From NCBI RefSeq assembly GCF_036365825.1, contig NZ_CP142674.1, forward strand, positions 62,001-126,000: a stretch of 64,000 bases of DNA, given 5' to 3'. Below the pieces are notes generated by a model, which saw nothing but the letters and a program-made list of their open reading frames with translations, did not search any database and was not told where the DNA came from. The position numbers were made by a program, and so were the translations under genes. Shown here piece after piece: positions 1 to 64,000 of this stretch. Positions within the stretch are counted from its first letter, which is position 1. The number at the start of each line of letters is the position of its first letter. This stretch comes from Qipengyuania sp. HL-TH1. GTDB lineage: Bacteria; Pseudomonadota; Alphaproteobacteria; Sphingomonadales; Sphingomonadaceae.

Positions 1-1351
1 CGAGAATCTCCTCGGCGTCTCCCTCGACCAGCAGCACACTTTTGGCAAAGAGCAGATTGCTGCGCACCGCGTCGAGGTATCGCTGGATATTACCGATCTG
101 GCCGGGATCGAGACCGGCAGCGGGTTGAAAGACTTCGCAAACACCACCGTTTCGTCCGAGGATGTTGATGTTCTCGACATTGCTGACTTCTGAGATGTGA
201 GTCGAATGCGTCGAGTAGATAATCTGCGTGTCGTCATAGTTCAGGCGGTCGAACAGCGTTTTCTGGATATGAGTATGGATGTGCGCCTCGGGCTCCTCGA
301 CCACGAGGAAATTGGCAAAAGTCTGTTTGACCTTCTGATATTTAAATTCGAGGAGCTTGAGGGTCAGGTAAATGAGGTTTGCTCCGCCTAGGCTGAGCTC
401 ATGGATCGCGCCCTCATATCCGGCTTCCGATTCGCCGACGAAGAGCTTCAGCGACTGGAAGAGGCGATCGGCTTCATCGGACAGGTCGGACCGGATAGAG
501 AGGGATTTCGGGGAGTAGGTTTCGCCTGCTGCATCAGTGATTGTTTCGCGGATATCGGCGCGGATCGCGCCTACGTCGTCAAGACCCTCGATCGCATCAT
601 TCAGGTTAGACACCAGGTCGCTGATCGGAGCAAAGGCAGCGGGGTCGATCTCGCCGCTCTTGCCCTTGAGCAGAGTGAGCAGCGGATTGGTGCGATTGTT
701 CTGGAACTCCGCAACGACGTCGCGGAGCGCCTGGACGAAGGTGAAGCCGACTTCGCGCGCAATCGAAAACATGCCGGGGACGACCCCGCCAATTTCGGGC
801 GGGGTGAGTTCCTCCGGGAAAGTGACTGTATCGAAATCGCCGACAAGCGAACGATAGACATCGGGATCGCAGAAATCAGCGCTGCTTTTGCCGGTGAAGA
901 TCGTTTCGTAGTCCGACAGACTGACCTCGGCGCGCAGCGCCGCCAAGCCAGCATGATCGCCGACAGCCAGCTCGCCTAGCTTCTGGCGAACTGCAGCTTT
1001 CGGACGGAAGATCAGATTATAGGTCGCCCGATCAACGGTCGCGGCGGCGATGTTGCCGGTAGCGTGGAGGAACAGCGACTGGATCGTTTCATCCTGCGAC
1101 ACATCGGTGAATTCGAGGCTGATGATGATCCAGTGACCGCGCCACTCGGCGATACCGCGATGGAAGTCGCGTTCATCGAGACGGTAGGCCATGCGGAGCA
1201 GGTTCTCATCGAGAAGCAGCCGGATCGCCCGAAACAGGTTTGTCTTGCCGGACCCGTTCTCGCCGATGATCGTGTTGACGCCCTTTTCAAACTTCACCGT
1301 CGCAGCGGCAAAGTTTCGGTAATTGACCATCTGGAGTTTCGATATGTGCAT
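1..1351 (-). CDS. OLD-family ATP-dependent endonuclease (3' end outside window)
   Basis: I read this directly from the minus strand; it is open from an ATG at 1351 to the window edge (450 codons seen). The N-terminus is an SMC/RecF-type ATPase with Walker A GENGSGKT at residues 30-37. Near residue 350 a Walker B (LVVEEPEAHIH) is followed by IIYSTHSTH, the usual D-loop/H-loop region of OLD proteins. At the edge VLLVEGDAEEIL is the start of a TOPRIM nuclease domain. OLD proteins are ATP-regulated DNA nucleases; some (class 2, such as Gabija GajA) act in phage defence with a UvrD-like helicase. Any such partner would lie to the left and cannot be seen. The DEDDh exonuclease gene lies 30 bp upstream on the same strand, so the two are probably cotranscribed. 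Confidence 0.9.
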   Translation of the reverse strand, partial: MHISKLQMVNYRNFAAATVKFEKGVNTIIGENGSGKTNLFRAIRLLLDENLLRMAYRLDERDFHRGIAEWRGHWIIISLEFTDVSQDETIQSLFLHATGNIAAATVDRATYNLIFRPKAAVRQKLGELAVGDHAGLAALRAEVSLSDYETIFTGKSSADFCDPDVYRSLVGDFDTVTFPEELTPPEIGGVVPGMFSIAREVGFTFVQALRDVVAEFQNNRTNPLLTLLKGKSGEIDPAAFAPISDLVSNLNDAIEGLDDVGAIRADIRETITDAAGETYSPKSLSIRSDLSDEADRLFQSLKLFVGESEAGYEGAIHELSLGGANLIYLTLKLLEFKYQKVKQTFANFLVVEEPEAHIHTHIQKTLFDRLNYDDTQIIYSTHSTHISEVSNVENINILGRNGGVCEVFQPAAGLDPGQIGNIQRYLDAVRSNLLFAKSVLLVEGDAEEIL

Positions 1352-1381
1352 GGTTCCCCCGGATTTGAGTTTGTAGCGTGA

Positions 1382-2266
1382 TCAGGTGCGATCGGAAAAG
1401 CGGTTGAAGGGGGTGATCTCACGCACCAGCAACTCGACGTCGCGCAGATAGATTTCTTTGCGAAGAAAGGCGATTTCATCGCCCTGCAGACCATCGTCGA
1501 CATCGATGTACCAAGCGCGGGGGTTGGGATTGTCGTCACCGTTCCAGCGATAGCCGCGTGCCTTGAGCACGTCCTTCAAATCGAAAGGGGAGTTCTCCGC
1601 CCAGATTCGCCAGCTTGGGCGTCGGGCCTTTTCCAGAAGCTTCTGCATTGCCGGCACGCGGCTTGCGGGAAGCGGCATAGCGAGCAATTCGATGGCTGCG
1701 CGACAGTCATGAACGGCGCGGTGACGATCGTAGAAAAACCCGGCGCCGGCGGCGAGATAGGCCAGTTTCACGCCTTCATGACCTTCGCCGATCCAGTCGA
1801 TCTGCGACATCGAACAGGCCCAGGGTTTGAACACAAATGCATCGCTGAGACGTTCGAGAAACCGCCGATCAAAGCCGGCATTGTGCGCGATCACAAGAGA
1901 AGCGCGATCGACCAGTGCGCGGACAGCGTCGAGATCGATACGATGCCCGGCAACCATCGCGTCGGTAATCCCGGTCAAACGGGTTATTTCGGGCGGAATC
2001 GGCGCCGACGGCTCCTGAAACTGTTCGAATGGTGGACCAATATCGCAAATCAAACCGTCGGGGAGATAGCTGAACGGTATCATGCCGAGCTCAATGATCT
2101 CGTGCTTGGTCGGATCGAGCCCCGTCGTCTCAACATCCACGAATAGACCGAGACGGGTCGGGGCACCGCCTGAATCATTGATTCGAAGCCTGGGTTGCAA
2201 GCGTCGTAGTACGCGGTACTGCCCACTTGCCTGTAATGCCTCGGCCATCGCGTCAAGATCGTTCAT
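1382..2266 (-). CDS. DEDDh 3'-5' exonuclease
   Basis: A 294-residue protein with a DnaQ/RNase T type exonuclease domain at about residues 38-200. The motifs are visible: DVETTG (D44, E46; Exo I), HNAGFDRRFLE (D133; Exo II) and RHRAVHDCRAA (H182, D187; Exo III of the DEDDh class). Such enzymes remove nucleotides from 3' ends using two metal ions. About 90 extra C-terminal residues (WRIWAENSPFDLKDVLKARG and onward) form a second, unassigned domain. The start at 2266 has AGGGA about 8 nt upstream. The gene sits 30 bp upstream of the OLD nuclease gene on the same strand, which suggests a joint role in DNA processing or defence; that role is inference. Confidence 0.88.
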   Translation of the reverse strand: MNDLDAMAEALQASGQYRVLRRLQPRLRINDSGGAPTRLGLFVDVETTGLDPTKHEIIELGMIPFSYLPDGLICDIGPPFEQFQEPSAPIPPEITRLTGITDAMVAGHRIDLDAVRALVDRASLVIAHNAGFDRRFLERLSDAFVFKPWACSMSQIDWIGEGHEGVKLAYLAAGAGFFYDRHRAVHDCRAAIELLAMPLPASRVPAMQKLLEKARRPSWRIWAENSPFDLKDVLKARGYRWNGDDNPNPRAWYIDVDDGLQGDEIAFLRKEIYLRDVELLVREITPFNRFSDRT

Positions 2267-2434
2267 TGTGGTCCCTGTCGCCTATAATCGGCATAGCCGA
2301 TCTAACGAAGGCGACTATGGCGTTAATTCAAATTGTCTACGATATACCTGCGATGCCCTGCGCGGCGACGGGTCTGGGGACTGCTGTTCGATTAAGCTGC
2401 CAAACCGGGGGAAAGGTCGCCACTTGGCATTCGT

Positions 2435-2467
2435 GGTCGGCCACCACTCAATACGTGATGGCCGACC
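2435..2467 (-). terminator. Hairpin just after the Phd-like gene
   Basis: The 13-bp arms 2435-2447 and 2455-2467 match with one mismatch around a 7-nt loop, a few bases past the stop codon of the gene ending at 2474. No T run follows on the minus strand, so it may be a weak or Rho-assisted terminator, or a protein-binding site. Confidence 0.4.
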
Positions 2468-2473
2468 GTCGAT

Positions 2474-2758
2474 CTACTCCGCGTCGCCCGTCCAATCGTC
2501 GTAGTCGTCGGGGAGATGGCTCAGATCTTCAGGTGGCTTCGCGAATGTTTCCCATTCTTCCGCCGTCATCATGTCGGTCCGGATGCTTTTCTGCAGTTGG
2601 TTGTTCCAGTCGGGAATGGCGGAGATGCGAACCAACATCACCTCGACCTTGCCCTTGTCGTAGATTTCGAACGTCCGCGTCTTCGCCAGTTCGACATAAT
2701 TGCCAAGATCCTGCGCCAGCTCGTCGACCGAGATGCGGAAACATGCATGTGGTTTCAT
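2474..2758 (-). CDS. Phd/YefM-like antitoxin-type protein (orphan)
   Basis: A 94-residue protein. Its N-terminal 45 residues (FRISVDELAQDLGNYVELAK, then IYDKGKVEVMLVRI) have the Phd/YefM pattern: a short strand-helix segment that binds DNA, followed by a strand ending in a hydrophobic 'vmLvri' motif. The acidic tail (DLSHLPDDYDDWTGDAE) could be the part that binds a toxin. In this family the antitoxin normally precedes a Fic, RelE or PIN toxin and represses its own operon. No toxin-sized reading frame lies within 200 bp on the same strand, so the protein is an orphan antitoxin, a stand-alone regulator, or one whose partner was lost. The family call is by pattern only. Confidence 0.55.
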   Translation of the reverse strand: MKPHACFRISVDELAQDLGNYVELAKTRTFEIYDKGKVEVMLVRISAIPDWNNQLQKSIRTDMMTAEEWETFAKPPEDLSHLPDDYDDWTGDAE

Positions 2759-2890
2759 GGAGTTAGAACCTTTCGATTGCGTACAACAATCCCGCCGACC
2801 GCGGAGCCGCGTGGGCGATGCAGTCGGGCAGGCAAAAGGCTCGTGCCGAGAGTGATAGCCGATCGGGAGCGGAAGGAAAGCCCCGCTCCG

Positions 2891-3832
2891 TTAGCGCTCA
2901 AGCTGGCGCATCAGGTAACCGGCACCGGCCGGCGTGGCGTTCACCGCGATCGCGAGCTTGTTGCGTGTCAGCGACGGCAGAGCGACCCGCAGCTCGGCCG
3001 CATCGACCAAGCGGCTGCGCGCGGTCCGCCGATATCGCTCATGCAACCGCGACATTTCTCGCTCCATGCGATCGAGCGAGCGAGCAGCAAGCGGCGCCTG
3101 ACTGAACAGGCACTCGGCAAGCAGGTCACGCCATTCCGCGAACGACGAGCACAGAAATTTGTGCCGGGGGACGAGCGAGGGAAGCAGGTTCGCGCTGAGT
3201 CCCGAGCGCTGTAGCAGTGTCGGTACCATTATCATCACCAGCCAGGCACGGAGATGGTCGTGGCCGAAGGAGATGGTGCGCCCGTCGGGGAGAGTCGCAA
3301 CCAGCTCGGAATGATCCGCGGCGCGGCGAACCAACCGCGCCATCTGGGCAAGCCTACCCGAGATTGACGTCAGCGATGGCTCGAGCCCAGGCTCATCCGT
3401 AATCTTGCGGAGACCGCGCCACAGCGGGCCGTAATGGACGAGGTCGGCACCCGACCAGGTCGACGCCTCGGCTTCAGCGTCGAACAAGCCTTGCAGCAAC
3501 CGACGAACCTGGCGATCGCGCCCGGCGGACGCGGGCGCAAGGCTGGCGAAGAAGAAATGGACGATTGCCGCCACTCCAAGCGGATCATTCAGCCCCTCGC
3601 TCGCGCGCGGCGGTGAACCCGACCCAGCGACCCACGCCTCGATTGCGTTTGCATCGGTCGGCACTCCCGCGTTGCACGCGGTGATCGCCGCGCCTTCGAA
3701 ACGCGCACGGATGCTCCAGGCCGTGCGCGCCGGACTGTGGGTCAGGCGCCCGTCGAGCCGTCCGAGGGCGAGGAGAGGGTCTAGGCGTTCCATATATATG
3801 CGTGGTCGAATATCCAACGATTCTAGTCGCAT
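2891..3832 (-). CDS. DUF1612/RHE_PE00001-like helical DNA-binding protein
   Basis: About 313 residues from the ATG at 3832; a TTG at 3853 would add seven. The N-terminal LGRLDGRLTHSPARTAWSIR resembles the opening of rhizobial and sphingomonad DUF1612 proteins, which end in a helix-turn-helix. Here the last 40 residues (LRVALPSLTRNKLAIAVNAT and on) look like that domain. I assign the family by pattern and am only moderately sure. The gene diverges from the intact tyrosine recombinase at 3961, with a perfect 12-bp inverted repeat between them, so it may regulate or assist the recombinase. The gene at 26494-27474 has a similar length and the same arrangement beside a second recombinase. Confidence 0.5.
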   Translation of the reverse strand: MRLESLDIRPRIYMERLDPLLALGRLDGRLTHSPARTAWSIRARFEGAAITACNAGVPTDANAIEAWVAGSGSPPRASEGLNDPLGVAAIVHFFFASLAPASAGRDRQVRRLLQGLFDAEAEASTWSGADLVHYGPLWRGLRKITDEPGLEPSLTSISGRLAQMARLVRRAADHSELVATLPDGRTISFGHDHLRAWLVMIMVPTLLQRSGLSANLLPSLVPRHKFLCSSFAEWRDLLAECLFSQAPLAARSLDRMEREMSRLHERYRRTARSRLVDAAELRVALPSLTRNKLAIAVNATPAGAGYLMRQLER

Positions 3833-3895
3833 ATGGATTCCGCAGGAAAGCAAAAAGTGGGTTAGCTTTCGCCCACTCGTACGGTTCGCGAGCGC

Positions 3896-3924
3896 ACATG
3901 TGATAAGGGGAACTTATCACATGT
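3896..3924. promoter_or_regulatory. Perfect 12-bp inverted repeat in divergent promoter
   Basis: ACATGTGATAAG and CTTATCACATGT are exact reverse complements around a 5-nt spacer (GGGAA). The site lies 36 bp before the recombinase start and about 64 bp before the divergent DUF1612-like gene. Its symmetry and position suit a dimeric repressor/activator site or a recombinase accessory site. No binding protein is known from the sequence. Confidence 0.6.
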
Positions 3925-3960
3925 TGCAGAACCGCCCGGATGGACTAGTGTTGCGCCGAC

Positions 3961-5163
3961 ATGACCGAAGTCCCGCCCCCTTCCGCGTCGCCCGGTAGCG
4001 CCCTTACCGAGCTTCAAACCGACCTCGCACTCGCGCTGCGCGCGCCGAACGTCGCCATGGATCGCGAGCTTCTCGCCGCCTACGTCGAGGCGGCCGCGCC
4101 GAACTCGATCCGCGCGCTGCGGCAGGACGTCGAGACGTTCAACCTGTGGTGCCGGCGCAGCGATACCCGCGCGTTCCCTGCGACGCCCGGGATGGTCGCG
4201 GACTGGCTGAAGCATCGCGCGAGCGAAGGCGCAGCGCCCGCCTCGCTGGTGCGGTACAAGGCATCGATCGCCAAGGCGCATCGGCTGCTCGGGCTCGACG
4301 ATCCGACCAAGCATGAAATCTGCCGGCTCGCGATCGCGGCGCACCGCCGCAAGGTGGGCTCGCGGCAGAAGCAGGCTCGGCCGTTGCGGTTCCGCGGCGC
4401 GGTCAAAGATCCGGTCCAGGACACGCCGCGCGGCATCCATATCCGCGCGATCCTCGGAGCCTGCGATGATACACCGACCGGGCTGCGCAATCGCGCGCTG
4501 CTCTCGGTCGCCTACGATACCGGCCTGCGCGCGAGCGAGTTGGTCGCCGTCGCAGTCGAGGATATCGTCGAGGCGCTCGATCCCGACGCGCGGCTGCTCC
4601 GGATCGGGCGGCACAAGGGCGACCAGGACGGCGAAGGCTCGACCGCCTACCTCTCGCCGCGCAGCGTCCAAGCGCTCGAGGTGTGGCTGCGCGTCGCAAA
4701 CATCACCGAGGGGCCAGTGTTCCGGCGCGTGATCGTGCGCCGCTACGCCGCCCGGCCCGCGCGCAGGCGGATCGATCCGAACACGGTTTCGGGCCGAGCG
4801 ATCTGGGATCCGCGTAAGTTTGCAGCGAAGGCGGCGGTCGCGGCGCGGACCGAATATCACGTCGGTGACAAGGCGCTTCCCCCAGGCTCGGTCACGCCGA
4901 TCGTGCGCGGAATGATTGCTTCCGCGATCGAAGCGGGCGCGTTCGGCGATCTCGACAAGGGACAGGCGAAGGGACTCGTCGTCGGGTTCAGCGCGCATTC
5001 GACGCGCGTCGGGTTGAACCAGGATTTGTTCGCGGTTGGCGAGACGCTAGCCGGGATCATGGACGCACTGCGGTGGAAGTCTGCGAAGATGCCACTTGCA
5101 TACAACCGCAATCTTGCTGCCGAAGCTGGGGCAGCAGGTCGGCTTCTATCGAAGCTAGATTAA
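3961..5163 (+). CDS. Tyrosine recombinase / integrase (intact)
   Basis: A 400-residue site-specific recombinase. The N-terminal SAM-like core-binding domain covers about residues 30-135 (YVEAAAPNSIRALRQDVETF, then WCRRSDTRAFPATPGMVADW). The catalytic domain has Arg190 (DTGLRASEL), His346 and Arg349 (HSTRVG), Trp372 and the nucleophile Tyr381 (LAYNRN). These enzymes cut and rejoin DNA through a 3'-phosphotyrosine link to integrate or excise elements. The start is the first ATG after the palindrome at 3896-3924. This is the only complete tyrosine recombinase in the window; related copies at 12436 and 27630 are broken. Whether it acts on the tRNA-Lys site at 55.7 kb is unknown. Confidence 0.92.
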   Translation: MTEVPPPSASPGSALTELQTDLALALRAPNVAMDRELLAAYVEAAAPNSIRALRQDVETFNLWCRRSDTRAFPATPGMVADWLKHRASEGAAPASLVRYKASIAKAHRLLGLDDPTKHEICRLAIAAHRRKVGSRQKQARPLRFRGAVKDPVQDTPRGIHIRAILGACDDTPTGLRNRALLSVAYDTGLRASELVAVAVEDIVEALDPDARLLRIGRHKGDQDGEGSTAYLSPRSVQALEVWLRVANITEGPVFRRVIVRRYAARPARRRIDPNTVSGRAIWDPRKFAAKAAVAARTEYHVGDKALPPGSVTPIVRGMIASAIEAGAFGDLDKGQAKGLVVGFSAHSTRVGLNQDLFAVGETLAGIMDALRWKSAKMPLAYNRNLAAEAGAAGRLLSKLD

Positions 5164-5343
5164 GGCTCTCGGCAGGTGCTATTACGCGGCTGTCACCGGC
5201 AGCTTTGCGCCCCAATCGCGGTCGTTTAGCACTTGGACGTCGATCCCCAAAAGCGGACATCCTTCAAATGGCTACATTCAATCTTCGAGCTTGATTTCGT
5301 TGCTCGCCCATCAGTGGTGCTGAGTCAGCGCGTAGATCTGCCG

Positions 5344-6090
5344 TCAGTTTTCCGCATCCTCGTCGGGAAGTTCCGCCTCCAATGATGCGAGGCGGGTCTC
5401 GAGCTCGTCCTGAACGAGTTTCGCCATATTGGCGAAGCGCTCGAGACGTTCGATCTGCGACCGCACGCCGTTCACCTCGTCCACGAGCCTGCGGTGTTCG
5501 TCCTTCTCGGCGTCGCCGGTTACGTAGACGATCTGACGCAAGGTGGCGATGTCGCGGCCGGCGAGCCCCATCCCGGAAGCGCGTTTCACCCAGGCGCGGG
5601 TCTGGTCCGGAATCTCCTCGATGGCACGGGACAACAGGTGACGAAGCACTTGGCGCGCCACTCGATCGAAAAGGACGACGACGTCGAGCACCTTGCGTTC
5701 CGCGGGCTTCGACTGGTCGTCCCAGTCGAGGGCGAGGCGGTTGTAGAAAGGTTGCGTCGCATCGGGATCGAGTGCGGTGATCACATCCAGCACTCGCTCC
5801 GCGGCTTCGAACGGGCGTGCACCATGCGGAAGGCAATTCCGATGCCGCCAAACCTCTAGGATCGCGGTGACGCATCGATCCTCGGCCGCAACGCGCGCAT
5901 CGTCTGCCGCCGATTTCGCCGCTTCGATCAGTTTCGCGAGATGGTGCGCCATCCAACGGCCAAGGACATCATTCGACTGGTCGAGGCCTAGCTCGGCGAC
6001 GAGGGCCTCTCCGAGTTCGATAATTTCGCGCAGTTGCTTTGGCGGGCTGGCCGGAGCGGAGGACGACGTACCGCGTGTTCCTGAGCTCAT
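5344..6090 (-). CDS. Conserved hypothetical protein, helical
   Basis: A 248-residue soluble protein with a Ser/Pro-rich N-terminal 20 residues, a mostly helical middle (for example WMAHHLAKLIEAAKSAADDA) and a probable coiled coil at about residues 205-245 (heptad-like LVDEVNGVRSQIERLERFAN). No catalytic motif, signal peptide or membrane segment is visible, and I do not recognise the family. The ATG at 6090 has AAGGAA about 8 nt upstream. The start region contains CCTTCGATGAGCTCAGGA, which resembles the REP-like intergenic repeats of sphingomonads, so the true start could be slightly different. It stands alone between the recombinase and the ABM-fold gene. Confidence 0.65.
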   Translation of the reverse strand: MSSGTRGTSSSAPASPPKQLREIIELGEALVAELGLDQSNDVLGRWMAHHLAKLIEAAKSAADDARVAAEDRCVTAILEVWRHRNCLPHGARPFEAAERVLDVITALDPDATQPFYNRLALDWDDQSKPAERKVLDVVVLFDRVARQVLRHLLSRAIEEIPDQTRAWVKRASGMGLAGRDIATLRQIVYVTGDAEKDEHRRLVDEVNGVRSQIERLERFANMAKLVQDELETRLASLEAELPDEDAEN

Positions 6091-6405
6091 CGAAGGGTTC
6101 CTTGTCCATGTAGCGGGTGTATCGCGTCTCGATCCGCTCGGCTCTCAGACGCACCTCGAAGAGGAGATCGCGCCGCTCGCGCCGCATCAGGGCGTCGAGC
6201 GCACCGCCGGAAGCGAGGAGGCGTCGACCGCTGTCGTGAGCGCCGTCCTGATCGTCTCCGTCGCCATCGCTCCAGATCTCGGCTCTCAGTTTTGAGTCCG
6301 CCGCGCGCATCGCGCAATTCCCTTGCCGCTCGATCGCCCATGATTTAGGCTCAGGACGCCTTCCGTAGAGCTCGAGGCGCTACCATCGGAACAAGGAGAG
6401 AAAAG

Positions 6406-7026
6406 ATGCACAAGGCACTGTTCGTAGGCATTGAAGCCGGGCCGACCCACCAGGAAGATGCCGCTGAATTCCTCCGGGGTGCGCTGGAGCCGGTCGAGCA
6501 TGAGCAGGACACGCGGCACTGGTACGCGCTGCGCTTTGGCCCCGCCGACTTCGCCATCTTCGATACCTTCCCCGGCAATGCCGGCCGGCTGAAGCATCTG
6601 TTCGGCACGGTCGGCCGGGCGCTGGTGGTGAAGACCTTCACCATCCTCAACGGATTGCCGGAGATCGAGCCGGCCGACATCCTCGCCCTCAAGGTGCCGG
6701 CGGCGGACGCCCTGCCGCGCTTGGCCCTGCATGTTCCGCTTGAAGCACGGGATGGTGCGGAGGAAGAGGTTGCCCGCTTCCTGCAAGGAGCTCAATCGGC
6801 CGTGGAGCGGGAGCCGGGCACCCTGTCGTGGTACGCTCTGCGTCTCGGAAAGACTCGGTTCGCCATCGTCGATACCTTCGCCGACGAGGCAGGGCGCGAG
6901 GCGCATCTGTCGGGCGAAGTCGGCACGGCGCTATCCGGAAGCTCCGCTTCGCTGTTCGCCGAGCCTCCCCAGATTCACCGCGCACAAATCTTGGCGTTCA
7001 AGATTGCATCCGCTGGTGATGAGTAG
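6406..7026 (+). CDS. Tandem ABM-fold (dimeric alpha/beta barrel) protein
   Basis: 206 residues made of two copies of a domain of about 95 residues. WYALRFGPADFAIFDTF near residue 45 is repeated as WYALRLGKTRFAIVDTF near residue 145, and each copy ends with an 'ILALKV'/'ILAFKI' strand. The pattern (conserved Trp-Tyr, then FAIFDTF) is that of small antibiotic-biosynthesis-monooxygenase or EthD-like domains, which normally dimerise; here the duplication could make an intramolecular barrel. No cofactor site is evident and the substrate is unknown. AAGGAGAG lies about 5 nt before the ATG. The beta-propeller gene follows 53 bp later on the same strand, so cotranscription is likely. Confidence 0.75.
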   Translation: MHKALFVGIEAGPTHQEDAAEFLRGALEPVEHEQDTRHWYALRFGPADFAIFDTFPGNAGRLKHLFGTVGRALVVKTFTILNGLPEIEPADILALKVPAADALPRLALHVPLEARDGAEEEVARFLQGAQSAVEREPGTLSWYALRLGKTRFAIVDTFADEAGREAHLSGEVGTALSGSSASLFAEPPQIHRAQILAFKIASAGDE

Positions 7027-7079
7027 AGGACGAGCAGGAACACGTCGGTCGCGCGGCCGCTTGAGGGAGGGACAGTCTG

Positions 7080-8189
7080 ATGGACACGAAGCAGAAGGCG
7101 CTCGTCGGAGCGGCCGTCGCCAGCACCGCGGCAGCCGGGGCCGCGTTCGCGTTCAAGTTCGCGGGCACGGATTCGAAACTCACCAAGGTCGCGGATTTCG
7201 ACCATCAGGTGACCGGCGTAAGCGTCACCGAGGACGGGCGGATCTTCGTCTGTTTCCCGCGCTGGACCGACGACGCCCCGATCTCGGTCGCCGAGTTGCT
7301 GCCGAGCGGAAAGCTCAAGGCCTATCCGGACGAGAGATGGAATTCCTGGCGCAACGCGAAGGCGAGCGAAATGCCGGTCGGCGAGTATTTCGTCTGCGTG
7401 CAATCGATCGTGGCGGATGGTCGGGGCGCCTTGTGGGTGCTCGATCCCGCCGCGCCCGGCAACGAAAAGATCCTGCCCGGCGGCCCCAAGCTGGTCCGTG
7501 TCGACCTCGCGACCGACCAAGTCACCAAGACGATCCTGTTCGACGAGACGGTGGCGCTTCAGGGCACCTATCTCAATGACATCCGCTTCAGCGCTGACGG
7601 CAAGACCGGTTACATTACTGATTCGGGCACACGCGGCGCGATCATAGTCGTCGACCTTGACACCGGTGACGCCTTCCGCGCGCTCGACGGCCATAAGTCC
7701 ACGCAGGTCGAGAAGGACGTGATCGTCGAAATCGATGGCAAGCCGCTTCGTCGGCCCGATGGTCGCCAGCCCAGCTTCTCGTCCGACGGCCTTGCGATCT
7801 CCAACGACCGAGAGACGCTTTACTGGCAGGCGCTGACCGGCCGAACGCTCTATTCGATCGATACATCGAAACTCAGCAAGGGCACTTCGGCCTCGGACGT
7901 TGAAGCGGCGGTGAAGACCGTCGGCACGACCAATGTTGCGGACGGCCTCTGGATGGGCAGCGACGACACGCTCTATGTCACCTCACCAACCGACAATTCC
8001 GTGAAGTATTGGACGGGCGATGCGCTGGAGCCGGTGGTAACCGACAAGAGATTGCGCTGGCCCGATACGCTGTCGGAAGGGCCGGACGGGACGATCTACG
8101 TCACTGCCTCGCATATCCAGGATACGAACTGGTATAAGCCGGGCGCCCCCGCTTCGCTGCCAACCGCGCTTTTTTCCTTTCGTCGGTGA
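7080..8189 (+). CDS. Yellow/MRJP-like (SMP-30-type) beta-propeller protein, exported
   Basis: 369 residues. The first 25 (MDTKQKALVGAAVASTAAAG, then AAFAFKFA) look like a signal or membrane anchor. The rest carries beta-propeller repeats of the major royal jelly/yellow family: VTGVSVTEDGRIFVCFPRW near 45, YLNDIRFSADGKTGYITDSG near 170, GLAISNDRETLYWQALTGR near 240 and GLWMGSDDTLYVTSP near 290. Bacterial members are related to SMP-30/gluconolactonase and are usually periplasmic; the substrate cannot be told. GAGGGAGGG ends about 8 nt before the ATG at 7080. It follows the ABM-fold gene closely and is followed by the IS5 insertion, whose left end lies about 40 bp past its stop. Confidence 0.85.
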   Translation: MDTKQKALVGAAVASTAAAGAAFAFKFAGTDSKLTKVADFDHQVTGVSVTEDGRIFVCFPRWTDDAPISVAELLPSGKLKAYPDERWNSWRNAKASEMPVGEYFVCVQSIVADGRGALWVLDPAAPGNEKILPGGPKLVRVDLATDQVTKTILFDETVALQGTYLNDIRFSADGKTGYITDSGTRGAIIVVDLDTGDAFRALDGHKSTQVEKDVIVEIDGKPLRRPDGRQPSFSSDGLAISNDRETLYWQALTGRTLYSIDTSKLSKGTSASDVEAAVKTVGTTNVADGLWMGSDDTLYVTSPTDNSVKYWTGDALEPVVTDKRLRWPDTLSEGPDGTIYVTASHIQDTNWYKPGAPASLPTALFSFRR

Positions 8190-8232
8190 CGCGACGCGGT
8201 CGGTTTTAACGACCAGTGTCTTGATGTAGTTA

Positions 8233-9077
8233 GGCTTCGTGGACAAAGCTTGACCTGAGACTCGCCCTTCGATTCAAGGCTACCTTTTGGAGGCGGCCTT
8301 GGGCGAACGGATCGGAGTATCGGACGAAGAGTGGGAATTGATCGGGCCACTGTTGCCGACGGAGCGTGGACGTGGCTGCAGGCCGGCGCAGGATAATCGA
8401 CGCTACTTCGAAGGCATGATGTGGATCGCGCGCACCGGCGCGCAGTGGCGACATTTGCCGGATGAGTATGGCAAGTGGGGCAACGTCTTCCGGCGCTACC
8501 GAAGATGGGTCACGACCGGCGTGTTCGCTGCCATGCTCGAGACGCTGGCCGAACTGGCAGGACGGGACACTGCCGCCGACATGATCGACAGCACAGTGGT
8601 CCGAGCACATAATTGTGCAGTCGGCTTAAAAAGGGGACTCAGCAAACAGAGGGGCTCGGCCGATCGCGGGGAGGCTTCACCACCAAACTCCACGCCAGAT
8701 GCGACGCCAGAGGCCTCCCACTCGGCTTCGTGCTGACGCCCGGCCAGGCTCACGACGTTCAAGGCTTTGCGCAGCTCTTCCGGATGATCGGTGACCGCTT
8801 CGAAGCGTTCCTCGCCGACCGCGGCTATGATGCCGATGCCATCCGCGAGGAGATCGCCGATGCCGGCGTCGAAGCGATCATCCCTGCCAAGGCCAACCGC
8901 CGCACGCCTGCTCCGCACGACCGCGTAAAATACCGCTGGCGGAACCTCGTCGAGCGGCTCAACAAGCTGAAGAACTGGCGCCGGGTCGCCACTCGATACG
9001 ACAAGACCAAAGAGTCCTACCTCGGCTTCGTCGCTCTCGCTTCAATCAAGCTCTGGATACCCTTTGTCCACGACACC
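8233..9077 (+). mobile_element. IS5-family (IS427 group) insertion sequence
   Basis: An 845-bp element bounded by inverted repeats: GGCTTCGTGGACAAAG at the left and, read inward from the right, GGTGTCGTGGACAAAG (14 of 16 identical). A TA at 8231-8232 and another at 9078-9079 fit the short target duplication of this group. It encodes a two-frame DDE transposase and is inserted in the 3' part of an EAL-domain gene, which it truncates. Confidence 0.85.
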
Positions 9078-9080
9078 TAG
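8287..9080 (+). CDS. IS5/IS427-group transposase, two frames joined by -1 frameshift
   Basis: Frame one (8287-8736) begins LGERIGVSDEEWELIGPLLP, contains the IS5 Tnp N-terminal domain and reaches the first catalytic Asp (DMIDSTVVRAHN). Frame two (usable from 8613) begins RSRGGFTTKLHARCDARGLP and carries FLADRGYDADAIREE (second Asp) and the final Glu region (WRNLVERLNKLKNWRRVATR). The frames overlap around TTAAAAAGG at 8626-8634, where a -1 slip on the A run would fuse them; IS427-group elements normally make the transposase this way. The stop TAG uses the TA target duplication. The whole element looks intact. Confidence 0.85.
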
Positions 9081-10726
9081 CTGCCATTAGCGGCTGCAAA
9101 GCTTCCAAGCTTTCGACGCCTTCCGCGACAACCTGGGACCCCAAGTCATGTGATAGTGCAATTATTGAACGCACAAGTGTGTCTTGCCGCGTGCCCTGCT
9201 TAAGTTTTCGTATGAAGGATTGATCAATCTTCGCAACATGGATTGGCAACTGCTGGAAGTAAGACAAACTGCTATAACCGGTGCCGAAATCGTCGATCGC
9301 CAACCGCACTGCAGCCGCTTTTAGCGACATTAGTTGATTGCGAGCCTTCTCCGACCGACCCATGATCGCGCTTTCGGTCAGTTCCAGTTCGATACAGGAA
9401 GCCGGCAAACGATGCTTTAACAGTAGCAATTGAACGCGGGTAGCGAAGTCGTGCTCACGGAGATTACCAGCTGACACATTAATGGAGAGCGTAATCTGCA
9501 GACCCTGTTTACGCCAGTTGGCCTGCTGAATCATCCCTTGGTTCAGAACCCACGCCGTTGTGTCGCGAACCAACGCCGTCTCTTCAATCAGAGGAATGAA
9601 TTCGCTCGGTGAAATCTCGCCGAGTTCGGGGTGGTCCCAACGCAGCAGCGCTTCCGCGCCGCAGCAGCGGCCGGACGGCAACGAAACCCTCGGCTGATAG
9701 ACCAGGCAAAGCTCACCCTCACGCTGCAAGGCCTCACCGCAGGCAGCCACCAAACCGGATCGTCTACGATACACTGCATCGCTTGACGGCGAATAGGTGC
9801 TGACTGCACGCTCGTTCGCCCACGAGTCTTGCGCGGCGCTGTAAACGGTTCGCAACACGCCTTGCGGTTTGATTTCCCCCAACACCATGGGTGCGATACC
9901 AAGCGCTGGGTCGTGGTGAAGCCGATGACGGCATCGGAGCTAATCGAAGTAATGTCGGTAGCGATGCTCGCCAGCATAGAATCACTGAAGCCATCGTCAG
10001 CTAGAAAGGCCAGCTGCGTAGCGGCTACGTCATAGGATTGGCATGACGCCTGCAGAGCAAACTCGAGCGTTCGCACCGCGCCTCTGACAATCTCATCGTG
10101 ATGCGCTGGCCCCATGACGCGACCAACGCTGTCGAGCTCGTTGTTCTGCGCTAGATCAATTAGAACCGCACGCCGGTTTTCTCCGGTATGATCGCGTGCG
10201 ATATCACAAAGATCTTCGTTAAACTAGTTGCGGCTCGGCAGTCCGCTTAGCGGATCCACCCGACCATAGGCATGCTGAAGTTCGATTTGTGCCATAACCA
10301 TTGCTGCCAGGTCGCCAAGTGCCGACATTTCATCATCGCAGGCAATCCGCGGTGTCTCGCCCAGTACGCAGAGTGCGCCGAGACAATATCACTCATGTGT
10401 GATCAGTGGATCGCCACCATAGAAGCGAGCCCCGGTGCTGGCTAGAGTGCTTTCAGCGTAGCGTGGGGTGGCAAGCAAATCTGGCACTACTGCTGCTCGT
10501 TACTTCCTTACACGGCGCGTCGTGACGAGGCATCTCCGTATCTGTAAATACCCAAGCGAGTCTTGAACCACTGTCGATCGCTATCTGTTAGCGAGATAGC
10601 GGACGCATCCGACAAGATCTGTCCAGCCATTCGCGTGATGCGATCGAAGCTTTCGCTCACCGGCGAATCGATCAGACCTAGCTGGCGTAGCACCGCGATA
10701 CATTGAGGTTGCGGCTTCTTGATAAT
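9078..10726 (-). pseudogene. GAF-GGDEF-EAL signalling gene, decayed and IS-truncated
   Basis: Read on the minus strand, the pieces line up as one cyclic-di-GMP protein. A GAF start (ESFDRITRMAGQILSDASA) lies at 10693-10508. A linker and degenerate GGDEF start (YGRVDPLSGLPSRN, then an in-frame TAG) lie near 10230, and GGDEF remains run to about 9900, where a frameshift occurs. An EAL domain (9888-9081) carries GAEALLRWDHPELG, LELTESAIM and IDDFGTGYSSLSYF. The EAL reading stops at VVAEGVESLEALQPLMAA where the IS5 element begins. At least one nonsense codon, several frameshifts and the truncation make it non-functional as a whole; an EAL fragment could still be expressed. Confidence 0.8.
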
Positions 10727-10911
10727 CAGTTTATCGCTCCTTGGTGCGCAGAGTAGCCGATTGTCCTTACCTATTTATAATCAACCCTATGTCGTCATTC
10801 GCGATCTGCGTTCGCTAAGTCTGGGTGGTTTCCCACCCACCGTTTGAAAAGCGGTCGCGAACGACTGCGAACCGTTAACGTTTGGTTCACAACACATCAG
10901 GAGACAATCTC

Positions 10912-12087
10912 ATGCGCGCCGTTTGTTATCATGGAAAAGGCGATGTTCGCGTCGACACCGTTGCCGACCCCGAAATCAAGCATCCCCGCGATGCCATCAT
11001 CAAGGTCAACGCTTGCGCCATTTGCGGCTCGGATCTCCACCTGATCGACGGCTATATGCCGACGATGGAGAGCGGTGATATCCTGGGCCATGAAAATATG
11101 GGCGAGGTCGTGGCGCTCGGGTCCGAAGTGACCAATCTTTCGATCGGCGACCGCGTCGTCGTTCCCTTCACCATCAGCTGCGGCGATTGCTGGTTCTGTA
11201 AGAAGGGGCTTTATTCGCTGTGCGACACCACCAACCCCAATGCGGAAATGGCGATCAAGGCGATGGGCCATTCGCCCGCCGGCCTGTTCGGTTTCAGCCA
11301 TATGCTGGGCGGCTATTGCGGCGGTCAGGCCGAATATCTGCGCGTGCCGATGGCCGATGTTGGCCCGATCAAGGTTCCCGACAATGTCACCGACGAGCAG
11401 GCGCTGTTCCTGTCCGACATCTTCCCGACCGGCTATATGGGCGCTGAAAATGCGCAGATCGAACCGGGCGATACAGTGGCGGTATGGGGCTGCGGTCCCG
11501 TCGGCCAGTTCGCGATCCGATCGGCGATCATGATGGGTGCGGGCCGGGTCATCGCCATCGACGAAGTTGCCGAACGGCTTGCGATGGCGGAGGCCGGCGG
11601 CGCGGAGACGATCAATTTCTCCGAGACCGACGTCTATGACGAACTGATGGCACGCACCAAGGGGCGCGGCCCGGACAGCTGCATCGATTGCGTGGGCACC
11701 GAGGCCGCAACGCATGGTTCGGTCGACGCCGTCATCGACAAGGTCAAAGCGGCGACATTCCTAGGCACCGACCGGCCGCACGTGATTCGCGAAGCGATCA
11801 TGAGCTGCCGTAAGGGCGGGACGATTTCGGTCCCTGGCGTCTATGTCGGGATGGTCGACAAGATCCCGCTCGGCGCGGCAATGAACAAAGGGCTGACCAT
11901 GAAGATGGGCCAGACCCATGTGCAGGCTTACACGCAGCCGCTGATGGCCAAGATCGAAGCGGGTGAGATCGATCCGAGCTTCGTCGTGACCCATCCTACC
12001 AGCCTCGAAGATGCCCCGGAAATGTACAAGAAATTCCGCGACAAGGAAGACGAAGTCATCAAGGTCGTCATGCGCCCGCATGACTGA
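10912..12087 (+). CDS. Zinc-dependent alcohol/formaldehyde dehydrogenase (MDR family)
   Basis: 391 residues from the ATG at 10912, chosen because AGGAGA lies 8 nt upstream; an in-frame ATG at 10882 lacks this. Catalytic zinc ligands are Cys38 (CAICGSDLH) and His60-Glu61 (GHENMGE). Structural zinc ligands are Cys90, 93, 96 and 104 ([15 protein letters not shown]). The NAD-binding motif is [10 protein letters not shown] near residue 195. The overall pattern is that of 'glutathione-independent formaldehyde dehydrogenase-like' MDR enzymes common in Proteobacteria; the exact alcohol or aldehyde is not determined. The gene stands alone, ends with a strong terminator at 12141, and is followed by a UvrA remnant, echoing the frmA-uvrA order at 59.6-63.5 kb. 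Confidence 0.9.
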
Positions 12088-12140
12088 CCCGATGCCTTGG
12101 CGACAATACGGCCAAGGCTGACTTAAACGAAGCGATTATG

Positions 12141-12182
12141 AGCAGATATCCGGCATTTCGGTCGCCGGATATCTGCTTTTTT
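12141..12182 (+). terminator. Strong Rho-independent terminator after the dehydrogenase
   Basis: AGCAGATATCCGG (12141-12153) pairs perfectly with CCGGATATCTGCT (12165-12177) around an 11-nt loop, and six T residues follow at 12177-12182. Confidence 0.9.
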
Positions 12183-12239
12183 CGTTAGCTGATGCCTCAG
12201 GCGCGGACGCTAGCCCTCGATCATGCCCTGCGGCTGTTC

Positions 12240-12435
12240 GAGCACCAGCACCCGGCATCGACACGCAGCACGCGCGCGGTCTGGCGCACGGCGAGCGGGT
12301 CCACAATCTAACAAATATCGATGTCGATTTGCCTCGCGATGCGCTGGTCGTCTTACGGGTATCTGGGGTTCCGGAAAATCATCGCTCGCGTTCTCAACGC
12401 GGTTTGCGGAATCGCAGCGCCGCTATCGCGGCTCT
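12240..12435 (+). pseudogene. Remnant of a class II uvrA gene
   Basis: Translation gives HNLTNIDVDLPRDALVVL, then, after a frame change near 12350, [20 protein letters not shown] and QRRY. This matches the first Walker A region of UvrA; the intact copy at 60855 reads [18 protein letters not shown], then [20 protein letters not shown] and QRRY. Only about 65 residues survive and the frame is broken. The match ends where recombinase-derived sequence begins at about 12436. Confidence 0.75.
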
Positions 12436-12783
12436 GTCTTGCCCAAATGCGCGGCGACTGCCACATTGCTAGCGTGGCTTGAACGTCGAGGCGGCTCAAT
12501 TGGCGATTATCTGTTCCCCAGCCGTATCGACCTCGCAGGCCACATGAGCACGCGACAGTGTGCACGCCTGGTTGACGAATGGGTGACGGCGATCGGACTG
12601 CGGAAGGCTGAGTACGGCACGCACTCGCTTCGGCGGACGAAGGTAGCGATGATCTATCGCGCAACCGGAAACATCCGCGCGATGCAGATCCTGCTTGGCC
12701 ACACGAAGATCGAAAACACTGTGCGCTACTTGGGCGTTGACGTCGAAGACGCTCTGCTCTTAGCCGAGCGAACTAAAATCTAG
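12436..12783 (+). pseudogene. Truncated tyrosine recombinase (catalytic C-terminal part)
   Basis: About 115 residues of the small sphingomonad-type integrase remain: LLAWLERRGGSIGDYLFPSR, RQCARLVDEWVTAIGLRK, THSLRRTKVAMIYRATGNIR, then LLGHTKIENTVRYLGVDVED. His and Arg of HSLRR, the second His of LLGHTK and the nucleophile Tyr (TVRYLG) are present, but the N-terminal DNA-binding part and first catalytic Arg are absent. It is fused in frame to the UvrA remnant, giving a chimeric open frame from 12223. Loss of the N-terminal half makes activity unlikely. Confidence 0.75.
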
Positions 12784-12946
12784 CCGAAGAAGCGGTCGAT
12801 CCGCAGTTCTGATCGACGCTTCCAGGGCGGCAAACCCATGCGATAATCGGCTGAAATTGGGTGGAAAGCTGACGTCATCTGCACCACTCAACAGAGGTCT
12901 ACATCCAAAACTGAGCGCAAAGCAGCTTTGGTGCTAGATTACGAAA

Positions 12947-13111
12947 TTAAGGCTGCCTGTTCTTACGCCAGCTGACTGCGTTTAGACCGCCAAACAAAAC
13001 GCCCAGCACGATCCACACCACCCAGCCATCGCCTTGAATGAGCTTGAAGATGCCCAACGCGAGAAAAATCACACCGATAACCGGAAAACCTTTCTTTCCA
13101 ACCTCATTCAT
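12947..13111 (-). CDS. Small membrane protein (54 aa)
   Basis: Read directly from the minus strand: a 54-codon frame, MNEVGKKGFPVIGVIFLALG, IFKLIQGDGW, then a second hydrophobic run (VVWIVLGVLFGGLNAV) and a basic tail SWRKNRQP. Two short membrane helices separated by a polar turn with a positive C-terminus give it the look of a genuine small inner-membrane protein. I do not recognise a family. It stands alone between the broken recombinase at 12436-12783 and a poorly coding stretch. Confidence 0.5.
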   Translation of the reverse strand: MNEVGKKGFPVIGVIFLALGIFKLIQGDGWVVWIVLGVLFGGLNAVSWRKNRQP

Positions 13112-13629
13112 AGTCTGGGGTCCCTGATCTGCTTTTGCTGACTGTATGCCATCGCTTCACGACTAAGAAGGCGTTATCGACCCACAGCGCGCTGACGCAT
13201 TAGTGCAACGTAAACCTCGGCAACCTCAAATCCGCCATGGGGTCGTAAACTGAATGGCCGCCTTTGCCGTTCAAGCCCCCAAGACCGGACCGTCTACTGT
13301 CGGCCCAATCCAGACTCAGTTCGACATCCACGCGTGAGGTATCCTCTCATCTCTCTCGCGCTCAGCCAATTAGGTTTCGGTCGCGGCTACCCGTCGCCCT
13401 CTTGGATGATTGGTGCTCCATACTGCAAAACGAACCGTTTCATCCGGCATTTGGGACTGCGGGATCGATTAGCGGCGTCCTCCGGCTTAGCGGACCAGCG
13501 CCGCCGGATGAAGAGAAAGGTTTGGTATATTGGGTCGAGATTGCGAGTATGACCACACGCAAGCCGAAGATCTATCGGACGCTAATTTTCGCCAGTCGAT
13601 GCCGAGAGCTTCTTCCTCGTCGTCTACTC
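13112..13629. other. Stretch without a convincing gene
   Basis: A plus-strand open frame (13264-13830) has no start signal, a Ser/Arg-rich composition and no recognisable motif, and it overlaps the more protein-like minus frame at 13630-13809. I see no RNA gene, terminator or operator here. Confidence 0.4.
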
Positions 13630-13809
13630 TCATTGCCGGCTAGCGGTGCCACCCGGCTCTCGGCCATAATCTCGCAACATCTGCAGGCAGCTCTCGGCGG
13701 TTGCTCGATGCACTGCCTCGTCGGGCTCCCCGAGCGCTTCTTCCAATCGAGCGAGCGAATCGAAGTACAGCGCTTCGATCTCGTCCAAGGGATTAGTGAC
13801 GTCCGACAT
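13630..13809 (-). CDS. Small acidic hypothetical protein
   Basis: 59 residues beginning MSDVTNPLDEIEALYFDSLA, followed by a predicted long amphipathic helix (ARLEEALGEPDEAVHRATAE) and a second (SCLQMLRDYG). Its acidic, helical composition looks more like real protein than the opposing frame, but there is no strong ribosome binding site, no family match and no operon context. I choose the ATG at 13809 over that at 13839 because the extra residues (MRRLIRYVRC) look non-native. Confidence 0.35.
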   Translation of the reverse strand: MSDVTNPLDEIEALYFDSLARLEEALGEPDEAVHRATAESCLQMLRDYGREPGGTASRQ

Positions 13810-13839
13810 GCATCGAACATACCTTATTAGGCGTCGCAA

Positions 13840-14390
13840 GCATAGCCGTTCTCTTTCAAGTATTGTCTGTCATGCGTGATGAGGCTATCGCCGCAAGTCT
13901 TCTCCATTTTAAATTCCTTGCTGCAGGAACCTAATGCGATATCGGTAGCGCATAGAGACCCGGCTGCCGGAGATCGGACCGAAAATGATTACGCGATTGC
14001 AGCGATGCCACGTTTGATGCATATCCAGTCCATGGCTGGTAGACGTCGAATAGTGGGCTGAAGGCTAAACATCTGCTTGCTGCGCACTGCCGGCCAGAAG
14101 CGGACGGACCGCTTTCGGCCCAGATTTTGCCAATTAAACACCGTCTTGCTGGTGGCAGATCTCAGGCTCCGCAGTCTGTCGCGCTAATGGCTGGAATTGG
14201 GTGGTTTTGCGACAGTCTGCTTTTTGGGCCGAGGCAGAGAAAGGCGGACATTGTCCTGCTGACGAATGCTGGGCCGTAAGCGGCCAGTCTGGCTATGATG
14301 TAGAGAACGGCAAAAGCTGTAGTTTGGCTTCCGACACCAATCTTGAAATTGGCCACACTGTCTTCACCCCCAGGCTTGGGTAGAGCCCCG
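13840..14390. other. Poorly coding stretch
   Basis: No open frame here has a convincing composition. It contains GGCTGGAATTGGGTGG at 14189-14204, near-identical to 12849-12864, and a GGACCGCTTTCGGCCC segment near 14108 of the sort scattered in sphingomonad intergenic regions. It looks like remnant DNA between genes. Confidence 0.4.
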
Positions 14391-14933
14391 TCAGCCGACC
14401 ATACGCTGCAGCGTTCCGTCCCGCTTGATTGAGCCATGCCAGAATAGAGCGATCCCAGCGTGACCGAGAATGAGCGCGGCGAGCAGCCAGCCCATCTCAC
14501 CATGCCATTCGGCAGGGATTTGCATCCAGGTTACTTCCTGTCCGCGAGGTTGCAGAACCTCTATCCCCCAGAAACTCAGCCCGCGGGTCCCGCCGGCAGC
14601 AGCGAGAACGCGCACCGACGGCACGATTATCATCAAGGCATAAATCGCGAGATGGCCTGCCATGGCCGCGCGGCCCAGCGCGCCCGGATGCGTCGGCCTC
14701 CGGGACATGTTTGCTAATCCCCACGCTCCTCTTAAAAAAACGAGAAGGAACAACGTAAGTCCGACATCCGTGTGATATCCCCACAGCATTTCCCGAAGCG
14801 CGTTCTCGCGCGGCAGTCCCCAATGGGCAGCCGCCGAGCAAAACTGAATTAGGAATAGCACAGCCATGCCCCAATGCAGCGAGCGCGAGACCGCGCCGTA
14901 GCGGTCGGGATTATCCAGAACACTATTACTCAC
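14391..14933 (-). CDS. Cytochrome b561 (YceJ/CybB-type)
   Basis: 180 residues with four membrane helices, at about 18-36 (LHWGMAVLFLIQFCSAAAHW), 52-70 (VGLTLFLLVFLRGAWGL), 93-112 (GHLAIYALMIIVPSVRVLAA) and 148-166 (GWLLAALILGHAGIALFWHG). Histidines placed in these helices (H20, the YHTD and GHL histidines, and GHAG) fit the two b-type hemes of the family. Such proteins move electrons between quinol and periplasmic acceptors. GGAG lies upstream of the ATG at 14933. It is on the same strand as the EF-hand and DUF3500 genes 115 bp upstream and may be cotranscribed with them. Confidence 0.88.
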   Translation of the reverse strand: MSNSVLDNPDRYGAVSRSLHWGMAVLFLIQFCSAAAHWGLPRENALREMLWGYHTDVGLTLFLLVFLRGAWGLANMSRRPTHPGALGRAAMAGHLAIYALMIIVPSVRVLAAAGGTRGLSFWGIEVLQPRGQEVTWMQIPAEWHGEMGWLLAALILGHAGIALFWHGSIKRDGTLQRMVG

Positions 14934-15047
14934 AGTTCGCTCCTTGATACCTACGTTGCAATCCCGACCACGCTGCGTCCTTGATACCTTGTCGCGGATT
15001 GCCGGTGCATTGAAGCGTCATCGCTGCGACCCTTCCCTCGACGTTCT

Positions 15048-15596
15048 TTAATGCTTGAACTTTACAGTTACGTTGGACGGTGCCGGTCGTAGAACTTCAA
15101 CACGCCTATCAGTTTGGCGAAATTCTCTTGAGACGAAAGGCTGAATGAACCAGCGCGAGGCGAAGCGATTGTAACCGATCGCTAGCGATGTCGCTGTAAT
15201 ATGGCTTTTCGAATGCGGGCCCCGCGCGGTCGCTTCAACCCTGATGACGCCGCCACCCGCCCGCATCGCGGCGCGCGATGGAAAAGCGTATCGACTGAGC
15301 GATAACGCCGACCTTCGGCCGTCGATCGTCAACGCGGTATTCCGGACTAGAGCCGACCCGAACGCGCGGCGTTCCGCTTTGCCGATAACTCGGTCACCAT
15401 CGGTATCGAGATGGTCAAAGAGATGCACACCGTCTTTCCCGCTGGCTGCCAGGTAATAGACGACAATGGCTCGGTCCGAAGCGATGGTGAGATGGGCCTG
15501 CTGCTCGACCCGGTTATGGGGATGGGCCATCGCGGTGCTCGTTAGGCAAGCGACGATCGCCGTGAGTGCAAGCGGTATCAATCGGCGGCGATCCAT
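15048..15596 (-). CDS. Exported EF-hand protein
   Basis: 182 residues from the ATG at 15596; a longer open frame upstream has shadow-like composition. A signal peptide (MDRRRLIPLALTAIVACLTS, then TAMAHPH) is followed by HLTIASDRAIVVYYLAAS and a canonical calcium loop DTDGDRVIGKAE (D-x-D-x-D-x-x-I-x-x-x-E). The C-terminal half has a beta-rich pattern. The AHPH start and the AIVVYYLA strand recall HoxN/HupN/NixA- or CreA-like exported domains, but I cannot name a family. The start overlaps the end of the DUF3500 gene by 19 bp, indicating translational coupling, so the two probably work together in the periplasm. Confidence 0.7.
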   Translation of the reverse strand: MDRRRLIPLALTAIVACLTSTAMAHPHNRVEQQAHLTIASDRAIVVYYLAASGKDGVHLFDHLDTDGDRVIGKAERRAFGSALVRNTALTIDGRRSALSLSRYAFPSRAAMRAGGGVIRVEATARGPHSKSHITATSLAIGYNRFASRWFIQPFVSREFRQTDRRVEVLRPAPSNVTVKFKH

Positions 15597-16651
15597 CGCG
15601 CACCATAATCGTTGCCGGGATCGCGATACATATTGTGCGCGTGCTCGGTAATATCGTCGCCCATTTCCTGCGGCCCGTATTCCATCATGATCGCAGGACC
15701 CGTAACGCGGAAGTAAGCGGCTCCGAACGGCTCGGTCGGTCCCCACCATGCGAACCATGTATCGCCGATCGTAGCGCGCACCTCGGCCATCTTCGCCGCA
15801 GCGTCGCGCGCGTTGAACTGACCGACCCGCGCTTCGACAACAGCGAGAAGCAGTTCGCGCTGCCTCTCGTCAAGGTCCGCGCCTCGCACGCCCTCGTCGG
15901 TGATGACCGTTCCATGCGCCCCCGGGCCTAGCAAGATGTTGATTACTGCGTCGCCGCGGATCGCTTCGCCGCGCTGGCTTTCCGTCAGACTGCCGAGGAA
16001 GTTGCGGGAAGCAGCGACCTCCTCGCGCGTGATGTAGACCTCCTTCCCCTCGAACTGGATTGTCAGGGGCTGCCCTCCTGTCAGCATGGGTGAGAACGAC
16101 GCCTTCGCTCCGACGAAGGTCATGTTGTAGGCCATGTGGTGTCCGCCGAACTGCAACATCCATGGCGCATCGGTGGAAGGCTCGCCGAGGAACGCGACGT
16201 AATAGAAGCCACTGCCGAAATCCGCCGCCGGACCGTCACCGCCGACAAGCGTGTCGTCCGCCGCCATCTGCATCCTGGCATTACGGAAACCGTCGGCACT
16301 CAACACCTCGCGCAGCAGCGCATCGAGCGCCGCCAACTGGTCTTGGGAGAGGTCCTTGCGCATGATTCCGCCGCGTTCCACAAAGCTGGTCGGAAAGTTC
16401 GACCAGCGGGCACGCTGGGCGTTGTCGTCGAAGTCATAAACTACCGCAGCGCGCTGCTCATCACTCAATGTGGTGAGGAATGCTTCGGCGGCACTGACGA
16501 TGCTTTCTGCTTTCGCATCCGAAGCACCGACTTCCACATTATCGGCGATTGTGATGCCAACGGTTTCGCCGTCTGGTCCACCGCCCGAGGAACAAGCTCC
16601 CAAACCTAGAATAAGTGCCAAGGGGACGACAGACGATCTAAGAATACGCAT
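15578..16651 (-). CDS. DUF3500 lipoprotein
   Basis: 357 residues. A lipobox (LGLGACSS, Cys20) predicts a lipid anchor. The body matches the DUF3500 pattern: LTTLSDEQRAAVVYDFDD near 60, WSNFPTSFVERGGI, then LGEPSTDAPWMLQFGGHHMA near 160, and a C-terminal WFAWWGPTEPFGAAYFRVTG near 300 followed by EYGPQEMG. The family has no assigned reaction; conserved His, Asp and Trp residues around GGHH and WWGP are typical of it. It is first in a minus-strand group with the EF-hand protein and, further on, cytochrome b561. A perfect palindrome at 16768-16784 lies upstream, in the region shared with the divergent CHASE2-EAL gene. Confidence 0.85.
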   Translation of the reverse strand: MRILRSSVVPLALILGLGACSSGGGPDGETVGITIADNVEVGASDAKAESIVSAAEAFLTTLSDEQRAAVVYDFDDNAQRARWSNFPTSFVERGGIMRKDLSQDQLAALDALLREVLSADGFRNARMQMAADDTLVGGDGPAADFGSGFYYVAFLGEPSTDAPWMLQFGGHHMAYNMTFVGAKASFSPMLTGGQPLTIQFEGKEVYITREEVAASRNFLGSLTESQRGEAIRGDAVINILLGPGAHGTVITDEGVRGADLDERQRELLLAVVEARVGQFNARDAAAKMAEVRATIGDTWFAWWGPTEPFGAAYFRVTGPAIMMEYGPQEMGDDITEHAHNMYRDPGNDYGARWIAAD

Positions 16652-17064
16652 GCCTTATCGATATTCCCAGCTGGCTTGTTAGTCTAGAGCTTCCTGGGCA
16701 ATTTGAAACGCGGAGTCTCACGCGAACGACGGCCAGACACAATTTCAAAAAGGTGTACTTTCGCGTTCTACGTCAGTGACGTAGTTGGTTCGCATGCGTC
16801 ATCCAATTGAGACTCGATGACGGAAATTTTTCTGAGTCTCAGATGAAAGGACATGTGACAAACAGCAGGCTGTCTGGCAAACCGGGTCGCAGGACGAAGC
16901 GAAAGAACTTTGCCGCGGATATGAGGGCGCCCTGGCGATCGAGCGAACCGATCAGTTGTGGAACAGGCGATCCGGATGAGACTGCCGGGTCAACCGAAGT
17001 AACTCGATAGTAACGAACAATCCGAAAGCATTGCGAAACCAGTTTGCTTCATGGAAGACTGGTC
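16652..17064. promoter_or_regulatory. Divergent promoter region with inverted repeats
   Basis: About 410 bp between the DUF3500 and CHASE2-EAL genes. It holds two inverted repeats: CTACGTCA-G-TGACGTAG at 16768-16784, and TGAGACTC (16808-16815) with GAGTCTCA (16834-16841). A 67-codon frame at 16807-17010 has no convincing protein character. I see no clear -35/-10 pair. Confidence 0.5.
16768..16784. promoter_or_regulatory. Palindromic operator-like site
   Basis: CTACGTCA and TGACGTAG are perfect reverse complements around one base. The compact 17-bp symmetry is typical of a dimeric regulator site. It lies 117 bp from the DUF3500 start and 281 bp from the CHASE2-EAL start. The regulator is unknown. 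Confidence 0.5.
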
Positions 17065-19425
17065 ATGAAGCATGTTTCGAACGCACCCAATGAGCCGCAC
17101 CTTGGTGCGTTCGGTCTTCTACTAAGGAGACTTCCTTTTCTCGGCCGCGCATCGACGGGGCGAACAGGACAGAGAGCCAAGCGGCGACGAATCGCGATCG
17201 TCGCGGTCGTCATTGGTCTGTTCGCCGCGCTCATTGAACTTCCCATGCCGCTTGAGGACGGGTTCAAGGCTGCCCGGGCCGAGCTGCGCACCCGCGAAGC
17301 GCCGGGCGATATCGTGGTGGTGGCCATAGACGATGCGACACTGAACGCCTTGGCCACCGATCGTCCCACTCGTCGCCAGGACGCACAACTCGTCGACCGG
17401 ATTTTCGCGCAAGGGGCGAGCCGCCTTGTGTTCGACAGGGCCTACGCCGACCCGGCGCCGCCTGAAGACGACGCCGCCTTCGCGGCCGAACTCCGGCAGC
17501 ATCGCGGTCAGGTGTGGCTGGGAGCCTCGCCGGCGGCCGACAACGGTCTGCAGCAGCACGCCGGGCTGCTTCCCACGCCCGCGCTGCGCGACAGCGTGGC
17601 GGTCGCCTCCATGATGGGGCAGAGCGGACCATTCGGCCTCTCGGTACGCTTCCCGACCTCCACGCCCATCGGCGCAGACGAGATACCATCCATTTCCGCG
17701 ATCCTCGGTGAATACAGAGGCGAGGAAGGCTGGTATCGCCCCGACCTCGCGATTGATGCGCGCTCGATCCCTACCGTGAGCTACGCGGAAATTCTGTCGG
17801 GTGCCGGCGACGTGGACCTGAAGGGCAAGACGGTGGTCGTGGCGCCGACGCATCTGGGCTCGACGGACTTTCACAATCTCCCCCTCGGCGGGAAAATTCC
17901 GGGCGTCTATTTCCATGTCATGGGCGCACACACGCTTCAGGACGGGATGCCGCTCGACCTGTCGTGGTACCCGGCGATGCTGTTCGCCGCGATGGTGCTG
18001 TTCGCCCAGGCGCGCCGCCGCAGGCCCCTGCGGGCGGTTACGTGGGGCGCGATCGGCGTGCTTCCGGTTGCAGCGACGCTACTCGATGCATCCCGGATAT
18101 CGATCGATGTGTTTCCCGCGCTGATCGCTCTGGGTGTCGGCATGGTTCGCCTCAACCTCCATGCCGGAAAGATCTATAACAAGTCGACCAACCTGGTTCT
18201 GCGGGAAGCTCTCGAAACCACCGGGGACGATGCCAAGACCGATGTCTATGCCTTCAAGATCACCAATCTGGGTGATCTTACGGGCACCGGCGTCTCCAAG
18301 GATCTCGGCCGATTTGTCGAGCGCGTCATCGATACCCTGCAGGGCGCCGCGCAAAGCCGTGTCGGAGACCGGCAGATCGTTTTTGAGAAGGACACGCTCA
18401 TCTGGCAGGCGACCAAGCTCGATGCCCGCGATCTTCACAAAAACGCCGAGGGTTTGATCGCGCTTCTGCGTTCGGGAACCGCCGTGCAGGGAGGTGCGCG
18501 GATCGAGGGCACGATCGGGATCGAGACCAATCGGACCCTGCCACTCGAAACGCGCATCCACAACGCAATCCAGGCGGCCGAGCTGGGATCACGCAAGCGA
18601 ATTCGCAGCGTGATCGCCGACACCAAATGGCTCGATCTCCGGGAACGGCGCATCGAATTGCTCTCCGAGCTCGACAAGGCGATGGAAGAACGCTCGATCG
18701 GTATCGGCTACCAACCCAAGGTCGACCTCCTGAGCGGCCGTGTCGTTGGGGCGGAGGCACTCATCCGCTGGGAACACCCCGAGCTAGGCTACATCGAGCC
18801 TACCGAAGCCGTTGCAGTAGCCGAGGAACACGACAGGATCGACGAGCTGACGGCCTACGTGGTCGATCGTGCCCTCGAGGATGCCGGCGCCGCGATCGCG
18901 CTTGACCCTATGTTCAAACTGGCCGTGAACGTCTCCGCGCAGACGCTCGGCAGCGTCATGGTCCTTTACCACGTCGCCCGACTGCGGAGCCGCCACAGGT
19001 TTCCGGGCAAGAACCTCATCATCGAGGTGACGGAATCGACGCCACTCGACGATATCGCGGTACGTGAGATCATCCGCGGGCTGCAGAAGGACGACATCAC
19101 GTTCTCGATCGACGATTTCGGGACAGGTCATTCGACGCTCGCATATCTCGGCCAGGTTCCAAGCGCGGAACTCAAGATCGATCGGCGGTTCATCATGAAC
19201 CTTGCGACGTCGGAGGATAGCCTGGCGGTGGTGAAGGGCACGATCGAGATGGCTCACACGCTCGGCAAGGTGGTGGTCGCGGAAGGGATCGAGGACGATC
19301 TGACCGCGGAGCGATTGCGGCGGCTCGGCTGTGACATCGGCCAGGGGTTCCTGTTCTCGCCTGCCGTGGCGATGGACGAGCTGCTGCTGATGCTCGAGGA
19401 GGAGTACTCGGTCGCCTGCGCTTGA
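17065..19425 (+). CDS. CHASE2-EAL cyclic-di-GMP phosphodiesterase-like membrane protein
   Basis: 786 residues from the ATG at 17065, preceded by GGAAGA; a TTG at 17044 is also in frame. A membrane helix near 35-55 (RRIAIVAVVIGLFAALIELP) leads into a periplasmic CHASE2 sensor (about 60-290; GDIVVVAIDDATLNAL, LVDRIFAQGASRLVFDRAYA). Three helices follow at about 295-370. The EAL domain (about 545-780) has AEALIRWEHPELGY, VNVSAQTL, IEVTESTPL, IDDFGTGHSTLAYL, KIDRRFI and VVAEGIE. EAL domains hydrolyse cyclic-di-GMP. The catalytic set looks near complete, though LKIDRRF replaces the more usual LKIDRSF. The middle (about 375-530) is an extra region I cannot name. It probably links an external signal to c-di-GMP levels. 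Confidence 0.88.
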   Translation: MKHVSNAPNEPHLGAFGLLLRRLPFLGRASTGRTGQRAKRRRIAIVAVVIGLFAALIELPMPLEDGFKAARAELRTREAPGDIVVVAIDDATLNALATDRPTRRQDAQLVDRIFAQGASRLVFDRAYADPAPPEDDAAFAAELRQHRGQVWLGASPAADNGLQQHAGLLPTPALRDSVAVASMMGQSGPFGLSVRFPTSTPIGADEIPSISAILGEYRGEEGWYRPDLAIDARSIPTVSYAEILSGAGDVDLKGKTVVVAPTHLGSTDFHNLPLGGKIPGVYFHVMGAHTLQDGMPLDLSWYPAMLFAAMVLFAQARRRRPLRAVTWGAIGVLPVAATLLDASRISIDVFPALIALGVGMVRLNLHAGKIYNKSTNLVLREALETTGDDAKTDVYAFKITNLGDLTGTGVSKDLGRFVERVIDTLQGAAQSRVGDRQIVFEKDTLIWQATKLDARDLHKNAEGLIALLRSGTAVQGGARIEGTIGIETNRTLPLETRIHNAIQAAELGSRKRIRSVIADTKWLDLRERRIELLSELDKAMEERSIGIGYQPKVDLLSGRVVGAEALIRWEHPELGYIEPTEAVAVAEEHDRIDELTAYVVDRALEDAGAAIALDPMFKLAVNVSAQTLGSVMVLYHVARLRSRHRFPGKNLIIEVTESTPLDDIAVREIIRGLQKDDITFSIDDFGTGHSTLAYLGQVPSAELKIDRRFIMNLATSEDSLAVVKGTIEMAHTLGKVVVAEGIEDDLTAERLRRLGCDIGQGFLFSPAVAMDELLLMLEEEYSVACA

Positions 19426-19487
19426 AATATTCTAACGACCTGTTAACCATCCCTGTTAGCACTCTACGTGCCAAACAGGAGGTTATT

Positions 19488-19526
19488 ATGTGGCGTTGGT
19501 GGAACGAGCTTTTCGGCAGCCGGTGA
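19488..19526 (+). CDS. Trp-rich leader peptide (12 aa), attenuator candidate
   Basis: A 12-codon frame, MWRWWNELFGSR, with a very strong ribosome binding site (AGGAGG, 7 nt before the ATG). Three of the first five codons are TGG. It ends 24 bp before a Rho-independent terminator. This is the arrangement of a transcription attenuator, where ribosome stalling at Trp codons under tryptophan shortage prevents terminator formation. Leader CTTTTC (19509-19514) can pair with GAAAAG (19541-19546), providing an alternative structure. Unlike known trp leaders it is followed not by trpE but by a PD-(D/E)XK-like gene. Confidence 0.6.
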   Translation: MWRWWNELFGSR

Positions 19527-19550
19527 TCCGCAGCTGACGAGAAAAGAACG

Positions 19551-19575
19551 AAGCCCCGGTTCGCCGGGGCTTTTT
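19551..19575 (+). terminator. Rho-independent terminator / attenuator
   Basis: AAGCCCCGG (19551-19559) pairs perfectly with CCGGGGCTT (19564-19572) around TTCG, and a run of five T follows at 19571-19575. It lies between the Trp-rich leader and the gene at 19626. Confidence 0.88.
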
Positions 19576-19625
19576 CGTTTCAGGGGCAAGCTCGCCGACA
19601 AACGAGTGACCGAATGGGGTGTTAG

Positions 19626-20075
19626 ATGGCAGAGTGGAAACCGCGCGATCATCTTGCGGAGTTCTGGGTGGCGGGCAAACTGGTCGACGCGGGCTGGAAC
19701 GTCTATTTTCCGCACCGCGACAAGGGATTTGACCTGATCGCGACCTATACCGATGGCGCGCAGATGCAGCTCCGCCCGATCCAGGTGAAGGGCAAATATC
19801 CAAAAGAGGGTACGCGCAATCGGAGGACCTATGGCTTTCGGGCATCTCTATCCGCGATGCACGAGCGCATGGTGCTGGCCATCCCGATGTTCGTGAATGC
19901 CGATGACCCCATGCCGCTGCATGTCGCGTGGATGCCTCGAGAGAAGATCGTTCAGGAAGAGAATGGCAATTGGCGGTGCGAACCGGCCAAGTTCAAGGAC
20001 GGGGTTCCGATACCTCGCCAGGAGTTCGAGCAGTATTTCGATCAGGCAGGACTCGAGCTGCTGAAGGGGATCTGA
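19626..20075 (+). CDS. PD-(D/E)XK nuclease-like protein
   Basis: 149 residues. The N-terminal half has the restriction-fold pattern: an N-terminal helix (LAEFWVAGKLVDAGWNVYFP), then GFDLIATY (Asp39) and the strand RPIQVKGKYP (Gln-x-Lys, Q60 and K62), as in DUF4365-like PD-(D/E)XK proteins, where Q can replace the acidic residue. The C-terminal half (LAIPMFVNADDPMPLHVAWM, then PREKIVQEENGNW) is the usual substrate-side extension. Nuclease activity is inferred. The ATG has no strong Shine-Dalgarno sequence. The gene lies just beyond the Trp leader/terminator and could be controlled by it, or simply sit after it. Confidence 0.6.
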   Translation: MAEWKPRDHLAEFWVAGKLVDAGWNVYFPHRDKGFDLIATYTDGAQMQLRPIQVKGKYPKEGTRNRRTYGFRASLSAMHERMVLAIPMFVNADDPMPLHVAWMPREKIVQEENGNWRCEPAKFKDGVPIPRQEFEQYFDQAGLELLKGI

Positions 20076-20107
20076 CATCCGGAGCGATCCTCCGCTCAGC
20101 GCGAGGA

Positions 20108-20482
20108 TCAGTCCCAGGGTAGAACGGTACCGGTCGCCAGCATGGCGCGGCCAAGGTCGCGACCGTCCGCGAGGGTGCAGGAAGCAACGACGCGATCAAA
20201 GCTTCGACCTTCATGGCGACAGCGTATGGGTGGGGCGGCAATCGTAATGTGACCGCTTTTCCATCGCCCCGTCCGACGTCCGAGCAACTCGACCAGAGCA
20301 TCTCTTGAAGCCTCTCCCGAGGCCCGAGGGCATGGGTGATGCGGCCGGCAACTACCATCGATCTCGCGCGCCGCTATCGATGAGATGCGGATTTTCGGAC
20401 CCTCTTCGCACCAGATGGGACCGTCGCCGTCCCACACGGCGATCGGCGTGCAAATGAAGATGGCGGCCGCAATAATCGACAT
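20108..20482 (-). CDS. Thermonuclease (SNase)-like exported protein
   Basis: 124 residues. A hydrophobic N-terminus (MSIIAAAIFICTPIAV) precedes WDGDGPIWCEEGPKIRISSI, then AAREID, which matches the OB-fold start of SNase-like proteins (usually VxDGDTxxxxGxxVRLxGIDAPE). The rest (ASGEASRDALVELLG, then CTLADGRDLGRAMLATGTVL) follows the family order. Micrococcal nuclease needs Asp21, Arg35, Asp40, Glu43 and Arg87. Here Gly replaces the usual Thr after DGD, while the Arg of 'KIRIS' and the Glu-Asp of 'REID' remain, so activity is uncertain. Small members like this are common as exported proteins in sphingomonads. Confidence 0.72.
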   Translation of the reverse strand: MSIIAAAIFICTPIAVWDGDGPIWCEEGPKIRISSIAAREIDGSCRPHHPCPRASGEASRDALVELLGRRTGRWKSGHITIAAPPIRCRHEGRSFDRVVASCTLADGRDLGRAMLATGTVLPWD

Positions 20483-20551
20483 GGTCTTCTTCTACCGCAG
20501 TCCGATCGAATTGGCGCGCTCTTTCAATGGGGGTGATGCCGAGACTCGCAG

Positions 20552-20962
20552 CTACCTGGGGAGGCAGTCCCAATGGTCGACGGCGGCGGCGGCGGACTGT
20601 GAGGAGAACCCGCTCAAACCTGGATTCTTACGATTGGGCTTCGTGAGTTGCAGAGCGGTCTTCTGCGACATCACGAGGAATGTGTCGGCTCGTCTATCTA
20701 TGCCCGCTGGCGTCATTCCCAGTCGCACGAGAATGTAGAACAGATTGGGGGTAGGAGCCTTCGGCTTGACGCACCACCGGCCCGATCGGCCCTTGCCTTT
20801 CACATCGACGATGAAGTTCTTCCCTTGTGGAGAGCGAACAACGAGATCGGCTAAAGGCGCATTAGGACCAAGCGTCAAAGCTACGCTGTAGCCCCTGCGC
20901 GATAGTTCGGCGGCAGCCAGAAAGACCGCTGACCACTCGTTCTGATTGCGGGTATCAGCCAT
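20552..20962 (-). CDS. Second PD-(D/E)XK nuclease-like protein
   Basis: 136 residues. Glu9 lies in the first helix (NEWSAVFLAAAELSRRGYSV), followed by APLADLVVRSPQGKNFIVDV and KGKG, giving E-x(n)-D-x(n)-D-V-K, the PD-(D/E)XK core with Asp38, Asp53 and Lys55. The segment resembles the gene at 19626 in fold but not closely in sequence. The C-terminal part (NLFYILVRLGMTPAGIDRRA) fits the family's later strand and helix. Substrate and role are unknown. It is convergent to nothing nearby and probably forms its own unit. Confidence 0.6.
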   Translation of the reverse strand: MADTRNQNEWSAVFLAAAELSRRGYSVALTLGPNAPLADLVVRSPQGKNFIVDVKGKGRSGRWCVKPKAPTPNLFYILVRLGMTPAGIDRRADTFLVMSQKTALQLTKPNRKNPGLSGFSSQSAAAAVDHWDCLPR

Positions 20963-21062
20963 TCGACATGGAATAAGGCGCTTCGTTTAAGGAAAAGTTC
21001 GTCACATCGACCAAGCCGAAGCTGGTAACCATATGTCAGCAAGCGGCCCTTACGGTGGCGCA

Positions 21063-21845
21063 ATGAAGAAGGATCATTCCCCCCACCTTATAGGTTCCGT
21101 TCTTGCGTGCGCTCTCATGCATCCCACGGTCGCCAATGCGCAGGTGGCCACTGAAGGTGAACTGCAGATCGCTACGCTGGAGATTGTCGGCCACGTCCCT
21201 AGTGACGCTTTCGACAGAGGTCCGGTCGCTGACTTTTCCGGCCGAACCTTCGCGATCGACGTTCCTGTCGAGGAAGTTTCCTTTGAAAGCCTCAGTTGCC
21301 GCCCGCACTGGACGTACAGCCAGAGGGACAACTCCCTTAAGGTGACCATGCCTTATGGGGTCGCAAGCACCTACACGATGCTGCGCGGCCCTGGCGCCGA
21401 TCTCAATGGCGCGGCCAACAGCGCGTACCATTTTCGCCCGTTCTCCTGCGCCCTACCGCCGACCACGGAATCCGAGGGTGTAAACGGCTTTGGTGCGCGC
21501 GTGACCATCACTCATCGCAAGAAGCTGGTCATCGGGTTCAGCGCTCCTGCTGACCCTGAATACCTCCGCTGGTCGCAGGCAGTGACACCCGACGAGGGGC
21601 GTGCGCTTTCGCAGGCGCTGGTCGTGCGGTACTCAGGTTCGATAGAGAGCTGGGGGCTTGGAGGCAGCATCGGTTGTGTGCGAGAGCATGGAAAGGCGAC
21701 ATTCACATCTCCGACCGAAACCGACGAAACTCTGTGCGTCGTGAAGGCGTCCAATCTCCGTGTCGACCTGATCGATACACGAACGGGGCGGGCACTTCCG
21801 TGGGATCCCAGCGAGAACGACGGCAAGCGTCGCCGTCGCCGGTAA
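21063..21845 (+). CDS. Exported hypothetical protein
   Basis: 260 residues from the ATG at 21063, chosen because it begins a clear signal peptide (MKKDHSPHLIGSVLACALMH, cleavage near ANAQ). The mature protein is beta-rich, with a pair of cysteines (LSCRPHW and FSCALPP) and a second pair (GCVREHG and LCVVKAS) that could form disulfides in the periplasm. It ends with a very basic tail (KRRRRR). I do not recognise a family and see no catalytic motif. It is followed 36 bp later by the GIY-YIG gene on the same strand. Confidence 0.65.
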   Translation: MKKDHSPHLIGSVLACALMHPTVANAQVATEGELQIATLEIVGHVPSDAFDRGPVADFSGRTFAIDVPVEEVSFESLSCRPHWTYSQRDNSLKVTMPYGVASTYTMLRGPGADLNGAANSAYHFRPFSCALPPTTESEGVNGFGARVTITHRKKLVIGFSAPADPEYLRWSQAVTPDEGRALSQALVVRYSGSIESWGLGGSIGCVREHGKATFTSPTETDETLCVVKASNLRVDLIDTRTGRALPWDPSENDGKRRRRR

Positions 21846-21881
21846 TGAAATCCCGGCGCTGACGCGGTATCCCGACAGACC

Positions 21882-22730
21882 ATGCCCCTGATGTTCAACA
21901 TGTTGCTTGAGGACGCCGATATCAGCTCAAGCGATGTCCGGCTTCTTCGCCATCAGACCGGCAAGGTGCCCGGACGATCACCTTATACGCTCTGGCGCGA
22001 CGATGTGACGGCTTTCGAACAATATCAAAGCACACAGGATCCAGCGAAGCGAGCGCGTTTCGACGCCCGCTATTGGGCGAGCTTCGTTTCCCCACCAGGA
22101 GGTGGCACCCTGTTCGTTGGGCTCTACGAGATCACGCATGTCGGTGCCGTTGCCGATGACGCCATCGACCCCCTTACCGGCCTCGCACCCGGTGCCGACA
22201 AAGGCGGCAGCAACTACGATCAGTATCGTTGCGATCGGTCCGACCTGCTTAGAGATTACATCGGCCGCCTTCACATTTCGTGGGGTGTCGGCAGTTCGCA
22301 CAGAGCTTGGGTCCAGCGCGCCGATCGCCAGAACAAGGAGATTGTCGAGCTTACCCGCGAATTTCGCGAGGAGGCGTTCCCGGGTTTCACCGCCTTCTCC
22401 CTTCCGCTGTCCGATTTGCCCGGGGTGCCGATCGGTTGGCGAGCGGCGCTGGGAGCCGCACGCGGGGTTTACCTTTTGGCCTGTCCGCGCACTCGCGAGC
22501 ATTATGTCGGCTCGGCCGACGGCGCCGATGGCTTCTTCGGCCGCTGGATGGACTATGTCACAACCGGCCACGGCGGAAATGCCGGTATGCGCATCAGAGA
22601 CCCAAGTGATTACTTGGTCAGCGTCCTAGAAGTCGCAGGGTCTACGGCGGGCCGGTCCGACATTCTCGCGATGGAAGAGGCTTGGAAACGGAAGCTCATG
22701 AGCAGGTCCATCGGACTGAACAAAAACTAA
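21882..22730 (+). CDS. GIY-YIG nuclease-family protein
   Basis: 282 residues. The C-terminal 95 residues carry a GIY-YIG domain: GVYLLACPRTREHYVGSADG (the Tyr pair and Gly), an Arg in GRWMDY, Glu in MEEAWKRKLMS and Asn of GLNKN at the very end. The N-terminal 180 residues are a separate conserved region (SPYTLWRDDVTAFEQYQSTQ, LFVGLYEITHVG) seen in stand-alone bacterial GIY-YIG proteins of unknown target. It could nick or cut DNA, consistent with its place next to the MmeI-like gene, with which it converges (28 bp between stops). Confidence 0.82.
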   Translation: MPLMFNMLLEDADISSSDVRLLRHQTGKVPGRSPYTLWRDDVTAFEQYQSTQDPAKRARFDARYWASFVSPPGGGTLFVGLYEITHVGAVADDAIDPLTGLAPGADKGGSNYDQYRCDRSDLLRDYIGRLHISWGVGSSHRAWVQRADRQNKEIVELTREFREEAFPGFTAFSLPLSDLPGVPIGWRAALGAARGVYLLACPRTREHYVGSADGADGFFGRWMDYVTTGHGGNAGMRIRDPSDYLVSVLEVAGSTAGRSDILAMEEAWKRKLMSRSIGLNKN

Positions 22731-22757
22731 CAGACAGCGGCTGCGGTGAGCTAAAGA

Positions 22758-25700
22758 TCAGTTCACCGAGCTTCTCTCCAGGTTCTTCGCCAAGAGCATT
22801 TCGAGTAAATCGTCGTCTGCAATATCGCCGGCAACCTCGTAGGCTGCGGCGACGGCTTCATCGAGTGTGCGATGTGCCAAGACAAGCCATTCGGGTCGTT
22901 CGTTATACAGGGCGGTCATCGTGCGTCGTCTGAGAAGATCGGCGGCTGCTTGATCCGCAGGAGCGCGACGTGCGGGAAAATCGCCCGTGGTTTCGCCAAT
23001 CTCAGTCCAACTTCCTTCGGGCCACAGCCAACCGGTGCGCAATCGATCGAGCTCGCGTGCCGCTTCACTGATCGCTGCCGCTCCTGGCGCCTGAAGCGCC
23101 ACATCGACCGACAGGTCGGGCGACATTCCGTCTGGAAACGGGAACGTCGCGAACGTGCTTGTGTGGGTGTAGCGCGGCCGATCTTGCAAATCCGACCCTT
23201 TTCGAAGCGACCAGAGTTCGTGGAAACGACTTTGGAGAAGGCCGAACATCAGATCATCTTCGCGGGCGATCACGATAAGATTTTTGTCGGGCAAAGTCGG
23301 ATAGCGCAGCCAGCTGAACACCCGGTATTGCGCGGTTTCCGGCGTGACAATGTAACGCTCCAGTCGCTCTATCTTCTCCCGCATGTCGGGCCTCCGCCGC
23401 CACGGCTCCCACCACGGGTATGTCTCCGAAGCGCTTCCGCTGGCATCGCGCAGCTCATCGATCATCTTGCCATCCTCGTCCGGCGTCGAGGCAATATGGT
23501 GAAACGGGGCGGCGAACTGCGCGGCTGCAGCCTCCGACAGGCCCGGCGGCAAGTCGATCAACCAGACATCGCGGGGTCGGCTCGTTACATCATCTCCATT
23601 CCAATATGGCTTGAGCACCGACGCATTTCCCCGCCCGTTCGGATTAGCGGGCTGTGCCATCCATTCCCGCGCGAGGCCGCCGGCGACGTCGAACGGCCCG
23701 CTCTTTTGGATACCCAGCATCGCGACCCCGGCATTCTCTGCCAGTGGTCTCGCGAGGGTTAAATTGAGACCGGCTGTCAAATCGGCATGGATTTCAGTGA
23801 CCGGGGCGCCGTCGAGATAGGCAGCCGGATCGGGATGTTCGCCGAAGCATACAAGCGACACGTCTACAGCGGCGCCATCAATGTCCCAGCGCTGCTCTGG
23901 CCACGCGGCGAATATTCGAGTGCCGTCGAGGATACGGTGCATGACATTGAGATTCGTGTTCTTCCGGATCGAATTCGTGCCGACCAATCCAGCACGTTTC
24001 GCCCGGCCCTCCTCGATCATGACCCGAGCATTTTCGAACCAGAAGCAGACCAGGTCCGTGAAGGCCGGCAAACGCCCCTTGTAGACACCCCTGATACGGG
24101 CAGTTTCCTCCGCTCCCAACCGGCGCTTCATGAATTTTGCGCCCATGTACGGCGGGTTCCCGACGATCACATCGGCATCGGGCCAGAAAGCCGCGTTTCC
24201 GTCAGCGTCGACAAGGGCGTTCTTGTTCTCAATCGTGTCGAGGGGTTTCAAGACCGGCGCACGATTGAGATCGAAACCATTGCGCAGCATCCACTGAATT
24301 TCACCAATCCAGACAGAAACTCGCGCAAGCTCGGCCGCGTAGGGGTTGAGTTCGATACCCAAGACCGCTTCCGGTCCGATCGATGGAAAAGCGCGTTCAA
24401 ATCCCAGAGCTTCTCCCTCGACCATGATCCGCCATTCGAGCGTCTTGAGCTCGTCGAGCGCGAGATAGAGAAAATTGCCGGATCCGCAGGCGGGGTCGAG
24501 CACGCGCAACGCGCGAAGACTTTCCAGAAACGTTTTATAGGAGGCCTCGCCCTCTTCGAGCGCCTGGCGATAAGCACGGTCGGCGCCGCGAAGGCCGCGG
24601 CGGACCTGATCCAGTTGGCGATGCTTTCGCAGCTTGGGAAGTTCGTCGAATAGAGCCAGCTGCGGCCCGCCGGTCAGGCTGCTTCGCACCTCGCGAATTT
24701 CTTCCGCCAATTCGGGGTACTGGCTCGCCGCTTCGAGTTCGGCCGACAGCGCCTTTGCCGCTGGTTCGATAAGAGCCTCGATCTCGGATTTGGTCTTGGC
24801 CCAATCGGCGAGCACCGGATCGCTCAGCACGGGACGGATGATCGTCATGATCGTCTCCCGGCTAGTGTATTCGGCACCAAGTTCCTCGCGCTTCGACGGA
24901 TCGAGTCCGCGGACGAACAACGTACCGAGGATCGATGGGTCGATCTGACTCCAATCCAAGCTCGCGGCGGCAAGGCACCGCTGCACCTGGTCGCTTGATA
25001 GGGGCAGCGCCCTTGCGTCTCGATCCGCAAACAAACCCCCGTTGAAGTGGGGGACCTTCTCCAAGCCGAGACGGCCCCCGGCGTGCATCTTCGAGAAGAG
25101 ATCGCTCGCCAACTCTTCGAAGCTATCGGACCCCGAAAGGGCAGTCTCCAGGACACGGGTGAACATCTTGTCTTTCAGGAGGTTCGCGTCTTCGGCGAAC
25201 ATGCAAAAGACCATCTGGTTGATGAAGTGAGCGACCACGAGCGGTTCGTGACCATTTCTGCGCAGTTCGTCGGCAAGCTCGGCGAACGAGCCCGCGACGT
25301 CCTGCGTCACCGCCTCGCGTGTGACAGTCGGTTTATACCGCTCAGGCTCGACAAACAGCCATCGCAGCTTTTGTAGTGTCTCGGGGATAGCAATGTCAGC
25401 CAGTTCGAATGTGTGAACCTCGCTGACGGTGTTGGTCCAGTTCGTCCGGACCACGATTCTCCGCGTATCGGAAACGACCAGAAGCGGTGGATTGCCAAGG
25501 GCCGGCGCATACTGCTGGAGCTGCGCATATGCGGCGTCCAGATCGCGTCCCGGACCTTTGTACTCCCATGCGAAAGCGCCTTGCTTCCAGACATCGGCGT
25601 AGCCGCTTCGCCCGGTTGTTTTCTGAGCGCCTTTCTCGAAGGCATACGTTTCACCGCTGGTATCAGCGTCCGCAGGACCCTCGACTTCCAGCAACCTACA

Positions 25701-25790
25701 CAGGTCGAGGAAATGCGACTGCGCTGCCTGGCGCTCGCCAAGGGTGCTCTCGCTCCATTTGGTAATGAATTCGCGCGGACTCAAACTCAA
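22758..25790 (-). CDS. MmeI-like single-chain restriction-modification enzyme (type IIL/IIG)
   Basis: 1010 residues with the type IIL order. An N-terminal nuclease domain has D66 and E76-x-K78 (ADVWKQGAFAWEYKGPGRDL), like MmeI's D-x9-E-x-K. A helical connector has FCMFAED near 196. The gamma-class N6-adenine methyltransferase domain has motif I LDPACGSGNF (431-440), ELNPYA near 480 and motif IV GNPPYMG (544-550). A target-recognition region follows (about 740-950). Such enzymes both methylate and cleave with one polypeptide, so no separate subunits are needed. The methyltransferase and nuclease motifs look intact. It forms the core of the nuclease cluster at 19.6-25.8 kb and probably acts as a restriction barrier; its target sequence cannot be read from the gene. 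Confidence 0.88.
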   Translation of the reverse strand: MSLSPREFITKWSESTLGERQAAQSHFLDLCRLLEVEGPADADTSGETYAFEKGAQKTTGRSGYADVWKQGAFAWEYKGPGRDLDAAYAQLQQYAPALGNPPLLVVSDTRRIVVRTNWTNTVSEVHTFELADIAIPETLQKLRWLFVEPERYKPTVTREAVTQDVAGSFAELADELRRNGHEPLVVAHFINQMVFCMFAEDANLLKDKMFTRVLETALSGSDSFEELASDLFSKMHAGGRLGLEKVPHFNGGLFADRDARALPLSSDQVQRCLAAASLDWSQIDPSILGTLFVRGLDPSKREELGAEYTSRETIMTIIRPVLSDPVLADWAKTKSEIEALIEPAAKALSAELEAASQYPELAEEIREVRSSLTGGPQLALFDELPKLRKHRQLDQVRRGLRGADRAYRQALEEGEASYKTFLESLRALRVLDPACGSGNFLYLALDELKTLEWRIMVEGEALGFERAFPSIGPEAVLGIELNPYAAELARVSVWIGEIQWMLRNGFDLNRAPVLKPLDTIENKNALVDADGNAAFWPDADVIVGNPPYMGAKFMKRRLGAEETARIRGVYKGRLPAFTDLVCFWFENARVMIEEGRAKRAGLVGTNSIRKNTNLNVMHRILDGTRIFAAWPEQRWDIDGAAVDVSLVCFGEHPDPAAYLDGAPVTEIHADLTAGLNLTLARPLAENAGVAMLGIQKSGPFDVAGGLAREWMAQPANPNGRGNASVLKPYWNGDDVTSRPRDVWLIDLPPGLSEAAAAQFAAPFHHIASTPDEDGKMIDELRDASGSASETYPWWEPWRRRPDMREKIERLERYIVTPETAQYRVFSWLRYPTLPDKNLIVIAREDDLMFGLLQSRFHELWSLRKGSDLQDRPRYTHTSTFATFPFPDGMSPDLSVDVALQAPGAAAISEAARELDRLRTGWLWPEGSWTEIGETTGDFPARRAPADQAAADLLRRRTMTALYNERPEWLVLAHRTLDEAVAAAYEVAGDIADDDLLEMLLAKNLERSSVN

Positions 25791-25884
25791 AGAGCTCCCA
25801 GGTTCAGGGAACCTCTACCAAATGACAACGCCCCTACCTCCATGCCTACTATGCGTATCATGCTGCGAATGCCAGACTGATAAG

Positions 25885-26439
25885 ATGACAAACGACGATA
25901 CTGGAACGGCAGACTCCGTAATGGCGCCGCCCTCGCTTGCCACGAAGGACCAACCACACCGAGGATTCCTACAATCTGCGGCTGCCATAGTGATTTACAC
26001 CGCGTTGATGGTTCTGCTCCTCGCCAGCTGATATCTGCTATTTTGGATTGTTGGCTTATCATTCGTTGCTCGGACGGTTGATGGAGCTGTTGTCTTCAAT
26101 CGCCCATTCGGAGCCATGTTGTTATCGATACCCCTTCTTCTAGCGGCTCTTTTCTCATGGTTGGCCGGCGCTTTCGCGCGCGCACGATTCAACACGATTG
26201 ATGGAGGAACACTGGCCATTCTCGGGATATTCTATGTGGTAGTGTTTACCTCGCTAGGAGCCTTTTCCGGCAGAGCGCTCCGTTCATTCGACATTGATCG
26301 GGGAGATAACGGCGCACTCGCGATCCTATTAGCTATCTGGCTTCTGCTTTTTGGCTACGCCATTAAGGCATTTTACGATGAAGGACGTGACCGAATGTCC
26401 AGATGGCTCGACCGACACCTACAACGCTTCAAGCTATAA
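25885..26439 (+). pseudogene. Membrane protein gene interrupted by an in-frame TGA
   Basis: From the ATG at 25885 the frame runs through LQSAAAIVIYTALMVLLLAS, meets TGA at 26029-26031, and continues in the same frame as YLLFWIVGLSFVA, MLLSIPLLLAALFSWLAGAF, ILGIFYVVVFTSLGAF and LAILLAIWLLLFGYAIKAFY, to a stop at 26439. Reading TGA as Trp would give one 184-residue protein with about four to five membrane helices, so the stop is probably a single TGG-to-TGA change. The C-terminal 107 residues could restart at the ATG at 26116. Family unknown. Confidence 0.6.
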
Positions 26440-26493
26440 TACGAAGATACCGACCCCCCGCAAGTTTGAAGGGTTCATACAAGGCTCTCGATA

Positions 26494-27474
26494 TTACTCC
26501 CAAGATCTACTCAGAATACGGTCGGCCATTGCCATCGCTTCATCAAATTCCTGGATGACGTCGTCATCGCGGACTTTTTCAATCCTTCTTACTTTGAACG
26601 TCCTCTTGTCTAACGCCCAGGATTGAAGGCCTCGTTCGGCAGGATGAGCTGCGCACAGCTTGTCGAGTTGGCGAACGACGACCGTCGTGCCCGACTGAGA
26701 AAGTTCCCAACCACGCCTGATATGTGATCGTCGCAAAGTATCCAGCGCCGCCAATGCCCCCGCAATAGCAGGTGCTCGTGAGTTCTTCGACAGCTTGCTC
26801 AACGCAACCTCTGCCGCCCCGAGACGATCTGCAATGGTCCGCACCCGCTCATGAACGGAGCGTGCCGTCATTCCCCACGTTTTCAGCACAGCATCGCGCG
26901 AAAGGGCGCGATCTATGCGAAGGGCTTTCCGTGTAACCATCCCCGGCAGAGGCGGCTGTGCCGGCAAGGTAATCAAGGCGAGATTGATCGCCCATACCCC
27001 ACGACGCTCAGCTGACTGTGCAGGCCGCGCAGATGCAAAGCGCGGGTCTTCGCGAAGATTCGTTACCGCAGTCACGAGGTTGTCGACCGGTGGAGCCGCA
27101 ATCAGCTGCACTCCGGCCCCTTTGAGCGCGTTCCCTGCATCGACGAGCATTTCACGCTCTGCCGAGGTAAAATGGCTGTCGTCAGTTCCCCGCGCTCTTT
27201 GCAATCGCAGTGCGGACTGACGCAGCGGGCCGTCTCTGGAGGCCAGATAAGCTAGGACTGAGCCTACGCGAGGATCCTCAGTGAGAAGGACGTGGTCCGA
27301 ATGCCGCCACCCCGAGAATAAGGGACCCGTGTCTCCCGGCCCTGCGTCTCTAATGAAGGCTTTCCACGCCATATCGACCAAGGCGAGATCAACCGCCGCC
27401 CTGACTGAACCGGAAAGCAGCGGCATTCGACCGTGCAGTGAGCCAGCGATCCAGAATAGGTCGAAATCTTCCAT
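26494..27474 (-). CDS. Helical hypothetical protein divergent from recombinase
   Basis: 326 residues, soluble and mostly helical. I do not recognise a family. The N-terminus (FWIAGSLHGRMPLLSGSVRA) weakly resembles that of the DUF1612-like protein at 2891-3832 (LGRLDGRLTHSPARTAWSIR). A helix-turn-helix-like segment may lie near residues 200-240 (LSRDAVLKTWGMTARSVHER). Like that gene it is about 320 residues long, diverges from a tyrosine recombinase, and is separated from it by a palindrome (27538-27562). A role as regulator or partner of the recombinase is inferred from this parallel. Confidence 0.55.
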   Translation of the reverse strand: MEDFDLFWIAGSLHGRMPLLSGSVRAAVDLALVDMAWKAFIRDAGPGDTGPLFSGWRHSDHVLLTEDPRVGSVLAYLASRDGPLRQSALRLQRARGTDDSHFTSAEREMLVDAGNALKGAGVQLIAAPPVDNLVTAVTNLREDPRFASARPAQSAERRGVWAINLALITLPAQPPLPGMVTRKALRIDRALSRDAVLKTWGMTARSVHERVRTIADRLGAAEVALSKLSKNSRAPAIAGALAALDTLRRSHIRRGWELSQSGTTVVVRQLDKLCAAHPAERGLQSWALDKRTFKVRRIEKVRDDDVIQEFDEAMAMADRILSRSWE

Positions 27475-27537
27475 CGCATCATTCTATGCCAGCGATCCTC
27501 CAATCACTAGCACAGAAAAATGGGCAATCGAGGCGAT

Positions 27538-27562
27538 TTGCTATAATTGCGGTTTATAGCAA
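27538..27562. promoter_or_regulatory. Perfect 9-bp inverted repeat before the second recombinase
   Basis: TTGCTATAA (27538-27546) and TTATAGCAA (27554-27562) are exact reverse complements around TTGCGGT. The site lies between the 326-aa gene and the recombinase at 27630, the same position as the palindrome at 3896-3924, though the sequences differ. CTATAA may also serve as a -10 element. Confidence 0.5.
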
Positions 27563-27629
27563 GTGCGGTCTTGCGGGGCGGGGCACGTTTTTGCGATAGC
27601 AGTCCAGCAATCAAGAGAAATCCGCACCA

Positions 27630-28875
27630 ATGCCCGAGCGTCCCGCTTCCGAAATCATCGTCCACGACCAGTCGCGCAAGGTGCCGCAGCCGCGCGGCAA
27701 GGATCAGAAGATCGACCGCGAGCTGCAGGCGGAGCTGCGGATCGCGCAGGCTCTGGCTGCCGGCGCCGATGGAACCCTAGAGGATATCAGCCAGGACCGC
27801 TTCGAAGCCGAGTTCAAGGCGATGGCATTGAACAGCAAGATCGCGGCCGCGGCCGACCTAGACTGCTATGTCGACTGGTGCATCGCCGAGCGCCGTGCGG
27901 CGTTTCCGGCCGACCCGGTGACGCTGGTGCGCTACATCGAGTCGAAGGTGAAGGCCAAGGCGAAGCCCGCAACGATCGTGCGGCAGAATCTCCAGCATCG
28001 CCAAGGCGCACCATATGCTTGGACTCGAACCGATCGGCCCGCGCGATCGCATGGTCCGACAGACCCTGGTCGCGATCGGCAAGAAGAAGAAGCAGCGGCA
28101 GGCTGCCGCAATCCGCGTCGGAGAAAGCCGTACCGGCACCAGCTCGCCGATCACCATCGAGGCGCTGCTCCAGTGCTGCGACAGCACGCTTCCGGGCTTG
28201 CGCGATGCGGCCCTGCTCTCGGTCGGCTACTACGGCGGCCTGCGCGTCAGCGAGCTGACAGCGGCCGAAGTCGAGCATCTCGCGGTCGATGCCGACGGAA
28301 CCGGCACGTTGACCGTGCCCTTCTCCAAGACCGATCAGGAAGGGGAAGGCGCGGAAGTATGGATGCCGGCCGATGCGGTCCGGCGTCTGCGGGCGTGGTT
28401 GGAGGCGGCGGAGATCGATGAAGGGGTGATGTTCAGGCGGATCCATGTCACACGCAAGAAGGCCAAGGGTGCGATCGCCCCTCAGGCGTGGGACAGCATC
28501 CCCGGGCACACGCGGCACTATCAGGAGCGGCTTGTCGGCCAGGCTGCGACGCCGGCGATCACCGTCTACACGGTCGGCCCCAATCCGCTGACGACGCAGG
28601 GCGTCAACGCGATCTACAAGCGCCTGGTCGAGCGCGCATGGGCCGATGGTCTGATCGAGATCGAGAAGGACGACATCGTCAAGGCGTTGAAGACGATATC
28701 TTCCCACTCGTTACGGGTTGGCCTGACCCACGATCTCATCGCGCTCGGCGCCGACGGGGTGGCGATCACCAATGCCATGCGCTGGACATCTCCAGGAACC
28801 ATCTTACGCTACGGGAAGAAGCTGCGCGCGAAATCGAGCGCGACGGCCCGCTTTCTGAGCAGCGAGCCAGAATAG
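27630..28875 (+). pseudogene. Tyrosine recombinase with a frameshift
   Basis: The N-terminal core-binding part reads in one frame to ATIVRQNLQ near 27990. The rest reads in the next frame, from ISSIAKAHHMLGLEPIGPRD to SSEPE at 28875. Removing one base (an extra A at about 27985-27988) restores ATIVRRISSIAKAHHMLG, closely matching the intact enzyme at 3961 (VRYKASIAKAHRLLG). Catalytic residues survive downstream: Arg in YGGLRVSEL, His and Arg in SSHSLRVG, and Tyr in ILRYGKK. Without a ribosomal frameshift it is inactive; a sequencing error is the alternative. Confidence 0.82.
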
Positions 28876-28965
28876 AACAGGGGCTAGGAATCGAACAAGA
28901 AGTCTCGACACTGACATCTTTTTAAGCAAGGTTCTTCGATAGAAAGTTCCAAGGGGGCGCATTCC

Positions 28966-29175
28966 GTGGAGCATTATGCCGATCTGCAGAGGCTGCTCCA
29001 TGCGGTCCACAAGTATCGCCAGGAAGGCAAACTTCCTGACGATCCAGCAGAGCTGGACGAGGTCTGCGCCCGCGTTCTGAACTACGATCGTTTCGATGAA
29101 ACGGCGATCGAGTGGAAGCGGATCGCGGACTACGAAAAGGAACTGGCTGGCGGCGAGTGGCCCGACCGCGGCTGA
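28966..29175 (+). CDS. Small acidic hypothetical protein
   Basis: 69 residues from a GTG (GGGGG lies 7-8 nt upstream): VEHYADLQRLLHAVHKYRQE, GKLPDDPAELDEVCARVLNY, then DRFDETAIEWKRIADYEKEL. It is helical and acidic with no known motif. The composition and the ribosome binding site argue for a real gene. It lies 90 bp after the broken recombinase and 80 bp before the IS110 element. Confidence 0.55.
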   Translation: MEHYADLQRLLHAVHKYRQEGKLPDDPAELDEVCARVLNYDRFDETAIEWKRIADYEKELAGGEWPDRG

Positions 29176-29255
29176 TCCATCCCCCCTTAAGTTAGCATGA
29201 TTGTCGAAAGGCCCTCTCAACTGGCAAGACTATACGGCAGTAATGGGGTGATGGG

Positions 29256-30611
29256 GTGGACGCCCCCCGACGGCATCGATGTGCCATAGTGGAGGTGTTT
29301 ACACACCACTAGTGAAGGAGGCGTCCATGTCGGAAGTTAGCATAATTGGTCTCGATATCGCAAAGTCTGTTTTTCAGGTGCACGGCGCGGATGCATCGGG
29401 GCGCGCGGTGCTCCGCAAGAAGGTCAGCAGAGCCAGGCTGCTGGAGTTCTTCGCCTCGCAGCCGCCCTGCCAAGTAGTGCTGGAGGCCTGCGGCGGCGCG
29501 CATCACTGGGCTCGCGAGCTGAGCAAGCTGGGCCACGATGTCCGTTTGATCGCGCCGGCTTACGTAAAGCCGTTCGTGAAGCGTCAGAAGAACGATGCGG
29601 CGGATGCCGAAGCTATCTGCGAGGCGGCACAGCGGCCGAGCATGCGGTTTGTGCCGGTGAAGACGGAGGCGCAGCAGGCAGCCGCGCTGGTGTTCCGGGC
29701 GCGCGACCTGCTGGTCAAGCAGCGCACGCAAATCAGCAACGCCGTTCGCGGCCACATGACCGAGCATGGCTGGATCGCGCCGCAGGGTCTGGCGCATATG
29801 AAGAAGCTGGCCGCGCTGCTGGAGGATCCAGATGCAGTTCCGCAGGCTGCAAGGCCAGTGCTGAGAACCTTGCTGGACCAGATGGCAGTGCTGAGCGACC
29901 GCATTACCGAACTGGATAAGGAGATCGCTCGGCGTGCTCGCGAGGACGAGACCGCGCGCCGGCTCATGACGATTCCGGGCATCGGGCCGATCACTGCTAC
30001 CGCGATCACCGCGCTGGCGCCGCCGCCGGGCACCTTTGCCAAGGGCCGCGACTTTGCCGCATGGGTCGGGCTTACTCCCAGGCAGCACTCGACTGGCGGC
30101 AAACAGAAGCTGGGCGCGATCTCAAAGATGGGCGAGCGCACATTGCGAAGGCTGCTGATCATCGGCAGCAGCGCAGTCGTGCTCCAGGCCAGCAGACGCG
30201 GTGCGCCCAAAGGATCGTGGCTGGAACAGATGCTGGCGCGCAAACCGCGCATGCTGGTAACGGTCGCGCTGGCCAACAAGACGGCGCGGATCGTTTGGGC
30301 AGTGATGACCAGGAACGAGGATTACAGAGCTCCGGTCGCGGTCGCGGCGTAAGCCGAGGCGGACCAGAGGTCGTCGGAAGGACGTAGGCGGACGAAGGAG
30401 AGTATGGCAAAACAGTCGGCGAGACGGGATCGGAAGAACCAGGGCTTTCCACCGTGCTTCATCAGCACGCTAAGGGTGATGTGGTTCCGGTCCGCGAACT
30501 CCCATACGGGCCCGCAGCACAAAAAGCTGCACCAGGAGGCCGGACAGATGGCAGCATCCGACTACGTGCCAAAACTCTCAAAAATCCGCTTGCATCCTGC
30601 GGGGCGTCCAC
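29256..30611 (+). mobile_element. IS110-family insertion sequence
   Basis: The transposase gene is bracketed by an 11-bp subterminal inverted repeat: GTGGACGCCCC at 29256-29266 and GGGGCGTCCAC at 30601-30611. IS1111-type members of the family have such subterminal repeats, so the true ends lie a few bases outside these points. The 250 bp after the transposase has no gene and would be the element's right non-coding end, where these elements can carry structured RNA. Confidence 0.75.
29327..30352 (+). CDS. IS110-family transposase
   Basis: 341 residues from the ATG at 29327 (GGAGG about 7 nt upstream). The N-terminal DEDD RuvC-like domain begins IIGLDIAKSVFQVHGAD (first Asp) and includes VVLEACGGAHHWARELSKLG (Glu) and KRQKNDAADAEAICEAAQRP (Asp pair). 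The C-terminal Transposase_20 domain has TIPGIGPITATAITAL and FAAWVGLTPRQHSTGGK, with the catalytic Ser region LLIIGSSAVVL. Both domains are complete. IS110 enzymes move the element with a site-specific recombinase-like mechanism. Confidence 0.92.
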   Translation: MSEVSIIGLDIAKSVFQVHGADASGRAVLRKKVSRARLLEFFASQPPCQVVLEACGGAHHWARELSKLGHDVRLIAPAYVKPFVKRQKNDAADAEAICEAAQRPSMRFVPVKTEAQQAAALVFRARDLLVKQRTQISNAVRGHMTEHGWIAPQGLAHMKKLAALLEDPDAVPQAARPVLRTLLDQMAVLSDRITELDKEIARRAREDETARRLMTIPGIGPITATAITALAPPPGTFAKGRDFAAWVGLTPRQHSTGGKQKLGAISKMGERTLRRLLIIGSSAVVLQASRRGAPKGSWLEQMLARKPRMLVTVALANKTARIVWAVMTRNEDYRAPVAVAA

Positions 30612-30640
30612 AGATGGAAAGCTGACGACGAACTGTCCTT

Positions 30641-31246
30641 TCAGCTCTTCTCACATTTTGAGCTGAAGCGATCAATTCCGTGAAGAACATCTGAGGTTTC
30701 CGAGCGCAGAATGTCATTCGGCGGACCATCGCTGATCATCTGGTAGATCCACCTGCCATCCCGAAGAAGATATGGCTGCTTCGGCGTGATGCTGTTTAAG
30801 TCTCGACTTACCGCGGCAACTTCTGGACCGAGAAAATAGAGGTCACCATGGCGAACAATGTCTGAGATACGCCTGGCATCAGCCTCACCAAAACGCTCGC
30901 GCAGCGGCTCATAATCCTCCCGCCTCTTCGGCGAGGCGGCCTTGAGGGCGTCAAAATATCCTTCAGAGAATTTTGCAGCGATCACCATATTCTTCTTGGG
31001 GAGTAATGTGCCAGAATCGATCGTGTAGAATTGGCCGGTGAAGACATGAAAAATGTAGCTGACGACGCGACCCTCGTGCAGGAAAACGGAGCGGAGTTCA
31101 GTATGCTCAGAGGTTATGCCAGCAAGCTTCTCATTCAAGCACTGCGCTATCGCAATGCGGGAATCTGTGCCACTATCCGATGATCTTTCTTCGGAACACG
31201 AGACGACAAGAATCCCCGCAAGTAGCGCGATGATCAAGGGCTTCAT
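30641..31246 (-). CDS. Lipoprotein of unknown function
   Basis: 201 residues from the ATG at 31246. A lipoprotein signal (MKPLIIALLAGILVVSC, lipobox VVSC) is followed by a polar linker and a mixed alpha/beta domain (LRSVFLHEGRVVSYIFHVFT, DARRISDIVRHGDLYFLGPE). No known family. It is the last gene of a three-gene minus-strand group (32316 to 30641) of exported proteins with lower GC than their surroundings, which suggests separate acquisition. Confidence 0.65.
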   Translation of the reverse strand: MKPLIIALLAGILVVSCSEERSSDSGTDSRIAIAQCLNEKLAGITSEHTELRSVFLHEGRVVSYIFHVFTGQFYTIDSGTLLPKKNMVIAAKFSEGYFDALKAASPKRREDYEPLRERFGEADARRISDIVRHGDLYFLGPEVAAVSRDLNSITPKQPYLLRDGRWIYQMISDGPPNDILRSETSDVLHGIDRFSSKCEKS

Positions 31247-31258
31247 TGGCACTCTCGG

Positions 31259-31738
31259 TCAGTCTTTTGAGCCGGATCGAAGCAGATAGCCAAGTTCACC
31301 CGCTTCCCGCACCGACCGGACTTGGTTGCCTTCGAACGAGATGAGCCAAATACACGAAAGCTCAACAAAGCTCCCATGGTTCTCGAACCAAGCCGAACGA
31401 CTTCCAGCTACTAGGTATGTTGGTCGAGATTGCGCCCTTGGTTCGCCAAGAAGCTTTATACGCGCAACCTCGACTGGTCTTTCATCGCGCCGACCCTGAC
31501 GCTCGTAAAGACTATCATCCGAGGTGCATCCGAAGCTTTGAAATCGGGCGCGTGCATTCCCTTCCCAAGCATCATCGAAAAACTGCTCGATAAGCTCAGG
31601 CCCCCGTTCGTAGTCATGCAATTTCTGGACAGCCCAAATGCTTTCTGCGGCAACATGGCTTGGCCATATTGAAAGGCAAGTTACGCCCATAGCCGCGAGC
31701 GCTGCTTTCGTTCTGCGCAATGCTGTGCTCCAACTCAA
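31259..31738 (-). CDS. Exported hypothetical protein
   Basis: 159 residues. A signal peptide (TALRRTKAALAAMGVTCLSI, cleavage near HVAAES) is followed by a short domain with two cysteines (FGCTSDD and LSCIWLI) that could pair in the periplasm. Family unknown. Its ATG overlaps the stop of the upstream gene by four bases (ATGA), and the downstream lipoprotein starts 13 bp after its stop, so all three are one operon. Confidence 0.6.
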   Translation of the reverse strand: MSWSTALRRTKAALAAMGVTCLSIWPSHVAAESIWAVQKLHDYERGPELIEQFFDDAWEGNARARFQSFGCTSDDSLYERQGRRDERPVEVARIKLLGEPRAQSRPTYLVAGSRSAWFENHGSFVELSCIWLISFEGNQVRSVREAGELGYLLRSGSKD

Positions 31739-32316
31739 TCCGACTGGTTCCAGCTCTGAAACATGGATAAGAAAAACTGGCGCAGGGCCGGTAGTTTATT
31801 CAAGCTCTCTCGATCCAGGAATATTGACGCCTCGAATTTCCCTCTATGGATGAGGGCGTTGCAAATGTCATGTTCGTTGCAATAATAGACAAGATTCTCA
31901 GTCCTGTAGAAGCTTCCGCCGCGCTGAGAATGACTGCGTGCCATCACTCTCCATGTGTGCTGATTGCCAAACTTCTCATTATAAAGAACCTTAGCATAGA
32001 GGTCGTCTTCCACTGCCGAAACAAGCTCGAAATCATCGATAGCTGCCGATGGTTTTGGATAGATCGCAATTGCGACAGCCTCTTCTCGAACCCCTAGATC
32101 GGCCCCAGCGCGCATCAAGAATTCCGTCGGAAGCGCTCTCTGGCTAGTGGCATATGTAGGTATCGAGAATCGTTTGATATCGGCAGCGGGAATGCAAATT
32201 TCTGGAACCGGACACCAGTCAGCAACACCCACATCGTGGTCCGTCATCGATAGTGACGTACGCCAACCAAATGCTGCAACAATCAGGACGGCAGCGAAAA
32301 GCGCAAACTTCTTCAT
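31735..32316 (-). CDS. Membrane-anchored/exported hypothetical protein
   Basis: 193 residues from the ATG at 32316. One N-terminal hydrophobic segment (KKFALFAAVLIVAAFGW) is an anchor or signal. A cysteine-containing region follows (DWCPVPEICIPAAD), then a domain ending in YYCNEHDICNALIHRGKFEA. No family recognised. It is first in the three-gene operon; the whole operon is AT-richer than the genes around it. Confidence 0.6.
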   Translation of the reverse strand: MKKFALFAAVLIVAAFGWRTSLSMTDHDVGVADWCPVPEICIPAADIKRFSIPTYATSQRALPTEFLMRAGADLGVREEAVAIAIYPKPSAAIDDFELVSAVEDDLYAKVLYNEKFGNQHTWRVMARSHSQRGGSFYRTENLVYYCNEHDICNALIHRGKFEASIFLDRESLNKLPALRQFFLSMFQSWNQSD

Positions 32317-32445
32317 TTCGGGCGGCAAGCTCTCACAAAGTAACGTCTAGCTCAAATTCACGGACCGACCAATGTCCGCAATTAGGGTCGGAAGCTGCCA
32401 TCACAGATAATTGGATGAAACCGCCGTTGCTGATATAATCCGACA

Positions 32446-33114
32446 ATGGAACAGGGAGTCGACCAGCTATACAGGTCCGCTGTCGAGAAGATGGCGAAAA
32501 GCGCGGATTCCGACATTGAGAAACTCCGCCGATCGGTGATTAAGGACCCGGGTTCGCTTGGCGCACCCAATCCAGGGGGTATCGCCGAAGCAAGCGGCCG
32601 GGATGCCTCTTGGGGAAGCTATGCCTTCGACAGCCTGCGGTCGCACGGCTTCATTCAAAGCGACCTGATGCGGTTCAAATGGTTCCAGCCTACGTCGCCG
32701 TATATCGACGATGAAATGGCCGCCCTTGCAGGCGTCGAAGCCACCGCGATCATCCGCCTCGCGTCGCTGGATTGCGCAGCCGCGCGTGCCGAGCTCCGCA
32801 AGAGAGAGAAGACCTTCGAACAGACTGCTCGCGCCGGTAAACCCCTTGCATCGTCATTGGCGCATCAAAAGCTGATGCTGTCCGTGGTCGCTGCAACGGG
32901 CGAAGTGCATCTCCTCGAAGAATACGCAAAACGAGCAACCGTGGCCCTCGCCTATGTTCAAGCGCGTCGCCTTGATGGCGACGCATTGAAGGGTATGGTA
33001 AGATCGGCCGCAAGCATGATCCGCACGATTTGCTCCATGCCTCCTCGCGATTGCGCAGCTGCTGCGACGGCAATGCGCCTCCACCCCCAGGACGCCGGTC
33101 GAAGCCTGAGCTAA
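32446..33114 (+). CDS. Helical hypothetical protein
   Basis: 222 residues with no signal peptide. An N-terminal region (DQLYRSAVEKMAKSADSDIE) leads to a long set of amphipathic helices rich in Ala and Arg (IIRLASLDCAAARAELRKRE and on). There is no recognised family and no catalytic motif. The stop is 6 bp from that of the GntR-like gene on the other strand. Confidence 0.55.
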   Translation: MEQGVDQLYRSAVEKMAKSADSDIEKLRRSVIKDPGSLGAPNPGGIAEASGRDASWGSYAFDSLRSHGFIQSDLMRFKWFQPTSPYIDDEMAALAGVEATAIIRLASLDCAAARAELRKREKTFEQTARAGKPLASSLAHQKLMLSVVAATGEVHLLEEYAKRATVALAYVQARRLDGDALKGMVRSAASMIRTICSMPPRDCAAAATAMRLHPQDAGRSLS

Positions 33115-33120
33115 CGACAC

Positions 33121-33945
33121 TCAGAGGGCGAACGCCAGTTTCCCTGCATCGGAGATCGGCCGAAGGATTGGCGTCGAAGAGCGACTGCTTCCGGCATAGG
33201 TTGGCACGCCGCTGATTTGCAGCTCGATCGTCTGGAAACCGTCGGTTTTCTCGTTCGCCGGAAACGAACCCCCCGCCATATTGTCGATCAGTGTGTAGAG
33301 CGACGGCGCAGTCCCATCGAAGAAAAATCGGACCGACTGTCTGATCCCCTCCAGATCGCCTGACCTTGCGGCGCTGAGAAACCGGTCTCCGGCCTCGACC
33401 AGGAATCCGGTTCTGTCGGCATAGGAGTCAGCAATCCAAAGAAGTCGGAAAAACGCCTGCGGGATGAACTGCTCGACGAGCTGCGAGAGAGTGCTGCGCG
33501 GGCCGCCAAGCACGAAGGTGGTTAGCGCCATCGCGCCTATGAAGAAGCGCTCGTTTCGCACGTCGATGCCGCGTACATGCGCATTGAGAAACGCCGCGGT
33601 TTCATCGATCTTTTCGGCCCCCGTCAGCGCAAGCTTCAGCGCCCCAATTTCGACGATGGCGCACAGCGCCAGGCGCCATTCCTCGACCTGTTCCTTGGTA
33701 AACGTCGACACGACGTAGGACCGTCCAGACTTCTTCAGATATCCGCCAGCACCCAACGAGAGCAATAATTGGCGAGCCATGGAGAGCGACACGCCGGTGT
33801 ACCGCATGATATCCTCGGCGTACATTGGCGCACCTGCTGCCAGTTCGCCAAAGAGAATGCGCTCCCGAAGCTCGATATAAGTCGCATCGATCTTGGAAAG
33901 ACTTTCGTTCACGAGGTTTGCCTTACCCTTCTCTTCGGTTGGCAT
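33121..33945 (-). CDS. GntR/FadR-like transcriptional regulator
   Basis: 274 residues. An N-terminal winged helix-turn-helix (about 20-80: IDATYIELRERILFGELAAG, then VSLSMARQLLLSLGAGGYLK and the wing KSGRSYVVSTF) is of GntR type. It is followed by an all-helical effector domain (about 85-220: ALCAIVEIGALKLALTGAEK, VEQFIPQAFFRLLWIADS) of FCD style, and a C-terminal tail that is probably disordered. The effector is unknown. TGTCAG occurs twice in the 60 bp upstream of the start and could be a half-site of its own operator. It may control the neighbouring unknown genes, but nothing proves this. Confidence 0.78.
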   Translation of the reverse strand: MPTEEKGKANLVNESLSKIDATYIELRERILFGELAAGAPMYAEDIMRYTGVSLSMARQLLLSLGAGGYLKKSGRSYVVSTFTKEQVEEWRLALCAIVEIGALKLALTGAEKIDETAAFLNAHVRGIDVRNERFFIGAMALTTFVLGGPRSTLSQLVEQFIPQAFFRLLWIADSYADRTGFLVEAGDRFLSAARSGDLEGIRQSVRFFFDGTAPSLYTLIDNMAGGSFPANEKTDGFQTIELQISGVPTYAGSSRSSTPILRPISDAGKLAFAL

Positions 33946-34082
33946 TTGTCAGAAACTATCATTTGGCATCATCTGTCAGCAAGCAATCCGTAGCGTCTTA
34001 CCCCATCTGATTTTGAACGAAGCATTCGGTCAGCCGTTGAAAGTTATGACCGAAAATGCTACGCTCAAAATAGGAGATGGAA

Positions 34083-34307
34083 GTGGAAAACTACGATCCG
34101 TATCGATTTGACGACCCAATCAGCTATGCCGTGAAAACTGGAGATATTTCTCATGGAGCTTCGCCACGAGATGTCTCAATGTCCTATGACGATAACGCTG
34201 AAGGGCCTGTTTTTGATAGTCGGACTGGCCTTAGCCGGCGAGCCAACGCGTACCTTGGCTTAGCGTTGGCAATGATTTTCCTGATCGTCGCAATCCTAGG
34301 CATGTAA
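34083..34307 (+). CDS. Small protein with C-terminal membrane anchor
   Basis: 74 residues from the GTG at 34083, which has GGAG at an ideal 6-nt spacing; the ATG at 34077 touches that motif and is less likely. The N-terminal 50 residues are polar (VENYDPYRFDDPISYAVKTG), and the last 20 are hydrophobic (AYLGLALAMIFLIVAILGM), giving a tail anchor. It is convergent with traG; its stop (34305-34307) directly abuts the stop of traG at 34308, with no base between. Confidence 0.6.
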   Translation: MENYDPYRFDDPISYAVKTGDISHGASPRDVSMSYDDNAEGPVFDSRTGLSRRANAYLGLALAMIFLIVAILGM

Positions 34308-37127
34308 CTATTCCTTATCTCCACGTAGTCGGCGCTGGAGCGGGCTGCGACGTCTTTCATCGCGGTCGTAGAAGCGCTCATTGAAGCGGTCGTCGGCACC
34401 ACCAAGACCATCTCTACCCTGCTCGAACTCCTGACGCCGCTGACCATAGCGTTGGCCATTAGCCTCGTAGCGTTCGCCTATCGAACTTCCACCTTCATCA
34501 ATCCTGTCGCCCACTGAATTATCCGAGGTACCGCTTACATGGTTGCGGGGACCACCATGGGATGGCCGCGGGGTTGAACCGCGAAGGTCCGCTTCGGTGA
34601 AATTGCCAGGTCCCGAAACATTTCCGACGACGCTGCCGCTTTGCGGGATGAGATCGCGATAGGGTGCCACTCGCTGGTCGTAGTAATCCGAGATAATCTC
34701 TCGGGCGACGAGATCGTAAGCGGCCTGCTCTTGAGGAGAGTAATCCGTCCGAGCGAGGCTGGGGGCGGTTATGCCCATCTCCGCCGCCTTCTCTTGATAC
34801 CTGCTGGCGACGATCTGGCTCATATCGAAGCTCACGTTCGCCCCGACGCCATCGCGCGTCGAAGTATTGTTGCTGAGAGACAGTGCGGTCTCGTCGATCG
34901 CTGCGATACGTTCGTCGATCCTGCGGATCTGCTCCAGTGCCCGCTCGCGGGAATACGAATTGTCGGTGTAGGCCTCGCTTCTGTTGAAGCTCCCACTCTG
35001 AGAATATGTCCCACTGTCTTGGGTGACGTTCGATCCATTCGAACGATTATCCGATGTGGACGAGTCAAAGCCTTGCGTTTCGTCCCGCCTGCTTCCGCGA
35101 TCCACACTATCCAGTCGCGTGCGACCGCCTGACATCCCAGCTTGCGCGCCGCCGGTGAGCCCCGCGCCAGAGCCCCGCCCTGGCCGCCCGCCCGTATTAC
35201 CCCTGCCGGCAGATCCTCCGACGCCGATATTTCCACCTCTCGTCGTCTCAAGACGATCCGTGTTGACCTGCTGATCACCTTGACTGCGGGTAATGCGCTC
35301 GCTTTCGCTTACGCCATCGCGGGCGTCCATCGACTGGTTGTCGAACCGCTGCGTATTCTCTCCGGAGCGATAACCGGCCGAGCTTTCCGAACCACTCGCG
35401 TTCCGAACCCCGCTCGTCTGCCTGGTGGACGTCCGGTCGAGAAACGAGACAGCCCTCGAGCGCTCTTCGGTGAGGGTGTTGCGTGCCGTCTCGAGTTCGG
35501 AAAGCGTCTGCTGCCTCTCGGCGTTGTTGAACGAGGACAGGGACGATCCGAATGCCAAACGGCTCATGCCTGGCGAGGTGTCGAAGACGGTCGAGCCGTC
35601 CGCTGTGGTCTTCGTCAGAGTCCCGTTCGGATTGACAGTGGACATGACCGCGGCACCGCCCGTGAACGACGGTGCGGTATTCCATTGATTGGATTGCCGA
35701 TTGAAGCTCGACAGGTTCATGTAGCTCTCGTTCCCGTAGGAATAATTGCCCGTCGTCCGCTCGACCGCCGCAGCTTCGGCCGCGCCCTGCGCTGGCGCAA
35801 GCATCGAGGTCGCTTGGGAGGATACAGCCATTGCTCCGCGCGCCATGCCGGCGGCGAGGAACGGGATCGACATCATAAGGAAGCCGGCGATCGTGGCGGT
35901 ATCGGCATTGACTGCATCGATGCCCGCCATGCCCGCCATCGTGATTCCGCCCGGCGCTGTCGCATTCAACGAGTCCGAGGCGCGGTCCATGATGAACATA
36001 TGCAGCACCGCATAGAGCGGCCCCCATGCCGCGAGATAGAAGAACCCGGTGAAGTATCCTTTCAGGGCGGTCACCCCGGTGCGCGGAACCAAAAAGAGCG
36101 GGAAGATGACCGGGAACATCGCGTAGAAGACCACCGTCAGCACGATGTTGAGAAGCGGAACCCACGTCATCGCTTGCTGTGTGATCGAGGTGTAGGTGTT
36201 GCGTGCCTGCTCCTCTGCCCGGAGCATCGCAAAGGTGTCGCCGTCCGCCGCGCCGAGGTTGGCGCGAGCTTCGAGGAAGGCACTCACCAGCGAGCGTTGA
36301 TGGAAGATCTGCTGAGCTGTCTGGCTGCTGCCGTGGAACTGGTTCGCGATCACGGGGAGATCGGCGATCAACTTCGCGCGTGCCGCCGCTGGGGTCAGAC
36401 CGGGGAACAGCTTTCGGCCCTCCTCTTCGAGCTGGGTATCGGTATAGGTGACAATACCGCTCTGGAGGCTGTTATAGCCGGCTTGGCATGTCACGATCGA
36501 CGGGGAACCGCTGGCGGGTATCCACTTCATCCCGCGCGCCGGCGAACCGGGACCCATCTCTGTTAGAATGTCATTGGAGTTCGCGATCGCATCGAATGAC
36601 TCATGGCCAAGCAGGATGTCATAGAACAGGCACTGCTTGAAATACTCCTCAAGGTTGGCGCTGATGCGAGGATCGCGGATCGAGAAATCCCGCGTGCGGT
36701 CCCATAGCCGCGCCCCATAGATCATGCCGTTGTTGGACATCTGGAGCGCGTTCGGCATAGTGAAGACCGTTTCGGACGTTCTCGTCAGCCAATCACCGGC
36801 GGTCGAGCTGACAGAGGCGATTAGAGCCAGTCCGACGGGCACGTTGGCGACAGTCGCAGGGGCCAAGCTAGGATTGAGGCGATCCGTAACCTTCACGGTC
36901 GTGGTCGGAACGATCAATGCGCCGTACATCAGCGTGGCGCCGAGGAACCAGTTGAGCCAAGCGCGCCAGTTGAGGCTGAAGGCGACGATCAGCAGCGAGT
37001 AGATGAGACCCATGACCATGACGACGCGGAGGAGGGATCGGAAGCCCCCTCCCCCCGTCCATGCGCTGACCGCATTGAGGACGTTGACGATGTACTCGCC
37101 GCCACCGATCGTGAATATCTCCATCAT
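34308..37127 (-). CDS. traG: Conjugal transfer protein TraG (mating-pair stabilisation)
   Basis: 939 residues, as expected for F-type TraG. The N-terminal third is an inner-membrane region with several helices (for example FRSLLRVVMVMGLIYSLLIV, MTWVPLLNIVLTVVFYAMFP, FYLAAWGPLYAVLHMFIMDR). The remainder is a periplasmic Ser/Gly/Arg-rich region with long helical stretches. F TraG stabilises mating pairs and takes part in entry exclusion and pilus assembly. It is the last gene of the minus-strand transfer operon, 12 bp after traH, and abuts the convergent small gene. No terminator is visible after it. Confidence 0.9.
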   Translation of the reverse strand: MMEIFTIGGGEYIVNVLNAVSAWTGGGGFRSLLRVVMVMGLIYSLLIVAFSLNWRAWLNWFLGATLMYGALIVPTTTVKVTDRLNPSLAPATVANVPVGLALIASVSSTAGDWLTRTSETVFTMPNALQMSNNGMIYGARLWDRTRDFSIRDPRISANLEEYFKQCLFYDILLGHESFDAIANSNDILTEMGPGSPARGMKWIPASGSPSIVTCQAGYNSLQSGIVTYTDTQLEEEGRKLFPGLTPAAARAKLIADLPVIANQFHGSSQTAQQIFHQRSLVSAFLEARANLGAADGDTFAMLRAEEQARNTYTSITQQAMTWVPLLNIVLTVVFYAMFPVIFPLFLVPRTGVTALKGYFTGFFYLAAWGPLYAVLHMFIMDRASDSLNATAPGGITMAGMAGIDAVNADTATIAGFLMMSIPFLAAGMARGAMAVSSQATSMLAPAQGAAEAAAVERTTGNYSYGNESYMNLSSFNRQSNQWNTAPSFTGGAAVMSTVNPNGTLTKTTADGSTVFDTSPGMSRLAFGSSLSSFNNAERQQTLSELETARNTLTEERSRAVSFLDRTSTRQTSGVRNASGSESSAGYRSGENTQRFDNQSMDARDGVSESERITRSQGDQQVNTDRLETTRGGNIGVGGSAGRGNTGGRPGRGSGAGLTGGAQAGMSGGRTRLDSVDRGSRRDETQGFDSSTSDNRSNGSNVTQDSGTYSQSGSFNRSEAYTDNSYSRERALEQIRRIDERIAAIDETALSLSNNTSTRDGVGANVSFDMSQIVASRYQEKAAEMGITAPSLARTDYSPQEQAAYDLVAREIISDYYDQRVAPYRDLIPQSGSVVGNVSGPGNFTEADLRGSTPRPSHGGPRNHVSGTSDNSVGDRIDEGGSSIGERYEANGQRYGQRRQEFEQGRDGLGGADDRFNERFYDRDERRRSPLQRRLRGDKE

Positions 37128-37139
37128 CGCTCGTGACCC

Positions 37140-38582
37140 TTACTGGATGCCTTGGTTCGACAGCGACGTGCTGAAGGACAGCGCTGCCGACATTTGCGGA
37201 GAGAGACTGTTGCGCAGGGTGCTCTCCAAGAAGACCGCGCGCTGAACGACGTGGTGCGTCCGATCCAGGCGCTGGTTCATGCCCTTGGAATAGGTATCGA
37301 GGACCGCGCGCACGGAGGTAATCTGCTCTCGCCACTGCGACAGCGCCTCCTCGTTTGCGTTCTGGAAGGTGCCGACCCCCCTCGAGGCGTAGCCGTAATA
37401 TTGCTGTGCGAGAGCATCGAGCAAATCCATCGAAACGATCTCGGCCAGATCGTTCATCTCGTTATCGGTCATTCCGCCGAGCGTCGCTGCCGCGTTGACC
37501 GAGATGATCTTGTAGAGCGGGATGGTGGTGGCGCCGAGCAGGCCGATCTCGTCCGTCGTGAGAGCGGCGTTCGACCGCACCTTGTCGTTCATGCTCTCGA
37601 TCATCGCGCGGACGCGCGGTTTGAGAGCCTCAGCCTGGCTTACACTTAGCGTCTGCGTCACCGGCTCGAGACATTTGTCATCACCGCGGCAGTCGAGCAT
37701 CGTGACCGAGTTCGTTCCGTCGAGGAGAGCTGTAAGCAAGGCGCGATCACCGGACCCGACGAACTGGTAGCCGCGCTTGCCGCTTGGATCGCCGTCCTGG
37801 TAGTAGATGACCGTGCCCACGAACGTCATGAGATATTCGCGGAACTCATCTGAGAAGCTGGGGTAGCTTTGCTTCAGCATCTCCCACGTGAAGTTGTAGC
37901 TTTCGGACGGGATGGTCGGGTCGCTGTTCGCGGCGATCGTCGACTCCCGCTGTCCGCCGGTCCCGCATTCGTGCCGGCCCTTCGCCCAATCGGAGAAGAG
38001 CCCCTGGCTGTTGCCGATCGACTTGCAGATCTCCGACGACATGCGGTCCGATTTCCCCCACAGACCACCGACGAGGTTCTGCGCGGTCTCGCAGCTGTTC
38101 ATGTTGAACTGGTTCATCTGCTGGGCCTTCTGCGCCATCTCCTCGATGGTCGACGCGATCTGCGGGCTGATCGACTTGATCGCGAGCTGGAAGGCGAAGC
38201 CGAGCGCGTTGTTGGCCGTCGCCTTCAACATCGCGACGATCTCATCCGTGTTGATGAAGGAGAAGCTGCCCGAGAAGACATCGATGCCCCCGCAACCCGC
38301 CTTGATCGACGGCAGCTGCAGGTTGACCGGATTCACGCTCTTCTGCGGGAACCGCGTCCAGATGTTGCCCCCCGAATAATAGCCCGCCGACTGGCCCTGA
38401 TAGGCCGTGGGTCCCGTCGCGTTCGCCGAGGCGCCCATGTCGTTGAAGAAATCGTTGAGCTCCGCGCCCACCTGAGCGTTCACCGGCGCTGCGGCCATCC
38501 CCGCCGCTGCCAGGGCGCACAGCGCGACGCCGGCGCGTTTTGCGAAACGGGCGGCGATGCCGCCTCTCGTCCGAATAGACAT
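37140..38582 (-). CDS. traH: Conjugal transfer protein TraH
   Basis: 480 residues from the ATG at 38582; a longer open frame reaches upstream but is only the shadow of traF. Signal peptide MSIRTRGGIAARFAKRAGVA, then LCALAAAGMAAAPVNAQ. The mature protein has TraH features: GGIWTRFP-type motif (YYSGGNIWTRFPQKSVNPVN), CGGIDVFSGSFSFINTDE, paired cysteines (NSCETAQNLVGGLWG) and a C-terminal helical region. TraH is periplasmic, is needed for pilus assembly, and usually requires disulfides made by TraF/DsbC. Its ATG shares one base with the TGA of traF. Confidence 0.92.
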   Translation of the reverse strand: MSIRTRGGIAARFAKRAGVALCALAAAGMAAAPVNAQVGAELNDFFNDMGASANATGPTAYQGQSAGYYSGGNIWTRFPQKSVNPVNLQLPSIKAGCGGIDVFSGSFSFINTDEIVAMLKATANNALGFAFQLAIKSISPQIASTIEEMAQKAQQMNQFNMNSCETAQNLVGGLWGKSDRMSSEICKSIGNSQGLFSDWAKGRHECGTGGQRESTIAANSDPTIPSESYNFTWEMLKQSYPSFSDEFREYLMTFVGTVIYYQDGDPSGKRGYQFVGSGDRALLTALLDGTNSVTMLDCRGDDKCLEPVTQTLSVSQAEALKPRVRAMIESMNDKVRSNAALTTDEIGLLGATTIPLYKIISVNAAATLGGMTDNEMNDLAEIVSMDLLDALAQQYYGYASRGVGTFQNANEEALSQWREQITSVRAVLDTYSKGMNQRLDRTHHVVQRAVFLESTLRNSLSPQMSAALSFSTSLSNQGIQ

Positions 38583-39397
38583 CAGTAATCGCTCCCTGGC
38601 TCGATTTGGGTGAGGTAGAAGATGCGCTGCATGACTTCGTCGGCCGCCATGACGCCGTAGCCGATCGGGATCGGCTGCTTGGTCTGGGTGTCGAAGAGGA
38701 CGATCGCCGGCACGGTGCCTCCCTGAAGGCCCATCCGCTGATACTGCCCGCTGTCGACGACATAGTTCGAGAAGACCTCGTTCGGTCCGCCATCCATCGA
38801 CACCGCCAGGACCTCGAGACCGTAATTGTCCGAAAGGGCACGCATGACGGGCGAGAACGTGCGACACGCCGAGCAGCTCGAGGAGTAGAAGTAGAAGACC
38901 CCGTATCGCTGGGTCAGCGCCTGCATCGAGCCCTCGCGCTGGTCGCGCCGGTCCGTGAGCCAGGTCTGCTTGGCCAGGGTCCCGACTGGTCGTTCGAGCG
39001 TGTAATCGAGCTCGGGGTTCTGCCAGATCGACCGGCTCCACGTATCGGCGAAGGTCGACGCCCGATCGAGCTGCTCGCGCTGGAAGCGGATGTAGTTGAC
39101 GATGTTGTCGGACGTCGGTTCGAGGATCGCCAGCGCCTTGAGCTCGTCGAGCTGCTTGGTGATCGCCGCCATCCGCTCGACAGCGGGAACGGCCGGGGCG
39201 GCCTGGGCGGGCTGTTGCTGCCGCTCTCTCGCCTCGCGCTTCACCTTTTCCGAATTGCAGTAGAACCACGACCCGAGCTTACGCTCGTCGCAGTAGAAGG
39301 AATCGCGCTGCGACGCCGGATCGGCGGTCTGCGCGAAACCGGGGGCCGTAGCCGCGGCGACGAGGGCCGCAAGGCTGAGCAAAGCGAGCTTGTTCAT
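38582..39397 (-). CDS. traF: Conjugal transfer protein TraF (thioredoxin-like)
   Basis: 271 residues from the ATG at 39397, chosen because AAAGGG is 8 nt upstream and its ATGA overlaps the stop of the preceding gene. Signal peptide MNKLALLSLAALVAAATAPG, then FAQ. A coiled region follows (REARERQQQPAQAAPAVPAV), then a thioredoxin fold with the motif CSAC (YFYSSSCSACRTFSPVMRAL) near residue 177 and cis-Pro in GTVPAIVL. F TraF has lost one cysteine; this one keeps both, so it may be redox-active. It probably forms disulfides in TraH, TraN and TraU. Confidence 0.9.
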   Translation of the reverse strand: MNKLALLSLAALVAAATAPGFAQTADPASQRDSFYCDERKLGSWFYCNSEKVKREARERQQQPAQAAPAVPAVERMAAITKQLDELKALAILEPTSDNIVNYIRFQREQLDRASTFADTWSRSIWQNPELDYTLERPVGTLAKQTWLTDRRDQREGSMQALTQRYGVFYFYSSSCSACRTFSPVMRALSDNYGLEVLAVSMDGGPNEVFSNYVVDSGQYQRMGLQGGTVPAIVLFDTQTKQPIPIGYGVMAADEVMQRIFYLTQIEPGSDY

Positions 39398-39777
39398 GAG
39401 CATTTCCCTTTGTCGAGTTCGAGCATTTGGAGGAGGAAGGCGGTCTTGAAGTGGCCGCGACCGCGATCGATCATGCGGATCATCCCGCCCGAAAGCGTCG
39501 TGGCGCCATCGACGCCGGCATTGGTGAGGCAGAAGTCGAAATCACCTTCGCTTCCGCTTCTGCGCGAGATCCAGCCACGCTCCAGGAGACGTCCGATCGA
39601 AGCCATGAATTCAGGACGCGACGCCGGACGCAGAAACCAGTCCTGGATGCGCGAGAGCATTTCCTCTTCGCTGGCAGCGAGATCGCGTCCGATCGCGACG
39701 CTTATCGCAAGATCGAGCACTTCGGCTGCGGGGAATGGATCCCCTTTTTGAAAAGCGATGACTTCGGCACCCGCCAC
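39394..39777 (-). CDS. Conserved tra-cluster protein of unknown function (127 aa)
   Basis: 127 residues from a GTG at 39777 (GGGGGG about 7 nt upstream); upstream parts of the open frame are traN shadow. Sequence: VAGAEVIAFQKGDPFPAAEV, a helical middle (RDLAASEEEMLSRIQDWFLR, ASIGRLLERGWISRRSGSEG) and TNAGVDGATTLSGGMIRMI. It lacks a signal peptide, so it is probably cytoplasmic, unusual among its periplasmic neighbours. Its start lies next to the traN stop and its stop overlaps traF's start, so it is tightly coupled in the operon. The WISRRS...FCLTNAG segment resembles a winged-helix wing, but I cannot assign a role. Confidence 0.65.
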   Translation of the reverse strand: MAGAEVIAFQKGDPFPAAEVLDLAISVAIGRDLAASEEEMLSRIQDWFLRPASRPEFMASIGRLLERGWISRRSGSEGDFDFCLTNAGVDGATTLSGGMIRMIDRGRGHFKTAFLLQMLELDKGKCS

Positions 39778-39778
39778 G

Positions 39779-41512
39779 TCATGTCCCCCCGTTCGTGTTG
39801 TAGTAGTTCTCGATCCTGGTCTGGATCTGGATCGACATCTCGATCTCGTCCGGCAGCTTTGCAGCGTCCACGAATTCGGCGTAGACCTCGCGGAAATCCA
39901 TCCGGCTGAGATCGAGCTGCTGAAACTGAGCAATGAGGAAACCTTCGCAGTCGGGTTCCTTTGGCTTACCCCACTGCATTCCGAGCTGCGCCTTGCCCTG
40001 TTCGTTGAGGATGCGGACCAGCTTGCTCCCGTAGCAGCAGTATGACTGCTTGCGGGTGACGCAGACCCCGAGGATCTTGTCCGAGCAATAGGTGCCGACG
40101 TAGTGGCACAGGCCCGCGTCATCCTTCTTGTCGACGTCCCGATCCTGGCTGTTGCAGAGCCACGGCGTCAGGAGAGGAACACCCTTCCCGCTGCAGCAGT
40201 TCGACAGGCCGAACACCTTCTTCGTGCATTTGAGATTCTCGCCGCTGAAGATCTTCAACTGGTTGGGATCAAACCCATCCTTGAGCTCGCCCATGACGTT
40301 CATGGCGACCATCGCATCCTTGAACTCGGTTGACGCCTCGCGCGTGACGCTCGTGCATTCCCCATCGATGCAGTAGAGATCGCCGGCGCATACATAGGCC
40401 GGCGGGGGCGGTGTGCCGGTATCCGGCGTCGTGCATTGGAACCAGCGATCGTAGACATTGCAGGTCGTGCCGTCGGTATCGTAGCTCAGGCATTCGTCGT
40501 GACTGAACGAACATTCCGGGCGGGCTTCGAGCGCAGCGCAATCGTTGGCGGGCAGCAATCCCTGGCACTGATAGGTGCGGCTCCACTCCCAGCACGGGCG
40601 CGTCACAGACAATCCGTTGATGACTCGCGTCTCGTTCGGCGCGGTGCAGGTTTCGTTCTGGAGAGAGCATGACGCCGTGCCGATCGTGGCCTGACACTGC
40701 GCTTCGTCGACAGCCTCGCTGACGATCCGTACTGAATTGCGTTCGACGCCGCCCGGAATACTGAGCTGGGAAGGACAGCTGTAGGTTTCACGGTAGACGG
40801 GATCGCCTGGCTCGGTGCACCACCGCCCATCCCTGCCGCCCCACTGAAGGCAGGTTTCACCGATACGCTCCCGATCGATGAGACGGCAGCTTCCCGCATC
40901 GAGATCAGGCTGGATAATGTCGCAGTACGGCCCGCTAGTCTGGTATTTGATAAAGCCGGTCGAGCATTGATACTCCCAATACCGTGTGCCTTGGGTCTGG
41001 ACCACGAGAGGCGCCCTGCAGGTCCTCGCTTCGTCGAACGGCTGCGAACCCTGGTTGCAGCTTTCGAGATAGGTTGTGGAGCCCCCTCCCCCAGGCGGTA
41101 GCGGGTTACACGAACCGGTGGACCCGCCAAGAGCGCCGCCGGGCCCGAGGTAGGTGTCCGGATCCGCCTCGATCGCCGATGCCGCCGAAAGGTCGATCGT
41201 CGCCGGATCAACCACCTTGCGGTAGGGATCGACCACGACCTGATAGTCCTGTTGATAGCGCTGCGCCTCCCCCGCCGTCGTCAGCCCAACCGCATCGTCG
41301 GCATAATCCAGCGATGGAAAGCTCGTCCCGCCAAATGTCGGCACATCAGCTTCGGCGCCGTTGGCAAGGATCGAACCGTTGGTCGCGTCGCGTACACCTT
41401 CACCGAGCGCCTCGCCCTCTGCCCGCGCATCGGAAGAGGTCATCTGCGCGTGCGCAAGCTGACCCGTCGCCACGAGCGCGGCACATGCAAGGGCGAGTCC
41501 GCGCAGATTCAC
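39779..41512 (-). CDS. traN: Conjugal transfer protein TraN (mating-pair adhesin)
   Basis: 577 residues. Signal peptide MNLRGLALACAALVATGQLA, then HAQ. The rest is very Cys-rich (pairs in CQGLLPANDCAALEARPEC, YVCAGDLYCIDGECTS, LSNCCSGKGVPLLTPWLC, KQSYCCYGSKLVRI), as in TraN, an outer-membrane adhesin that recognises the recipient and needs many disulfides. The conserved C-terminal half (LKIFSGENLKCTKKVFGLSN and on) is the TraN signature. The ATG overlaps the trbC stop by four bases. Confidence 0.92.
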   Translation of the reverse strand: MNLRGLALACAALVATGQLAHAQMTSSDARAEGEALGEGVRDATNGSILANGAEADVPTFGGTSFPSLDYADDAVGLTTAGEAQRYQQDYQVVVDPYRKVVDPATIDLSAASAIEADPDTYLGPGGALGGSTGSCNPLPPGGGGSTTYLESCNQGSQPFDEARTCRAPLVVQTQGTRYWEYQCSTGFIKYQTSGPYCDIIQPDLDAGSCRLIDRERIGETCLQWGGRDGRWCTEPGDPVYRETYSCPSQLSIPGGVERNSVRIVSEAVDEAQCQATIGTASCSLQNETCTAPNETRVINGLSVTRPCWEWSRTYQCQGLLPANDCAALEARPECSFSHDECLSYDTDGTTCNVYDRWFQCTTPDTGTPPPPAYVCAGDLYCIDGECTSVTREASTEFKDAMVAMNVMGELKDGFDPNQLKIFSGENLKCTKKVFGLSNCCSGKGVPLLTPWLCNSQDRDVDKKDDAGLCHYVGTYCSDKILGVCVTRKQSYCCYGSKLVRILNEQGKAQLGMQWGKPKEPDCEGFLIAQFQQLDLSRMDFREVYAEFVDAAKLPDEIEMSIQIQTRIENYYNTNGGT

Positions 41513-42246
41513 CGCGCCGACCGGTAGTTGGCAAGCGCGACGCGCGAGACAGGGGCACCCGGGCCATTGGCATTCGAAAAGGTCTCGAGGACATAACCGA
41601 CGCTGACATTGCCCGCGATCCGATCATGCGGAGGCGGGGCAGTCACGCAATCGAGCTGGTCGCAAGGCTCGAAATCGCTGGAGAGCGCGACGTAGGTCGG
41701 CACCCGGTCGACGCGGAACGAGCGGAACAGTCGCGGATCGATAGCGACGTTGCTCGCACCCGCCTGATCGACGACGTTGCGAATGCCGGTGATGAACGCC
41801 TGGGGGTTTCCGGCCGAGAAACCACGGAACACCACCACGCCGCCCGCCTTCGTCGTATCCTCGATCATCTTCGCCAGCGCCTCTTCCGGCATCGAAAGGC
41901 TTGCGAACGCGATGAACAGGGGCGCGCCTTCCGGATTGGCCATGCCCGCCTTGGCGCCGGCGACCATTTCGTCGAAGTCGAACGGGCCGTCCCCGCCAGC
42001 GATATCGGACACGTCGAGCCCTTCGATCGACGCATATCCGTCCTGCACGACCGTCTGAGCTTCTTCCTGGTGCTTCTCGCCGTTCGCGGTGACGTAATCG
42101 AACAGGGCCTGGGCATCCTCCTGGAACTCCCCGGCGCGTGCCTCGATGGCCTGCGGATCGAAGCCATCGGTGGTCTGGGCGAAGACGGCCGTGACGCAGC
42201 CCAAGAGGCTGAAACCGGCGAGGGAGAAGGCGATCTTGCGGTTCAC
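41509..42246 (-). CDS. trbC: Type-F pilin assembly protein TrbC
   Basis: 245 residues with a signal peptide (MNRKIAFSLAGFSLLGCVTA, then VFAQ). The conserved TrbC_Ftype domain follows: PLFIAFASLSMPEEALAKMI near 115, GGVVVFRGF, then VAIDPRLFRSFRVDRVPTYV near 180, a fold related to thioredoxin but without its CxxC. F TrbC is periplasmic and works with TraW in pilus assembly (some systems fuse them). It overlaps traN by four bases (ATGA) and follows traU by 15 bp. Confidence 0.9.
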   Translation of the reverse strand: MNRKIAFSLAGFSLLGCVTAVFAQTTDGFDPQAIEARAGEFQEDAQALFDYVTANGEKHQEEAQTVVQDGYASIEGLDVSDIAGGDGPFDFDEMVAGAKAGMANPEGAPLFIAFASLSMPEEALAKMIEDTTKAGGVVVFRGFSAGNPQAFITGIRNVVDQAGASNVAIDPRLFRSFRVDRVPTYVALSSDFEPCDQLDCVTAPPPHDRIAGNVSVGYVLETFSNANGPGAPVSRVALANYRSAR

Positions 42247-42261
42247 GGGCGGTCCTTCCGA

Positions 42262-43287
42262 CTACAGCACGCAGCAATTGCGCTTGCGCCAAAGGAGGAA
42301 CCCCACGTCCTCTCCCTTGACCGGGTAAACCTGGCCGGACTTCGGCAGGATGGTGGTGGCGCCGATCGGAGAGCAGCTCTCGCGTCCGCTGACCATGGGG
42401 GTGGGATTGACCTGCTGAAGGCGATATTGGCTCTTCTTCAGAATCGGCATGATGTACTTCGAGCAGAGCGCTTTCGAACCGCTGGTTCCCCACGCGAGAC
42501 CTTGGCGATGCATCTTGTAGATCATGCGCTCGGCCGCGAGCCTAGCCGACTGCTTGATGCCGACGTTCGCTCCGATATTGCCGTTCATAGGGTACATCGG
42601 CCCTTGGCAACCCGAGCACCAGAATAGCTCATCCAAGGGCAGCTTGGCGCTGGATGCGATGCAGTCGGCCGAGCAGGCGGCTTGAGCGATCGGCGAGGTG
42701 AACAGCGCAGCTTCGGGATTGAGCAGGGTCGTGAGCTCATCATCCTGCCACAGCGGATCGATCTCGCTCATGTATGCGACGTCGAACGAGCTGGCTTCCA
42801 GGCACAGGAAGTCAGTTACGACTTCGAGCCAATAGAGCAGCGGATAGATGTAGTAGTGAACGTGATACTTCGCGGTGTTCTGCGACTGGCCGCCTATCTG
42901 GGAGGAGTTGGACGCGTAACCGTTTCCGATAGAGAACCCCGGGTCGAGCTTGATGCCGCCGAGATTGGGAAAGCACCACGGCTTGGTCGAGACATCGACA
43001 AGGCGAACCGGCTCCCAGAAGCCCATTGCCAGCCCCACGCGGGGGACAGGGGTTCCGCAAGCGCAGATCGGGAGATCAGGGTTCTTGGTATCCGCGCGGG
43101 ACGATGGCCAGATCTTCAGCGATCCGAGCGAGAGGGGAAACATGCAGCCCCAGCACACATCCGTGATGGGATTGACGAACGATCCGGAACACCGCCCCGG
43201 CCCGGAAGGCAACCCTTGCGCGGACGCCGGCACGGCAAGCGCGAAGGCGGCGAGGGTGGTGATCGCGGCAAGCCACCTACGCCACAT
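42262..43287 (-). CDS. traU: Conjugal transfer protein TraU
   Basis: 341 residues from the ATG at 43287, which begins the signal peptide (MWRRWLAAITTLAAFALAVP, then ASAQ). Conserved TraU features: CSGSFVNPITDVCWGCMFPL, a CxC pair (PICACGTPVPRVGLAMGFWE), VDVSTKPWCFPNLGGIKLDP, and the Cys-rich end (SREC-type GRESCSPIGA, RKRNCCVL). TraU is periplasmic and needed for DNA transfer. It overlaps the end of the upstream 90-residue gene. Confidence 0.92.
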   Translation of the reverse strand: MWRRWLAAITTLAAFALAVPASAQGLPSGPGRCSGSFVNPITDVCWGCMFPLSLGSLKIWPSSRADTKNPDLPICACGTPVPRVGLAMGFWEPVRLVDVSTKPWCFPNLGGIKLDPGFSIGNGYASNSSQIGGQSQNTAKYHVHYYIYPLLYWLEVVTDFLCLEASSFDVAYMSEIDPLWQDDELTTLLNPEAALFTSPIAQAACSADCIASSAKLPLDELFWCSGCQGPMYPMNGNIGANVGIKQSARLAAERMIYKMHRQGLAWGTSGSKALCSKYIMPILKKSQYRLQQVNPTPMVSGRESCSPIGATTILPKSGQVYPVKGEDVGFLLWRKRNCCVL

Positions 43288-43549
43288 CGTCCGTCTCCCG
43301 GAACAGCCAGGCGTCGTCGGCGGCATTCTTCAGCTTGGCCCACGCCCAGCCCTGGACAACGGTGAAGGTGAACGCCGCGACCAGAATGGGGAGAGCGGCG
43401 GTGCCGAGCAGCTGGCGGAGCTGGCCAAAGAAGAGCAGCGCAATCGCGACCACGACGCAGGACGCAATGACGCGCACCCGGGCGGAGCGCAGCTCCCTCG
43501 TTTCGGGAGCAGCAAGAGGAACCGGGATAAGATCGCGCCAGGAGTTCAC
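43277..43549 (-). CDS. Small two-helix membrane protein in tra operon (90 aa)
   Basis: 90 residues from a GTG at 43549 that overlaps the traW stop (GTGA). VNSWRDLIPVPLAAPETREL is followed by two hydrophobic helices (VIASCVVVAIALLFFG and AALPILVAAFTFTVVQGWAW) and an acidic tail. It has no counterpart in the F plasmid that I recognise. Translational coupling on both sides indicates expression with traW and traU; it may be a structural inner-membrane part of this lineage of transfer system. Confidence 0.65.
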   Translation of the reverse strand: MNSWRDLIPVPLAAPETRELRSARVRVIASCVVVAIALLFFGQLRQLLGTAALPILVAAFTFTVVQGWAWAKLKNAADDAWLFRETDDVA

Positions 43550-44196
43550 GATTGCCTCCGCGGAAGAGCGGTCTCGGTGACGACCAGGACATCTCCCTTC
43601 GCCTCGACGAGAGCGGGGGTGTGCCGGATACCGAAATGGCTGGTGAGCTTGCCTTCCTGATCGAAGTAGAAGCGTCGCTGGTGGGTCTTCATGGACTCGA
43701 ACGGAGATCCATCGACGAAGATAATCTTCGCCCGCTCGTCCGATCCGTGCCTGAGCGCCCACTCGATCTCGGCGGGATTGTCGCCATCGACGAAGACCAG
43801 CTTCTTCGACAGACCCGAGGTAGCAAGCGGATTGACCCTCTGGCCGCGCGCCGCGATCAGGTTGCCCTGATGGTCGCGGATGTCGTTTTCGACCACGATG
43901 GCGGGATCGAATTCCCACGATCGCGTCTGTTCCGCACGGGACATGCCCGAGACGGGAACCGGGCGCATGACGCGGTCCTTCACCTTCGCGGCGAATTGCT
44001 GGTTCATCTCTTCGAGCTTGCCGGTCTCTCGCGCATGATCGAGCCGCGCTTTGATGACGGATAGCAAGTCGGGTTCGATGACTGGCCAGGTCTGCCCCAT
44101 CTGACCGTGATCCTGCGCCTGCGCGGTCAGCATCGAGGGCGCTGATACGGCAGCGCCAACGGCAATGCAGGAGACGATGGCGAGACGGTACCTCAC
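43546..44196 (-). CDS. traW: Conjugal transfer protein TraW
   Basis: 216 residues from a GTG at 44196 overlapping the upstream stop (GTGA); a longer open frame upstream would disrupt the signal peptide (VRYRLAIVSCIAVGAAVSAP). The mature part shows the TraW pattern: MGQTWPVIEPDLLSVIKARL, SWEFDPAIVVENDIRDHQGN, GLSKKLVFVDGDNPAEIEWA and HFGIRHTPALVEAKGDVLVV. TraW is periplasmic and partners TrbC in pilus assembly. Confidence 0.9.
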   Translation of the reverse strand: MRYRLAIVSCIAVGAAVSAPSMLTAQAQDHGQMGQTWPVIEPDLLSVIKARLDHARETGKLEEMNQQFAAKVKDRVMRPVPVSGMSRAEQTRSWEFDPAIVVENDIRDHQGNLIAARGQRVNPLATSGLSKKLVFVDGDNPAEIEWALRHGSDERAKIIFVDGSPFESMKTHQRRFYFDQEGKLTSHFGIRHTPALVEAKGDVLVVTETALPRRQS

Positions 44197-44714
44197 AGGA
44201 TCGCCACTCCGGTTCCAACGAGGCGGTCGCGGCATACGAAGCCGATATGCGAATACCGGCTGTCGAAACCGTCCTTGTGGTGGGTGGCCGCGAACACGCA
44301 ACCGTCGGGCACGACCCCCAAGGGCCCTTCGGTGAGGGCGTCGCCCTTCTTCGTGAGCGGTTTGGTAGAGACGATCCGTTCGCCGTTGACCAGCACGTCG
44401 CGGCCTTCCCGCGTCACGACATCGCCAGGGAGGCCAAAAGCGATCTTGGCAAATGCTCCGGGTTCTTCGCCGAAATACTTCTGCGTGACCGGATCGTGGC
44501 CCGGGTGGAAGATCACGTAGTCGCCGCGATCGGGAAACCGGCCACTCTCGACCAGAAAGGCCCAGTTCGGAAGTGAATCCGTCGCGTTAATCATGAAGGC
44601 GTGGCTTTCGCTCCAGTGCTGCAGCGACGTAACCGCGGTGCCGACGCCGAACAGGGCTGCGATCGCGAGGAGCTTGCTCTTGGTCGACAGGCGCCTGGTT
44701 TCAGTTCTGGACAC
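44193..44714 (-). CDS. S26-type signal peptidase of the transfer system (TrhF/TraF-like)
   Basis: 173 residues from a GTG at 44714, chosen by operon overlap and because upstream residues look like shadow. One N-terminal helix (SKLLAIAALFGVGTAVTSLQ) is followed by the peptidase domain: NATDSLPNWAFLVESGRFPD (the Ser of TDSLP is the expected nucleophile), GDYVIFHPG, then KIAFGLPGDVVTREGRDVLV (the Lys/Gly-Asp box) and CVFAATHHKDGFDSRYSHIG. In related transfer systems such a peptidase processes the pilin precursor for cyclisation. The C-terminus overlaps traW. Confidence 0.85.
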   Translation of the reverse strand: MSRTETRRLSTKSKLLAIAALFGVGTAVTSLQHWSESHAFMINATDSLPNWAFLVESGRFPDRGDYVIFHPGHDPVTQKYFGEEPGAFAKIAFGLPGDVVTREGRDVLVNGERIVSTKPLTKKGDALTEGPLGVVPDGCVFAATHHKDGFDSRYSHIGFVCRDRLVGTGVAIL

Positions 44715-45255
44715 CGCCCTGCCCTCCCCCGTTGGCAGCCATGAACGCCTGCATCTCCTGTTCGACACGCGCGCCCTGGCTCTGCTGAACATCGAGCGAG
44801 GCCTGTGCGATCTGCGGGCGCGGCACCTTCGCGTAGACGGCCGTCTTGACGCTCTGCGTGACGTCCGGCACCTCGCCGCCGATCACCGCCTCGTGGACGA
44901 GAACCACCTTCCCGCTTTTCGAAAGCCCGGCGACCGTTTGGTCCAGCGCGGCCATGAACACCGCCGTCTCCTGAGCTGCCGTCTGTTCATCGGAACTCGA
45001 GCGAGCCTGCGCCTGGAGATATTCGCCGATGATGCCCTGCAGCTGGAGCTGCACGAACTCCTGCCGCCCTCCATCCTGCAAAACGAGGTTCTTAGTGACC
45101 CAGGCTCCCCACATGAAAATGGCGAGGGCAGCGGCGAGCAGGATGATCTCTCGCGGCGAGAGACCGGCGAAACCACGCTTCGCGACGGCCGCCTTCGGCT
45201 TGCGCGCCGAATCATCAGGCGCGCGGAAGGACTGGGTTTCGAACAGATCAGTCAT
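44701..45255 (-). CDS. trbI: Type-F transfer protein TrbI
   Basis: 184 residues from the ATG at 45255. A cytoplasmic start (MTDLFETQSFRAPDDSARKP) is followed by one membrane helix (LSPREIILLAAALAIFMWGA) and a periplasmic TrbI_Ftype domain: VFMAALDQTVAGLSKSGKVV, LVHEAVIGGEVPDVTQSVKT, AVYAKV. The family member of F is about 128 residues; here the N-terminal part and the Gln-rich tail are longer. TrbI affects pilus outgrowth and retraction. It overlaps the next gene's start by 14 bp. Confidence 0.82.
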   Translation of the reverse strand: MTDLFETQSFRAPDDSARKPKAAVAKRGFAGLSPREIILLAAALAIFMWGAWVTKNLVLQDGGRQEFVQLQLQGIIGEYLQAQARSSSDEQTAAQETAVFMAALDQTVAGLSKSGKVVLVHEAVIGGEVPDVTQSVKTAVYAKVPRPQIAQASLDVQQSQGARVEQEMQAFMAANGGGQGGVQN

Positions 45256-45598
45256 TGTCACCTCCAGCGACGTCGAATGCCGAGCGAAGGCTCGCGCGGC
45301 GGAAGAAAGCGATGAGAACGAAGGCGCCGCCGAGAACCGTGAAGACGATCGTCTGGAACTGCGCCTGCCGCGCCGCGTCGGCCGCGAGGAACCGCGCCGC
45401 GAGATTGTCGAGCTGCAACATGGTTCCTGACAGGGTGAAGCTGCCAAGGAGAATGAAGAACAGCGTCGCGACGCCCAGGGTCGCAAGCACGGTCGTGGCG
45501 ATCCAACCTGTCAGCCGGAGGGCAACGACCATTGCGTCCTGACCTCGTTCGACCGGCGCGCGGGTCAGCGCCCGGTGTGCGAGAAGTTGAGCGTTCAT
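45248..45598 (-). CDS. Membrane protein of tra operon, unknown (116 aa)
   Basis: 116 residues with two membrane helices (GWIATTVLATLGVATLFFIL and FQTIVFTVLGGAFVLIAFF) separated by a periplasmic loop. Its ATG overlaps the traC stop by four bases and its end overlaps trbI. I know no F-plasmid homologue; it is probably an inner-membrane component specific to this lineage of conjugation systems. Confidence 0.68.
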   Translation of the reverse strand: MNAQLLAHRALTRAPVERGQDAMVVALRLTGWIATTVLATLGVATLFFILLGSFTLSGTMLQLDNLAARFLAADAARQAQFQTIVFTVLGGAFVLIAFFRRASLRSAFDVAGGDND

Positions 45599-48150
45599 TC
45601 CGCCGCCTCCAGCATCTGATGGGTTTCGGGAAAGGCCACCGCCTCGATGGCATCGTGCATGGGGAAGCCCCGGTGGACGTAGTCCTCGATGTCGGCAAAG
45701 ACGTCCGGGCTCGAAGAGTAGAGAGTGGCCGAGTAGCGATCGAGGACGAGCCGCCCGATGCTTTCCGTGTCCGGCCCGCGGATGAAGACATCCGAATAGT
45801 CCACTCCGTTGCGCTTGAGCGATCGAAGGAGTGCCTCGGTCATGTTGTCCATCTCGAAGCGATCCGAATTGCGGAAGTCCGAGATCGTCTCGCCCTTCTG
45901 CTGGAGGATCAGGAACCAGTCCGAGTTTTCGAGCGCGGCGCGCGAACCTTCGGACTTGTAGTAATCGTGGATGGATTGCGTGGCGGTGATGAGCGAGCCG
46001 CCATACTTGCGGCAGGTGCGCGAATAGGTCTCAACGAAGTCGGCCATCGCCCCGCCCTTCAGCATCTGCCAAGCCTCGTCGATGATGAGCGGCTTGGGGA
46101 TCGCACGGTCCATCCTGCGCATCACCTGCGAAGCGATGAACATGACCGATGTCAGGACCACGCCGCGCAGCTCCTCGCGTGTCGCGAGATCGGAAAGCTC
46201 GAAGACCGTGAGGTCGGCCGAAAGATCGAGATTGGCATCGCCGAGGAAGAACCGCCCGAAGGTGCCGGTCGATGCGAACGGCAGGAGCGAGGTCGCCAGA
46301 TCGTAGGCGAACGGGTGCTCGGGCTGCTTGAGTGCCTCGATAATGTGATCGACCGTTCCGTCGCGACCCTGTGCCTCCCACACGGCATTCACCGCCTGGT
46401 CGATGAGGCCGCGCTCGGTATCGTTAAGCCGCGTCTCGTTGCGCGCCATCTGCGAGATAATTGACTTCAGCATCGCGAGGCAGTCGACCAGATAGTCGTC
46501 GTCGCCTTCGGCCAGCTCCTCGTCGATCATCCGGAACGGGTTGATCGAGATACCGGACGAGAGCTTGAACTCGGTGAAGGTGCCGCCAAGCGCCTTCGCC
46601 ATGTGCTCGAAGCTGCGACCATCGTCGATGACGATCGTCTTGGCGCCGACGCCAGCGAAACTGGCGGTGAGGTCCTGCAAAAGCACCGACTTGCCCGACC
46701 CCGACTTGCCGGCGATCGCGACGTTGTGGTTGCCGGCGCCGTTCTGGAACGGCGACCAGAACTGCGGTTGTCCGCGCCGCCCGACGAACAGGAGGTGCGG
46801 GATGTTCCCGCCGACATATTCACCCTGAATGGGAGCGATCGCCGCGACATTCGCGGAGCGCATCGTGCGCAGACGCTTCATCCGCTTGTAATCGGAATCC
46901 AAGCCGTCGGCGAGCATCAGCGGGAAGTGGGCCATGAAAGCGGGTAGCTGGATGTGGGTCTCGTCGATCAGATCCCATCCGCTCGCCTTGTAGAGCGCCT
47001 TGAGGGTCCGCTCGCACGGTTCTCCACGGCCCTTCGGAGCGAGGATCGAGACGGCATAATAGCAGGAGACCAGCTTCTCCCCCTGCTTCACACGGTCTTG
47101 GATGAACTGCCACTCGGCCGCCTCGGTACGAAGCTTCGGAACGAGCTTCACGCCCTTCCCTTCCGCAAGCGAGCTGGTGCGCGCGAACTTGTAGCCCGCC
47201 TTGCTTTCCGAGGACTCCTGGCCGGGGATGATCCCGCAGACCGTCTGGAGCACCGGGCATGGCAGGTTCAGCTTCGGATTGAAGATATCGCCGATGATCT
47301 TCTGAGTATCCCAGGGAGCCCAGCGGTCGGGGAAGTTGCGCACCGCCATCGTCCGAATATCGAAACGCTCCGGAACGAAGTCCTTCATCTCAGGCACGCC
47401 CTCGACGGAGGTGCCGGTCGGGCGCAGCGACTGCGCATGGAGGATAAGTCGATCCTTCTCGACATGAGTGACGAGATCGCGCCGCACGCACTGCTCGTTG
47501 ATCGGATCGAAGCGGTTGTAGCCAGGCACTTCGTCGCCGGCACCGGTGGACGGCGCCAATATCTCATCGAAGAAACGGATCAGGTCGGTCGGCTCGAACT
47601 GCCTGATCGGCACGTCGATCGATTCCAGCGCGGAAATTATGCCGTCACGCATCGTCACCAGATCGTCGGTGGAGAGGCCGGATCCTTGGCTGATGCCGAC
47701 CGACATGACGACGCGGTAATTGCGGACGAAGAACGGACCGTCGCTCGCGAGGGTCGACCATGCGCCGTTGCGCAGCTTGTCGAGACGGTGCTTGGCGAGC
47801 GTCTGGAAGACGCCCGAAGCTTTGAAGCGCGGCAGAGCCCAGTCCTGCAGCTTCTCTGCGACGCGCGGAGAGGAATAGTTCGTCACGCTGAACTTGGTTC
47901 CGGGCAGGAGAATGTCCGAGAACAGCGAGCTGATGATGTCGTTCACCCGGTCGTTCGCACCGACGAGGGGCGCGAGCTCGAGAATGAAGCCTTTCGACCG
48001 CACCTGATGGAAAATGCGCTTGCCTTCGTCGTAGGAACGATAGCCGAGGTAATGCGCGAGCATGGGAACCTGCGGTGGGGCAGACTTGTGCTCAGGCTTG
48101 CGGCTGTCGCCGACTACCAGGTCCACGATGTTGCTGAATGCTTTCATCAT
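45595..48150 (-). CDS. traC: Type IV secretion ATPase TraC (VirB4 family)
   Basis: 851 residues, the expected length. The N-terminal TraC domain (about 30-300: FHQVRSKGFILELAPLVGAN, SRGF-type middle) precedes the ATPase: Walker A GKSGSGKSVLLQDL near 480, Walker B KPLIIDEAWQML near 690, then RTCRKYGGSLITATQSIHDY and the late motif LEN-SDWFLILQQKGE. TraC powers pilus assembly at the inner membrane. It is followed closely by the 116-residue gene and preceded by traV with 6 bp between. Confidence 0.93.
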   Translation of the reverse strand: MMKAFSNIVDLVVGDSRKPEHKSAPPQVPMLAHYLGYRSYDEGKRIFHQVRSKGFILELAPLVGANDRVNDIISSLFSDILLPGTKFSVTNYSSPRVAEKLQDWALPRFKASGVFQTLAKHRLDKLRNGAWSTLASDGPFFVRNYRVVMSVGISQGSGLSTDDLVTMRDGIISALESIDVPIRQFEPTDLIRFFDEILAPSTGAGDEVPGYNRFDPINEQCVRRDLVTHVEKDRLILHAQSLRPTGTSVEGVPEMKDFVPERFDIRTMAVRNFPDRWAPWDTQKIIGDIFNPKLNLPCPVLQTVCGIIPGQESSESKAGYKFARTSSLAEGKGVKLVPKLRTEAAEWQFIQDRVKQGEKLVSCYYAVSILAPKGRGEPCERTLKALYKASGWDLIDETHIQLPAFMAHFPLMLADGLDSDYKRMKRLRTMRSANVAAIAPIQGEYVGGNIPHLLFVGRRGQPQFWSPFQNGAGNHNVAIAGKSGSGKSVLLQDLTASFAGVGAKTIVIDDGRSFEHMAKALGGTFTEFKLSSGISINPFRMIDEELAEGDDDYLVDCLAMLKSIISQMARNETRLNDTERGLIDQAVNAVWEAQGRDGTVDHIIEALKQPEHPFAYDLATSLLPFASTGTFGRFFLGDANLDLSADLTVFELSDLATREELRGVVLTSVMFIASQVMRRMDRAIPKPLIIDEAWQMLKGGAMADFVETYSRTCRKYGGSLITATQSIHDYYKSEGSRAALENSDWFLILQQKGETISDFRNSDRFEMDNMTEALLRSLKRNGVDYSDVFIRGPDTESIGRLVLDRYSATLYSSSPDVFADIEDYVHRGFPMHDAIEAVAFPETHQMLEAAE

Positions 48151-48156
48151 AGCGGC

Positions 48157-48810
48157 TCACTCCACCACGCCGGGGAACGAAGCGGCCTGACGCCGCGGCT
48201 TCGTCTCACGCGCCGCCAGTCGTTCCGACACCTGTGCTTCGATCGCGGCGATGGGATCGGGTCCTGCCGCTACCGCGACCTCCCTCGGCTGCGCGGCCTG
48301 ACCCGGCGAAGCGCCGACAATGTCCGGCGCGATGGCGAGAAACGGAGGCGCGCTCTCCGCAGCCGCCAGGAGACCCTGATTGCGGGTCGGATGGCGGCCG
48401 CGCATAGCCATCGCGTCCATCGCATCGCCGCGACCGGGCAAGACGGCTTCGGTGCGGACCGTGCGCCGCGCGTGACTCATGCCCGTGGCATCGGTGTAGC
48501 CCGGGAATACGACCGCGAGCTCGTAGCTTGGAGCACTCCTCGCCGTCATCGGTGCAGCTGCGAGGACGGTGTTGTGAACCGGCGCGTCGATCCCGTCATC
48601 CATCTGGTACGGGCCGGCCGGATTGAGCAGGTCGGAGGAACTCGTCTCCTCGATCCGGGAGATCGCGCTGTCGTCGATCACCGTGGAAGGCGCGCACACC
48701 CCGTCGGGGGCGTCGCAGCGAAAGCTGCCGCTCACATTGGTGCCGAGGGTGGTACAGCCGGAGACTAGGCTTCCGAAGACCGCGATGGCGAGGATGGCTT
48801 TGCTGTTCAC
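48157..48810 (-). CDS. traV: Conjugal transfer lipoprotein TraV
   Basis: 217 residues from a GTG at 48810 overlapping the dsbC stop (GTGA). A lipoprotein signal (SKAILAIAVFGSLVSGC, lipobox VSGC) is followed by TTLGTNVSGSFRCDAPDGVC, the conserved short TraV motif with paired Cys. The rest is low-complexity and Ala-rich. TraV is an outer-membrane lipoprotein that joins TraB and TraK in the core complex. Confidence 0.9.
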   Translation of the reverse strand: MNSKAILAIAVFGSLVSGCTTLGTNVSGSFRCDAPDGVCAPSTVIDDSAISRIEETSSSDLLNPAGPYQMDDGIDAPVHNTVLAAAPMTARSAPSYELAVVFPGYTDATGMSHARRTVRTEAVLPGRGDAMDAMAMRGRHPTRNQGLLAAAESAPPFLAIAPDIVGASPGQAAQPREVAVAAGPDPIAAIEAQVSERLAARETKPRRQAASFPGVVE

Positions 48811-49675
48811 GACGCACTCCCTTGAATCCAGCTTTCGAGGAATTCGCGCGGACGGAAGCCGTGGACGACGGCGCCATCCTCGCGGACGATTACGGGGGTT
48901 CCGTTGAAGCCGTGCTTGCGAGCGAAAGCCTCGTTCGCGTCGAGACCGGAGGTGTCGCAATCCGATCCGGTCGTGATCGACCCGCCGTCATAGGCCTGGT
49001 TGACGGCCCGGCGCTTGTCCGGCGAACAGATGACCGCTTCGGAGATGGGGCGGGTGCCGAGCACCGAGATCGGCCGCTCCACGACCTTCACGTTCAACGT
49101 CTCGAGGGTTTCGTGGAGACGCTTGCAGTAGCCGCAGCGGAAATCGCTGAAGACGGTGAGAGTCCTCGCGCCGCGGCCCATGACGACCGCACCGTTTTGC
49201 GGCAGTGCAGCGAGTGCTCGCGGATCGATCTGATCGTCGATCGAGGCGGTGTCTGCGCCTTGCTGCCCCGGCGCTTGGGCGGGATCGGACGATGACGTGT
49301 CCCCCCTCCCCCAATGAGCATATCGGGGTTCATCTCCAGCAGCCGCGCCGCTGTCAGATCCTGCTTCGTCTCCATGTCGTACACGCGGCCGATGATGAGA
49401 TAGCGGGCGCCGTGATCGATGTAGAACAGGTTCTGACGGGCCTGGACCTCACACACCCCCTTGATCTTCTCGCAGTCGATCGCTGTGATCTCGGTCTTTG
49501 GAAGTCGTTCTGCGAGGGCCTTCTCGACCGACGGGCCCGAACTCTGTGCCAGCGCGGCAGCGCCCATTGCGATCCCGCCGCCAGTGGCCAGGATGAGCAG
49601 TCCCTGAAGGACCCGTTTGACACCGCTCCTGTAGCTGTCGCCGCCGGAGGCCGGAAGAATGCGTTGGTTGTTCAT
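48807..49675 (-). pseudogene. dsbC: dsbC (thiol:disulfide interchange) split by a -1 frameshift
   Basis: The N-terminal part (49675 to about 49305: signal region VLQGLLILATGGGIAMGAAA, dimerisation domain LPKTEITAIDCEKIKGVCEV and YIDHGARYLIIGRVYDMETK) reads in one frame. The thioredoxin part (about 49304 to 48807) reads in another: LTVFSDFRCGYCKRLHETLE with active site CGYC, then GTPVIVRE with cis-Pro. The switch lies in GGGGGAGGGGGG (minus strand, 49312-49301); one extra G would restore a 289-residue DsbC. It is either a real inactivating slip, a contingency tract, a -1 ribosomal frameshift, or a homopolymer error. Confidence 0.85.
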
Positions 49676-49680
49676 GAGGC

Positions 49681-50994
49681 TCAGTTCCTGATGAAAGTGC
49701 CGTCAAGGAACACGACCTCGACGCTGGCGCCGGTGGGCATCTCGACGACTGGCTGATATTGCTCGGCGCGCTCGATGAGATATTCGGAGAGCATCTTTCC
49801 GGAATTTTCAGCGCCCCCTCCAAAACCACGGAGGGCAATGTCACCCGCGCTCGGGCTCGGAAGGCGTGAATCGCCATCGCGATCTTGCCCGACCGCCGCT
49901 ATGGGAACACTGAAGGCGCTGTTCACCGCATTCCCGGCGCCACTAACGAGACCGGCAAGGAAGGCTTGCGTCGTGAGCGAACCTTCACGGCTAATGACGC
50001 GGCCGCGAATGCCGACCTTGCCGCCGAACGCGATGAAGCCCTGAACCTCGGACACCGCAAAGCGCCCACCGGGCTGAGCGCACGTCATGCGCTGTAGCTT
50101 CACGTAGACCTTCTCGGAGGAGAGGTCGCCATACGCCGCGCCGTTCACCATGCATCCCTGCACACGCGTGGCGAGAAGGCGCCCCTCGCTGTAAACCGAG
50201 CGCGCGGGCCCGGTGATGCGCAGAAGCACCGGCAGCGGATCGCTCTGGCTACGGGTGTTCGTGGTCGCATCCACCCCCACCACCACGGTCGCTTTCGCGA
50301 TCGAGTTGGGCGGGAGATAGTTCGGCGAATCCGTGTAGACCGCGGGCGACTTGGACGCGTCGATGCGCGACCCGGTGCCGCCATTCGCGCTGAACGACAC
50401 CATCTGGACGTCGTTGCTGCGTCGGGGCGGCTGAGGTGCCGCCGCGGCAGGCGATGAGGAGGGGGCAACCCCCAGCGCCTGCGCGGCGGCCACCGGCCCG
50501 GGAGCACTGGGGCGTGCATTGCCACGGCTCGCCTGCTGACGGAGCTGCTCGTTCTCGCGCTCGTATGCCTCGAGAACCCGCTGGCCATCGCGGGCCATAG
50601 CGGCGTTCTCGTTGCGCAGGCTGTCGACCTGCGACTGAAGCTCCATCATCTGCCCGGCTTGCGCTTCGACGCCCTTAAGCCGCTGGCCTTGGGAATTGAT
50701 CTCGCCCTCGTACATGGCGACCCATTCCTGGTCGACGCGCTGCCGGTTCATGAGAGCATCGGTCGAGACCGTGGTCTCGGTTCCGTCGTCCATCGCCTGC
50801 TCGATCGTGTCGTCGGTATCGAGGACATACATCGACCCGGCGATCGCGATCACGCCGACCAGCCCATACATGAGCATCTTCTGACGCTTCTGCGTCTGAT
50901 CGTTTTCCGCGATCAAGCCACTCTCGTCGAGCTCATCGTGCTCGTCCTGTTCCGCAGCGTCGAGATCCTTGGGTTTGCGCTTCAGGAAATCCAT
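49681..50994 (-). CDS. traB: Conjugal transfer protein TraB (VirB10-like)
   Basis: 437 residues. A cytoplasmic acidic N-terminus (MDFLKRKPKDLDAAEQDEHD) leads to one membrane helix near 38-56 (QKMLMYGLVGVIAIAGSMYV), a coiled coil (about 100-155) and a Pro/Ala linker. The TraB/VirB10 beta-domain is about 200-430: LPPNSIAKATVVVGVDATTN, PVLLRITGPARSVYSEGRLL, VSEVQGFIAFGGKVGIRGRV. It spans the inner membrane and periplasm, linking the TraV/TraK outer core to the inner membrane machinery. It is 6 bp downstream of traK. Confidence 0.93.
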   Translation of the reverse strand: MDFLKRKPKDLDAAEQDEHDELDESGLIAENDQTQKRQKMLMYGLVGVIAIAGSMYVLDTDDTIEQAMDDGTETTVSTDALMNRQRVDQEWVAMYEGEINSQGQRLKGVEAQAGQMMELQSQVDSLRNENAAMARDGQRVLEAYERENEQLRQQASRGNARPSAPGPVAAAQALGVAPSSSPAAAAPQPPRRSNDVQMVSFSANGGTGSRIDASKSPAVYTDSPNYLPPNSIAKATVVVGVDATTNTRSQSDPLPVLLRITGPARSVYSEGRLLATRVQGCMVNGAAYGDLSSEKVYVKLQRMTCAQPGGRFAVSEVQGFIAFGGKVGIRGRVISREGSLTTQAFLAGLVSGAGNAVNSAFSVPIAAVGQDRDGDSRLPSPSAGDIALRGFGGGAENSGKMLSEYLIERAEQYQPVVEMPTGASVEVVFLDGTFIRN

Positions 50995-50999
50995 CTCAG

Positions 51000-51797
51000 T
51001 TACCTTCCTGTGGGGACGACGACATAGGCGGCAGTCGCCTGCCCGCTCGCGAGGTCGCGGTTTGAAATGCTGACGGCGATCGCACCGTCGCCGGCGATGA
51101 GCTCTTCCTGCAGCGTCATGGGCGCCGCGCCGGTGTTCTCGATCCGGAGGACCTTGCCGGTCATGGTGGGGCTGCGATATTCGCTGACCAGCTGCACCTT
51201 GATGTCGCCGACATTGACCGGGGCTCGTGCTGCGTCGCTGATCTCGAAGCCGGTTACGGGACGCTGTTCGAACATCGCACGGACGAGACCTACCGCGCGA
51301 TCGTCGAGTGACGCGGCCTGCAGCGTCTCTGCCTGCGGTTGCGGGTTCTCGATATCCGCATTGGCCACGAAAACCTGCAGCGCACCGTCGCCGGACACCT
51401 GACAGTCGAACTTGTAGACGTAGCCCTTCTGCGTCGTGCCGAAGAACGAGATGTTCGGCTTCGTGTACCCTTCGGGAACCGAGAGATAGATGTCGCCGCG
51501 GGTCGGCTCGTGAACGATCGCGAAGTCTTCCGCCTCGATCCCGGTTTGCACACGGGATACGGCGACGAACTGGTCGTCCTTGAGCGCGATCCGGGTGAGG
51601 TCGGACTTGGAGGCCTGGCAGCGCACCTCCCCGTTATCGACGGCGAGGATGTGTTCCTGTGCGAGCGCGGGGACGGCAGACATCACGAATGCGCCGGCAA
51701 TGAGAGCGGCCCCGCCCAGGCGCGTCAGGTAGCAATCGAGACGCGAGGCGAGAAGGCCGCCCGACACGATCATGAGCGAGGAAATGGCCGGGTTCAT
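51000..51797 (-). CDS. traK: Conjugal transfer protein TraK (VirB9-like secretin)
   Basis: 265 residues. A late signal sequence (LGGAALIAGAFVMSAVPALA, near residues 27-46) suggests the true start may be internal, but the ATG at 51797 overlaps the traE stop by four bases. Mature TraK features are RIALKDDQFVAVSRVQTG, DIYLSVPEGYTKPNISFFG and VYKFDCQV, then the C-terminal beta domain (YRSPTMTGKVLRIENTGAAP). TraK belongs to the outer-membrane core with TraV and TraB. Confidence 0.88.
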   Translation of the reverse strand: MNPAISSLMIVSGGLLASRLDCYLTRLGGAALIAGAFVMSAVPALAQEHILAVDNGEVRCQASKSDLTRIALKDDQFVAVSRVQTGIEAEDFAIVHEPTRGDIYLSVPEGYTKPNISFFGTTQKGYVYKFDCQVSGDGALQVFVANADIENPQPQAETLQAASLDDRAVGLVRAMFEQRPVTGFEISDAARAPVNVGDIKVQLVSEYRSPTMTGKVLRIENTGAAPMTLQEELIAGDGAIAVSISNRDLASGQATAAYVVVPTGR

Positions 51798-52357
51798 TCT
51801 TCCTCTCCTTCTTTCACGACGACGCCGAAACCCTTCAGGCGGAGCGAGACGCCGGTGTATTTCCAGTGGAACTCGAAGACCTTGTGTTCGCGGCGCACAT
51901 CGCGCGAACCCACGATCGTATGGAGGACGCCGCCGACTTGGCTGGTGAGCTCGTCGGGGTTCGTCCTGATCCAGTCGATGGTGACGAACTGGGTGACCTG
52001 CGAGCCTTCCTGCTCCGCCATGATCTCCATCAGCTTCGCCTTGAGCGCGCCGCGCGATTCCGGTGCGGCGATGGCGACGATGCCATCAAGCCAGTATTGG
52101 AGCGTTTCGGGCGAGCGGTTGAGCGCGAGCTGCGCAGTGTCACGGGTCACCGCCTCGAGATATTCGGGCGTGACCGATGAGGAGCTCAGCGTCATTTCGT
52201 TGGAAAGGATCGGCTGCAGCACCACTTCCCGATCGCGGGTCGATGCGGCCGTGAACATCACCACGACGAGGATGCCGAGAACGATGCAGATGAGCGCAAG
52301 AAGGTTGCGCTGTTTCAGCGTCCGTTGTGACGCCTCGTGAGCAAGAGATAGTTCCAT
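51794..52357 (-). CDS. traE: Conjugal transfer protein TraE (VirB5/8-type)
   Basis: 187 residues. A cytoplasmic basic start (MELSLAHEASQRTLKQRNLL) precedes one helix (ALICIVLGILVVVMFTAA), then a periplasmic domain of TraE type: VVLQPILSNEMTLSSSSVTP, EYLEAVTRDTAQLALNRSPE and FEFHWKYTGVSLRLKGFGV. It follows traL with one base between. TraE is an inner-membrane pilus-assembly component. Confidence 0.9.
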   Translation of the reverse strand: MELSLAHEASQRTLKQRNLLALICIVLGILVVVMFTAASTRDREVVLQPILSNEMTLSSSSVTPEYLEAVTRDTAQLALNRSPETLQYWLDGIVAIAAPESRGALKAKLMEIMAEQEGSQVTQFVTIDWIRTNPDELTSQVGGVLHTIVGSRDVRREHKVFEFHWKYTGVSLRLKGFGVVVKEGEEE

Positions 52358-52358
52358 G

Positions 52359-52643
52359 TCAGCCCGCCATCACACGAAGATGAGAAGGCGGAGCGACCTT
52401 CAGACCAAAGAAACCGCCCGGCAGATGCCAATAGGCAAAGTGCAGGACCCAATACATCGAACGCCCGGCTTTAAGTTTGCGATAGAAAAACCATGCAGCG
52501 ACACTGAGGAGAAGTCCGATAACGATGTGCTGCGCGAGAATTCCCCAACCGAACGGAATCAGCATTATGAGGAATTCATCCAGCGTCCAGAACCCGATGA
52601 GCTCGGGGTCGTCGAGATGTCTTGGGATGGAATATTGGTCCAA
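52359..52643 (-). CDS. traL: Conjugal transfer protein TraL
   Basis: 94 residues from a TTG at 52643 (GGAG about 8 nt upstream); the longer open frame contains traA shadow. Pattern: IPRHLDDPELIGFWTLDEFL, then membrane helices (IMLIPFGWGILAQHIVIGLL, LSVAAWFFYRKLKAG) and the conserved tail MYWVLHFAYWHLPGG. TraL is a small inner-membrane protein needed for pilus assembly (VirB3-like). Confidence 0.88.
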   Translation of the reverse strand: MDQYSIPRHLDDPELIGFWTLDEFLIMLIPFGWGILAQHIVIGLLLSVAAWFFYRKLKAGRSMYWVLHFAYWHLPGGFFGLKVAPPSHLRVMAG

Positions 52644-52713
52644 AGGTCGTCTCCGCCAGTCAGGGGGCGGCTGCGTCTCGCTGGCGATCAGCAGCCCGCG
52701 CCCCCGTGGAGAG

Positions 52714-52735
52714 GGTCCGATCGAGCGATCAGACC
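52714..52735 (-). terminator. Hairpin over the traA stop codon
   Basis: On the mRNA strand, arms 52735-52726 and 52723-52714 pair with one mismatch around a 2-nt loop and cover the traA stop. With 85 bp to traL, it could stabilise pilin mRNA or partly terminate transcription so that pilin is made in excess, as is usual for pilin genes. Confidence 0.45.
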
Positions 52736-53046
52736 GTGCCGGTGATCGTTGAGGTGACGATCGGCACGCCGGTGCCGGCACCGACGCCCACCCCGACCGG
52801 GATTGCCACTTGGCCGAGCGAGAAGCGTCCGGAGGCAAGCGCCACGATGCCGCCGGCGAGCGACAGCACGGTGATGATCTTACCGCCTGAGCCTTCGAGG
52901 AAGTCGGTGAACTGCGTTAGCGCGGTGTCGAACGTGGTGTCGGTACCGGCCATCGCGGCGTCGATCCCGAACACGCTCATCCCGGCCACTGCAGCCAGGG
53001 CGACGGCGAGGTTCGCGCCACCCTTTTTGAGATCGAGTGCTTTCAT
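52729..53046 (-). CDS. traA: TraA pilin precursor
   Basis: 105 residues from the ATG at 53046 (AGAAGGG about 7 nt upstream). A long leader (MKALDLKKGGANLAVALAAV, then AGMSVFGIDAAMAG) fits pilin cleavage near AMAG. The mature pilin is about 65 residues with two hydrophobic helices (SGGKIITVLSLAGGIVALAS and QVAIPVGVGVGAGTGV) and an end typical of cyclised or acetylated pilins. It is the first gene of the transfer operon; the promoter must lie in 53047-53397. Confidence 0.85.
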   Translation of the reverse strand: MKALDLKKGGANLAVALAAVAGMSVFGIDAAMAGTDTTFDTALTQFTDFLEGSGGKIITVLSLAGGIVALASGRFSLGQVAIPVGVGVGAGTGVPIVTSTITGTV

Positions 53047-53397
53047 TGTCTTTCCCTTCTGGTTTGACGAACAGCGCGATGCGCCAAGACCAGAAGGGAA
53101 GAACGGGAACCTTTTCTCAACCAATTCGTCGCAAGGACTGACCTTTCAAGGTGCGAATCGCGCTTTGTCGATCCGACTGGTCAAAAAGACTGCACCACTA
53201 GGGATTAAATAATAAACCGGGTGGCATTCCGTTTGGGATCTATTGGCACGGAATCAGGACCACCCCGGAATGAACGCGGGTATGGCTGGCCTGTATGCAG
53301 CGCCGACTCTCAAGGCTAGACACAAAGCTGATTCAACGACGGTTCGACTCGCAGACTGATCGCACCCGAAAGAGAATCCAGGGGGCGAGGAAGCGTC
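53047..53397. promoter_or_regulatory. Control region between traA and the plus-strand regulators
   Basis: 350 bp without a confident gene, from which the transfer operon (left) and a plus-strand gene (right) diverge. An AT-rich core (GGGATTAAATAATAAACC near 53200) and a nested inverted repeat (53217-53268) are present. It is the best candidate location for the tra promoter and possibly an origin of transfer, though no relaxase gene is near. Confidence 0.5.
53217..53268. repeat. Nested inverted repeat upstream of tra operon
   Basis: Outer arms CCGGGTGG (53217-53224) and CCACCCCGG (53260-53268) differ by one inserted base. Inner arms ATTCCGT (53226-53232) and ACGGAAT (53248-53254) are perfect. 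The 50-bp structure is just upstream of traA and could be an operator or part of an origin of transfer. Confidence 0.5.
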
Positions 53398-53766
53398 ATG
53401 TCGAGCGACAGCGAGGTTGTGCACGAGTTGCTGCTGGGCGAGCAGCCATTTGCAATTATTGCGGAAGCGATCCGCGTGCTAACCGTCGAACGGTTGAAAT
53501 TTCAGCGGCTTAGAGACGTGATTCTTGAGGCGATCAAAGATCCCCCGAAGCCAATGGATGAACAGGTTGCGTTGTTCAAGAACCAGTTCCCACTCGATGG
53601 CCACGTAAGAATTTATCTTCGCTTGTCCCGATCGCTCAATTCCGAACTGGAAGCGCTCAAAATGGACCTATGCCAAAAACTGGATGAGAACTGCGGTGTA
53701 CGTGAGACGGTTATCTTCTGTGCATTGTCGATCGCCCAGAGGAAAGATTCCACTTGCCACGGTTAA
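53398..53766 (+). CDS. Hypothetical protein beside tra operon
   Basis: 122 residues: SSDSEVVHELLLGEQPFAII, then FQRLRDVILEAIKDPPKPMD and YLRLSRSLNSELEALKMDLC. Helical, soluble, with no motif I recognise. GGAAG precedes the ATG by 4-5 nt. By position opposite the transfer operon it may be a regulator of transfer, but that is inference. Confidence 0.6.
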   Translation: MSSDSEVVHELLLGEQPFAIIAEAIRVLTVERLKFQRLRDVILEAIKDPPKPMDEQVALFKNQFPLDGHVRIYLRLSRSLNSELEALKMDLCQKLDENCGVRETVIFCALSIAQRKDSTCHG

Positions 53767-53815
53767 GGGCTTTTGCGCAGTATGCATTTGCATAGGTCGC
53801 GTTTAGGGAGGGATC

Positions 53816-54307
53816 ATGCGCGAGGGATCGAACACCGTGGTTGTCGGACGCTGTGATCAGCTCCAGCGGGAATACGCTGTTCTCATCCGACGACAAATGG
53901 AGAAGCGCGGATTGAGCGTGCGGAAACTCGCAGAACGAGGTGTCATTCGTCAAAGCCATCGCAATCGCTTTTTTGACCGCATTGCCCAGGGCACATTGCC
54001 GCTTGCGGAATTCCATGCGGTGACCTCGCATTTGGAGATCGATCCTATCCGTGCGGCAATCACCGTACAGTGTTTTACCGATGCAACATCCTACGAGGAC
54101 CCATGCTGCGAAACCTCAGCCATGGTGGCAGTTGCCATGGCGACGCACCTTCCTGAGGAACTGGCTGCCTGCGAAGGTAATTTCGAAACCATCCGGAGCG
54201 AACTTTGCGACGGTATAGCGAAGAACACTTCCTCGGCCATTGCCAAGTATCATCGCAAGCTGGAGGAAAGGCGCAATGGCGCCGACTTCGATTTCGCCTA
54301 CGGCTGA
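53816..54307 (+). CDS. Helix-turn-helix (XRE-like) protein
   Basis: 163 residues. Near residues 20-65, LIRRQMEKRGLSVRKLAERG, then IRQSHRNRFFDRIAQGTLPL is an XRE-type helix-turn-helix (RxxMExxGLSvxxLA...G). The rest is helical with cysteines (YEDPCCETSAMVA). The spacing from the upstream gene (50 bp) suggests one transcript. It is a plausible regulator of the conjugation genes; the effector is unknown. Confidence 0.65.
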   Translation: MREGSNTVVVGRCDQLQREYAVLIRRQMEKRGLSVRKLAERGVIRQSHRNRFFDRIAQGTLPLAEFHAVTSHLEIDPIRAAITVQCFTDATSYEDPCCETSAMVAVAMATHLPEELAACEGNFETIRSELCDGIAKNTSSAIAKYHRKLEERRNGADFDFAYG

Positions 54308-54355
54308 GCATTTCGACCAGCGAAATCAGAGATCAGTTGCGGGAGGGGTTCTTCG

Positions 54356-54631
54356 GTGAACGAGTCTGCCCTGATAGCTTGGACATCGCTCTACATCGCG
54401 GTCGGCATAATGGCCATCCTCTGCGCACTACTAGCTTCAATCGTCACCGCTTGCGACTGGCGTAGCGGTAACTGGAAGCCGTCCATCACCACCAAGTTCG
54501 ACAAGCTCTTGCTGTTGCCGAAAATCTGGTTCCGCTGGCAGCTCAATTATCTCAAAGGCGCACCGGCGATTCTGCTCATTGCGCTCTACTACGCTTGGTC
54601 GATCGGATTTTCAGTCTTCTGGGATTTCTGA
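54356..54631 (+). CDS. Small membrane protein
   Basis: 91 residues from a GTG (GGGAGGGG about 8 nt upstream). A strong helix (WTSLYIAVGIMAILCALLAS, then IVTAC) and a second near the C-terminus (APAILLIALYYAWSIGFSVF) flank a basic middle. Unknown family. It overlaps the end of the convergent transglycosylase gene by about 20 bp. Confidence 0.6.
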   Translation: MNESALIAWTSLYIAVGIMAILCALLASIVTACDWRSGNWKPSITTKFDKLLLLPKIWFRWQLNYLKGAPAILLIALYYAWSIGFSVFWDF

Positions 54632-55486
54632 TGGGCGGACAAACCTCGCCAGCCGTACCTTCCGAAAGGGGTTGCCCGGGGGCATTGCTGAGGCTGCGCG
54701 GTGCACGGTGTTACCTTGCTGGACAGAGCGCATTATTGTGGACACGTAAGCGCGGGTCTCGCGAAAGGGTGGAATCCCGTTATACTGCTCCACTCGCCCA
54801 GGTCCCGCATTATATGCGGCCAACGCCAATTCCCATTTGCCGAACCGATCGAGTTGCATACGGAGATAGCGCGCACCGCCCGCAAGGTTTTGCTGCAGAT
54901 CCCACGGATCGACAACGCCCAGATCGTCGGCCGTGCCCGGCATCAATTGCGTCAGTCCCATCGCTCCGGCATGGCTTCGCGCATACGGACGGTAGCGGCT
55001 TTCCTGGGCCACCAGGGCATCGAACAGTCTGACGGGAACGCCGGCGGCACAAGCTGCTGAAACAATCTCCTGAAAATATAGCCGACGTCGATATTGCGCC
55101 TCGCTGCCGATGCCGTGCAGCGGGAAATAATCGACTTCGCCGCACCCGGGTGTCGCTTGACCGGCTCTTCGTATTTCCGGGCTAGGATCGAAGGTTGGAA
55201 GCCCCACCCTCATCCAATTGGGTACGTGCAGCGCAGCTTTAGCCGGAACAAATGGGGTCGATGGGCTGGCAGCAGAAGGCTCGCCAAACTCGACATTACG
55301 TCCGTCTTGCTCAAGCCCTTGCGAATGTGGCCTTTCCCGACCAATTGAAGTTGCCACCTCGGACCGAACCGTCGGGACAAGTATCTCGAACGCTTGCTGT
55401 CGAGACGACGTAAAACTTTCGATATGAACCTGTTGCGCGGAAGCTGGGCCGGACAGGGCCAAAACGGCAAAAAGAAGTTTTTTCAT
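54611..55486 (-). CDS. Lytic transglycosylase (SLT domain), conjugation-associated
   Basis: 291 residues from the ATG at 55486 (a further ATG at 55504 adds six). Signal peptide MKKLLFAVLALSGPASAQ, a linker to about 135, then the SLT domain: LFDALVAQESRYRPYARSHA (catalytic Glu in QESRY), GAMGLTQLMPGTADDLGV, ARYLRMQLDRFGKWELALAA and YNAGPGRVEQYNG. Such enzymes open peptidoglycan for a transfer apparatus (VirB1/P19-like). Its place at the edge of the tra region supports this, though it is transcribed on its own. Confidence 0.9.
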   Translation of the reverse strand: MKKLLFAVLALSGPASAQQVHIESFTSSRQQAFEILVPTVRSEVATSIGRERPHSQGLEQDGRNVEFGEPSAASPSTPFVPAKAALHVPNWMRVGLPTFDPSPEIRRAGQATPGCGEVDYFPLHGIGSEAQYRRRLYFQEIVSAACAAGVPVRLFDALVAQESRYRPYARSHAGAMGLTQLMPGTADDLGVVDPWDLQQNLAGGARYLRMQLDRFGKWELALAAYNAGPGRVEQYNGIPPFRETRAYVSTIMRSVQQGNTVHRAASAMPPGNPFRKVRLARFVRPSEIPED

Positions 55487-55504
55487 GACCATACCTTTCG
55501 GCAT

Positions 55505-55668
55505 GGTTTCCTATCGCAATCTCATCATAGAGGGGTTCTGCCAGACCGCAATGTCTAGCTCTGGTTTTCTTTCTCGAGAATGTCTGGTGCGTCAGATGGA
55601 AAAGGCAAAGACTGGGCCGATTGTTGACCGTCCTCTTTTGGTGAGAAATCGGCTAAAGCTACCGTCAA
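55505..55668. other. Region between the transglycosylase gene and the tRNA fragment
   Basis: A short stretch with no convincing gene (a 63-codon frame starting at 55485 has no protein character). It ends abruptly where tRNA sequence starts. Confidence 0.4.
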
Positions 55669-55721
55669 GCAGCTGACTCTTAATCAGCGGGTCCTAGGTT
55701 CAAGCCCTAGTGCATCCACCA
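55669..55721 (+). tRNA. 3' part of a tRNA-Lys(CTT) gene, attachment-site candidate
   Basis: From GCAGCTGACTCTTAATCAGC on, the sequence is the anticodon arm (loop CTCTTAA, anticodon CTT), variable loop, T arm (CTAGG-TTCAAGC-CCTAG) and acceptor 3' strand TGCATCC plus ACCA. The D arm and the 5' acceptor strand (expected GGATGCA) are missing: the preceding sequence does not pair. A tRNA 3' end without its 5' part is the usual footprint of an element integrated at a tRNA gene (att site). The complete tRNA would lie at the other element end, outside this window. Confidence 0.85.
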
Positions 55722-56253
55722 TATTTCCCTTACACGTCAATCAGATACTAAGCTTGCGAGATCGGGCTATTGAGAGCATTTTTGGGCTAGGTAACTCTAG
55801 GTAGCAGCGCGCTAATCCGGCGCTGCAGTGCAGTGTGCGGTTCATGGCCGGCGCTCTGTCGAACTGAGCTTGAGCGGGTAGTCGGCTCACCTTTCCGCCA
55901 GCGGCGCGCGCTGGGATGGCAGCTTGGAAACTCAGGCAGCGCGGTGTCGTGCTGACGGCTAGGCCGCCCGAGCTTCGATCCAGAGCGCCCGATGGACAAG
56001 AAAGACGCCCTTGGCTGGATTCCCTGCCGGCTCGGATACGCCCCATGGACGGTAAGAACGGTCAAATGGTTATTCGTGGAGGCTAAGAGCAGATTGGGGC
56101 CAGGGGCGCGATAGGCTTGGTTTTCGAACCGTCAGTCGCCCAGCACCCGCTCGATAGCGGTATCGACACTGGTCCGATCACCGCACCGCTGAGCGCCTAC
56201 CGCCGATCCGGTTTGCGCTCTGTTCCTTCGAGCAATACTATCGTCATCTGACG
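55722..56253. other. Region with no recognised gene after the tRNA fragment
   Basis: About 530 bp with only short, shadow-like open frames. On the minus strand, VGAQRCGDRTSVDTAIERVL (near 56200-56135) may be a small gene remnant. I see no RNA gene or repeat. Confidence 0.4.
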
Positions 56254-57084
56254 CTAAAGCATCTCGAGTGGACGGCGGTCGCGTGGCCGGGGAAATGCCG
56301 CGTCGAGTGTCGCAAGGTCGGCATCGGAGAGGACGATATCTGCGGCTGCGCGGTTCTCCCGCACATGTGCGATCGAACTCGCTTTCGGGATGGCGATGAG
56401 ACCATCGTGCCGCAACGTCCACGAAAGTGCGACCTGCACAGGGGTTGCGCCAACCTGGGCCGCTACTTTGTCGAGGGCGGGATGGCTTGTGAGGCGTCCC
56501 TGCTCGACTGGACTATACGCCATAACCGGTATGTTATGCTCGGCGAGCCACGGCAGCAGATCCAATTCGGGCCCTCGCCGGACCAGATTGTAAAGGATCT
56601 GATCGGTCACGCAGCCATTCCCGCTGGCAGCGACAAGCTCGTCCATATCGTCGGTATCGAGGTTGCTGACCCCCCAATGCCGAATCTTCCCTGCCGATTT
56701 CAGCGCCTTCATTGCCTCCACGGTCTCAGCGAGCGGCACCGATCCCCGCCAGTGGAGAAGGTAGAGGTCCAGCCGGTCGGTGCCGAGCCGCTTCAGGCTC
56801 GCCTCGCACGCACCGGTAAGGCGGGAGCGCGATGCGTTCTGCGGATATGCCTTGCTGACGAGGAACAACTGGTCGCGAACGCTGCCCAGCGCCTCGGATA
56901 TCAGCGTTTCCGCCGCACCATCGCCATACATTTCGGCGGTATCGATGAGCGTCATGCCCAGTTCGACACCGGCGCGTAGCGCGGCGATCTCATCGGATCG
57001 GCGCTCGGCACGTTCGCCCATCTTCCAGGTGCCTTGACCCAGTGAAGGAACCACTTCCCCGCCGGGCAATGTCACGTGTTTCAT
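56254..57084 (-). CDS. Aldo/keto reductase
   Basis: 276 residues, a normal AKR length. The catalytic tetrad is present: Asp48 and Tyr53 (DTAEMYGDG), Lys78 (VSKAYPQ) and His111 (YLLHWRG). The (beta/alpha)8 order continues with WGVSNLDTDDMDEL, QILYNLVRRGPELDLLPWLA, VMAYSPVEQG and the NADPH-site AIPKASSIAHVREN. It reduces aldehydes or ketones with NADPH. GGAGG and GAAAG lie upstream of the ATG at 57084. The TetR gene is 75 bp upstream on the same strand and probably controls it along with the divergent MDR gene. Confidence 0.92.
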   Translation of the reverse strand: MKHVTLPGGEVVPSLGQGTWKMGERAERRSDEIAALRAGVELGMTLIDTAEMYGDGAAETLISEALGSVRDQLFLVSKAYPQNASRSRLTGACEASLKRLGTDRLDLYLLHWRGSVPLAETVEAMKALKSAGKIRHWGVSNLDTDDMDELVAASGNGCVTDQILYNLVRRGPELDLLPWLAEHNIPVMAYSPVEQGRLTSHPALDKVAAQVGATPVQVALSWTLRHDGLIAIPKASSIAHVRENRAAADIVLSDADLATLDAAFPRPRDRRPLEML

Positions 57085-57159
57085 GTGCTTTCCTCCTATG
57101 AGATGAGTTCGACTGTTCGGTCGCGGGAGGCGGATTGGCAGATAACCACCTCTTAACGA

Positions 57160-57780
57160 TCATATCGCGGCCGGCCATCGATCAAGTGCCATTTTAGCGA
57201 TGGAGAGCAGTTCGTTGATCGTAGCGCCATCGCGCGCCTGAACGGACATGCCTTCCATAACCGTATTGATGAATTTGCCTAGCACGGCCGGATCGGCGTT
57301 GGCCGCAAGCTCGCCCTGCGCGGCGCCGCGTTGCAGACGCTCGATCAGGAGGGCCTCCGCCGCGAGACGCTTGTCTCGCAGCAGGCATTCGATGGCCGCG
57401 GACGCCGGCGAAACGGCTGCCGCAGCCGAATACATGAAGCAGCCGGCCGGCGTTCCAGGTTCCGAGAATGATGACGCCGCTCGTTCCAGCAGGCCTTTGA
57501 CGGCCTCGTAGGTGGACAACGCCGGATCGTTAATGGGTGCATAGAGGTGGACGCTGAACGTCGCGGCGTAGCGCTCGATCACCGCCGCAAACAGCCCCGC
57601 CTTGTTGCCAAACGCCGCATAGAGACTGGCGGCGGCGACGCCAGTCTCCGCCACCAGATCGGCCATCGATGTCGCCTCGTAGCCGCGCTGCCAGAACAGC
57701 CGCACCGCCTTGTCGAGCGCAGCGTCAGTGTCGAACACACGAGGGCGACCTGCGCGGCGACGGGCTTTCGTCTCTGTCAT
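57160..57780 (-). CDS. TetR/AcrR-family regulator
   Basis: 206 residues. The N-terminal HTH (about 18-62: FDTDAALDKAVRLFWQRGYE, then TSMADLVAETGVAAASLYAA and FGNKAGLFAAVI) is typical TetR. The ligand domain includes LSTYEAVKGLLERAASSFSE and GCFMYSAAAAV, where a single Cys (GCFM) could sense electrophiles as in NemR/YjdC-like regulators; that is inference. It diverges from the MDR oxidoreductase gene at 57877 and lies upstream of the AKR gene, both likely targets. Confidence 0.9.
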   Translation of the reverse strand: MTETKARRRAGRPRVFDTDAALDKAVRLFWQRGYEATSMADLVAETGVAAASLYAAFGNKAGLFAAVIERYAATFSVHLYAPINDPALSTYEAVKGLLERAASSFSEPGTPAGCFMYSAAAAVSPASAAIECLLRDKRLAAEALLIERLQRGAAQGELAANADPAVLGKFINTVMEGMSVQARDGATINELLSIAKMALDRWPAAI

Positions 57781-57797
57781 CTCTGGTGCACGATATG

Positions 57798-57853
57798 GAA
57801 CGATCGATAAATAATATCTTGAAACTGGTGGTTCGCCCCCTTACAGAACGATC
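57798..57853. promoter_or_regulatory. Direct repeats in the TetR/MDR intergenic region
   Basis: GAACGATC occurs at 57798-57805 and again at 57846-57853. Each copy is followed by AT-rich sequence and forms part of an imperfect palindrome (GAACGATCGAT, GAACGATCATTC). They flank the divergent promoters and are candidate TetR operators. Confidence 0.45.
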
Positions 57854-57876
57854 ATTCAATAATCAAGGAGTTTCCA

Positions 57877-58866
57877 ATGAGCCGCATTGTCCGTATCCAC
57901 GAATATGGCGACGCCAGCGTCCTCAGGATTGAAGATGTGGAAGTCCCCGCGCCCGCGGCCGACGAAGTGCAGATCGCGGTGAAGGCGATAGGCATAAACC
58001 GCGCCGAGGTGATGTTCCGCAACCATGCCTACCTTCAGGAAGCCGAGTTCCCGAGCCGCCTTGGCTATGAGGCTGCCGGCACCGTCGTTACGGTCGGCGC
58101 GGACGTGACCGGGATTGCGGAAGGCGAAGCCGTCAGTGTCATCCCCCCGCTCGATATCGCGCGCTGGGGCACTTATGGCGAGGTCGCCAACGTGCCCGCC
58201 CGCGTCGTCGTCAAGCATCCGGCGGCGCTGTCGTTCGAGGAAGCGGCGGCCGTGTGGATGCAGTATGTCACCGCCTGGGGTGCGCTGGTGGAGCAGGCGA
58301 AACTCGGCGAGGGCGATTTCGTCATCGTCACTGCTGCCTCCAGCAGCGTCGGCCTTGCTGCCTTCCAGATTGCGCGGATGGTCGGCGCGACGGTGATCGC
58401 GACGACGCGTACCGGCGCCAAGCGCCAGGACCTGATCGATGCCGGCGCACATCATGTCGTCGCGACCGAGGAAGAGGATCTGGTAGCGAGGGTTATGGAG
58501 ATAACCGATGGTCAGGGTGCGCGCGTGGTGCTCGATCCGGTCGGCGGCCCGTTGCTCGAACTTCTGGCGGCGAGCATGGCGCGCGGCGGCATCCTGCTCC
58601 AATATGGCGCGCTCAGCGACAAGCCGACGCCGTTCCCGTTGTTCTCAGTGCTGGGCAAGAGCCTCACGCTCAAGGGTTATATCTACAGCGAGATCGTCTC
58701 GGACGACGCTGCCCTCGATCGCGCCAAGGCGTTCATCGTGGCGGGTCTGGAATCGGGCGCGCTCAAGCCGCGGATCGCGCGCACCTTCCCGCTCGACGCC
58801 ATCCAGGACGCGCACCGCTTCCTCGAATCGAACGAACAGATCGGCAAGGTCGTCGTTACGGTCTGA
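57877..58866 (+). CDS. MDR-family zinc-independent oxidoreductase (quinone-reductase-like)
   Basis: 329 residues. Opens MSRIVRIHEYGDASVLRIED, typical of the quinone oxidoreductase group of MDR proteins. INRAEVMFR and LGYEAAGTVVTVG mark the GroES-like domain; the catalytic and structural zinc cysteines are absent. The Rossmann domain has VIVTAASSSVGLAAFQIARM near 150 and VVLDPVGGPLLELLAASMAR near 220. NADPH-linked reduction of quinones or enones is likely. AAGGAG lies 8 nt before the ATG. It is divergent from and probably regulated by the TetR gene, and ends at a hairpin at 58877. Confidence 0.9.
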   Translation: MSRIVRIHEYGDASVLRIEDVEVPAPAADEVQIAVKAIGINRAEVMFRNHAYLQEAEFPSRLGYEAAGTVVTVGADVTGIAEGEAVSVIPPLDIARWGTYGEVANVPARVVVKHPAALSFEEAAAVWMQYVTAWGALVEQAKLGEGDFVIVTAASSSVGLAAFQIARMVGATVIATTRTGAKRQDLIDAGAHHVVATEEEDLVARVMEITDGQGARVVLDPVGGPLLELLAASMARGGILLQYGALSDKPTPFPLFSVLGKSLTLKGYIYSEIVSDDAALDRAKAFIVAGLESGALKPRIARTFPLDAIQDAHRFLESNEQIGKVVVTV

Positions 58867-58876
58867 CCGGCATACC

Positions 58877-58902
58877 GGGGGGAGTGAGCGATCGCTCCCC
58901 CC
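58877..58902 (+). terminator. GC-rich hairpin after the MDR gene
   Basis: GGGGGGAG (58877-58884) pairs with CTCCCCCC (58895-58902); the enclosed AGCGATCGCT is itself palindromic. Only TT follows, so it is a weak intrinsic or Rho-aided terminator. Confidence 0.55.
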
Positions 58903-59021
58903 TTCCCCGACAGAGGATCGGACCCTCGGCGCCCATGCCAAAGCTGCTCGTGGCGCAGGCTTGAGCATGGAACCTCACCCGATCAGAAAAACGCCCGGCT
59001 CTGTGCAGGATTGAAACTCCC

Positions 59022-59042
59022 CCCTGTATAGTATGCTGGAGC
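59022..59042 (+). promoter_or_regulatory. FrmR-type operator candidate
   Basis: CCCCCCTGTATAGTATGCTG lies about 20-40 bp before the frmR start. A C/G run beside TATA-rich sequence is the form of CsoR/RcnR-family (FrmR) sites, so the repressor probably controls its own gene. Confidence 0.55.
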
Positions 59043-59061
59043 GATTTCTCGGGGAGACGCG

Positions 59062-59352
59062 ATGCCACATTCATCAGAAGACAAGAAGCGCGCCATCACA
59101 CGCTTGCGGCGTATCAAGGGTCAGGCGGACGCTCTGGAACGCGCGATCGAAGCGGGGGCCGATTGCGCTCCCCTGCTGCAGCAAATCGTCGCCATGCGTG
59201 GTGCGACAAATGGACTGATGGCAGAAGTGATGGAGAGTCATCTCAGGGAAACATTCGGCGCGGGCGCAGATCGGGCCGTCGGAGGCGCAGGTGGCGATCT
59301 CGATGACGGCGTGGAGGGCGTCATGAAGATTTTGCGGACTTATCTTAAATGA
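59062..59352 (+). CDS. frmR: Formaldehyde-sensitive repressor FrmR (CsoR/RcnR family)
   Basis: 96 residues of three-helix CsoR/RcnR type: KKRAITRLRRIKGQADALER, AIEAGADCAPLLQQIVAMRG, ATNGLMAEVMESHLRETF. Cys35 and His60 are the FrmR sensor residues that are cross-linked by formaldehyde, and Pro/Met at the start (MPHSSEDKKR) matches the Pro2-Cys35 sensor site. It normally represses the formaldehyde detoxification genes until formaldehyde is bound. GGGGAG lies about 6 nt before the ATG. It is upstream of frmA on the same strand. Confidence 0.92.
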   Translation: MPHSSEDKKRAITRLRRIKGQADALERAIEAGADCAPLLQQIVAMRGATNGLMAEVMESHLRETFGAGADRAVGGAGGDLDDGVEGVMKILRTYLK

Positions 59353-59449
59353 CAATTTCAGGCTCATTTTCCTGCCCGTGTTCTCCCGCACCTGGAAGCC
59401 AGCCCCTGCTGCGGTCTCTAGTTTGAGATCCTCGTCAGGACACCTCTTG

Positions 59450-59491
59450 CATACTGGCAGGGAGTATGACAAGATACTCCCTGCCAGTATG
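59450..59491. promoter_or_regulatory. Perfect 18-bp inverted repeat upstream of frmA
   Basis: CATACTGGCAGGGAGTAT (59450-59467) and ATACTCCCTGCCAGTATG (59474-59491) are exact reverse complements around GACAAG. It lies 75 bp before frmA and 98 bp after frmR. It could be a FrmR operator (GGGAGTAT next to a G run), an mRNA hairpin, or both; no T run follows, so a plain terminator is less likely. Confidence 0.7.
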
Positions 59492-59515
59492 AGAATGTCG
59501 TCAAATTTGCGCTGA

Positions 59516-60676
<1,161 letters not shown>

Positions 60677-60854
60677 CCTGCCGATCCGAAGCGGCGCGAG
60701 GCGCTCTGATCGACAACTCGACCGTCATCATGGCCCGACCCCGGCCATGATGAAGCGCGCTCCGGCAAATGGGCCACGCGTCGAAATGCATTCATCTGTT
60801 ACCCGACTGTGATGAACCACGGGCCGCACGGGCGTATAGCGCAGGAAGACTGAA

Positions 60855-63515
60855 TTGAAGAACAAGGATACTAAGGCGACGACGCCGGCCACCGTTGCTG
60901 GGCATGCGGGGCCGCCCGATTGCGTGCAGGTTCGCGGAGCGCGCCAGAATAATCTCAAGAATATAGACGTCGATGTACCGCGCGACGCCTTCGTGGTGTT
61001 CACCGGTATATCGGGGTCGGGCAAGTCATCGCTCGCGTTCGGCACCCTCTATGCCGAAGCCCAGCGGCGTTATCTGGAATCGGTTGCACCCTATGCCCGT
61101 CGGCTGATCGACCAGGCCGGCGTGCCGGAGGTCGACGCGATCGACGGTTTGCCGCCTGCGGTCGCGTTGCAGCAGCAACGCGGCTCGGCCAACGCGCGAT
61201 CCTCGGTCGGCAGCGTGACGACGCTCTCCAGCCTAGTGCGGATGCTCTATTCCCGCGTCGGAGAATATCCGCGCCATCAGCCGATGCTCTTTGCGGAGGA
61301 TTTCTCCCCCAACACGGTCGCCGGCGCCTGCCCGACCTGCCACGGCATCGGGCGCGTCTATGACGCGACCGAAGAAACGATGGTTCCTGACGACAGCCTC
61401 ACCATTCGCGACCGGGCGATCGCCGCCTGGCCGACCGCCTGGCATGGGCAGAACCTGCGCGATATCCTCGTTTCGCTCGGCTATGACGTCGATAAGCCGT
61501 GGCGCGACCTGCCGAAAAAGGATCGCGACTGGATCCTCTTCACTGAAGAGTCGCCGACGGTGCCGGTCTATGCGGGCCTGACGCCCGAACAGACACGGAC
61601 GGCCCTCAAGCGCGGCATGGAGCCGAGCTACCAGGGCACCTTCACCGGCGCGCGCCGCTATGTACTGGAAACCTTCGCCAACACGAAAAGCGCGCTGATG
61701 AAGAAGCGCGTCTCGCAATATATCATCGGCCGCGATTGCCCGACCTGCGACGGCAAGCGCCTGAAGCGCGAAGCCCTGTCCGTGAAGTTCGCGGGCCTCG
61801 ACATCGCCGAGTTCGGCGACCTGACGGTGTTGAAACTCCGGGACTTGCTCACGCCCGTCGCGCATGGCGAATACGGGGGCGCCGCGGCGGTCCCGAAGGG
61901 CCATGTCCTCGGCAAGGCGGCCCGCGATGCGGCGGTCGAACGGCGAGTCGCGGCAGGTGGTTCGGCGCACAAGGCTGCGCCCGACGTGCGCCGCACGCCC
62001 AATCTTTCCGATGAAAAGCGGGTCGCCGCACAGCGTCTCGCCTGCGAATTGATCGAGCGGCTGGACCCACTGATCGATCTTGGCCTTGGCTACATTTCGC
62101 TCGACCGCAGCACGCCGACGCTCTCCTCCGGAGAGCTGCAGCGCTTGCGGCTTGCCACGCAATTGTCGTCACAGCTTTTCGGCGTGGTCTATGTGCTTGA
62201 CGAGCCTTCGGCAGGGTTGCACCCGGCAGATGGCGAAGCCTTGCTCACCATTCTCGAGCGTCTCAAGGCGGCGGGCAACTCCCTGTTCGTCGTCGAACAT
62301 GATCTCGACGTGATCCGCCGCGCGGAATGGCTCGTCGATGTCGGGCCGGGAGCCGGGGAAAAGGGTGGTGAAGTCCTCTACAGCGGGCCGATAGAAGGGC
62401 TTGCCGACGTCGAGACTTCGATCACCCGCCGCTACCTGTTCGCAGAGCCGCTGCGCAGTGAGCGCACACCGCGCGACCCCAAGGCATGGCTACGCCTGGA
62501 AGGGATCAGGCGGAACAATCTCCATGGGCTCGACGTCGAGTTTCCCATCGGCTGCTTGACCGCTGTCACCGGCGTTTCGGGATCGGGCAAATCCAGTCTT
62601 GTCAGTCAGGCGCTGCCCGAACTCGTCACGGAACACCTCGGCGGCTCCCCCGTGGCCGAGGAGGAGGATATCGATCCGCTGCTCGATGTTGCGCAGAACG
62701 ACACTGAAGGGCGCATTGTCGCAGGCATGGAGCATGTTCGCAGGCTGGTGCAGGTCGATCAGAAACCAATCGGCCGCACGCCGCGCTCGAACCTAGCCAC
62801 CTACAGCGGCATGTTCGACCATGTGCGACGGATCTTCGCTGATACGCCGCTCGCCCGCCGGCGGCACTACAGCCCGGGAAGGTTCTCGTTCAACGTCCCG
62901 CAAGGCCGCTGCCCTGTGTGCGAGGGCGAGGGATACGTCATGGTGGAGCTGCTGTTCCTGCCGAGCGTTTTTGCCCCGTGCTCGACCTGTCATGGCTCTC
63001 GCTACAACCCGCAAACGCTCGAAGTCGAGTGGAACGGGCGCAATATCGCCCAGGTGCTCGAACTGACGGTCGACGATGCGTGCGATTTCTTCGCTGGCGA
63101 GCCATCTGTGATGCGCTCCCTCGACGTGTTGCGGGAGATCGGTCTTGGCTATCTGAGGCTCGGTCAGCCCGCGACCGAACTGTCTGGCGGGGAGGCGCAG
63201 CGCATCAAGCTGGCGACTGAACTGCAACGCGCTCAACGCGGCAACACGATCTACATCCTCGACGAGCCAACTTCGGGGCTTCACCCCTCCGATGGCGACC
63301 GGCTGATGCAACACCTGCAGGGCCTCGTAAACGCCGGCAATACCGTCGTAGTCGTTGAACATGACATGCGCGCCATCGCGCAGGTGGACTGGATCATCGA
63401 CCTGGGACCGGGGGCCGGGGAAGACGGGGGCCGTATCGTTGCCAGCGGCGTCCCTGGCGTCGTTGCGGAAGCGGAAGGCAGTCTGACCGGCCGCTATCTC
63501 AAGGCGGCGATGTAG
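60855..63515 (+). CDS. Class II UvrA (UvrA2-like) ABC ATPase
   Basis: 886 residues from a TTG at 60855 (AGGAAG 5 nt upstream). Two UvrA ATPase halves: Walker [13 protein letters not shown] (about 50) and [12 protein letters not shown] (about 575); signatures [10 protein letters not shown] and [11 protein letters not shown]; Walker [11 protein letters not shown] and [10 protein letters not shown]; zinc motifs CPTCDGKRL and CPVCEGEGY with CSTCHGS. After [13 protein letters not shown] it goes straight to [20 protein letters not shown], lacking the roughly 120-residue UvrB-binding domain of UvrA1, the mark of class II. Such proteins are linked to drug and DNA-damage tolerance and probably act outside the UvrBC pathway. 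The frmA neighbour suggests a carbonyl-stress role. Confidence 0.9.
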
Positions 63516-63771
63516 GTCGTAAATCTGGCCGAACGCACGTTCGATCAGGTGCATCTCAACCGCACGTTGAAATGGGTCGAATCTGGAAGAGGGAGCCGGC
63601 GATATGTCATCGCGGTTGACGCGGCTCAGGGTTTGAGTGTCCGTCAGGTTCGCCGCGTTCGTGTGATACGCGGCATGGCGGACGGCCAATCGCTGGCCAT
63701 CCGCCACGCTTGCTCTGTGAGGACCTTATCCATGGAGATCGCCCTCACATGGTTCGTAGAAACGCCCCGTC
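63516..63771. other. Intergenic region after uvrA
   Basis: About 250 bp with a hairpin (63677-63705) and no convincing gene; a plus-strand open frame (63549-63845) has no protein character and overlaps the PfpI gene. Confidence 0.45.
63677..63705. terminator. Bidirectional hairpin between convergent genes
   Basis: GGCGGACGGCCA (63677-63688) and TGGCCATCCGCC (63694-63705) pair with one mismatch around a 5-nt loop. It lies between uvrA and the convergent PfpI gene; there is no strong T run on either side. Confidence 0.45.
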
Positions 63772-64000
63772 TTAATTCCCTGCTGCGATTTCCTCGACGA
63801 GTTTGGCACAGAAGGCGGGCAAATCATCGGGATCGCGGCTGGTAACAAGGCCGTTGTCGACCACGACCTCCTCATCGGTCCATGTACCGCCGGCGTTCTC
63901 GATATCGACCTTCAGCGTCGGGTAGGACGTCAAGGTGCGACCCTTGAGCACGTCCGCCTCGATCAAAGTCCAGGGTGCATGGCATATGGCCGCGACAGGT
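63772..64000 (-). CDS. PfpI/DJ-1-family protein (5' part outside window)
   Basis: The last 75 residues of a type 1 glutamine amidotransferase-like protein. Reading in from the edge, PVAAICHAPWTLIEADVLKG has the conserved nucleophile elbow A-x-C-H-A of the PfpI/YhbO (protein/nucleotide deglycase-like) family, followed by RTLTSYPTLKVDIENAGGTW, then DEEVVVDNGLVTSRDPDDLP and a helical end. The catalytic Cys-His pair is intact. Related proteins repair or remove glycation damage, which matches the carbonyl-stress genes beside it; it is transcribed convergently with uvrA. Confidence 0.9.
   Translation of the reverse strand, partial: PVAAICHAPWTLIEADVLKGRTLTSYPTLKVDIENAGGTWTDEEVVVDNGLVTSRDPDDLPAFCAKLVEEIAAGN

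Follow-up and report, generated by a model that had tools for sequence, protein, structure and literature searches.

A probable relic attachment scar from tRNA-Lys(CTT), carried within an apparently mobile carbonyl block on a Qipengyuania plasmid

A 3' fragment of a tRNA-Lys(CTT) gene on a plasmid of Qipengyuania sp. HL-TH1 is, in the explanation that we favor with some reserve, the relic attachment scar of a tRNA-Lys genomic island that now rides as a passenger in a mobile block of carbonyl-metabolism genes. The comparisons set out below indicate that the unit carrying the fragment is most likely this block on its right, not the conjugation region on its left. A first-pass annotation had taken the fragment as marking one end of an integrated element, an interpretation that is partly supported by our analysis. 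The DNA studied here (the window, a stretch of 64,000 nt) corresponds to positions 62001–126000 of contig C1 (133,762 bp) in a genome of two contigs and 3,325,063 bp. The replicon is the complete circular plasmid NZ_CP138852.1 (133,762 bp) of Qipengyuania sp. HL-TH1, identical in the stretches compared, and its relaxase is of the MOBF type.

Results

The plasmid backbone to the left, the fragment and the leader preceding it are located as follows:

34308..53046, minus strand: F-type conjugation (tra) locus, plasmid backbone (TraE, K, C, U, N, F, H, G and others)
54611..55486, minus strand: lytic transglycosylase, the last backbone gene common to plasmid pWH01K before the cargo site
55613..55668, plus strand: 56-bp leader linked to the fragment, with a sharp left boundary at TGGGCCG
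55669..55721, plus strand: tRNA-Lys(CTT) 3' part from anticodon arm to CCA, without 5' half; a relic, non-functional as a tRNA

The segment 55668–55721 reads AGCAGCTGACTCTTAATCAGCGGGTCCTAGGTTCAAGCCCTAGTGCATCCACCA and, at 53–54 nt, comprises the anticodon arm (loop CTCTTAA, anticodon CTT), the variable loop, the T arm, the 3' acceptor strand and CCA. ARAGORN reported no tRNA gene in the window, and Rfam aligned 55651–55718 at 28.8 bits, just below its 29-bit cut-off, with three acceptor pairs flagged as non-standard; judged by both programs, the complete cloverleaf of a functional tRNA-Lys gene is lacking. Genome-wide, 45 matches to the tRNA model comprise 44 chromosomal ones above the cut-off and the plasmid fragment as the one below. 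That the fragment is real and not a chance similarity is confirmed by its match to the chromosomal tRNA-Lys gene (E = 3.4e-20) and by the chance expectation of 0.01 for its 20-nt core with up to 3 mismatches in the window. It differs from its own chromosomal counterpart, which ARAGORN reports as intact, at 2/54 positions; among 26 intact tRNA-Lys genes (the own gene plus 25 loci, L014–L038, ranking high in a search of 147 genomes), one differs from it at 1/54, 24 including the own gene at 2, and one at 3. The first-pass description of a 3' fragment of the attachment-site type standing without its 5' part is therefore borne out by the sequence itself, ARAGORN, Rfam and the genome match.

Loss of the 5' half from a decayed duplicate tRNA-Lys gene, unconnected with site-specific integration, would be another origin, and the weak 5' half aligned by Rfam at 55651–55668 lends it some support. 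We rate this origin as distinctly improbable, considering that the same non-tRNA leader precedes the tRNA part in 5/5 copies and that island-type tRNA-Lys fragments are frequent in the family, as detailed below.

When the whole genome was searched with 55660–55725, two places were found, one per replicon: the fragment and the chromosomal tRNA-Lys gene. The search revealed neither an intact tRNA-Lys gene nor a second att copy on the plasmid. The expectation that both should lie at the far end of the element failed, as the replicon is a plasmid, the intact gene is chromosomal and the other end of the block carries no att copy; with just two genomic places, one per replicon, pairing of the fragment with a copy at the far end of its own replicon was rejected. 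Inspection of the genes on both sides showed no integrase gene next to the fragment.

To the right of the fragment lies a cargo block of 16.2 kb, spanning 18587 to about 34770 in record coordinates and 117613..133762..34 in contig C1:

55613..64000, no strand: the part of the block within the window; it runs on past the window and across the contig end as far as contig position ~34
56254..57084, minus strand: aldo/keto reductase, the gene that opens the cargo block
57160..57738, minus strand: TetR-family regulator
57877..58866, plus strand: zinc-dependent alcohol dehydrogenase
59062..59352, plus strand: metal/formaldehyde-sensitive repressor (as annotated)
59567..60676, plus strand: S-(hydroxymethyl)glutathione dehydrogenase
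60924..63515, plus strand: UvrA-family excinuclease subunit

The earlier assignment is correct in placing mobile and conjugation genes on the left of the fragment and carbonyl genes on its right. The idea that the fragment marks an element's end stands insofar as it lies near the edge of a mobile unit; this unit is, however, the right-hand carbonyl block, and the fragment sits 56 bp inside its left end. About 530 bp to the right of the scar (window 55722–56253) are devoid of a convincing gene. The possibility of an integrase remnant was considered for the 539 bp right of the fragment, where stop-to-stop pieces were read by eye only and none was recognized.

The block recurs in two other genomes. 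Contig C21 (25 kb) of Qipengyuania citrea (G017) contains the whole block including the scar in one alignment with 93.3% identity over 16,199 columns, and a 2.97-Mb contig of an uncultured Erythrobacter (G048) contains it in four pieces (92.9–94.3%, one 161-bp piece 85.7%). Both block ends are the same on the plasmid, in G017 and in G048, and the outer flanks differ each time (the G017 contig holds just 3.0 kb left of the block). In G048 the block adjoins a tRNA-Ser gene together with genes for an AlpA-like protein and for an integrase that has an arm-binding domain; it probably lies in a tRNA-Ser island there, as judged from one end. Around the tRNA-Lys gene, the HL-TH1 chromosome shares 83.3% identity with G017 over 18.7 kb of alignment; for G048 the value is 78.0% over 8.0 kb, with a second stretch of 82.2% over 1.0 kb. 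Set against 83% and 78% in the single chromosomal region examined, the ~93% identity of the block points to its horizontal transfer after the species split. We would be dealing with a metabolic block that moves on its own and occurs both on a plasmid and on a contig of chromosome size. Inspected by eye, the block ends showed no convincing terminal inverted repeats or target duplications. The outer flanks led to no empty site either: the left flank of G048 gave weak matches in two other genomes (3/60 including itself), its right flank led to AlpA-like gene loci (10/60 including itself), and the left flank of G017 gave short repeat matches only (4/59 including itself).

Comparison with pWH01K (CP115967.1) separated the fragment from the transfer genes. 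This plasmid matches the tra side at 96–97% up to window position 55638, with mismatches starting at ~55620 within the first leader bases, and lacks the fragment; similarity returns at contig position 11, at a level of 98%, where a tyrosine recombinase gene adjoins with its 3' end. In between, the site is not empty but filled with other cargo, annotated as cytochrome P450, aldehyde dehydrogenase, cation transporter and multicopper oxidase. The fragment as a part of the tra region is ruled out by this tra region at 96–97% without it. In the first-pass annotation, the lack of a second copy elsewhere and occurrence of the same fragment at this place in genomes lacking the transfer genes were to count against its own reading, and this is largely what we see: the genome yielded no second fragment, and G017 and G048 have the fragment with its right-hand neighbors and, in the DNA compared, no transfer genes beside it. 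In plasmid-related contigs of G003 and G022, the transglycosylase gene is matched at 72% and leader and fragment are absent beside it. Contig C2 of G048, which encodes a related recombinase and matches the transglycosylase gene distantly, probably represents a related plasmid carried elsewhere in that genome. A conspecific genome (G147), searched with window 54600–57000, gave a tRNA-Lys-like place and one 31-bp match, nothing else. The neighbors of the lytic transglycosylase gene (54611–55486) differ among the HL-TH1 plasmid, pWH01K, an Aurantiacibacter plasmid and Porphyrobacter pYT40; the place adjoining it may serve more widely in this plasmid family as a site for cargo.

How common are integrations at this tRNA? 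A tRNA-Lys search gave a match in 102/147 genomes (own included). In 15/147 (own included; read from the table), a tRNA-Lys-like match was accompanied by a shorter fragment within 60 kb on the same contig, an arrangement usual for islands; the count becomes 14 without G038, whose second match starts only 2 nt later, it leaves out a tandem pair in G066, and it takes in tRNA-Lys-like matches irrespective of whether the gene is intact. On this basis, tRNA-Lys(CTT) appears to be a site of repeated integration in Erythrobacteraceae. These island-type fragments start at positions equivalent to 55670–55678 and do not align to the leader, which would make the plasmid scar one of another type. In G048, two such tRNA-Lys matches (1130347 and 1147928) enclose an integrase gene ~0.7 Mb from the block, and this integrase is distantly alike (26%) to that beside the tRNA-Ser gene. 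No candidate donor emerged, as none of the islands found joins this leader to an intact tRNA-Lys gene; this, the differing type of scar, the absence of an integrase remnant recognizable by eye and the lack of empty sites for the G017 and G048 insertions speak against the preferred reading.

Leader and fragment together form a 109-bp pair that aligns without gaps in five genomes, namely the HL-TH1 plasmid, G017, G048, G002 and G067. Relative to the intact consensus, the tRNA parts show 2, 1, 7, 3 and 7 differences, respectively, among 54 positions, and the anticodon loop is altered in the G048 and G067 copies; by these counts, the tRNA part is drifting across the five copies. G002 (an Erythrobacter MAG) and G067 share just 113 and 109 bp with the plasmid region, with other DNA on both sides (20 kb compared), the former copy adjoining a Type ISP restriction enzyme gene and the latter lying among TonB-receptor genes. 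A scan of genome_contigs (84,980 species) with the leader pattern yielded 3 stretches, on contigs matching those of G002, G017 and G048 in length, and viral contigs yielded 0 matches. One could take the 109 bp as a small dispersed, tRNA-derived non-autonomous repeat that came to lie at the block end. Gapless alignment in five genomes, restriction of the G002/G067 similarity to about 110 bp within other DNA, and the tRNA part found in the G002, G017 and G048 copies, which the leader scan apparently returned, would fit such an element. We nevertheless consider it unlikely, given five known copies only, one per genome, no target duplication seen, and the fact that an island end joined to a tRNA 3' end would look alike. 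The preferred reading as an island scar has its own difficulty here: it does not by itself explain why the 109-bp unit stands without the block in G002 and G067.

Could the fragment still be a working attP, through which the plasmid, or the block as a circle, integrates at the chromosomal tRNA-Lys(CTT) gene? The 52/54 positions kept, the report of an integrative plasmid with a tRNA attB in a sphingomonad (PMC3516476) and the tyrosine recombinases present on the plasmid would agree with such a role. The closest of these recombinases, however, is encoded at contig 93–1217, ~16 kb from the fragment round the circle, and none adjoins it; although it borders the other end of the block, this gene lies outside the block and belongs to the plasmid backbone common to pWH01K. 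The plasmid recombinases also gave no match to an arm-binding domain, unlike the G048 integrase adjoining tRNA-Ser. In addition, the fragment is decayed in G048 and G067, and the first 69 bp to its right are matched in 3/147 genomes (own, G017, G048), in none of them beside tRNA-Lys. A current attP function thus appears very unlikely to us, and we retain the interpretation as a relic.

Further mobile and defense-related genes on the plasmid include a recombinase relic at window 27630–28875 (plus strand), ~27 kb from the tRNA fragment and related to the recombinase at 3961–5163 and apparently frameshifted, the two parts of the relic matching in different frames; an IS110-family transposase gene at 29327–30349 (plus strand); and an MmeI-like restriction-modification enzyme at 22758–25784 (minus strand). 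According to the annotation of the plasmid record, a CBASS phospholipase and a Swt1-HEPN protein are encoded as well.

The right end of the block lies inside a short repeat, termed R here, roughly CCGAAATTAGGGCGCAAAGCNGNC, with an inverted arm recognized by eye ~45 bp upstream. A model derived from 13 right-end-type (B) copies, all located outside the block, finds the right ends in G048 (E 3e-8), G017 (6e-7), pWH01K (1e-6) and the HL-TH1 plasmid (4e-5); in the controls, the best E was 1.5 for five random sequences of plasmid dinucleotide make-up and 0.8 for five 20-kb chromosomal stretches. Additional copies occur on the G017 contig at 552–606 (E 6.5e-6) and at window 5197–5256 (minus strand; E 2.6e-7; 5195–5257 at its longest), 32–33 bp past the stop of a further recombinase gene:

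3961–5163: second tyrosine recombinase gene

This copy has the same orientation relative to its recombinase as the block-end R has to the other recombinase. With up to 3 mismatches allowed, a 22-base R pattern has a single match in the HL-TH1 genome, namely the copy at the end of the block. R stands by the 3' end of a plasmid recombinase gene in 7 Erythrobacteraceae loci (HL-TH1 plasmid, pWH01K, the Aurantiacibacter plasmid, Porphyrobacter pYT40, G003, G022 and G048 contig C2), where Aurantiacibacter, G003 and G048 C2 were seeds of the model used and G022 shares 99.8% identity with Aurantiacibacter. The best recombinase locus of G075 showed no copy of R. As the recombinase's own site in all sphingomonads R was rejected, being absent at 5/5 Sphingomonadaceae loci fetched (5/34 records). 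It also lies ~50 bp before AlpA-like genes at 12/15 distinct places searched (18 loci less 3 duplicates), of which 5/12 were seeds and two are weak (E 0.003 and 0.007).

In several pairs of closely similar loci, similarity stops inside R: HL-TH1 plasmid/pWH01K (99.8%), Aurantiacibacter/G003 (85%), two G022 loci (99.7%), two G028 loci (91.7%), G002 C38/G022 C6 (85%), G025/G013 (83%) and G048/G020 (83%). There are counter-pairs alike through R for at least 1.3 kb, namely L074, L077 and L081 among themselves and Aurantiacibacter/G022, and most pairs of ~72% identity lose similarity past R, in or near the AlpA-like gene, and are uninformative. Four contigs of G022 (C6, C15, C18 and C19; loci L087, L086, L081 and L073) contain equal-scoring matches to the AlpA-like gene region, and L081 and L087 share 99.7% identity starting within R, with no likeness beyond it. 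In Erythrobacteraceae plasmids and islands, R might be a cargo-exchange site located next to the tyrosine recombinase or AlpA-like gene, with a recombinase that acts at R taking up and swapping multi-gene blocks, in one of which the scar is carried; at present this is a speculative proposal to which we lend little credence.

At the left end of the block, a further match was noted:

55600..55651, plus strand: resemblance of the left end to a dispersed, degenerate repeat of intergenic regions (A-type motif)

This match appears only with a model that includes A-type seeds and is partly circular, as the seeds of the model that finds the left end were chosen for their likeness to it. The B-only model, which recovers the right ends, misses the left end (G017 left end at E 0.93; that of the plasmid absent among hits up to E 10), and identity of the two end repeats was rejected; by sequence, the kinship of the left end to R is weak.

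Discussion

The course of events that we favor, as the simplest account, would begin with a genomic island that integrated at the 3' end of tRNA-Lys(CTT) and left an attL/attR-type scar. Leader, scar and the 475 bp to its right would then have become joined to the left end of the carbonyl cluster, as suggested by the other plasmids listed, whose similarity to this cluster starts at 56197 or later. The block may subsequently have entered at least three different settings in one piece, i.e. the F-type plasmid, the G048 contig beside integrase and tRNA-Ser genes, and the G017 contig, possibly by recombination at repeat copies at its ends, with the fragment as a passenger presumably devoid of a current role. 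The scar is ordinary in kind and useful in detail. It warns against a frequent conclusion, in that the presence of a tRNA fragment next to transfer genes does not have to mean that the transfer element ends there. Our literature search, which left subscription journals mostly outside its coverage, found no paper on the plasmid, the block, the scar or R.

Tyrosine-integrase islands that insert at tRNA 3' ends carry a 3' fragment of the tRNA gene as their distal att copy. The plasmid fragment resembles such copies in being a tRNA 3' part that ends at CCA. It differs in residing on a plasmid, without an intact tRNA gene or second att copy on the same replicon, in having no adjacent integrase gene, and in lying inside a block that moves with other ends.

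As to the cargo, many other plasmids match the aldo/keto reductase-to-UvrA stretch or part of it. Among the best 30 of 62 records, and setting NZ_CP138852.1 aside, the cluster-matching plasmids start at 56197 or later, without leader, scar and the 475 bp. On a Sphingomonas naphthae plasmid, the genes from aldo/keto reductase through LysR are arranged similarly, with differences between the SDR and LysR genes.

R shares with the REP-type repeats described in the RepRanger survey (PMC12306157) that it is short, dispersed and intergenic, with inverted-repeat character (by eye). Unlike REPs as portrayed there, it occurs once in the host genome by the strict pattern, and its copies adjoin recombinase or AlpA-like genes. 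The proposed exchange at R would be somewhat like that of an integron, but with whole operons.

A further parallel is pPDL2, an integrative mobilizable plasmid of Sphingobium fuliginis with a tRNA-Ser gene as attB; it has sequence identity to the tRNA 3' end, and its attP, at the 3' end of int1, worked in an assay (PMC3516476). Both are sphingomonad plasmids with a tRNA 3'-end sequence and a tyrosine recombinase. The pPDL2 attP adjoins the integrase gene (PMC3516476), whereas the HL-TH1 fragment is ~16 kb from the nearest recombinase gene, the 3' end of which holds R instead of the tRNA fragment. The working attP described for pPDL2 at an integrase gene 3' end (PMC3516476) makes R at the recombinase gene 3' end worth testing, but no more than that; if the exchange proposal is true, R would be a testable site for cargo exchange among these marine bacteria.
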